A stretch of 27,641 nt of DNA from a virus (IMGVR_UViG_3300042691_019276:1-27641), one strand, 5' to 3'; positions 1 through 27,641 are shown, numbered from the stretch's first letter. Numbers and translations: made by a program. The notes: generated by a model not told the origin, from the letters alone.

Positions 1-153
1 CACACATCAACAGCTGGAGCTGGCACATTGCCTGTGGTTGCAAATGCAATTTACGCGGCATTAAATGTTAACCCCGGAGGAACTTTTGTTGGAGTTTCAA
101 TGCCTGTTGTGGGTACAACTAAAATTGTTGTAACATCTGCTCTTTACGCATAA
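1..153 (+). CDS. C-terminal end of an unidentified protein (5' truncated by window edge)
   Basis: The frame is open from base 1 to a TAA at 151-153 and gives the last 50 residues of a protein. The visible part is small, Gly/Ala/Val/Thr-rich and apparently beta-rich, ending in SMPVVGTTKIVVTSALYA. The alternating hydrophobic pattern is like phage decoration or fibre proteins. A terminator-like hairpin follows directly, so this gene ends a transcription unit. The family cannot be named from this fragment. A loose resemblance of its end to that of the 93-residue protein at 831-1112 (a Pro in a strand, then a T-T-x-I-hydrophobic ending) is noted but weak. Position beside other virion genes suggests a structural role; that is inference. 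Confidence 0.6.
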   Translation, partial: HTSTAGAGTLPVVANAIYAALNVNPGGTFVGVSMPVVGTTKIVVTSALYA

Positions 154-166
154 TAATTAATCTATA

Positions 167-192
167 GCAACCGTAAAGAAATTTGCGGTTGC
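167..192 (+). terminator. Hairpin terminator after the first partial gene
   Basis: GCAACCGTAAA (167-177) pairs with TTTGCGGTTGC (182-192) over 11 bp with one G-T (G-U) pair, closing on a GAAA tetraloop, and is followed by TTTAATAAA. The stable stem with a GNRA loop lies 13 bases after a stop codon and supports intrinsic termination. The T tract is short, so termination may be partial. Confidence 0.7.
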
Positions 193-212
193 TTTAATAA
201 ACTAAAAACAAA

Positions 213-320
213 ATGAAAAACGTATCAAAAAAGCCAATGGCAAAAGGAAAAGAAATGGCGGGTAAACCAGCGAAAAGCATGGCTAAAAAGCCAATGGGTA
301 AAACCAAAGCTAGCTGTTAA
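213..320 (+). CDS. 35-residue Lys/Met/Pro-rich basic peptide
   Basis: An ATG at 213 opens 35 codons ending in TAA at 318-320, between the hairpin at 167-192 and the next gene at 338. The peptide has about a dozen lysines, very few acidic residues, and a repeated motif of the type K-P-M-x-K / K-P-A-K (KKPMAK near the start, GKPAK in the middle, KKPMGK near the end). It ends in Cys. No membrane segment or folded domain is expected. The start sits after an A-rich leader (ACTAAAAACAAA) like other genes here. A nucleic-acid-binding or capsid-interior role would suit the charge, but that is inference from composition. The repeats and placement argue against a chance frame; the family is unknown to me. 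Confidence 0.5.
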   Translation: MKNVSKKPMAKGKEMAGKPAKSMAKKPMGKTKASC

Positions 321-337
321 CGTATAATATATATAAC

Positions 338-829
338 ATGGCATATACTCAGAAAGCAGGAAGAGGCAACCTCCTTAAAACAGGGAACGGCATACCTGAC
401 GAATTTAAAACAAATAATGAACCACCTGTAACACCAAAAGTTACGCCAGTCACCACAACGCCTAAATATGTTGCTAGTGTAGAAAATTATCAAAATAGTC
501 TTACAACTTTAAATCAAAATCGCAATGACATTAAAGTAAATCTTAACACATCTGAAGCTTCACCAAATGAGTTTAAAAGAAATGTTAAAGAAGAAGGTGG
601 ATACACTACCATAACAGGTTCGGGTGGCCAGTTATTCCGCGGAAGAACAGGGATGAAAGCCACAAATGACGCCGTAAGAGCTTCTCAGTCAAAAGTAAAT
701 GAGGTAAACACTCGACGCCAAAATAATGCAAGATTTTGGGATATAAACGCGGGATTGGTGCCGGTGTCTGCGTTTACAGAAAAAGACAAAGAAACTATGC
801 TAAATTTAGGTAAACTAAAACAAGGATAA
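338..829 (+). CDS. Conserved-looking phage protein of unknown function, 163 residues
   Basis: The start is the ATG at 338, after the A/T leader TATAATATATATAAC; the stop TAA at 827-829 is one base before the next ATG. The protein is hydrophilic. Residues 1-20 hold a glycine-rich basic segment with the motif QKAGRGN...KTGNGIP. Residues 29-42 are a Pro/Thr-rich linker (PPVTPKVTPVTTTP). The central part is Asn/Thr/Lys-rich with a GSGGQLFRGRTGMKA stretch, then a charged helix and a C-terminal segment FWDINAGLVPVSAF. There is no signal peptide or membrane span. I do not recognise a domain. The KAGRGN-type N-terminus resembles starts I associate with structural proteins of environmental phages, from memory only. 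The context of capsid and terminase genes suggests a minor virion or assembly protein. Confidence 0.6.
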   Translation: MAYTQKAGRGNLLKTGNGIPDEFKTNNEPPVTPKVTPVTTTPKYVASVENYQNSLTTLNQNRNDIKVNLNTSEASPNEFKRNVKEEGGYTTITGSGGQLFRGRTGMKATNDAVRASQSKVNEVNTRRQNNARFWDINAGLVPVSAFTEKDKETMLNLGKLKQG

Positions 830-830
830 T

Positions 831-1112
831 ATGGGATCATTTGTAAATCAACCAGACTTTGCGACGAGACTTCAAGAAATTTCTCCAACCGATGATATGA
901 ATGTAGATACGCATTTGAATAAAGCGGCTATATACATAGGGGCTGTACCAACTCCCGGCACTGGCACATTAGCAGTTATGATGCCTGACAAAAGTGGCGT
1001 GGTGAGTAATGTTGTAATTAGAGGATTAAGTGCTGGAATGTTTTTACCAATATGTGTAGACTACGTTCTAGACAGTGGCACAACAGCCACAAGGATTTAT
1101 GCTTATTGGTAA
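831..1112 (+). CDS. Small spike-base-like virion protein (GTA Rcc01079-like), 93 residues
   Basis: The ATG at 831 lies one base after the previous stop. After about 30 residues comes the arrangement IYIGAV...GTLAVMMPD...VVIRGLSAGMFLPI...DSGTTATRIYAYW. This fits, by eye, the pattern of the small spike-base proteins of Rhodobacter gene transfer agents and phages: a Y-x-G strand, a Gly/Thr strand, a 'G-L/V-x-A-G-x-F/L-L-P-I' turn and a terminal 'T-G-T-T-A-x-x-I-x-A-x-W'. The family is a compact beta-sandwich about 80-100 residues long, at the base of head or tail spikes, and the length agrees. The assignment is from pattern memory. The alternative is a capsid decoration protein of similar fold. 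It probably belongs to the virion surface. Confidence 0.55.
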   Translation: MGSFVNQPDFATRLQEISPTDDMNVDTHLNKAAIYIGAVPTPGTGTLAVMMPDKSGVVSNVVIRGLSAGMFLPICVDYVLDSGTTATRIYAYW

Positions 1113-1143
1113 AATAAAATAGTAACAAATTAAATTAAATAAA

Positions 1144-1389
1144 ATGGAAGTAGTAAAACAAGTAACGACAGAACAATTAGAAAAAATTCGTAACCAACAA
1201 AAAGAGCTTAATTCTATATTAACTAATATTGGGATATTAGAATCGCAGAAACATGGGTATCTGCATTCATTAGCAGACTTGAATAAGGTTATCGAAGAAA
1301 CTAAGATGGAACTTGAAAATCAGTATGGTGCCGTTAGTATCAACCTAGAAACAGGCGATTGCGTTCCAGTGAATGCATCAAATGAATAA
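1144..1389 (+). CDS. Short coiled-coil protein, 81 residues, unknown function
   Basis: The ATG at 1144 follows a leader of AAATTAAATTAAATAAA. Residues 5-60 form a continuous charged helix with hydrophobic spacing typical of a coiled coil (QLEKIRNQQKELNSIL ... HSLADLNKVIEETKMELE). A short tail with a YGAVSINLETGD segment follows. There is no membrane span or enzymatic motif. Small coiled-coil proteins of this type, ending in a 'YG-x-hydrophobic-I-N-x-x-T-G' strand, occur beside the terminase in environmental Bacteroidota phages as I recall. Their role is unknown. The stop at 1387-1389 lies two bases before the next ATG, so the two are likely co-translated. Confidence 0.65.
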   Translation: MEVVKQVTTEQLEKIRNQQKELNSILTNIGILESQKHGYLHSLADLNKVIEETKMELENQYGAVSINLETGDCVPVNASNE

Positions 1390-1391
1390 TC

Positions 1392-1619
1392 ATGGGTTCA
1401 GTTATTAGAAAAATAAGCATTGGCGCCGATTATAAAAACGACGCAATGCATTATTCTATCGCGCAAGTAGTTTATGGGGGACATGAAATCTCCCATATAC
1501 TATTTGACGAGGAAGACAGGTCCTATAATATTTATATTAAAAAGGGAGACGAGGTTATGCCGTGGAAAAAGTTTAATGCAAACATGGCCATATCTGTTGA
1601 ATACGATCTTGAATATTGA
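1392..1619 (+). CDS. Conserved small phage protein, 75 residues, unknown function
   Basis: The ATG at 1392 follows the previous stop by two bases, and its TGA (1617-1619) overlaps the ATG of the next gene by one base. The protein begins MGSVIRKISIGADYKN, continues HYSIAQVVYGGHEISHI, then DRSYNIYIKKGDEVMPWKKFN and ends EYDLEY. The alternating hydrophobic pattern suggests a small beta-fold. A basic patch (WKKFN) follows the strand with Y-N-I-Y-I. No catalytic motif is visible. The tight coupling with the GroES-like gene downstream suggests a shared assembly role, which is inference. Confidence 0.65.
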   Translation: MGSVIRKISIGADYKNDAMHYSIAQVVYGGHEISHILFDEEDRSYNIYIKKGDEVMPWKKFNANMAISVEYDLEY

Positions 1620-2224
1620 TGAGAAGTCTATTTAGTTTTATAGTTACACCATTGGGTCAAAGATATGATAATACCGTTGATGTAAATGGCAAAGAACTTA
1701 TTATAAATACCAAAATAGAAACTTTTAAAGCCGTAAATAATTTAGCGAAAGTTGTCGCAACGCCGCTCGCGTTTGAAACCAATATAAAGGTCGGCGACAC
1801 GGTTGTAATACACCATAATGTTTTTCGCAGATTCTATGGGATAAAAGGAGAGCAAAAAAATAGTAGAGCATATTTTACAGAAGATTTATATTTCTGTGAT
1901 GCAGATCAAATATATTTATACAAAACCGATACTGAATGGCAATCATTTGGTGATCGCTGTTTTGTTAAACCTATTAAGAATACAGACTATTTAAAGCTAG
2001 ATAAAGAACAAAAACATATTGGTATATTAAAATATGGCAATAGCTCCTTAAACGAGCTTGAAATCAATCCTGGAGACCTTGTGGGTTACAAACCATTTGG
2101 TGAATTCGAATTTATAATAGACGACCAGCGATTGTATTGTATGAAATCAAATGATATTGTAATTAAATATGAGTACAAAGGAAACGAAGTTGAATATAAT
2201 CCGAGCTGGGCGAAGAGCAGTTGA
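1619..2224 (+). CDS. Protein with two GroES-like halves (probable phage co-chaperonin), 201 residues
   Basis: I take the ATG at 1619, which overlaps the previous TGA (TGATG), rather than a TTG one codon earlier. Two segments share the GroES-type pattern of a 'V/P-G-D-x-V' strand followed some 30 residues later by a 'I/L-Y-x-x-K/M...DI' strand: G59-D60 (KVGDTVVIHHNVFRR to DQIYLYK) and G152-D153 (NPGDLVGYKPF to DQRLYCMKSNDIVIKY). In GroES the corresponding strands are 'VGDIVIF' and 'ILIMSESDILAIV'. Phages such as T4 (gp31) encode their own co-chaperonin for capsid folding, and the place just before terminase, portal and capsid genes fits. A tandem arrangement would be unusual. The fold call is by eye. 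The gene overlaps the next one by 56 bases in another frame. Confidence 0.5.
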   Translation: MRSLFSFIVTPLGQRYDNTVDVNGKELIINTKIETFKAVNNLAKVVATPLAFETNIKVGDTVVIHHNVFRRFYGIKGEQKNSRAYFTEDLYFCDADQIYLYKTDTEWQSFGDRCFVKPIKNTDYLKLDKEQKHIGILKYGNSSLNELEINPGDLVGYKPFGEFEFIIDDQRLYCMKSNDIVIKYEYKGNEVEYNPSWAKSS

Positions 2225-2447
2225 GGAATTAGTCAAGGTAGCAGAAGAAGCTATTATAGATAGCGGTGATGATATATCGGCAGATAGATTAAAGAATGCT
2301 GCAGCAACTAAAAAGCTGGCAATATTCGATGCCTTTGAAATCTTAACTCGCATTGAGATGGAAGAAAAACTAATCAATGACGAAGAATCAGCAAAGAACG
2401 ATACTCAAAAAGTATTTAAAGGTTTTGCGGAAGGGAGATCTAAGTAA
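2169..2447 (+). CDS. Small helical protein before TerL; candidate small terminase subunit (92 residues)
   Basis: The ATG at 2169 lies inside the preceding gene (56-base overlap). The TAA at 2445-2447 shares its last A with the TerL ATG (TAATG), indicating translational coupling. The protein is almost wholly helical and charged: a basic start (MSTKETKLNIIRAGRR), an acidic helix (VEELVKVAEEAIID), then RLKNAAATKKLAIFDAFEIL and a C-terminal charged tail with GFAEGRSK. The position directly before TerL and the helical DNA-binding-like N-terminus suggest TerS, but it is shorter than many small terminases and I see no clear helix-turn-helix. It could instead be a TerL accessory protein. Confidence 0.6.
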   Translation: MSTKETKLNIIRAGRRAVEELVKVAEEAIIDSGDDISADRLKNAAATKKLAIFDAFEILTRIEMEEKLINDEESAKNDTQKVFKGFAEGRSK

Positions 2448-4672
2448 TGTACGAACAAACTTTATACAAAATACTACCTAATTATATTACAAAGAAAACC
2501 CTAAACCAGGGCAATCGTAATAAAAAATGGAAGTACGGTTATGATAAAGACAACGATATGGTTGTCATTAGCAAAACCGGAAAGATTGGTGAAGTATATG
2601 AAATACAGAACCTAAAGATAGCATTGCCGTTAGAAGAGAATGTATACAAAAGATCTGAAAATAAAGAAGAACAATTTTGGGAGCAGTTTGTTTATCCAAA
2701 AGAATTGGATAGATTAAAAAGTGTTTTTGATTGGAATAAACAACCGGATCATTTTAAAGAGAGATGGTATGATTATATAGATAATGAGTTTAAATATAGG
2801 GACGAAGGTTTTTTCTATTATAGCAATGGCAAACCAACGTATATAACCGGAACGCATTACATGTACCTGCAGTGGAGTAAAATTGACGTAGGCGCACCTG
2901 ACTTCAGGGAATCAAACAGATTGTTTTTTATATTTTGGGAAGCTTGCAAGGCAGACCCAAGGTGTTATGGAATGTGTTATTTAAAAAATAGACGTTCCGG
3001 ATTTTCTTTTATGTCTTCTTCAGAGCTTGTTAATCAAGCTACTATGTCCAGTGATTCTAGATTTGGTGTATTATCAAAGTCTGGAGCGGATGCTAAAAAA
3101 ATGTTTACAGATAAAGTTGTACCAATTTCTGTTAACTACCCTTTCTTTTTTAAACCGATACAAGATGGTATGGATAGGCCTAAAACAGAATTAGCCTACC
3201 GCGTGCCTGCGTCAAAGTTAACCAGAAGGAAGTTAGATTCTAATGAACAGTTAATGGAACTTGAAGGGCTTGATACAACTATTGACTGGAAAAATACCGG
3301 CGATAATAGTTATGATGGTGAAAAGTTAAAACTTTTAGTACATGATGAAAGTGGTAAATGGGAAAGGCCTGATAATATTTTAAATAACTGGCGTGTAACA
3401 AAAACAACTTTAAGATTAGGCAGCAGAGTTATTGGTAAATGTATGATGGGGTCAACCTCTAATGCTTTAGACAAAGGAGGAGAAAACTTTAAAAAGCTTT
3501 ATTATGACTCAGACGTATCGAGAAGAAACCGCAATGGACAGACTAGTTCAGGATTATATAGTTTGTTCATACCTATGGAATGGTCCTACGAAGGATTCAT
3601 TGATACTTATGGGCTACCTGTCTTCGACACTCCAGAAAAACCGGTAAAAGGCGTTGATGGCAATTGGATTGAGTACGGGGTTATTGAACACTGGCAAAAT
3701 GAAGTTGATGGTTTAAAACAAGATCCAGACGGATTAAACGAATATTACCGCCAATTTCCAAGAACAGAACAGCATGCATTTAGAGATGAGACAAAACAAT
3801 CTTTGTTTAATCTTACAAAAATATATGAGCAAATAGATTACAATGAAGATCTACGAAACTCAAGCGTGGTAACTCGCGGTAACTTTCAATGGGAAGGCGG
3901 GATACTCGATACAAGAGTACAGTTTTTTCCGCATAAAGACGGAAGGTTTTTAATTTCATGGGTTCCACCTAAATATCTTCAAAACCGAGTGATAATAAAG
4001 GATGGGCTAAAATATCCCGGCAATGAACACTGTGGTGCTTTTGGCTGTGACAGTTATGATATATCCGGGACAGTTAATTCAAGGGGTTCTAATGGAGCAC
4101 TACACGGACTTACTAAGTTTACTATGGAGGATATTCCAGCTAATCATTTCTTCCTTGAATATATCGCTAGACCTCAAACATCTGAAATATTTTTTGAAGA
4201 TGTACTTATGGCTTGTGTATTTTATGGTATGCCGATACTGGCGGAAAATAATAAACCAAGATTGTTATATCATTTTAAAAGAAGAGGCTATAGAGGATTC
4301 TCAATGAATCGACCGGATAAAGTTTGGAATAAGTTATCGCCATTTGAAAAAGAAGTCGGCGGAATACCTAACTCATCACAGGACATTATGCAAGCCCATG
4401 CCTCCGCTATTGAAACGCATATAGAAGATTACATTGGGCAAAAAGGGGATGGCGAATATGGAACAATGTATTTCCAAAGAACATTGGAAGACTGGGCTAG
4501 GTTTAATATAAATAATAGAACAAACCATGATGCCTCTATTAGTTCAGGATTGGCTATAATGGCTTGTAATAAGCATAGGTATGTACCAACAAACCCAATA
4601 CAAAAAGAAAGAGTTTCTTTAGGTTTTAAAAGATACAATAATGAAGGTTATAATTCACAAATAATAAAATAG
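2447..4672 (+). CDS. terL: Terminase large subunit (TerL), ATPase and nuclease
   Basis: The packaging motor: it cuts concatemeric DNA and pumps it through the portal using ATP. The 741 residues match the length I know for crAss-like TerL. Motifs seen: a Walker A-like segment K180-N-R-R-S-G-F-S187 (the K-x-R-R-x-G-F-S form typical of this group); Walker B with D300-E301 (KLLVHDES); a coupling motif GSTSN at 335-339; and a nuclease-type start with D535 and D538 in GCDSYD, followed by further acidic residues in the EIFFEDVL segment. The ATG overlaps the preceding TAA. The gene ends in TAG at 4670-4672, and the portal ATG follows at once in the same frame. The RNase H-like nuclease residues are assigned by position and not confirmed. 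Confidence 0.93.
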   Translation: MYEQTLYKILPNYITKKTLNQGNRNKKWKYGYDKDNDMVVISKTGKIGEVYEIQNLKIALPLEENVYKRSENKEEQFWEQFVYPKELDRLKSVFDWNKQPDHFKERWYDYIDNEFKYRDEGFFYYSNGKPTYITGTHYMYLQWSKIDVGAPDFRESNRLFFIFWEACKADPRCYGMCYLKNRRSGFSFMSSSELVNQATMSSDSRFGVLSKSGADAKKMFTDKVVPISVNYPFFFKPIQDGMDRPKTELAYRVPASKLTRRKLDSNEQLMELEGLDTTIDWKNTGDNSYDGEKLKLLVHDESGKWERPDNILNNWRVTKTTLRLGSRVIGKCMMGSTSNALDKGGENFKKLYYDSDVSRRNRNGQTSSGLYSLFIPMEWSYEGFIDTYGLPVFDTPEKPVKGVDGNWIEYGVIEHWQNEVDGLKQDPDGLNEYYRQFPRTEQHAFRDETKQSLFNLTKIYEQIDYNEDLRNSSVVTRGNFQWEGGILDTRVQFFPHKDGRFLISWVPPKYLQNRVIIKDGLKYPGNEHCGAFGCDSYDISGTVNSRGSNGALHGLTKFTMEDIPANHFFLEYIARPQTSEIFFEDVLMACVFYGMPILAENNKPRLLYHFKRRGYRGFSMNRPDKVWNKLSPFEKEVGGIPNSSQDIMQAHASAIETHIEDYIGQKGDGEYGTMYFQRTLEDWARFNINNRTNHDASISSGLAIMACNKHRYVPTNPIQKERVSLGFKRYNNEGYNSQIIK

Positions 4673-7090
4673 ATGATTTATACTAATACTAATAGTTCCT
4701 TCCCAAGTCAGGTAGTACCTGATGAGGAAAAGCAAAGTTACGACTACGGTAAAGCTGTAGGGAGAGCTATTGAAAACGAATGGTTTAGAGGCGATAGAGT
4801 TGGATGGGGAGCTGGTAGCAGATGGGGTTCTAATTGGCAAAGATTTAATACCTTAAGATTATATGCGCGCGGAGAACAATCCGTTCAAAAATATAAAGAC
4901 GAATTATCTATAAACGGTGATTTATCATATCTTAATTTAGACTGGAAACCAGTGCCGATTATACCAAAGTTTGTGGATATAGTTGTTAACGGAATATCTA
5001 GCAAGAATTATGAAATTAAAGCATACGCCCAAGATCCTGAATCTATAAAAAAGAAAACAGAGTATGCTCAAGCAATTATGGAAGACATGGCTGCCAGGGA
5101 ATTTTTAATGAAAATGCAAGAAAAGCTCGGCGTTAATGGTTTCACGCAAGACCCCGCTCAATTACCAGAAGACCAAGAGGAACTTGAAATACATTTGCAA
5201 CTATCTTACAAACAAGGCGTTGAAATTGCAGAAGAAGAAGTAATAAATCAAGTACTTGCTCAAAATAAATATGAATTAATAAATAGAAGATTAAATTACG
5301 ACTTAGTTACGCTTGGTATTGCCGCGGCAAAAACAAACTGGAATAGGGCAAATGGTATTGTTCTAGAGTATGTTGATCCAGCAAATTTAGTTTATTCATA
5401 TACTGAAGATCCAAACTTTGATGATATATGGTATGTTGGCGAAGTTAAGTCTATTAGTTTAGAGGAATTAAAAAAACAATTTCCGCATTTAAGCGCGGAT
5501 GATTTAAAAGAAATAGAAAAATTCCCAGGTGATAACAATTATACTCGTAATTATTATGGTCAAGACTATGATGATTCAGCTGTGCAAGTTTTATATTTTG
5601 AATATAAAACCTATTCTGAACAAGTATTTAAAATCAAAAGAACAGAACACGGCTTAGAAAAAGCTTTGCAAAAGCCAGATACATTTAACCCTCCTGCAAG
5701 TGATAATTTTGAAAAAGTATCAAGGAGTATTGAAGTGTTGTACAGTGGCGCAAAAATATTAGGTCACGAAAAAATGCTAAAATGGGAGATGTCAGAAAAC
5801 ATGACACGCCCCGTTGCTGATACCACAAAAGTAGAAATGAATTATACCATTTGTGCGCCTAGAATGTACAAAGGTAAAATTGAGTCTTTAGTTAGTCGCA
5901 TTACTGGGTTTGCTGATATGATTCAGTTAACTCATTTAAAACTGCAGCAGGTGTTATCAAGAATGGTTCCGGACGGGGTGTTTGTTGATGTTGATGGCTT
6001 AGCGGAAGTAGACTTAGGCAATGGCACAAACTACAACCCGGCAGAAGCATTAAATATGTATTTCCAAACAGGTAGTATTGTTGGTCGATCACATTCACAA
6101 GACGGTGGTATGAACCCAGGCAAAGTGCCTATTCAGGAACTGCAAACTTCAAATGGTAATGCTAAAATAAGTTCTTTAATTAGCACTTATCAATATTATT
6201 TACAAATGATTCGCGACGTAACGGGATTAAATGAAGCGAGAGATGGAAGCACGCCAGATCCAAAAGCATTGGTTGGCTTACAAAAAATGGCTGCGGCAAA
6301 TTCAAATACCGCAACGCGACATATAGTTCAAGCTAGTTTGTATTTAACGTTAAGACTTTGCGAAAATATATCTTTAAGAGTAGCTGATTCATTAAGATTC
6401 CCATTAACCGAGCAGGCGTTAAGAGAAAGCATTTCTACTTTTAACGTAAAAACATTAGAAGAGTTAATAAACCTTAATCTACATGACTTTGGAATATTTT
6501 TAGAGTTAGAACCGGACGAAGAACAAAAAGCTCAGTTAGAACAAAATATACAAATCGCATTACAATCCGGAGGCATTGACCTTGAAGACGCTATTGATTT
6601 AAGACAAATTAATAATCTTAAATTAGCTAATCAATCTTTAAAATATAAAAGAAAGAAAAAACTAGAAAGAGATCAAGCAAACCAACAAGCGAATATTCAG
6701 GCGCAAGCACAAGCAAACGCACAATTAGCGGAACAAACCGCAATGTCTGAAGTTCAAAAACAACAAGCGTTAGCACAAACAGAAATACAAATAGAGCAAG
6801 CAAAAGCACAATTTACAATACAAAGACTACAGCAGGAGTTGCAAATAAAGCAACAATTAATGGCGCAAGAGTTCCAATATAATATGCAATTAGCTCAGGC
6901 TCAAGTAGGTGCGCAACAACAAAAAATAAACGATATAGAGGATCGAAAAGATAAACGAGTTAAAATGCAAGCTACACAGCAAAGCGAATTAATTGATCAA
7001 AGAAAAAATGACACAATGCCAAAAAACTTTGAATCAGAATTTGATAATGCTGGTGGAGGTTTTGGACTTGGGACAATAGATCAAATGTAG
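4673..7090 (+). CDS. Portal protein, 805 residues
   Basis: It forms the dodecameric channel at one capsid vertex through which TerL loads DNA and to which the tail attaches. The length (805) and place directly after TerL match crAss-like portals. Residues about 90-107 (DWKPVPIIPKFVDIVVNG) are the conserved N-terminal 'WKP-x-P-I-I-P-K-F-V' segment of these portals, and about 516-535 (TGLNEARDGSTPDPKALVG) precede long stem helices. Residues about 655-755 are an extreme Gln/Ala-rich coiled coil (many QAQAQA and QIEQAK units), expected to form the C-terminal barrel. The start is the ATG abutting the TerL TAG; the gene ends in TAG at 7088-7090. Confidence 0.9.
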   Translation: MIYTNTNSSFPSQVVPDEEKQSYDYGKAVGRAIENEWFRGDRVGWGAGSRWGSNWQRFNTLRLYARGEQSVQKYKDELSINGDLSYLNLDWKPVPIIPKFVDIVVNGISSKNYEIKAYAQDPESIKKKTEYAQAIMEDMAAREFLMKMQEKLGVNGFTQDPAQLPEDQEELEIHLQLSYKQGVEIAEEEVINQVLAQNKYELINRRLNYDLVTLGIAAAKTNWNRANGIVLEYVDPANLVYSYTEDPNFDDIWYVGEVKSISLEELKKQFPHLSADDLKEIEKFPGDNNYTRNYYGQDYDDSAVQVLYFEYKTYSEQVFKIKRTEHGLEKALQKPDTFNPPASDNFEKVSRSIEVLYSGAKILGHEKMLKWEMSENMTRPVADTTKVEMNYTICAPRMYKGKIESLVSRITGFADMIQLTHLKLQQVLSRMVPDGVFVDVDGLAEVDLGNGTNYNPAEALNMYFQTGSIVGRSHSQDGGMNPGKVPIQELQTSNGNAKISSLISTYQYYLQMIRDVTGLNEARDGSTPDPKALVGLQKMAAANSNTATRHIVQASLYLTLRLCENISLRVADSLRFPLTEQALRESISTFNVKTLEELINLNLHDFGIFLELEPDEEQKAQLEQNIQIALQSGGIDLEDAIDLRQINNLKLANQSLKYKRKKKLERDQANQQANIQAQAQANAQLAEQTAMSEVQKQQALAQTEIQIEQAKAQFTIQRLQQELQIKQQLMAQEFQYNMQLAQAQVGAQQQKINDIEDRKDKRVKMQATQQSELIDQRKNDTMPKNFESEFDNAGGGFGLGTIDQM

Positions 7091-7119
7091 CGAATTAACC
7101 AATTTTATAATATTATATC

Positions 7120-8283
7120 ATGTCAGAACAAATTAAACAAGAAGGGGATTTTAAAATCCAAAAGAAAAAGCCTGCAATGAAAAATCTTGGCGGCGCAAAT
7201 CAAGTTTCAAAAGTAGATTTAACACCTAAAAAAGAAGAGGATGCCATTCAAGAGCAAACAACAAATGAAAGCGTGTTACGCACAGAACAGTCCGAAATGG
7301 GATTGCAAGAAGTGGTCGCAGGAAACGAAGAACATAAAGAAATTACCAACGCGGCTGAAGAAGAAGTAACAATAATTAATGCTCAAGAAGAGTCTGCTAA
7401 GGAAGTTGTTGCTGAATTAGCGAAAGAATTAGACGAAGCAATACAAGATAATAAGACTTCAGGTATTCAACTGCCGGAAAATATAGAAAAACTTGTAACC
7501 TTTATGCAAGAAACTGGCGGAACAGTAGAAGATTATGTGCGTTTAAGCGCGGATTATTCTTCTATAAGCACAGAGTCATTGCTAAAAGAATACTATAAAA
7601 AATCAAGACCTCATTTAGACAGTGATGAAATTGAATTCCTAATGGAGGATAAATTTAGTTACGACGAAGACGAGGATGATGAGCGAGACATCAAAAAAAA
7701 GAAACTCGCATTTAAAGAAGAAGTTGCAAAAGCAAAAAACTTTTTAGAGGACCTTAAAAACAAATACTATGATGAGATCAAGTTGAAACCATCAGTAAAT
7801 AAGGAACAACAAAAAGCACTTGACTTTTTTAACCGATATAACGAAGAGCAAAAAGCTGCAGAGTCAAAGCATTCGAGATTCAAAGATGATACTAAAAAAT
7901 TTTTTACACAAGATTTCAAAGGTTTTGATTTCAATTTAGGTGAAAAAACTTTTAAGTATAATATACCGAATCAGGATGCTACAGCGGATAAGCAATCGAA
8001 TATAACAAACCTAGTTAAGAAGTTCTTAAACGATAATGGTGAAGTTACAGATTTGAAAGGGTATCACAAGGCAATGTACGCTGCCGAAAACATCGACACG
8101 ATTGCGAAACATTTTTACGAGCAAGGTAAAGCCGACGCCGTAAAAGAAGTTGTTGCAAAGTCTAATAACATTACAACAGAACCACGCAGGTCTCCTCCGG
8201 GTGATGTTTTTGTTAATGGATTAAAAGTTCGAGCTATTACCGGCGTTGATTCTTCAAAACTGAAAATACAAAAAAGAACTTAA
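7120..8283 (+). CDS. Probable capsid scaffolding protein, 387 residues
   Basis: The ATG at 7120 follows a leader TATAATATTATATC. The protein lies between portal and major capsid genes, the usual scaffold location. It is very hydrophilic: residues 1-110 are disordered and acidic (many E/Q), residues 110-250 are charged helices including an acidic cluster YDEDEDDERD before a lysine run (KKKK), and the C-terminus is basic (KLKIQKRT), as in scaffolds that bind the capsid shell through a basic C-terminal segment. A segment RSPPGDVFVNGLKVRAI lies near the end. No protease motif is seen. Alternatives are a capsid-maturation or internal core protein. The function is inferred from position and composition. 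Confidence 0.7.
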   Translation: MSEQIKQEGDFKIQKKKPAMKNLGGANQVSKVDLTPKKEEDAIQEQTTNESVLRTEQSEMGLQEVVAGNEEHKEITNAAEEEVTIINAQEESAKEVVAELAKELDEAIQDNKTSGIQLPENIEKLVTFMQETGGTVEDYVRLSADYSSISTESLLKEYYKKSRPHLDSDEIEFLMEDKFSYDEDEDDERDIKKKKLAFKEEVAKAKNFLEDLKNKYYDEIKLKPSVNKEQQKALDFFNRYNEEQKAAESKHSRFKDDTKKFFTQDFKGFDFNLGEKTFKYNIPNQDATADKQSNITNLVKKFLNDNGEVTDLKGYHKAMYAAENIDTIAKHFYEQGKADAVKEVVAKSNNITTEPRRSPPGDVFVNGLKVRAITGVDSSKLKIQKRT

Positions 8284-8302
8284 CAATTAAAAATTAAAAA
8301 TT
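8284..8302 (+). promoter_or_regulatory. A/T leader of the capsid gene
   Basis: The 19 bases between the scaffold stop and the capsid ATG contain the 7-base unit AATTAAA twice in tandem, ending AATT just before ATG, with no Shine-Dalgarno sequence. Unstructured A-rich leaders drive strong initiation in Bacteroidota. Here the leader fixes the start of the most highly expressed protein; that role is inference. Confidence 0.35.
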
Positions 8303-9751
8303 ATGGCAAATGTTACGCCTTCCTTTGGGTCAATTACACCCTCACAAAGACAGCAAGCGTTAGCGACTAACTACTTACAGTTTACCGACTCAGCTGCGTC
8401 CAATTTTTCTTCATTCGCACAACAGTACTTACCAGAAATCTACGAAGCAGAAGTAGAGCGTTATGGAAACAGAACTCTTTCTGGATTCTTACGCATGGTT
8501 GGAGCTGAAATGCCAATGACATCAGATCAAGTTATCTGGTCAGAGCAAAACCGTTTGCATGTTGCATATAACAACGTTGATGTTGTAAGTGCTGCTGCAA
8601 ATACCTTGCTTATCTCACCGGTTGCTTCTCCGCCAAATAGCTTTGTTGCAAATGTTATTTCCATAAACCAAACAATTGTTGTTATGGAGCCAACTACTGG
8701 TATTGAAGTAAAATGTATTGTATCAGCTAGTAATGCTACAACTGGTGCAATAACTGCTCTTCCGTACACTGTTAACACATTAGCTACCGCTGGATTAACA
8801 GACTCAAGCGTTGTAAAAATCTTTGTATATGGTTCTGAATATCCAAAAGGATCTTCTTTGCTTGATAACCCATACACAAGTATTAACCCTTCGTTTACTC
8901 AGTTTAATAATTCACCAATTATTATCCGTAACAAATATGTTGTTAATGGATCTGATACAGCTCAGATTGGATGGGTTGAAGTTGCTACTGAAGATGGAAC
9001 AGGTGGATACTACTGGTATTTGAAAGCTGAATCTGAAACTCGTTTACGTTTTGAAGATTACCTAGAAATGTCAGTTGTTGAAGGAGAACTTGCAGCGGCT
9101 GGTTCTGGCGCGCTTGTTACCGCTTCCAAAAAAGGTACTGAAGGTTTATTTGCCGCAGTTAGATCAAGAGGAAATATTGTAAATAATTTCTCTGTAGCTG
9201 CTGGATTAACTGAATTTGATAGTATCCTTAAAAACTTAGATACTCAAGGAGCTATTGAAGAAAACATGCTTTTCTTAAACCGCGCTACTTCACTTGACTT
9301 TGACGATATGTTGGGTTCAATCTCAGCTGGTGTTAATGGGGGTGTTGCTTACGGATTGTTTGAAAACTCTTCTGAGATGGCATTAAACTTAGGTTTCTCT
9401 GGTTTCCGTCGTGGATCTTATGATTTCTACAAAACTGACTGGAAATACTTAAATGACGCTTCTACTCGTGGCGGTGTTGCAATTTCTGGAATTGACGGAG
9501 TTTTAATCCCCGCTGGAACGTCTACCGTTTACGATCAAATGTTAGGGACCAATATCCGTCGTCCTTTCTTACACGTTCGTTATAGAGCTGCTGAAGCTGA
9601 TGACCGTCGTATGAAATCATGGGTAACTGGTTCAGTTGGCGGAGCATACACTTCTGACTTAGATGCAATGGAGGTACACTTCTTATCTGAAAGATGTTTA
9701 TGTGTTCAAGGAGCTAACAACTTCGTATTATTTACATCATCTGTAGTGTAG
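8303..9751 (+). CDS. Major capsid protein (HK97-fold expected), 482 residues
   Basis: The shell subunit. Its length is close to the roughly 490 residues of crAss-like capsid proteins, and it follows the scaffold. The N-terminus has the helical segment SNFSSFAQQYLPEIYEAEVERYGNR, a feature I associate with capsid proteins of this group. Residues about 95-190 form a beta-rich Val/Thr/Ile region (PVASPPNSFVANVI ... LPYTVNTLATAG) that could be an inserted surface domain. The C-terminal half has the long helix and beta elements expected of the A domain and ends FVLFTSSVV. The stop is TAG at 9749-9751, immediately followed in frame by TAA TAA TAA. The codon pattern is more uniform than in its neighbours, consistent with high expression. 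Confidence 0.9.
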   Translation: MANVTPSFGSITPSQRQQALATNYLQFTDSAASNFSSFAQQYLPEIYEAEVERYGNRTLSGFLRMVGAEMPMTSDQVIWSEQNRLHVAYNNVDVVSAAANTLLISPVASPPNSFVANVISINQTIVVMEPTTGIEVKCIVSASNATTGAITALPYTVNTLATAGLTDSSVVKIFVYGSEYPKGSSLLDNPYTSINPSFTQFNNSPIIIRNKYVVNGSDTAQIGWVEVATEDGTGGYYWYLKAESETRLRFEDYLEMSVVEGELAAAGSGALVTASKKGTEGLFAAVRSRGNIVNNFSVAAGLTEFDSILKNLDTQGAIEENMLFLNRATSLDFDDMLGSISAGVNGGVAYGLFENSSEMALNLGFSGFRRGSYDFYKTDWKYLNDASTRGGVAISGIDGVLIPAGTSTVYDQMLGTNIRRPFLHVRYRAAEADDRRMKSWVTGSVGGAYTSDLDAMEVHFLSERCLCVQGANNFVLFTSSVV

Positions 9752-9768
9752 TAATAATAAAGGTAAGA

Positions 9769-9795
9769 TTACCCCTGCGGTATTAGCGGGGGTAA
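9769..9795 (+). terminator. Hairpin terminator after the capsid gene
   Basis: TTACCCCTGC (9769-9778) pairs with GCGGGGGTAA (9786-9795) over 10 bp with one G-T (G-U) pair around a 7-base loop (GGTATTA). An AATTACCC segment and a T run (AATTTTTAAATTATATTTT) follow. It begins 17 bases after the capsid stop. A second GGTAA..TTACC pairing overlaps it, so alternative folds are possible. Confidence 0.7.
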
Positions 9796-9832
9796 AATTA
9801 CCCATTAATAAATTTTTAAATTATATTTTATC

Positions 9833-10597
9833 ATGGCAAAAACAGAAACAAAACCCCAATCAACTTGGGAAATCAAAACCAGAACTTATTTATTAAAAGG
9901 ACAAGACAACCCATTAACATTTACTGTCTCATCCAGACACTCTCGTAGATACCCATTATTATGGTTTGATCGCGAAACGGGAGAACAAAAAGAACTACGA
10001 TACGCAACTAACCAAGCATCTCCATTTGTTCAAGACCAAAAAGGAGAGGTTACTCTAGGCCACATTGTATTTAGAGACGGCGTATTGACTGTACCGGAAG
10101 AACAACAAAATCTTCAAAAATTATTATCATTATATCATCCGTTGCTAGGCAAAAAATATTATGAATTTGATGCGGTAATGGAGGCGGAAGATGAATTAGA
10201 TGATTTAGATTTGCAACTTACTGCAATGAATGCGGCTCAGACAATGGATGTTGACCAAGCTGAAGCAATCTTAAGAACCGAACAAGGATCTAAAGTATCG
10301 AAAATGACATCTAAAGAAATTAAAAGAGACTTGCTTTTGTTTGCTAGAAACAATCCGGCATTATTCATAAGCCTTGCGGAAGATGAGAATATCCAATTAA
10401 GGAACTTTGCAATTAAAGCATGTGAACTAAACATCATAAAACTATCCCAAGATCAACGGGATTTTAAATGGGCGGCTAATGGCAAGAAGTTAATGACAGT
10501 GCCATTTGATGAAAACCCCTACTCGGCATTTGCTGCATATCTAAAAACAGATGAGGGCGTTGAAGTCTATAAGTCCATAGAGAAAAAAATGGAATAA
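9833..10597 (+). CDS. Conserved capsid-module protein of unknown function, 254 residues
   Basis: The gene stands alone between two hairpins, starting at ATG 9833 after a leader ending TATATTTTATC. Residues 10-115 form a beta-rich domain (TRTYLLKGQDNPLTFTVSSR, RYPLLWFDRETGEQKELRYATNQASPFV, GHIVFRDGVLTVPEEQQNLQKLLSLYHPL). Residues 115-135 are an acidic hinge (EAEDELDDLDLQ). The rest is helical (REIKRDLLLFARNN-type helices) and ends DEGVEVYKSIEKKME. I recall similar proteins beside capsid genes of environmental phages, without an assigned function. A ring, head-completion or vertex protein would suit the place, but no motif supports a choice. It is clearly a genuine gene. Confidence 0.75.
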   Translation: MAKTETKPQSTWEIKTRTYLLKGQDNPLTFTVSSRHSRRYPLLWFDRETGEQKELRYATNQASPFVQDQKGEVTLGHIVFRDGVLTVPEEQQNLQKLLSLYHPLLGKKYYEFDAVMEAEDELDDLDLQLTAMNAAQTMDVDQAEAILRTEQGSKVSKMTSKEIKRDLLLFARNNPALFISLAEDENIQLRNFAIKACELNIIKLSQDQRDFKWAANGKKLMTVPFDENPYSAFAAYLKTDEGVEVYKSIEKKME

Positions 10598-10608
10598 CAC
10601 GTAATACT

Positions 10609-10645
10609 AATATTAGGCGGTAGCTCAGGTTACCGCCTTAATATT
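10609..10645 (+). terminator. Long hairpin terminator after the 254-residue gene
   Basis: AATATTAGGCGGTA (10609-10622) pairs with TACCGCCTTAATATT (10631-10645), a 14-bp stem with one bulged T around an 8-base loop. Because the arms carry A/T runs on both sides, it can act in both directions. It begins 11 bases after the stop and lies 16 bases before the next ATG. Confidence 0.75.
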
Positions 10646-10661
10646 ATAATAAGAATATACA

Positions 10662-11363
10662 ATGGCAATAAACGTAGATACAGTTTACAAAACAGTCTTA
10701 TTAATACTTAATAAAGAGCAACGCGGGTATATGACCCCGGATGAATTTAATAAGACAGCGGCTCAAGTGCAACTTGAAATATTTGAGACCTATTTTGATG
10801 ATCTTAATCAACAATTAAGAGTGCCAGATAACGACAGTGAATATGCTGATCGTCAAAAAAGCTTGCAGGAAAAACTATCAGTATTTCATAGTGTTGGGAA
10901 TTGTGTATATGACGCACCATACTTTGACGTACCAGTTGATTCAGCTGGCTTTTATAAATTAGGCACAGTAATATATAATGATGAAAAAGAGGTCCAATAC
11001 GTGCAGCCTAATGAGTTATTGGAGCTTAACTTGTCACCATTAACAAAACCTACAGAATACTATCCGGTGTATAAGTATAAAGACTTTAAAATATATGTTT
11101 ACCCAACCTCGATAGTAAGTAATATAACTGCTACATATTTGCGAAAGCCATTAGATCCAATTTGGGATTTTACCGCTACTCCTCCATACTATCAATATAT
11201 ATACAACTCTGGCACGTCGGTTGATTTTGAACTTCATCCTACCGAACAAGTGAACGTAATTACAAAAATATTGCTTTATTCAGGTGTGATAATAAAAGAC
11301 CCACAAATTATACAAGTTGCAGCGCAGCAAATACAAGCGGAAAATATAAATTCAAAAAGCTAA
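10662..11363 (+). CDS. Head-tail connector / ring-like structural protein, 233 residues
   Basis: The start is the ATG at 10662 after AATAAGAATATACA. The N-terminal third is helical (VYKTVLLILNKEQRGYMTPDEF) with AQVQLEIFETYFDDLNQQLR. The middle is beta-rich with a DVPVDSAGFYKLGTVIYNDEKEV segment and TEYYPVYKYKDFKIYVYP. It ends in a helix (AAQQIQAENINSK). The NKEQRGYMTP-DEFN signature is one I associate with proteins found after capsid genes of crAss-like phages; the family is expected to build a ring between portal and tail. It probably sits in the collar, equivalent in position to adaptor proteins such as T7 gp11. This rests on position and sequence recall, not on a fold match. Confidence 0.7.
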   Translation: MAINVDTVYKTVLLILNKEQRGYMTPDEFNKTAAQVQLEIFETYFDDLNQQLRVPDNDSEYADRQKSLQEKLSVFHSVGNCVYDAPYFDVPVDSAGFYKLGTVIYNDEKEVQYVQPNELLELNLSPLTKPTEYYPVYKYKDFKIYVYPTSIVSNITATYLRKPLDPIWDFTATPPYYQYIYNSGTSVDFELHPTEQVNVITKILLYSGVIIKDPQIIQVAAQQIQAENINSKS

Positions 11364-11369
11364 TAAAAT

Positions 11370-12584
11370 ATGGCATTTCCAAACGGAGGTTTAATAACCG
11401 AAACAAATAGACAATACTACGAAGGCGCTCAGGGCTTTCAAGTAATGGACCCCGGTGGTCAGGATGTGTTTGTATTTACTTTTGACACAGATATAATATT
11501 TGGCGGTTGGGATCCAAATGATCCAGACTATGCCTTAAATAATTTTAAACTGTACTATAGTGCTGATGGGCTAAACTATTCTGAAATACTAACGCAATAT
11601 TCTGTAAATTATAAAACCGTAACTTTAGCTACGCCTTTAGATCAAGGGGAGGTTATAGTTATGCAACTAAAAAGAGCGGACGGTGGTAACTACGGAGATA
11701 GAGATGCATATGGCGCTACTGTAGAAGAAAACTATGGCGGGTATTCTTATATATCACTAAACGATATTATCAATAATTTTATGGTTGCATATGTTGGAAC
11801 TGGAAAAATTATTGGCAATGCTAAAAGAACCGATGTTATATTTCACGCAAAACGAGCGCTACAGGAATTTAGTTATGACACATTAAAAAGCGTAAAAGCA
11901 CAAGAATTATCTGTTCCAACAAACTTATCCATTCCTTTGCCGCAAGATTATGTTAACTATGTGAAACTATCCTGGATTGATAAATCCGGGGTTAAACATA
12001 TAATATATCCGACCAGGCTAACAAGCAATCCGTCTGAGTTGCCAATACAAGATTCACGTGGAGTTGCAATACAAAGTAGTTACGACGATAATATACAATC
12101 AACCTCTTTAATTGAAGAAAGATGGAATGCTACTAACTTAAATGCCGAAATAGCTGATTCAATGTATTCATTTTCAGAAGGATGGTCCGGTTATGACTGG
12201 GGAGCCGGCGGGTTTTATGGTAGACAATACGGCCTTGATCCGCAATATTCTAATTACAACGGAACATTTACAATTAATGAAAGAGAAGGTAAATTAAACT
12301 TTTCAAGTGATTTAGTTGGGTTAGTTGTTTTGTTTGAATATATATCAGATGGGCTAGCATATGAATTAGACTCAAGAGTTCCAAAGTTAGCAGAAGACGC
12401 AGCATATGCTTATATTTTACATGCAATTATTTCTACCCGCGCAAATCAACCAGAGTATCTTGTTAGGAGATTACGTGATGAAAAAAGCGCTAAATTAAGA
12501 AACGCAAAAATAAGATTGTCTAATATTAAGTTAGAAGAGATCACTCAAGTAATGAGAGGCAAATCTAAATGGATTAAACACTAA
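11370..12584 (+). CDS. Tail tube / tail-stabilisation-like protein (second connector), 404 residues
   Basis: The ATG at 11370 comes 6 bases after the previous stop. Residues about 1-130 are a beta-rich N-terminal domain (QDVFVFTFDTDIIFGGWDPN ... YSVNYKTVTLATPL), not expected in a minimal connector. Residues about 150-400 hold the signature TDVIFHAKRALQEFSYDTLK followed by VPTNLSIPLPQDYVNYVKLSW, which I recognise from the 'tail stabilisation / P22 gp4-like' family of crAss-like phages. A C-terminal helix carries RRLRDEKSAKLRNAKIRL. It would join the ring proteins to the muzzle in the short tail. The next gene starts two bases after the stop. Confidence 0.75.
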   Translation: MAFPNGGLITETNRQYYEGAQGFQVMDPGGQDVFVFTFDTDIIFGGWDPNDPDYALNNFKLYYSADGLNYSEILTQYSVNYKTVTLATPLDQGEVIVMQLKRADGGNYGDRDAYGATVEENYGGYSYISLNDIINNFMVAYVGTGKIIGNAKRTDVIFHAKRALQEFSYDTLKSVKAQELSVPTNLSIPLPQDYVNYVKLSWIDKSGVKHIIYPTRLTSNPSELPIQDSRGVAIQSSYDDNIQSTSLIEERWNATNLNAEIADSMYSFSEGWSGYDWGAGGFYGRQYGLDPQYSNYNGTFTINEREGKLNFSSDLVGLVVLFEYISDGLAYELDSRVPKLAEDAAYAYILHAIISTRANQPEYLVRRLRDEKSAKLRNAKIRLSNIKLEEITQVMRGKSKWIKH

Positions 12585-12586
12585 TT

Positions 12587-15500
12587 ATGGCTGAAATAAA
12601 GAATACCTTCTTAAGAGGTAAAATGAATAAAGACCTAGACAGTAGACTAATACAGAATGGAGAATATAGGGACGCCTTAAATATATCGGTTGGTAAATCT
12701 GAAAATCAAAGCGTAGGCTCAGCGCAGAATATTTTGGGTAACAAGCAATTAGTTAAACCTACTGGAGCAGGAACCGCGCCTTTTGAATCAAATGAAAACT
12801 TAGTATGCATAGGTCAATTTGTTGATAATGATAACAATAGGCTATTTCAATTATTAACAGACTATACGGACCCAGATCCATTAAGCATAAATTTGCCTAG
12901 CGAAGATTACGAGATGAAGATAACTCTATATGATCCTTCAAATACGGGTAACCCATATACAGTTCTATTATCTGGTGCTTTCTTGAATTTTTCTACAACG
13001 AATTTAGTAACAGGTATTAACCTGGTAGAAAATTTATTGTTTTGGACAGACAATAGAAATCAACCGCGAAAAATAAATGTTAATAAAGCGTTGTTGAACT
13101 CCGCTAGCTCAGTGAACCCGTATTATGTACTTGCGGATCAAATATCAGTTGCTAAATATGCTCCATTTAAAAGCCCTATATTGTATAAGGTTTTAGATGT
13201 AATAGCGCCGGTGTTTAGTTCTACGTTTTCAACGAATGAAGGTCAAACTCTTTTAATATTTTCATCGAGCCAATTAGAAACAGTTGGTTTGGAAGTTGGA
13301 GATCAATTGATTGATAATGGACTGGGCATAGATACGTCGGATTTTGCAGTTGTTACATATATATCTCCGTCGTCTGGCGGATATAATAATGTGTATATAA
13401 GCGGACAATATACAATATCCAGTGGTTACGATTTGACTTTTCGCAGAACAACAATGAAAAACAACGCATCAGCGTCTACATATTCTGGAGAGGAAAATTT
13501 TTTAAAGGATAAGTTTGTTAGATTTAGTTATAGATTTAGGTTTGATGACAATGAATATTCATTGATGGCACCATTCACGCAGCCAGCTTTTATACCAACT
13601 CAAAAAGGTTATTTTATAAACGGCGATGAGGATGCGGCATATAGGTCTACAGTAGTGAGTTTCATGGAGAACAATGTTAATGAAATTACATTAATGATTG
13701 AGTTGCCAGAGGCAGGTGATAACTTATTTAACTTATATAAAATACGAAGCATTGACATCCTATACAAAGAGTCCGATTCTTTGTCAGTAAAAGTAATAGA
13801 GACGATAGATATAGATACAATAGAGCAAGAAGTTCCTTCGTCTAATTTGTATTATTATAAGTATAATTCTCAAAAGCCATATAAAACACTGCAAGAAGCG
13901 GAGACCACTAGGGTTTATGATAAAACACCCGTTAGAGCTTTAGCTCAAGACGTTTCTGGCAATAGAGTTATATATGGAAATTATATAAATCAAAACACGC
14001 CTCCGGAAAGTTTAGATTACAATGTGTCCGCTATACAGAAAAATGACCTATATGAAAGTTGGCTTGAGTATCCAAATCATACTTTAAAACAAAATAGAAC
14101 ATACCAAGTAGGGGTTGTTTTGGCTGATAAGTTTGGCAGACAATCCTCTGTTATATTATCATCAGCTTTGCCGTATGTTAATACAGGTGGGTTTATATAT
14201 GGATCATCATCTATATATGTGCCTTACAAAAATGATGATTGGACTACCTCTGTAAAAGATTGGCTAGGTGACACCCTAGCTTTAACTTTTAATACAACTA
14301 TAAATTCAAACAAAAACTCGGCCGATGGTACACCTGGGCTATATGCTACACCTATTTCAAAAACAAATACAATTGGCTTTTCTATAATATCCGCAAGTAT
14401 ATATTATAATGACGATCCATTGGTAGAAAGTGTTGGGTGGAAATATATTTATTATGAAGATACCACTCCAGGTATTGATTCTATAATCCCCGCCGAAGGC
14501 AACTGGCTGCGTGGTCAATATACAGATTATGTTGAAATACTAAACGTAGAACCTCTACTTGGTTCTGGTTATAAGTTAACTACATCCGGTAGAGTAAATG
14601 AAATATATGAGTATAATCCAGCCAATACGCCTGACTTAAAGTTTTGTTATAACTTAAATGAACTAGGATGGTATTCTTATAAGATAGTTGTTAAACAGCA
14701 GCAACAAGAATATTATAATGTTTATGTACCCGGCATGCTAGCAGGGTATCCTGTATGGCAAACAAACGGCACGGGCAATCCAACACAGTTTCCAACAGGA
14801 GAGTCAGAAGTTACATGCCATTTTGTTTCTATAAATGATAATATAAATAAAGTGCCTCGCGACTTGTCAGAGGTTGGCCCAAACCAAACGCAGTATAGAA
14901 GCAGTGTTAAGCTCTGGGGTAGAGTTGAAAATCAAATTCAATTTGAAGCTAGTAGCGGTAATTACTTTGCGGCAAACAAGCAATATTACCCAACAACAAC
15001 ACCTGATACCGTATCTACAATAGCGCCTTCTAATGACTTAGGTTTTTTAGAGCAAAATACCACAATAAATCCAGTAGGGTCTGCTTATTTTAATATTTAT
15101 CAATTAGAAACATCACCTTTAATAAATAGGGTTTCAACAAGTAAAAAAATCGGGGTAGTTGGAAACACAGCCTCTGGTCCAACCATACCAACAATAGGAA
15201 CTGGCATGAGTCCATTTTTAGGTGTGTATGAAACTGCTCCTGTTACAACAGCGCTTGATTTATTCTGGGAAACGTCTACTACTGGATACATTTCCGATTT
15301 AAACGCAGACATATTAACAGGATCAGATGCTATAATTGGATATACAAATTTAGGCTTTGAATTTAATGAGGATCAGGATTATGATGGCCCGGGCAATACA
15401 ACTGGAGCCTCTAATTCTCCATGGATTACGGAATGGTTTGATTTTGTAAATAAGTCTGGAGCCATTGTTAACTCTATAGACAGTATAGTTTTTTCAGCCG

Positions 15501-16750
15501 CAAATAGAGATGGGCAAAACTTAACCTCTTCTTTTGAACTTGTTAGAGAAACAAATATAAGTGACCCTAATTATTTGAAATACAGAATAAAAATATTGAA
15601 TAGTAATTTTTATTATGGAACAAATTTTGCAACATATGGAAGTTTTATATTTACTTTTCAAATAACTCATACGGTTTTAAGCACAACATATAATCCCATT
15701 ATAAGTACGGTTTCTGAGGTATTGCAAATATCAAACGCTTATCCAATTGTAACTAGCCCAAGCGCAAATGTTACGCCTGTGTATAATTTAACTAATGCTC
15801 CATTGATTGGACCAATCATAGATGTTATTGGTAAAAATGGCAGCTTTAGTACTGTGCCATCCGACTATCTTTCTGATTTGTACTGGATGTATGATCCAAT
15901 TGGGCCATCATATTATGGTTATTTTAGTGTAAATTCGTCAACTGGGGATGTTAGTGTAACAAATAGCAATATACCAATTGGAGTTTATGATCTAAGATTA
16001 AAACTACAAGACGCAAGCACAAGCTTAGGACTACAATCCTTTGGCGGATTATCAAGTTACAGAACAGTTAGACTTCAGGTTCCAGATACCAGTGTTGGAT
16101 GCGCCTCGTGGACAAGTGTATCTACAGATAGTGGATCAGGTACAACTTGGTCTAATATGACAAGCGGATATATAAATGTATGGAAAATGCTAAGAGCCGG
16201 TGAAACAATAATTGAATCCACCGTTAAATTAAGCGGGTGGGTTCAATATTTTACGTCGACTAGTTATGCAGCTTCAGTGCCTGTTAGTTTTACAAATGGA
16301 GAACCATATGGTTATTTCAACGCGGGATTATTTAATAATAATGAATTTTCAGCAAGGCAAGCCGCCCAAACATTATATTTTACTGGCAATATAATTACGT
16401 CAAGTGGTAGGTCAATAGATATAAATTATGGCTCTAATCAAACCAACGTAACAACTGAAATTAACATACAATCATCTGGATGTACTGCGGGTGTACCAAC
16501 AGGGTATATACCTTCAACTTGCAGGGAATGGACTATTTATAATAATTCTAGTTTCCCAATACCTTTTAACGGGCTACATGGGAACGGAAGAGCTATAATA
16601 GGAGGCGTAATAGAGCCTGGGCAATATGCTAAGAGCACAGGAGAAGGAGGAACTTACCCTGTAGCTAGATATTTAAGCTTACAAGCCGCAGGAACTGGGA
16701 CTATAGGTGGAGTAATAACATATACAGGCGCTGTTACATGCCCTCTGTAA
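12587..16750 (+). CDS. Very large tail protein, muzzle/nozzle-like with C-terminal adhesin-like domains, 1387 residues
   Basis: The start is the ATG at 12587. Residues 1-60 hold a signature (NTFLRGKMNKDLDSRL then NGEYRDALNISVGKSEN) typical of the large 'muzzle' or stabilisation proteins of crAss-like phages, functionally like T7 gp12. Residues about 60-520 look like a beta-propeller core with SIDILYKESDSLSVKV, then TRVYDKTPVRALAQDVSGNR and LKQNRTYQVGVVLADKFGRQ, all highly conserved in that family as I recall. Residues about 1050-1168 resemble a cadherin-like Ig domain (YFSVNSSTGDVSV then VYDLRLKLQD). The last 230 residues are Ser/Thr/Gly-rich with Cys pairs and a domain starting SGCTAGVPTGYI, followed by CREWTIYNN, typical of variable adhesins. 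It is secreted into no membrane: no signal peptide. It ends TAA TAA. Confidence 0.82.
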   Translation: MAEIKNTFLRGKMNKDLDSRLIQNGEYRDALNISVGKSENQSVGSAQNILGNKQLVKPTGAGTAPFESNENLVCIGQFVDNDNNRLFQLLTDYTDPDPLSINLPSEDYEMKITLYDPSNTGNPYTVLLSGAFLNFSTTNLVTGINLVENLLFWTDNRNQPRKINVNKALLNSASSVNPYYVLADQISVAKYAPFKSPILYKVLDVIAPVFSSTFSTNEGQTLLIFSSSQLETVGLEVGDQLIDNGLGIDTSDFAVVTYISPSSGGYNNVYISGQYTISSGYDLTFRRTTMKNNASASTYSGEENFLKDKFVRFSYRFRFDDNEYSLMAPFTQPAFIPTQKGYFINGDEDAAYRSTVVSFMENNVNEITLMIELPEAGDNLFNLYKIRSIDILYKESDSLSVKVIETIDIDTIEQEVPSSNLYYYKYNSQKPYKTLQEAETTRVYDKTPVRALAQDVSGNRVIYGNYINQNTPPESLDYNVSAIQKNDLYESWLEYPNHTLKQNRTYQVGVVLADKFGRQSSVILSSALPYVNTGGFIYGSSSIYVPYKNDDWTTSVKDWLGDTLALTFNTTINSNKNSADGTPGLYATPISKTNTIGFSIISASIYYNDDPLVESVGWKYIYYEDTTPGIDSIIPAEGNWLRGQYTDYVEILNVEPLLGSGYKLTTSGRVNEIYEYNPANTPDLKFCYNLNELGWYSYKIVVKQQQQEYYNVYVPGMLAGYPVWQTNGTGNPTQFPTGESEVTCHFVSINDNINKVPRDLSEVGPNQTQYRSSVKLWGRVENQIQFEASSGNYFAANKQYYPTTTPDTVSTIAPSNDLGFLEQNTTINPVGSAYFNIYQLETSPLINRVSTSKKIGVVGNTASGPTIPTIGTGMSPFLGVYETAPVTTALDLFWETSTTGYISDLNADILTGSDAIIGYTNLGFEFNEDQDYDGPGNTTGASNSPWITEWFDFVNKSGAIVNSIDSIVFSAANRDGQNLTSSFELVRETNISDPNYLKYRIKILNSNFYYGTNFATYGSFIFTFQITHTVLSTTYNPIISTVSEVLQISNAYPIVTSPSANVTPVYNLTNAPLIGPIIDVIGKNGSFSTVPSDYLSDLYWMYDPIGPSYYGYFSVNSSTGDVSVTNSNIPIGVYDLRLKLQDASTSLGLQSFGGLSSYRTVRLQVPDTSVGCASWTSVSTDSGSGTTWSNMTSGYINVWKMLRAGETIIESTVKLSGWVQYFTSTSYAASVPVSFTNGEPYGYFNAGLFNNNEFSARQAAQTLYFTGNIITSSGRSIDINYGSNQTNVTTEINIQSSGCTAGVPTGYIPSTCREWTIYNNSSFPIPFNGLHGNGRAIIGGVIEPGQYAKSTGEGGTYPVARYLSLQAAGTGTIGGVITYTGAVTCPL

Positions 16751-16779
16751 TAACCTAAAAAAATAAGTAATTATTAACT

Positions 16780-18486
16780 ATGGCAGCAACAATAGAAGTA
16801 AAATATTATAATTCATACTGGCTAAAAAAATTAAATTCTATTCAGCCAATAAAGCCTTACACCACTACCACTGCAGATTCATTAAAGTTTGATTTTGTAG
16901 CTGGGAACGATTATTTTACATTAACAGGAACTTACGTGGGCTGGCCAATTCCTTTTATTGGTCCAGGTCAAAAACTAACATATACATACCCGCCAACAGG
17001 CGTAGGTGCTACAACATATAGTTTTACAATAAGAGGCGTAGATGATACTTCCACCCCTAGGATATATATAGAAGGCGTAAACCCGGTTACATTTCAAGTT
17101 GATTCAACTATACTTCCATATGTGCCGCTTACTTTTGGTAAAATAATAAACTTTAGTTACGTACCCGGCTCTACGCAAGACACCCCAGCGTCTCCGCCTA
17201 CTTACGTAAATGGAATGAGATACAATTATAGTAACTCAGACGACTGGTATGTAGAAGAATCAAGAATAAGAGGCGGGTATAATAATGTATCCACCGATTA
17301 TGGCGTAAAGGCGTACATAGTCGAAGAATCGCCAAACCAACAAAATAGGTTTAGTTCTTTAATATACTCTGGGTTATTTAACTCCAGAACAGGCGTAAAC
17401 AATACAAATCAATTTTCAGTTGGAGAAGATATAACTAGAACAATTGATCCTTCCCAGGGCTCTATTCAAAAGTTATATGCTGAAGATACTAATTTAACAA
17501 TATTCCAAGAAACAAAGGTTAGCAGAGCTTTAATTGACAAAGACGCCGTATATTCAGCGGAGGGTCAGCCTTTAACAACATCGGGACGTGAGGTAATAGG
17601 CCAAGTGCAAGCTTATGCTGGTAATTACGGTATAAGTACAAACCCAGAAAGCTTTGCTACGTATGGTTATAGAAAATATTTTACAGACAGGAATCAAAAT
17701 GCCGTATTAAGACTTTCGCAAGATGGTATAACTGAAATATCTTCATATGGAATGCTTGATTATTTTAGAGACAGTTTTAGCGAAATAAGTTCTGATGGTA
17801 AAATAGTCGGTTCTTGGGACATGCACAATAAGCAATACGTGCTATCATTGCAACCTGCTCTTAGCATAGGGGCTTCACGGCCAGGCCAATCAGGGTATTT
17901 ACCGGAATTTAAAACATTAGCTTTTGACGAAGACTCAAATGGTTGGACCAGTAGATTTTCATTTAGACCCGATTCAGGTTTTAGTTTATTAGGTCAATAT
18001 TATACAACAGCAAAAGGTAATGTTTGGCAACATTATTCTACTGATTCTTTGTATTGCAATTTTTATGGTGAACAATATAATTCTAGTATTACACTAGTTT
18101 TTAATCGTGACCCTTCTGTATCTAAAAACTTTCAAACTATAAATTACGAAGGATCGCCAGGCTGGGCGTTGACCAGCATTGAAACAGATTTTAATCAAGG
18201 TGTTCCAATTACTTCGGCTACAATGTCATACGGATTAGCCGCTTTGGAAAATCAATTATTCTTAAATAATTTCAAATCAAAAGAAAATAAGTACTTTGGT
18301 AACATCTTGAATATAACAAACGCTTCAGAGGGGGTAATTGCATACGGCCAGTCCATGTCCGGAATTGTAGGATTTTATGGGGTTGGCACATTTACTTTTC
18401 CTGACGAATCAATACAAAATGTTACATATAATAATCAAGCGGTATTATTCGCGGCCTCTACCGGTTATATAAATTCATCGTACTAA
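16780..18486 (+). CDS. Second tail protein, resembling the distal half of a muzzle protein, 568 residues
   Basis: The start is the ATG at 16780, 29 bases after the 1387-residue gene and in a different frame. After a short N-terminal strand (YYNSYWLKKLNSIQPI) and an Ig-like segment with YVGWPIPFIGP, residues about 150-470 carry DDWYVEESRIRGGYNN, IYSGLFNSRTGVNNTNQFS, QGSIQKLYAEDTNLTIFQ and ETKVSRALIDKDAVYSAEG, then YGYRKYFTDRNQNAVLRLS. I recall these motifs together in the C-terminal part of large crAss-like tail proteins, so the two genes here may be two pieces of one ancestral protein. The rest is Gly/Ser/Tyr-rich. Its stop codon overlaps the cupin gene start (TAATG). Function: tail-tip or muzzle component, inferred. 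Confidence 0.78.
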   Translation: MAATIEVKYYNSYWLKKLNSIQPIKPYTTTTADSLKFDFVAGNDYFTLTGTYVGWPIPFIGPGQKLTYTYPPTGVGATTYSFTIRGVDDTSTPRIYIEGVNPVTFQVDSTILPYVPLTFGKIINFSYVPGSTQDTPASPPTYVNGMRYNYSNSDDWYVEESRIRGGYNNVSTDYGVKAYIVEESPNQQNRFSSLIYSGLFNSRTGVNNTNQFSVGEDITRTIDPSQGSIQKLYAEDTNLTIFQETKVSRALIDKDAVYSAEGQPLTTSGREVIGQVQAYAGNYGISTNPESFATYGYRKYFTDRNQNAVLRLSQDGITEISSYGMLDYFRDSFSEISSDGKIVGSWDMHNKQYVLSLQPALSIGASRPGQSGYLPEFKTLAFDEDSNGWTSRFSFRPDSGFSLLGQYYTTAKGNVWQHYSTDSLYCNFYGEQYNSSITLVFNRDPSVSKNFQTINYEGSPGWALTSIETDFNQGVPITSATMSYGLAALENQLFLNNFKSKENKYFGNILNITNASEGVIAYGQSMSGIVGFYGVGTFTFPDESIQNVTYNNQAVLFAASTGYINSSY

Positions 18487-18968
18487 TGACAAATGAAATT
18501 CAATTAAATAAAGAAAAAGAATTAATAGCAAAGGAGTTTATTGATAAGGTAACAAATTTAGAAACTTTTTTATTAAACAGCGATCTGCCCGGTATTGAAA
18601 AGTTTGAAAACGGTATTTCTGAATCGTTTCCTTTAACTCATTCATTTTCTGACGGGGTATATGTTAGAGAAATGTTTATACCAGCAGGAAGTTTTATGAT
18701 TGGTAAGATACACAAGTTCAGTCATACTGTGTTTTTATTAAAAGGAAAAATACTTGTTGCTACAGAAAATGGAGTGGTATGCCATACTGCTCCATGCTAT
18801 ATTAGTTCGCCGGCAGGGGTAAAAAGAGCGGTCCATACATTAGAAGACACTATTTGGGTAAATGTGCATGCAAACCCAGAAAACACTACGGATATAAAAA
18901 CATTGGAAAATAATCTAGTATGTTCATCATATAAAGCTTATGATGAATATAAACTTTTAAATAAATAA
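18486..18968 (+). CDS. Cupin-like protein, 160 residues
   Basis: The ATG at 18486 overlaps the previous TAA by one base. The predicted core strands match a cupin (double-stranded beta-helix): GVYVREMFIPAGSFMIG, then GKIHKFSHTVFLLKGKI with His76 and His80 as candidate metal ligands, then VCHTAPCYISSPAGVKRAVH and a strand WVNVHANPEN. The H-x-x-x-H plus the GSFMIGKIHK turn is the motif-1 region of the cupin. Such cupins lie in structural modules of many environmental phages and are sometimes virion proteins. The enzymatic activity is unknown; two well-placed histidines keep metal binding possible. Substrate cannot be inferred. Confidence 0.72.
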   Translation: MTNEIQLNKEKELIAKEFIDKVTNLETFLLNSDLPGIEKFENGISESFPLTHSFSDGVYVREMFIPAGSFMIGKIHKFSHTVFLLKGKILVATENGVVCHTAPCYISSPAGVKRAVHTLEDTIWVNVHANPENTTDIKTLENNLVCSSYKAYDEYKLLNK

Positions 18969-18971
18969 GAT

Positions 18972-19895
18972 ATGAGTTTTGGAGCAGTAGCAATAGCCTC
19001 AGCGGGGATCGGTGTATTAGGCAGCGTGGCAACAGGTATAATGGCTCAAAATGCAGCAGATGGTCAAAGACGTGCTTCCGCTGCAGAAAGAGCTAGACTA
19101 GATGCAGAGATAAGAGCCTTTGAAAATAGCAGACAAGCTATAATAAACCCATATGCCAACTTTAAAGACATAAGTGGTTTAGCAACAGATTTATCAAGCA
19201 TGATAAGCAATCCTTACGCTAATTTAGGCGTAGCCACGCAAGCAGCTAAATTTGAGGCCGAGCAGATTGACCTATCACTAGCAAATACATTAGATACACT
19301 ACGCGAGACTGGATCAAGCGCTGGAGGTGCCACAGCGTTAGCTATGGCTGCGTTAAAAAGCAAGCAAGGTATATCTGCTAACATTGAGCAGCAAGAAGCT
19401 CAGAATGAGAAATTAAGAGCTCAGGGCGAACAACAGTTGCAACAATTGAAAATGGCAGAAGCGCAAAGAATACAAACTATAAAAATGAGCGAAGCGCAAA
19501 GAATGCAACAAGCAGAGGCTTCTGGTAAACAATTTGTATTCCAAAGTCAAGAAGAAAGAGATAGAGCTAAATTAAACAGGTTAGCTGGGTTATCAGATTT
19601 TGCGGCTCAACAAGAGGCACAAGCGCAGTCCGATAGCATGTCCGCAATGACTGGTATGATTGGCGGAATAACTGGAGCGTTGGGCACTGCGGCTAATATT
19701 TATGCGGCAGGTCAACAACCACAAACAAATACCACAATTAATTATCTTGACACCGGCAAGTTAACTGCCGCAGGTATGACTAGCATTGGAGGATCACTGC
19801 CCGGCGTAGCGTCTCCTTTACCAACAATACGCAACCAAGCGCCGTCAGGATATATAGAACCCTTCGAAAGTAATAATTCTTTTTATCCAAGGTAA
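18972..19895 (+). CDS. Probable internal virion (ejection) protein, 307 residues
   Basis: The ATG at 18972 follows the cupin stop by three bases. Residues 4-25 (AVAIASAGIGVLGSVATGIM) and about 227-248 (MSAMTGMIGGITGALGTAAN) are Gly/Ala-rich hydrophobic helices. Between them lie long charged, Gln/Glu/Ala-rich helices, including an 11-residue tandem repeat (KMAEAQRIQTI / KMSEAQRMQQA). This layout, a membrane-active helix at each end of a coiled coil, resembles T7 gp14 and similar proteins ejected into the host envelope to form a channel. The protein has no signal peptide. The resemblance is in architecture, not demonstrated sequence homology. It begins the internal-protein block. Confidence 0.65.
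   Translation: MSFGAVAIASAGIGVLGSVATGIMAQNAADGQRRASAAERARLDAEIRAFENSRQAIINPYANFKDISGLATDLSSMISNPYANLGVATQAAKFEAEQIDLSLANTLDTLRETGSSAGGATALAMAALKSKQGISANIEQQEAQNEKLRAQGEQQLQQLKMAEAQRIQTIKMSEAQRMQQAEASGKQFVFQSQEERDRAKLNRLAGLSDFAAQQEAQAQSDSMSAMTGMIGGITGALGTAANIYAAGQQPQTNTTINYLDTGKLTAAGMTSIGGSLPGVASPLPTIRNQAPSGYIEPFESNNSFYPR
19449..19514 (+). repeat. Two tandem 33-base repeats (11 codons each) within the 307-residue gene
   Basis: Units 19449-19481 and 19482-19514 encode KMAEAQRIQTI and KMSEAQRMQQA. They share GAAGCGCAAAGAAT in the same phase. The 11-residue period matches hendecad coiled coils, so the duplication would lengthen the helix without breaking it. Confidence 0.6.
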
Positions 19896-19907
19896 ATAAT
19901 AAAATTC

Positions 19908-19923
19908 ATTAATTATAATTAAT
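19908..19923. other. 16-base perfect A/T palindrome before the 486-residue gene
   Basis: ATTAATTATAATTAAT is its own reverse complement and lies in the short gap before the ATG at 19928. Being pure A/T it would form a weak stem, and such palindromes arise by chance in A/T-rich gaps. A protein-binding site is possible but unsupported. Confidence 0.3.
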
Positions 19924-19927
19924 AATA

Positions 19928-21388
19928 ATGTCATACGAAAATCCACAAAGACAAGTCATATCAACCGCTCCGGCTTTCCAAAATTTACAGCAAAATATAT
20001 CCTCGGCGGTAAATACAGCCGCGGCAGGGGCTATTGATTTAGCCAAAAGAACAAGTGACGATTTAAAAGAAAAGCAGAAACAATTAGAAGACTTATTTAC
20101 GAAAGCGCAAGCTGACGCTTCGGTGTGGGGTGGCTCACTAAAAACGGCTGAAACAAATAGTTCAATACCTGTTGATCTTTCTTTATGGAGTGCGCAAGGT
20201 AAAAAAGAATTGTTAATACAAAAAATGCGGATCACACCAGGATCTAGTCCCGAAGCAATAGCGGATGCTCAACAAAAAATTGAAAATATAAATGCCATCC
20301 CAGACAAAGCTACACAACTATTTGCGTGGGTAAAAGGGTATATTGACACAACTAGGGATGGACTTAAAAATAAAACTTTGTCTAGTTTAAGCATGACAAA
20401 TGACCCGGCAATGAAGGCGTTAGCCGCAGCGGCTAGCAATAACACAAATGCCGTTAAGTACAGCACGAAATTAGATGCAAACAATAATCCAATATTAGTA
20501 ATTAATGGGCATGAATTTAAGTATGACGATCTAAAGAGAGCGGATTTACAAGGCGGATTAGTAAAATTAATTCCCGACGTAAACTCCAACTTAGAATCTA
20601 CAAAGAAAAAAGCACCAAACGTATTTAATGTCATAACGACTAAAAACAAGGATGGTAAAAGCGTTTCAGAAACAGACGGCACTGTTACAAATACATTTTT
20701 AACAGGGGAACCTTACCTAAAAATCACCAGCGTTACAAAAACAGGTGGAAAAGTTACGGAAGAATCAGGTATTAGAGTTGTGAAAGTTAATAAGGAAGCA
20801 ATCGCAATGGATCCTACATTTATAGCTTCTACCAATGCAATAGCAAATGGCTTATTAGCTGATCCAGCAGACGCTTATTCCGCTAACAATGATAAAATGA
20901 AAGAGTTCCCAGATGCCGATATTAAGCCATTAAAACTGTGGAGTGAATGCAAAACACAACAAGAAAAAGATAATTGGCGAATTGATTTTATATCAAATTG
21001 GAAAAAATTTACATTAGCATCTATAAAAGATGAGCAGCCCATAAAAAACGAAGCTGGCAATTATGTTACAGAAACGCGACTTGCTCCAAAGGCAGATAAA
21101 GGTGGCGGTAACGGTGGCGGCAAGCCAACAGAGGGATCTATAAGCAGGGGTCAATTTAACACGAATATTTCATCATCTGAAACAACTCCAGTTTATTTCC
21201 CGTCCAGCACAAGGTTATCCGGTAGGCTACAATATGATGATGCTACACAAACATGGGGCTACTATACAAACCAAAGCGCTGGCACAGGAACTGAAAATTG
21301 GATGCTAGATCCCGCATTTGGAACATCAAAATCTAAGAAAGCATTAGCTAAAAAAATATACCCAGGTCTTTTTACAAATTTACCATAA
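19928..21388 (+). CDS. Probable internal virion protein of unknown function, 486 residues
   Basis: The ATG at 19928 follows an A/T leader. Residues 1-60 are helical and Ala/Gln-rich (NLQQNISSAVNTAAAGAIDL, then KEKQKQLEDLFTKAQAD). The centre (about 170-300) is mixed alpha/beta with Lys/Asp/Thr loops (TLSSLSMTNDPAMKAL, NPILVINGHEFKYDDLK) and ITSVTKTGGKVTEESGIRV strands. A Gly-rich linker (GGGNGGGKPTEG, about 393-404) precedes the C-terminal segment SSTRLSGRLQYDDATQTWGY. The order matches crAss-like cargo genes located between the 307-residue protein and a giant protein. There is no membrane span or enzyme motif. The stop TAA is 12 bases before the giant gene. I do not recognise its family. Confidence 0.6.
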   Translation: MSYENPQRQVISTAPAFQNLQQNISSAVNTAAAGAIDLAKRTSDDLKEKQKQLEDLFTKAQADASVWGGSLKTAETNSSIPVDLSLWSAQGKKELLIQKMRITPGSSPEAIADAQQKIENINAIPDKATQLFAWVKGYIDTTRDGLKNKTLSSLSMTNDPAMKALAAAASNNTNAVKYSTKLDANNNPILVINGHEFKYDDLKRADLQGGLVKLIPDVNSNLESTKKKAPNVFNVITTKNKDGKSVSETDGTVTNTFLTGEPYLKITSVTKTGGKVTEESGIRVVKVNKEAIAMDPTFIASTNAIANGLLADPADAYSANNDKMKEFPDADIKPLKLWSECKTQQEKDNWRIDFISNWKKFTLASIKDEQPIKNEAGNYVTETRLAPKADKGGGNGGGKPTEGSISRGQFNTNISSSETTPVYFPSSTRLSGRLQYDDATQTWGYYTNQSAGTGTENWMLDPAFGTSKSKKALAKKIYPGLFTNLP

Positions 21389-21400
21389 ATATAAATAAAT

Positions 21401-24400
21401 ATGAAATTATACGAGTACAATGGAGCTGAATTTTCAGAAGAAGATGTAATTGCTGCAGCTGAAGAAAAAGGTTTATCAACAGACGAATATATTAAGAAGT
21501 ATAATATAAAACCAATTGGCAGTGGCGAGCCGGGAAAGAAGAAGCCTGTTGCAGAAAAGGGTGCGCCTGCAACAGGGAAAACACAAAGTACGGCATCCAA
21601 GCCGGCAACTACTTCTTCGGTTTCCAAAAAGGTTAATCCTTGGGAAACCGCTGAGCAAGCAAAAAAGCGCGAAGCAACATTTGGAGTAGGAGCAATTGTA
21701 AAAACTCCTAAAAAAACAGAGCAAAGTTTGGGTCCTGGAACAGAATATAATTCCCAGGGTTATTTAGTCCCTAAAGAAAAAGAATTGTCTGTTTGGGAAA
21801 AATTAAAAACCGCGGCAAGCGAACTATTCCAAGACGACGAAACCGACACTAACGGTAAATTAATTTATGATGATCAAAAACCGGTAAAAGAACAAGCTGC
21901 CACATATAGAAAAGACGCGGTAGACGCTCTAAATGCCGTGGGTAAATATGCTTGGTTAAAAGATTATAATAAGGAAGATAGGTTAGAGTTTATATCAAAA
22001 TTGATACCTGCTCCAAAATATACAGAAAAAGTATATAACCAAGAAACAGATCAATTTGAAGTTAAGCCAAAGAAAGAGGTTGTTGACGATCTAAAAAAAC
22101 ATTTACCAAAAAATTTTGGCGAAATAAAAGACGCAAAGCAATTAAATCAAGCTATTGATATTGCTATTAAAAAGTTTGCAGACAATGATCCTACTATAAA
22201 ACTGCAAAAGGATATTGCTATTGAAAAATCAGTACCTATATTAAAAGAAAAGGTAAATGAACTGCAGCGTAAATATAATACAGCTACTCCAGATGGCTTA
22301 GCAAAGGCTACAGCTGAGTACAATGCATTTGCGCAGCAAGTTATAACTAACAATATAAACACGTCAAAAGCAGCTCGTGACATAGAAGCTGGGTTTGGCT
22401 ATGCCGCTCAAGTTGCAGCGGAAGATGTTAACTTGGCATTTGCTAGGGATAAGGACACATTTTTGTCAGCAATGGACGCGATTAGTGAGGTTGATCCATT
22501 GTCTGCTAGATTTATTGAAGCAGCAGGTAAAGGTACTTATAATTTAATACAAGCAGGTAGACAAACAGGAGTCAGTTCAGCGCATGGCCAAATCGCAGAC
22601 TTGAATGCTTTTTACAAAAGAGCATTAGAGGATCGTGGTGATAATGAAAAATTTGACATGCCTTCTATATGGAGCGAAAAAGTATCCGGAATAGAAGGAT
22701 ACGGTCAGCAAGAAGTTGCTTCTGGAACAGACACACCGAAAACATATGGAGAAGCTAAAAAAAGATTAAAGGCAGCAACAAATAAACTTAACGCGGATAT
22801 AATGCAATCCGTGAGCAAAATCGAAGAGGGCAAAAAATACTCAAATTTATTTAAGCAAGCAGATTTAAAAAACGGAGTGCAATTTAATGATATTGTCAGT
22901 TTAGTTGGTGAGCAAACTCCAAACTTATTAATAACAGGAGCTGGAGCCGTAACGGGCAATCCTTTATTAATTGGCATTGGAACCGCGTCTGCCTTCACTC
23001 AAGAATATGGTAATCAATATTATGATGCTGTAATAACAGGTCTTAAAAAAGACTTAAATAGGGAGCCTACAAAAGAGGAAATAGCCGCGGCGATTGGTGA
23101 TGGAAAATATGCGGATAAAGCAGAGGCCGTTGCATGGTCCACCTTGTCGTCAAGCTTAGAATTTGCATCTGAACTTAATATAGTTAAAAAGACAGCAAAA
23201 GCTCTAGGCATGGGCGGTGAAGCAAAAAATGCTTTGGGCAGCTTAATGCGCGGCGAAATAAAAGCTTTTGGCAAGTCTATGTACCAACAAGGAAAAGACG
23301 CCGGTATATCAGGTCTTGGTGAGTACTTAACGGAGGGTCTACAATCAGCTATATCTCAAGCTAGTGCTGGTACCCAGTTGAATGAAGGGGTTGCAAAGTA
23401 TATGGATGTTAATCAAATGCTAGAAGAAGCTCAAGGAGGAGGTGTTGTTGGTCTTGTATTGCCATTTGGCGGTACAGTTGCGCGCCAAACATTTATGGAG
23501 CTTAGAAACTCAGCAAGGCAAGTGGCTACTACATTTAATTTAAGCGGTCCGTTTGGAGATTTTAAACAAGCTAACTTATTTTTTAAGGCGGCTGAAGATA
23601 ATATTAATACTAGATTTGAAGCAGGCGAAATAACAGATAAAGAAAAAAACGCAGAGCTTGAGTCATTAAGAAACATTAGAAACACTGGATTAAAATTACC
23701 ATCTGATTTTACTAAGGAAGGTAAGCAAGCTGCATTTGATTTATTAATAGAAAAAAATAAATTAGAAACAGAAATACAAGGAAAAGACGCAGCATTAGTT
23801 GCTCCTCAAAAAGAAAGACTAAAAGATATTGATGGGCAGTTAACCGCAATTTCAATAGTTGAATCGCAAAAAAAGCGCGACACAGAGAATATGAGCGCTT
23901 TAGATCGCAATATATCAGCATTGGAAGGATACGCTAATACACTTGGTCAAACAGAGTTTGAAAATGCCGTTGGCGAAGGCAAAGGAGTTGAGTCATTTGA
24001 GACGGTTGATGATTTTAAAACCGCATTGGAAAACGCTGGTTACGATGAAAACTTCGTAAAAGGAGCTATGGAATCCGACGGGTTTATGCTTGATAATGGG
24101 CAAATCATAATTAACAAGCAAATTGCCGCGCAACGTAACCTACATACAATGGGTCACGAACTACTGCATAAAATTTTAAAATCTGAATTTAGCGATCCTG
24201 CGCGAGCTATTGAATTAAAAGATCAATTTTTAGCGCAATTATCCCCGGAAGAAAGAAAATTATTAGATGAGCGTATATTAGCTGTTGATGAAAACGCTGT
24301 TGTAGAGGGATTGCAAAAAGAATTAGGGAGAGAACCAAATGATGCTGAAATAAAACAAGCTATATCAGAAGGAAAAGGTAGATTATATTCGGATGAAGAT

Positions 24401-27400
24401 CTTGAAAAAGCTCCGGATGAATATCTTACGCAATATTTTCAAATTATAGCAGACAAAAAAATACCATGGTCTGAAAAATTAAAAGATTCCTTAGAGAATT
24501 TATGGAAAAATTTTCTTGGTAAGTTTTTTAAAGAGAAAGGCTATGATAAATTAGAATTTGCTGACGGTAAAGATATTTACAGATTTATTAATGACTATGC
24601 CAAGTCTATAAAATCAGGCAAATTATCACAAAGAGCGCAGGATTTAGCAAAAGCCGGAACGGGTGTAAAAAAAGTTTCTGTTCCTTCTAAATCAAATTTA
24701 CAAGGATTACTTACTGATAAATACGGTAATAATAAACGTAGATTTATATCAGAAGGGTTAATGACTACACCAAGCGGTAAAGAAACATTTGACTTTACTA
24801 AATCTGTTATTGGAGAAGAATTAGGCGGTCTTGTTGAAACCATAACAAGAAGATTGTATGATGGTATTCCTGCTGATTCAAAGAAAACTGTATCAAGGGA
24901 AGACTATAAGAACGCATTGATTTCCGCTGCTGCTACATTGATAGATAGAGAGTGGGATCCAACTAAGCAAGATCTTGATAAATTTGTTAGTAACCGTTTA
25001 AACCTTAGAGCAAACTCTTTAGCAAAAGAACTTGGTATTGAGGGTATTACGGAAGGCGGTATAAAAGCCGATGTTGATCAAGCAAAAAGTTTGATAGCTG
25101 AAGAAACAAAACAAGAAGTAAAAGAAAAGCCTAAATACAAAACAATATTAGAAAGCAAAGTATTTAGTGATGAAGTAGTTAACTCTGTGAAAGACAAACT
25201 CAGAAGGGAATTACGCACATTAAAAAGCAGAATAGACGAAGCTGTATCAATAAATAAAACAGTTACGCCGCTTATAGCAGAGATTAAAGACGCTATGGGT
25301 AAGCAAGCTGACATTGATATTAAAAAAGCATTAGGTGGAAAACCAAACGGCGAGTTTAGAAAAAATATTTTAAAGAATAAAAAAGCAATCCTTGAGAATA
25401 TGACCACTACGTGGTTGATGGGTAAAGACACTAAAAAAGGCGTTGAAGGAGGTATACCTGCGGCTATTCAAAAACAAGTAGACGGTAAATGGTTATCATA
25501 TCCAGATTGGGTTGGTAAGAAAATTGATCGCGAGAAAGTAACAACTAATCTTGCGGGCAAAACATCGGGCGCGGATATGGTTAGGAGGCTTCCTAACGCG
25601 GCAAATAATATTTCTGATGCTGACTTCTTATCATTCTTTTTGGAGCAAAATGGCGACCTTATACGAGGCCGTAAGGAATCATTGTCAAAAGCTATGGCAG
25701 AAGAATTGTCATTTGATATATTTAAACAAGGTTTAGAAGAGGGTAATGAAATCGCGGAAGCATTTGAAAAAAATCAAGAATTAAAAGATGTTGTTTTATT
25801 AGACACCTACGTTAACGAAGTTGCAAAACAATTAGATCGCGGAACTGTGAAATTTAGTAAAACTGTTATGAAGGTAGGGGATAGACAAATTACCATACCC
25901 GAAAGTTATAGAAATACAGCTGACGCGGCATTTAGACTTGTTAGCGGGGTTAACTCGCTTGTCAATGAAGTTCAAATGGTGGGTATTGAAAATATTTTTG
26001 ATTTTGAAACTAATTCTCTATTAGAACCCTATGCTAATGAATACGACAATTTTATTGGAGAATTTGTTGCTGCGTTGTATGAAGAGGGAAAGATTGACGA
26101 TAAGAAAGGTATTCAATTTAAACAAGCTATCTATAAAAATAAAACTATACCAGCCGAAATAAGAAAAGCTTTTAAAGAAGTTGGCAATTTAAGATACAAT
26201 AAAGCGGCTTTGGATGAGTTGGACGCGGCGGCGCATGAAATAAATAAAGCATTAGATCCAGCAATATTAAAAGTAATTGGATATGATTGGCTTGGATATA
26301 CTCATAGAGTAATGAATGCCGCTAAAGAAAGAGAAGATGGAACGCCTGGCGAATATTATGAGTCATTAAAAAGTTTAAAGCAAGGTGATACTGCAAAAGG
26401 TAAATTGCCTGCTGGTTTGATTATAGAGGATATTAGGTTGATGAATAAAAAGTTCCCTCTATTTAAAAAGATACAAAAAATTTTAGATGAAAATATTTCC
26501 GCAGAAGAAAAATTAGAAAAACTAAAACCTTTACAAGCAGAAATTGAAGCAGCTAATATTGCTAATATAAAGTTAGCAGTGCATTTAGGTACTGTAATCG
26601 GCAATTTATTAAAAGAAGGTAAGATAAGTTCTGTGGCTGCATTGAATTTAGCGCAAATACAAACTGGAATTGTTGCCGGGTGGAGAGCTTTATCAAGACT
26701 TGATCTTATAACAGTAAAGGATCGTTCGCAAAAACATGTAAAAGGCGATGATAGCCGCACGTCAAAAGGCGAGCATTTAGCGCCAAATTCTAATACCATG
26801 GAGGCTATGGTTAATGTTTGGTTTAAAGCCGCTCAAGATAATTCTATAAATATAGAGGCAGAGCTAAACAAAGTATTTTCAGAGCATTCGCAATGGCTAA
26901 CCGACGTTGCAACCACAAAAGCCGTTGACAAGGCAGGTGGCGCAAATAACGATAGCAACTTTTTTCGTGTAAAGTTTGCATCGAAGGAAGCTCAGGCACA
27001 AGTATATGGCATAGATGGAAGACCTTATATGGAAGTATTGGCTGACAATGAAGCAAGAAAAGCCGCAAATGAGGCGTTTGGCGAATTCAAAGCTGCCATA
27101 GAGCCAGAAATACAAAAAGACAAAACGTTTGACAAAGCAATGGCTAATGCAGCTAAGTTTTCTAAAACACCAAAGAAAATACGTGTATTTGATTTTGATG
27201 ATACGCTTGCGCAAACAAAGAGCAATGTATTATATACAATGCCAGGTGATCCTAAACAATACAAAATTGACGCTGCTACGTTTGCTAAAGAGGGTAAATT
27301 CTTAGAAGACGCCGGCGCTAAATGGGATTTTTCTGAATTTAGTAAAGTCATGAATGGTAAAAAAGGTCCATTATTTGAAGTAGCAAAAATTATCGCTGAT

Positions 27401-27641
27401 AAAAAAGGGACTAGTGACGTATTTGTATTAACTGCTAGACCAGCTAACTCAGCCGGGCCAATACAAGAGTTTCTTAAAAGCTTAGGTTTAGATATACCTG
27501 TTAAAAATATAACTGGACTTGGCAATAGTTCGCCTCAAGCAAAAGCTGATTGGATTGTAGAAAAAGCTGCAGAAGGTTATAATGACTTTTATTTTGCCGA
27601 TGATCACACTGGAAATGTTAAAGCTGTCAAAGATGCATTAA
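21401..27641 (+). CDS. Giant multi-domain virion protein with zinc-protease and HAD-phosphatase motifs (3' truncated)
   Basis: The frame is open from the ATG at 21401 to the window edge, 2080 codons without a stop. Residues 1-38 are a compact motif (MKLYEYNGAEFSEEDVIAAA), then a Lys/Pro/Thr linker to about 100. Residues about 505-540 and 680-692 (GGGVVGLVLPFGG) are hydrophobic Gly/Ala segments in a helical region (EYLTEGLQSAIS near 645), as in ejected channel proteins. H919-E-L-L-H923 is an HExxH zinc-protease motif, with E1007 (DEYLTQYF) a likely third ligand (gluzincin type). Residues 1334-1396 hold a conserved-looking block (TTTWLMGK, SYPDWVGKKIDRE, MVRR). From 1929 a HAD domain shows D1931-F-D1933-D-T1935, T2011 (VLTARP) and D2067-D2068 (FADDHTGN). 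It is probably packaged and injected; activities are predicted from motifs. Confidence 0.75.
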   Translation, partial: MKLYEYNGAEFSEEDVIAAAEEKGLSTDEYIKKYNIKPIGSGEPGKKKPVAEKGAPATGKTQSTASKPATTSSVSKKVNPWETAEQAKKREATFGVGAIVKTPKKTEQSLGPGTEYNSQGYLVPKEKELSVWEKLKTAASELFQDDETDTNGKLIYDDQKPVKEQAATYRKDAVDALNAVGKYAWLKDYNKEDRLEFISKLIPAPKYTEKVYNQETDQFEVKPKKEVVDDLKKHLPKNFGEIKDAKQLNQAIDIAIKKFADNDPTIKLQKDIAIEKSVPILKEKVNELQRKYNTATPDGLAKATAEYNAFAQQVITNNINTSKAARDIEAGFGYAAQVAAEDVNLAFARDKDTFLSAMDAISEVDPLSARFIEAAGKGTYNLIQAGRQTGVSSAHGQIADLNAFYKRALEDRGDNEKFDMPSIWSEKVSGIEGYGQQEVASGTDTPKTYGEAKKRLKAATNKLNADIMQSVSKIEEGKKYSNLFKQADLKNGVQFNDIVSLVGEQTPNLLITGAGAVTGNPLLIGIGTASAFTQEYGNQYYDAVITGLKKDLNREPTKEEIAAAIGDGKYADKAEAVAWSTLSSSLEFASELNIVKKTAKALGMGGEAKNALGSLMRGEIKAFGKSMYQQGKDAGISGLGEYLTEGLQSAISQASAGTQLNEGVAKYMDVNQMLEEAQGGGVVGLVLPFGGTVARQTFMELRNSARQVATTFNLSGPFGDFKQANLFFKAAEDNINTRFEAGEITDKEKNAELESLRNIRNTGLKLPSDFTKEGKQAAFDLLIEKNKLETEIQGKDAALVAPQKERLKDIDGQLTAISIVESQKKRDTENMSALDRNISALEGYANTLGQTEFENAVGEGKGVESFETVDDFKTALENAGYDENFVKGAMESDGFMLDNGQIIINKQIAAQRNLHTMGHELLHKILKSEFSDPARAIELKDQFLAQLSPEERKLLDERILAVDENAVVEGLQKELGREPNDAEIKQAISEGKGRLYSDEDLEKAPDEYLTQYFQIIADKKIPWSEKLKDSLENLWKNFLGKFFKEKGYDKLEFADGKDIYRFINDYAKSIKSGKLSQRAQDLAKAGTGVKKVSVPSKSNLQGLLTDKYGNNKRRFISEGLMTTPSGKETFDFTKSVIGEELGGLVETITRRLYDGIPADSKKTVSREDYKNALISAAATLIDREWDPTKQDLDKFVSNRLNLRANSLAKELGIEGITEGGIKADVDQAKSLIAEETKQEVKEKPKYKTILESKVFSDEVVNSVKDKLRRELRTLKSRIDEAVSINKTVTPLIAEIKDAMGKQADIDIKKALGGKPNGEFRKNILKNKKAILENMTTTWLMGKDTKKGVEGGIPAAIQKQVDGKWLSYPDWVGKKIDREKVTTNLAGKTSGADMVRRLPNAANNISDADFLSFFLEQNGDLIRGRKESLSKAMAEELSFDIFKQGLEEGNEIAEAFEKNQELKDVVLLDTYVNEVAKQLDRGTVKFSKTVMKVGDRQITIPESYRNTADAAFRLVSGVNSLVNEVQMVGIENIFDFETNSLLEPYANEYDNFIGEFVAALYEEGKIDDKKGIQFKQAIYKNKTIPAEIRKAFKEVGNLRYNKAALDELDAAAHEINKALDPAILKVIGYDWLGYTHRVMNAAKEREDGTPGEYYESLKSLKQGDTAKGKLPAGLIIEDIRLMNKKFPLFKKIQKILDENISAEEKLEKLKPLQAEIEAANIANIKLAVHLGTVIGNLLKEGKISSVAALNLAQIQTGIVAGWRALSRLDLITVKDRSQKHVKGDDSRTSKGEHLAPNSNTMEAMVNVWFKAAQDNSINIEAELNKVFSEHSQWLTDVATTKAVDKAGGANNDSNFFRVKFASKEAQAQVYGIDGRPYMEVLADNEARKAANEAFGEFKAAIEPEIQKDKTFDKAMANAAKFSKTPKKIRVFDFDDTLAQTKSNVLYTMPGDPKQYKIDAATFAKEGKFLEDAGAKWDFSEFSKVMNGKKGPLFEVAKIIADKKGTSDVFVLTARPANSAGPIQEFLKSLGLDIPVKNITGLGNSSPQAKADWIVEKAAEGYNDFYFADDHTGNVKAVKDAL

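Follow-up and report, generated by a model that had tools for sequence, protein, structure and literature searches.

Can a single giant phage protein bring a protease and a phosphatase into a bacterium, and what else might travel in the same chain? The question is raised by an open reading frame (ORF) at the end of a virus sequence of 27,641 bases (IMGVR_UViG_3300042691_019276), the entire record of which was analyzed here and is called the window. The ORF starts with ATG at position 21401 on the + strand, has no stop codon and is still open at the 3' end of the contig (21401..27640). The open frame of at least 2080 codons described in a sequence-only reading of this DNA is real, and the HELLH (residues 919-923), E1007, DFDDT (1931-1935), T2011 and DD (2067-2068) listed there all lie at the positions claimed. 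The HAD phosphatase domain is not, however, the end of the protein: complete homologous ORFs have 2371-4686 aa (n=67; median 2986), and the window therefore lacks the C-terminal part, to which a conserved module of about 700 aa belongs. With a probability of about 0.72, we read this ORF as the gene for a giant ejection protein in a podovirus allied to Elemovirus and the Pachyviridae/Pervagoviridae, the protein being built from a scaffold, a zincin (a type of metallopeptidase), a sigma-like module, a variable region, a HAD domain and the C-terminal module.

The genomic neighborhood is that of a podovirus. A packaging and structural block with terminase, portal and capsid/tail proteins, recognized by PHROG matches and synteny, lies directly before the giant gene (2447..21388, + strand), which is therefore the last gene of the block; the window also encodes a GroES-like protein. 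The terminase is 64% identical to that of the uncultured podovirus MW202828.1, 44% to that of Flavobacterium phages elemo (Elemovirus), and 31-38% to those of Cellulophaga and Tenacibaculum phages of the Pachyviridae and Pervagoviridae. Elemovirus and these two families are phages of Flavobacteriia. In the records of elemo, phi13:2 and phi38:1, the equivalent position is held by a giant protein annotated as structural. Matches to bacterial bins were scattered over unrelated phyla, probably because of mis-binning, and no host was assigned.

Searching phage records with the window protein by tblastn gave no match, nor did a motif scan of IMG/VR. The first homologues were found through terminase-bearing IMG/VR contigs and the remainder with a HAD profile, which places the domain on at least 563 IMG/VR stretches, 80 of which were retrieved for analysis. 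An HExxH motif was present upstream of the HAD domain and in the same ORF in 73 of the 78 loci that were long enough, at a median of 1003 residues, against an expectation of 0.0036 per shuffled giant of the same composition; the co-occurrence of zincin and HAD in one ORF is not due to chance. Zincin, sigma-like and HAD modules recur in relatives within one uninterrupted ORF. Among giant-bearing relatives, the closest by terminase encodes a protein of 3323 aa that is 52-63% identical to the window protein in two blocks. HExxH and DFD[DE]T served as selection criteria for the sequences, as did the DD motif in part, whereas E1007, T2011 and R2013 played no role in the selection. Whole-protein scans against Pfam returned only sub-threshold chance matches.

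The link to the virion comes from the N-terminal scaffold (aa 324-850; 22370..23950, + strand), which includes a hydrophobic stretch at aa 509-527 identified by hydropathy. An HMM of the region before the zincin, built exclusively on IMG/VR giants, matched phi38:1 gp101 (4e-39), the elemo giant (9e-38), phi18:3 gp123 (3e-36), Gundel gp074 (8e-32) and phi13:2 gp127 (1e-30), while reversed, shuffled and unrelated structural proteins used as controls stayed at E >0.5. In GenBank, phi18:3 gp123 and phi40:1 gp101 both carry the remark "experimental MS/MS proteomics analysis"; the latter is 99.9% identical to phi38:1 gp101. These virion homologues detected by MS/MS are without HExxH, and the scaffold alone is therefore common to them and to the window giant. 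None of the cultured homologues tested was matched by the HAD or sigma HMM; judged by sequence, the scaffold is shared and the cargo varies among homologues. The proposal of an ejection-type polyvalent protein is thus supported, indirectly as to delivery, by its N-terminal homology and by the place of its gene at the end of the structural block, and we conclude from these sequence comparisons that the protein is probably carried in the virion and injected into the bacterium.

The scaffold is followed by a predicted metallopeptidase domain of the zincin (gluzincin-like) type (aa 863-1045; 23987..24535, + strand). HELLH is encoded at 24155..24169 and E1007, the predicted third zinc ligand, at 24419..24421, both on the + strand. 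The glutamate is kept in all 82 aligned giants that bear HExxH (82/82); H919, E920 and H923 are also invariant, having been used in the selection. We ran AlphaFold2 on aa 834-1329 with 40 relatives, taking block confidence as means of 10, and obtained a pLDDT of about 80-97 for the blocks of this domain. In the model, strands at aa 863-866, 894-896 and 902-905 precede a helix (aa 916-930) that bears the HExxH, and E1007 lies on a second helix (aa 1006-1017). A zincin with a downstream glutamate, as first suggested from the motifs, is what this predicted fold supports. Families M91, M78, M61 and Zincin_1 were among the leading Pfam tallies of the members, below cut-offs, and the zincin profile found no zincin among PDB sequences; the call consequently rests on the per-member tallies, the invariant E1007 and the predicted fold. 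When tested on phage proteins that had been kept out of its training, the zincin HMM was significant for the elemo giant alone (4e-13), marginal for Gundel and not significant for MW202828.1. The module is kept with a broken HExxH in at least four relatives, and proteolysis is therefore not needed in all of them.

The HAD phosphatase domain (aa 1915-2080; 27143..27640, + strand) is cut by the contig end just past motif IV. Motif I (DFDDT) is encoded at 27191..27205, the motif II threonine T2011 (LTAR) at 27431..27433 and the motif IV DD at 27599..27604, all on the + strand. In an alignment of 86 HAD copies, D1931, D1933, T1935, T2011, R2013, two lysines, D2067 and D2068 were invariant (86/86). 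The HAD signature is thus complete, as had been proposed, with motifs I (DxDxT), II (T), III (K) and IV (DD). The narrower suggestion of a phosphatase of the polynucleotide kinase-phosphatase (PNKP) type fared less well. In its favor, the best PHROG match is PHROG 415, "polynucleotide kinase" (E 0.00065), and one relative has a P-loop kinase of zeta-toxin/PNK type inserted in the HAD domain after motif I. The HAD profile matched no PDB sequence, however, and "PNKP-type" therefore stays a lead. Pfam assigned DUF2608 to 5 of 6 members and HAD to 2 of 6, below the curated cut-off. In another relative, the HAD domain is lost save for a remnant or scar.

Between the two enzyme-like domains lies a helical module resembling region 2 of sigma-70 factors (aa 1130-1263; 24788..25189, + strand). 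It was first noticed by reading, as a segment about 200-350 aa past the HExxH in relatives (for example, "LLTDEIETGERGILDLIRAYDPESGVPLAAYINKFLPSRAIEASKRVL"). An HMM detected it in 61 of the 78 HAD loci, and when trained only on relatives that are <30% identical it recovered the window copy at aa 1153-1263 with an E of 2.5e-18. In a profile search of the PDB, a sigma factor ranked first (E 0.016) and another sigma factor third; in a second profile search, a dynein light chain (E 0.08) ranked above sigma factors (E 0.19). Sigma70_r2 was the Pfam family matched by most members, at 2/30, and sigma PHROGs came first in the PHROG tallies. Alignment with hhalign to five E. coli sigma factors gave the right register at a probability of 13%. 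For fold searches, the query was an AlphaFold2 model of the module of one relative, L098 (pLDDT 80.6). Nearly all of the top 50 Foldseek matches in the PDB were sigma factors, with a best probability of 0.97 and a TM-score by target of 0.64-0.66 to SigE domain 2; no single match had an E below 0.3, as is expected of a small, divergent and helical domain. In a viral library, phage sigma factors made up most of the named high-ranking matches, rank 1 being an uncharacterized viral protein of 1475 aa. A two-domain model was uninformative overall, its highest-probability match being pro-sigmaK. What points to a sigma-like fold is the consistency of these matches to predicted models, not any single score.

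Could the module instead have come by its helical bundle through convergence, as a spacer or membrane-spanning part might, and be unrelated to RNA polymerase? We regard this as possible, if doubtful: the sequence statistics are weak, an HMM of stand-alone phage sigma factors is blind to the module, and features of true sigmas are not seen. Whole-protein and middle-region Pfam scans gave no Sigma70_r4 match for region 4, and inspection against the E. coli sigmas did not reveal the Trp dyad of region 2.3. ECF sigmas likewise are without the Trp dyad. On the other side, independent evidence from the sequence, from Pfam and PHROG and from searches of two structural libraries converges on sigma factors, and the motif sits in the right register. 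As it has neither region 4 nor the Trp dyad, we do not file the module as a sigma factor. A Sigma70_r3 match at aa 546-565 was discarded as chance; it falls within the scaffold and not near the sigma-like module. The module is followed by a conserved segment (aa 1264-1487; 25190..25861, + strand), within the 52% identical block common to the 3323-aa relative, and then by a poorly conserved middle region (aa 1488-1914; 25862..27142, + strand) for which none of 63 relatives had a Pfam match.

How these phages transcribe their genes bears on the interest of this module. Pfam polymerase models matched neither the window protein nor its relatives, and, in a search for single-subunit RNA polymerases, PF00940 was silent across 16 related genomes and equally silent in controls. 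No phage-type polymerase having been found, in a search whose control was also silent, these phages probably depend on the RNA polymerase of the host, and a virion-borne sigma-like module is of interest for that reason. A separate sigma-70 factor, distinct from the module of the giant, is encoded by 11 of the 16 related genomes. Descent of the module from these stand-alone sigma factors was tested and is not supported, as their HMM fails to recognize it. We tentatively propose that an ejected sigma-region-2 module might bind the host core RNA polymerase and redirect or block it before phage expression; this would be a virion-borne sigma-like factor replacing a virion-borne polymerase, possibly freed by the adjacent zincin. 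In the literature searched, we found no mention of a virion-associated or ejected sigma factor, an absence that is not proof of novelty.

In the mechanism proposed for the main reading, a few copies of the giant would ride in the virion and exit with the DNA. The zincin may then cleave a host protein or the chain itself, or may serve loading, so that the modules would act ahead of all phage gene expression. The sigma-like module would dock on the host RNA polymerase, steering or blocking it, and the HAD domain would strip phosphate from nucleic-acid ends or from nucleotides. Alternatively, the protein could be purely structural, an internal core or tail-tube component whose enzyme-like modules serve mostly for assembly, the zincin acting in maturation or loading and nothing acting inside the host. 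Syntenic proteins of cultured phages are indeed annotated as structural, the phi18:3 and phi38:1 forms are without HExxH, the zincin is degenerate in some relatives, and in phage N4 the zincin-containing region is required for encapsidation of a protein that is packaged uncut (PMC5512222). Nevertheless, the complete HAD active site in 86/86 copies and E1007 in 82/82 argue for catalysis, and neither a P-loop kinase inserted in one HAD domain nor a sigma-like module makes much sense for assembly alone. We consider this alternative unlikely. That two genes were joined by misassembly or sequencing error, as an ORF ending at the contig end with its full length unseen here might suggest, is refuted by unbroken ORFs of the same architecture on dozens of independent contigs. 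We conclude that the best reading is a polyvalent protein that Bacteroidota podoviruses carry in the virion and eject, one that would work like the N4 virion RNA polymerase but has no recognizable polymerase.

The protein belongs to an extensive family with hardly any annotation (at least 563 HAD-bearing IMG/VR stretches), one that combines a virion-proven scaffold, a conserved protease and phosphatase and a sigma-like module, with no recognizable polymerase. Binding of RNA polymerase by the sigma-like module, if it occurs, would explain how phages that depend on the host polymerase could take over transcription at entry. As a polyvalent ejected phage protein, the giant belongs to an ordinary class; the variant is new, and the sigma-like module, previously unnoticed, is surprising.

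Most known giant proteins that phages eject are the RNA polymerases of N4-like and crAss-like phages. Those of Crassvirales (phi14:2 g065-g067) resemble the present family in that they are MS/MS-proven giants of a Cellulophaga podovirus, encoded where its structural block ends, but none of the HMMs for the zincin, sigma-like, HAD and C-terminal modules matched them significantly. The N4 virion RNA polymerase gp50 (Schitoviridae), which is ejected (PMC12633501), is similar in its length of about 3000-3500 aa, its single HExxH zincin-type region, its large C-terminal module and its place adjoining structural genes; it differs in having no detectable sequence homology apart from a marginal match to the zincin (i-E 0.008), and the giants described here carry a HAD domain and a sigma-like module instead, with no recognizable polymerase. 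The polyvalent proteins of phages, with zincins that are delivered when infection begins, form a recognized class (Iyer et al. 2017, PMC5512222), and the window zincin fits the metallopeptidase described there. As in that class, the window giant is a phage protein of great length and several domains whose entry together with the DNA is expected, but it matches no Pfam models of the usual partner domains of the class, and the text of that paper mentions neither "sigma" nor "phosphatase". With the polynucleotide kinase/phosphatase HADs of PHROG 415 and with Pfam DUF2608, the protein shares HAD motifs I-IV, here embedded in a giant with no kinase in the window. Its predicted fold and motif register suggest a likeness to sigma-70 region 2, in a module that differs in being embedded in a virion-type giant and in being without region 4 or the Trp dyad. 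Further counterparts are phi18:3 gp123, phi40:1/phi38:1 gp101, Tenacibaculum Gundel_1 gp074 and the Flavobacterium elemo giant, which have a homologous N-terminal scaffold at the equivalent genomic position; Gundel_1 gp074 also matches the C-terminal module (3e-11). With the scaffold common to cultured Cellulophaga and Flavobacterium phages, the question raised by this locus is testable.

The zincin module of the giant, predicted ejected protein (window 21401–27640, plus strand) is still recognisable in four loci from relatives, L128, L130, L150 and L152, in which HExxH is replaced (examples from this set are LEELFH, IEEIFH and QEAGHFF). Judged by these motifs, the four modules are predicted to be pseudoenzymes. 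In L100 (giant protein P0005, aa 2408–2600), the HAD phosphatase domain is interrupted by a zeta-toxin/PNK-like P-loop kinase, making a natural kinase–phosphatase fusion as part of this giant. The 2452-aa giant of L106 (P0009) has lost HAD, the final 60 residues of which remain as a scar at aa 1697–1759.

Between the sigma-like module and HAD, an EHxxP motif recurs (A8 consensus) in a region that is otherwise unrecognised. The largest giant found, an ORF of 4686 aa in L160, has a middle region of ~1400 aa versus the usual ~600. By eye, we observed FEVKSG and TIETKVG motifs in the middle region of L095 (P0002) and L101 (P0008), which suggest putative PD-(D/E)xK nuclease cassettes.

Elsewhere in the window, two neighbouring ORFs match a single family, PHROG 14478: one of 1387 aa (12587–16750) its start, and one of 568 aa (16780–18486) its end. 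The counterpart in relatives is one protein of ~1400–1600 aa, and the gene appears to be divided into two in the window.

Among 16 related phage genomes, 11 carry a stand-alone sigma-70 factor of ~250 aa (L200–L210). A gene for a GroES-like co-chaperonin (1616–2224) lies immediately upstream of the window's terminase block; GroEL and GroES are encoded by the uncultured podovirus MW202828.1 and Flavobacterium phage elemo.
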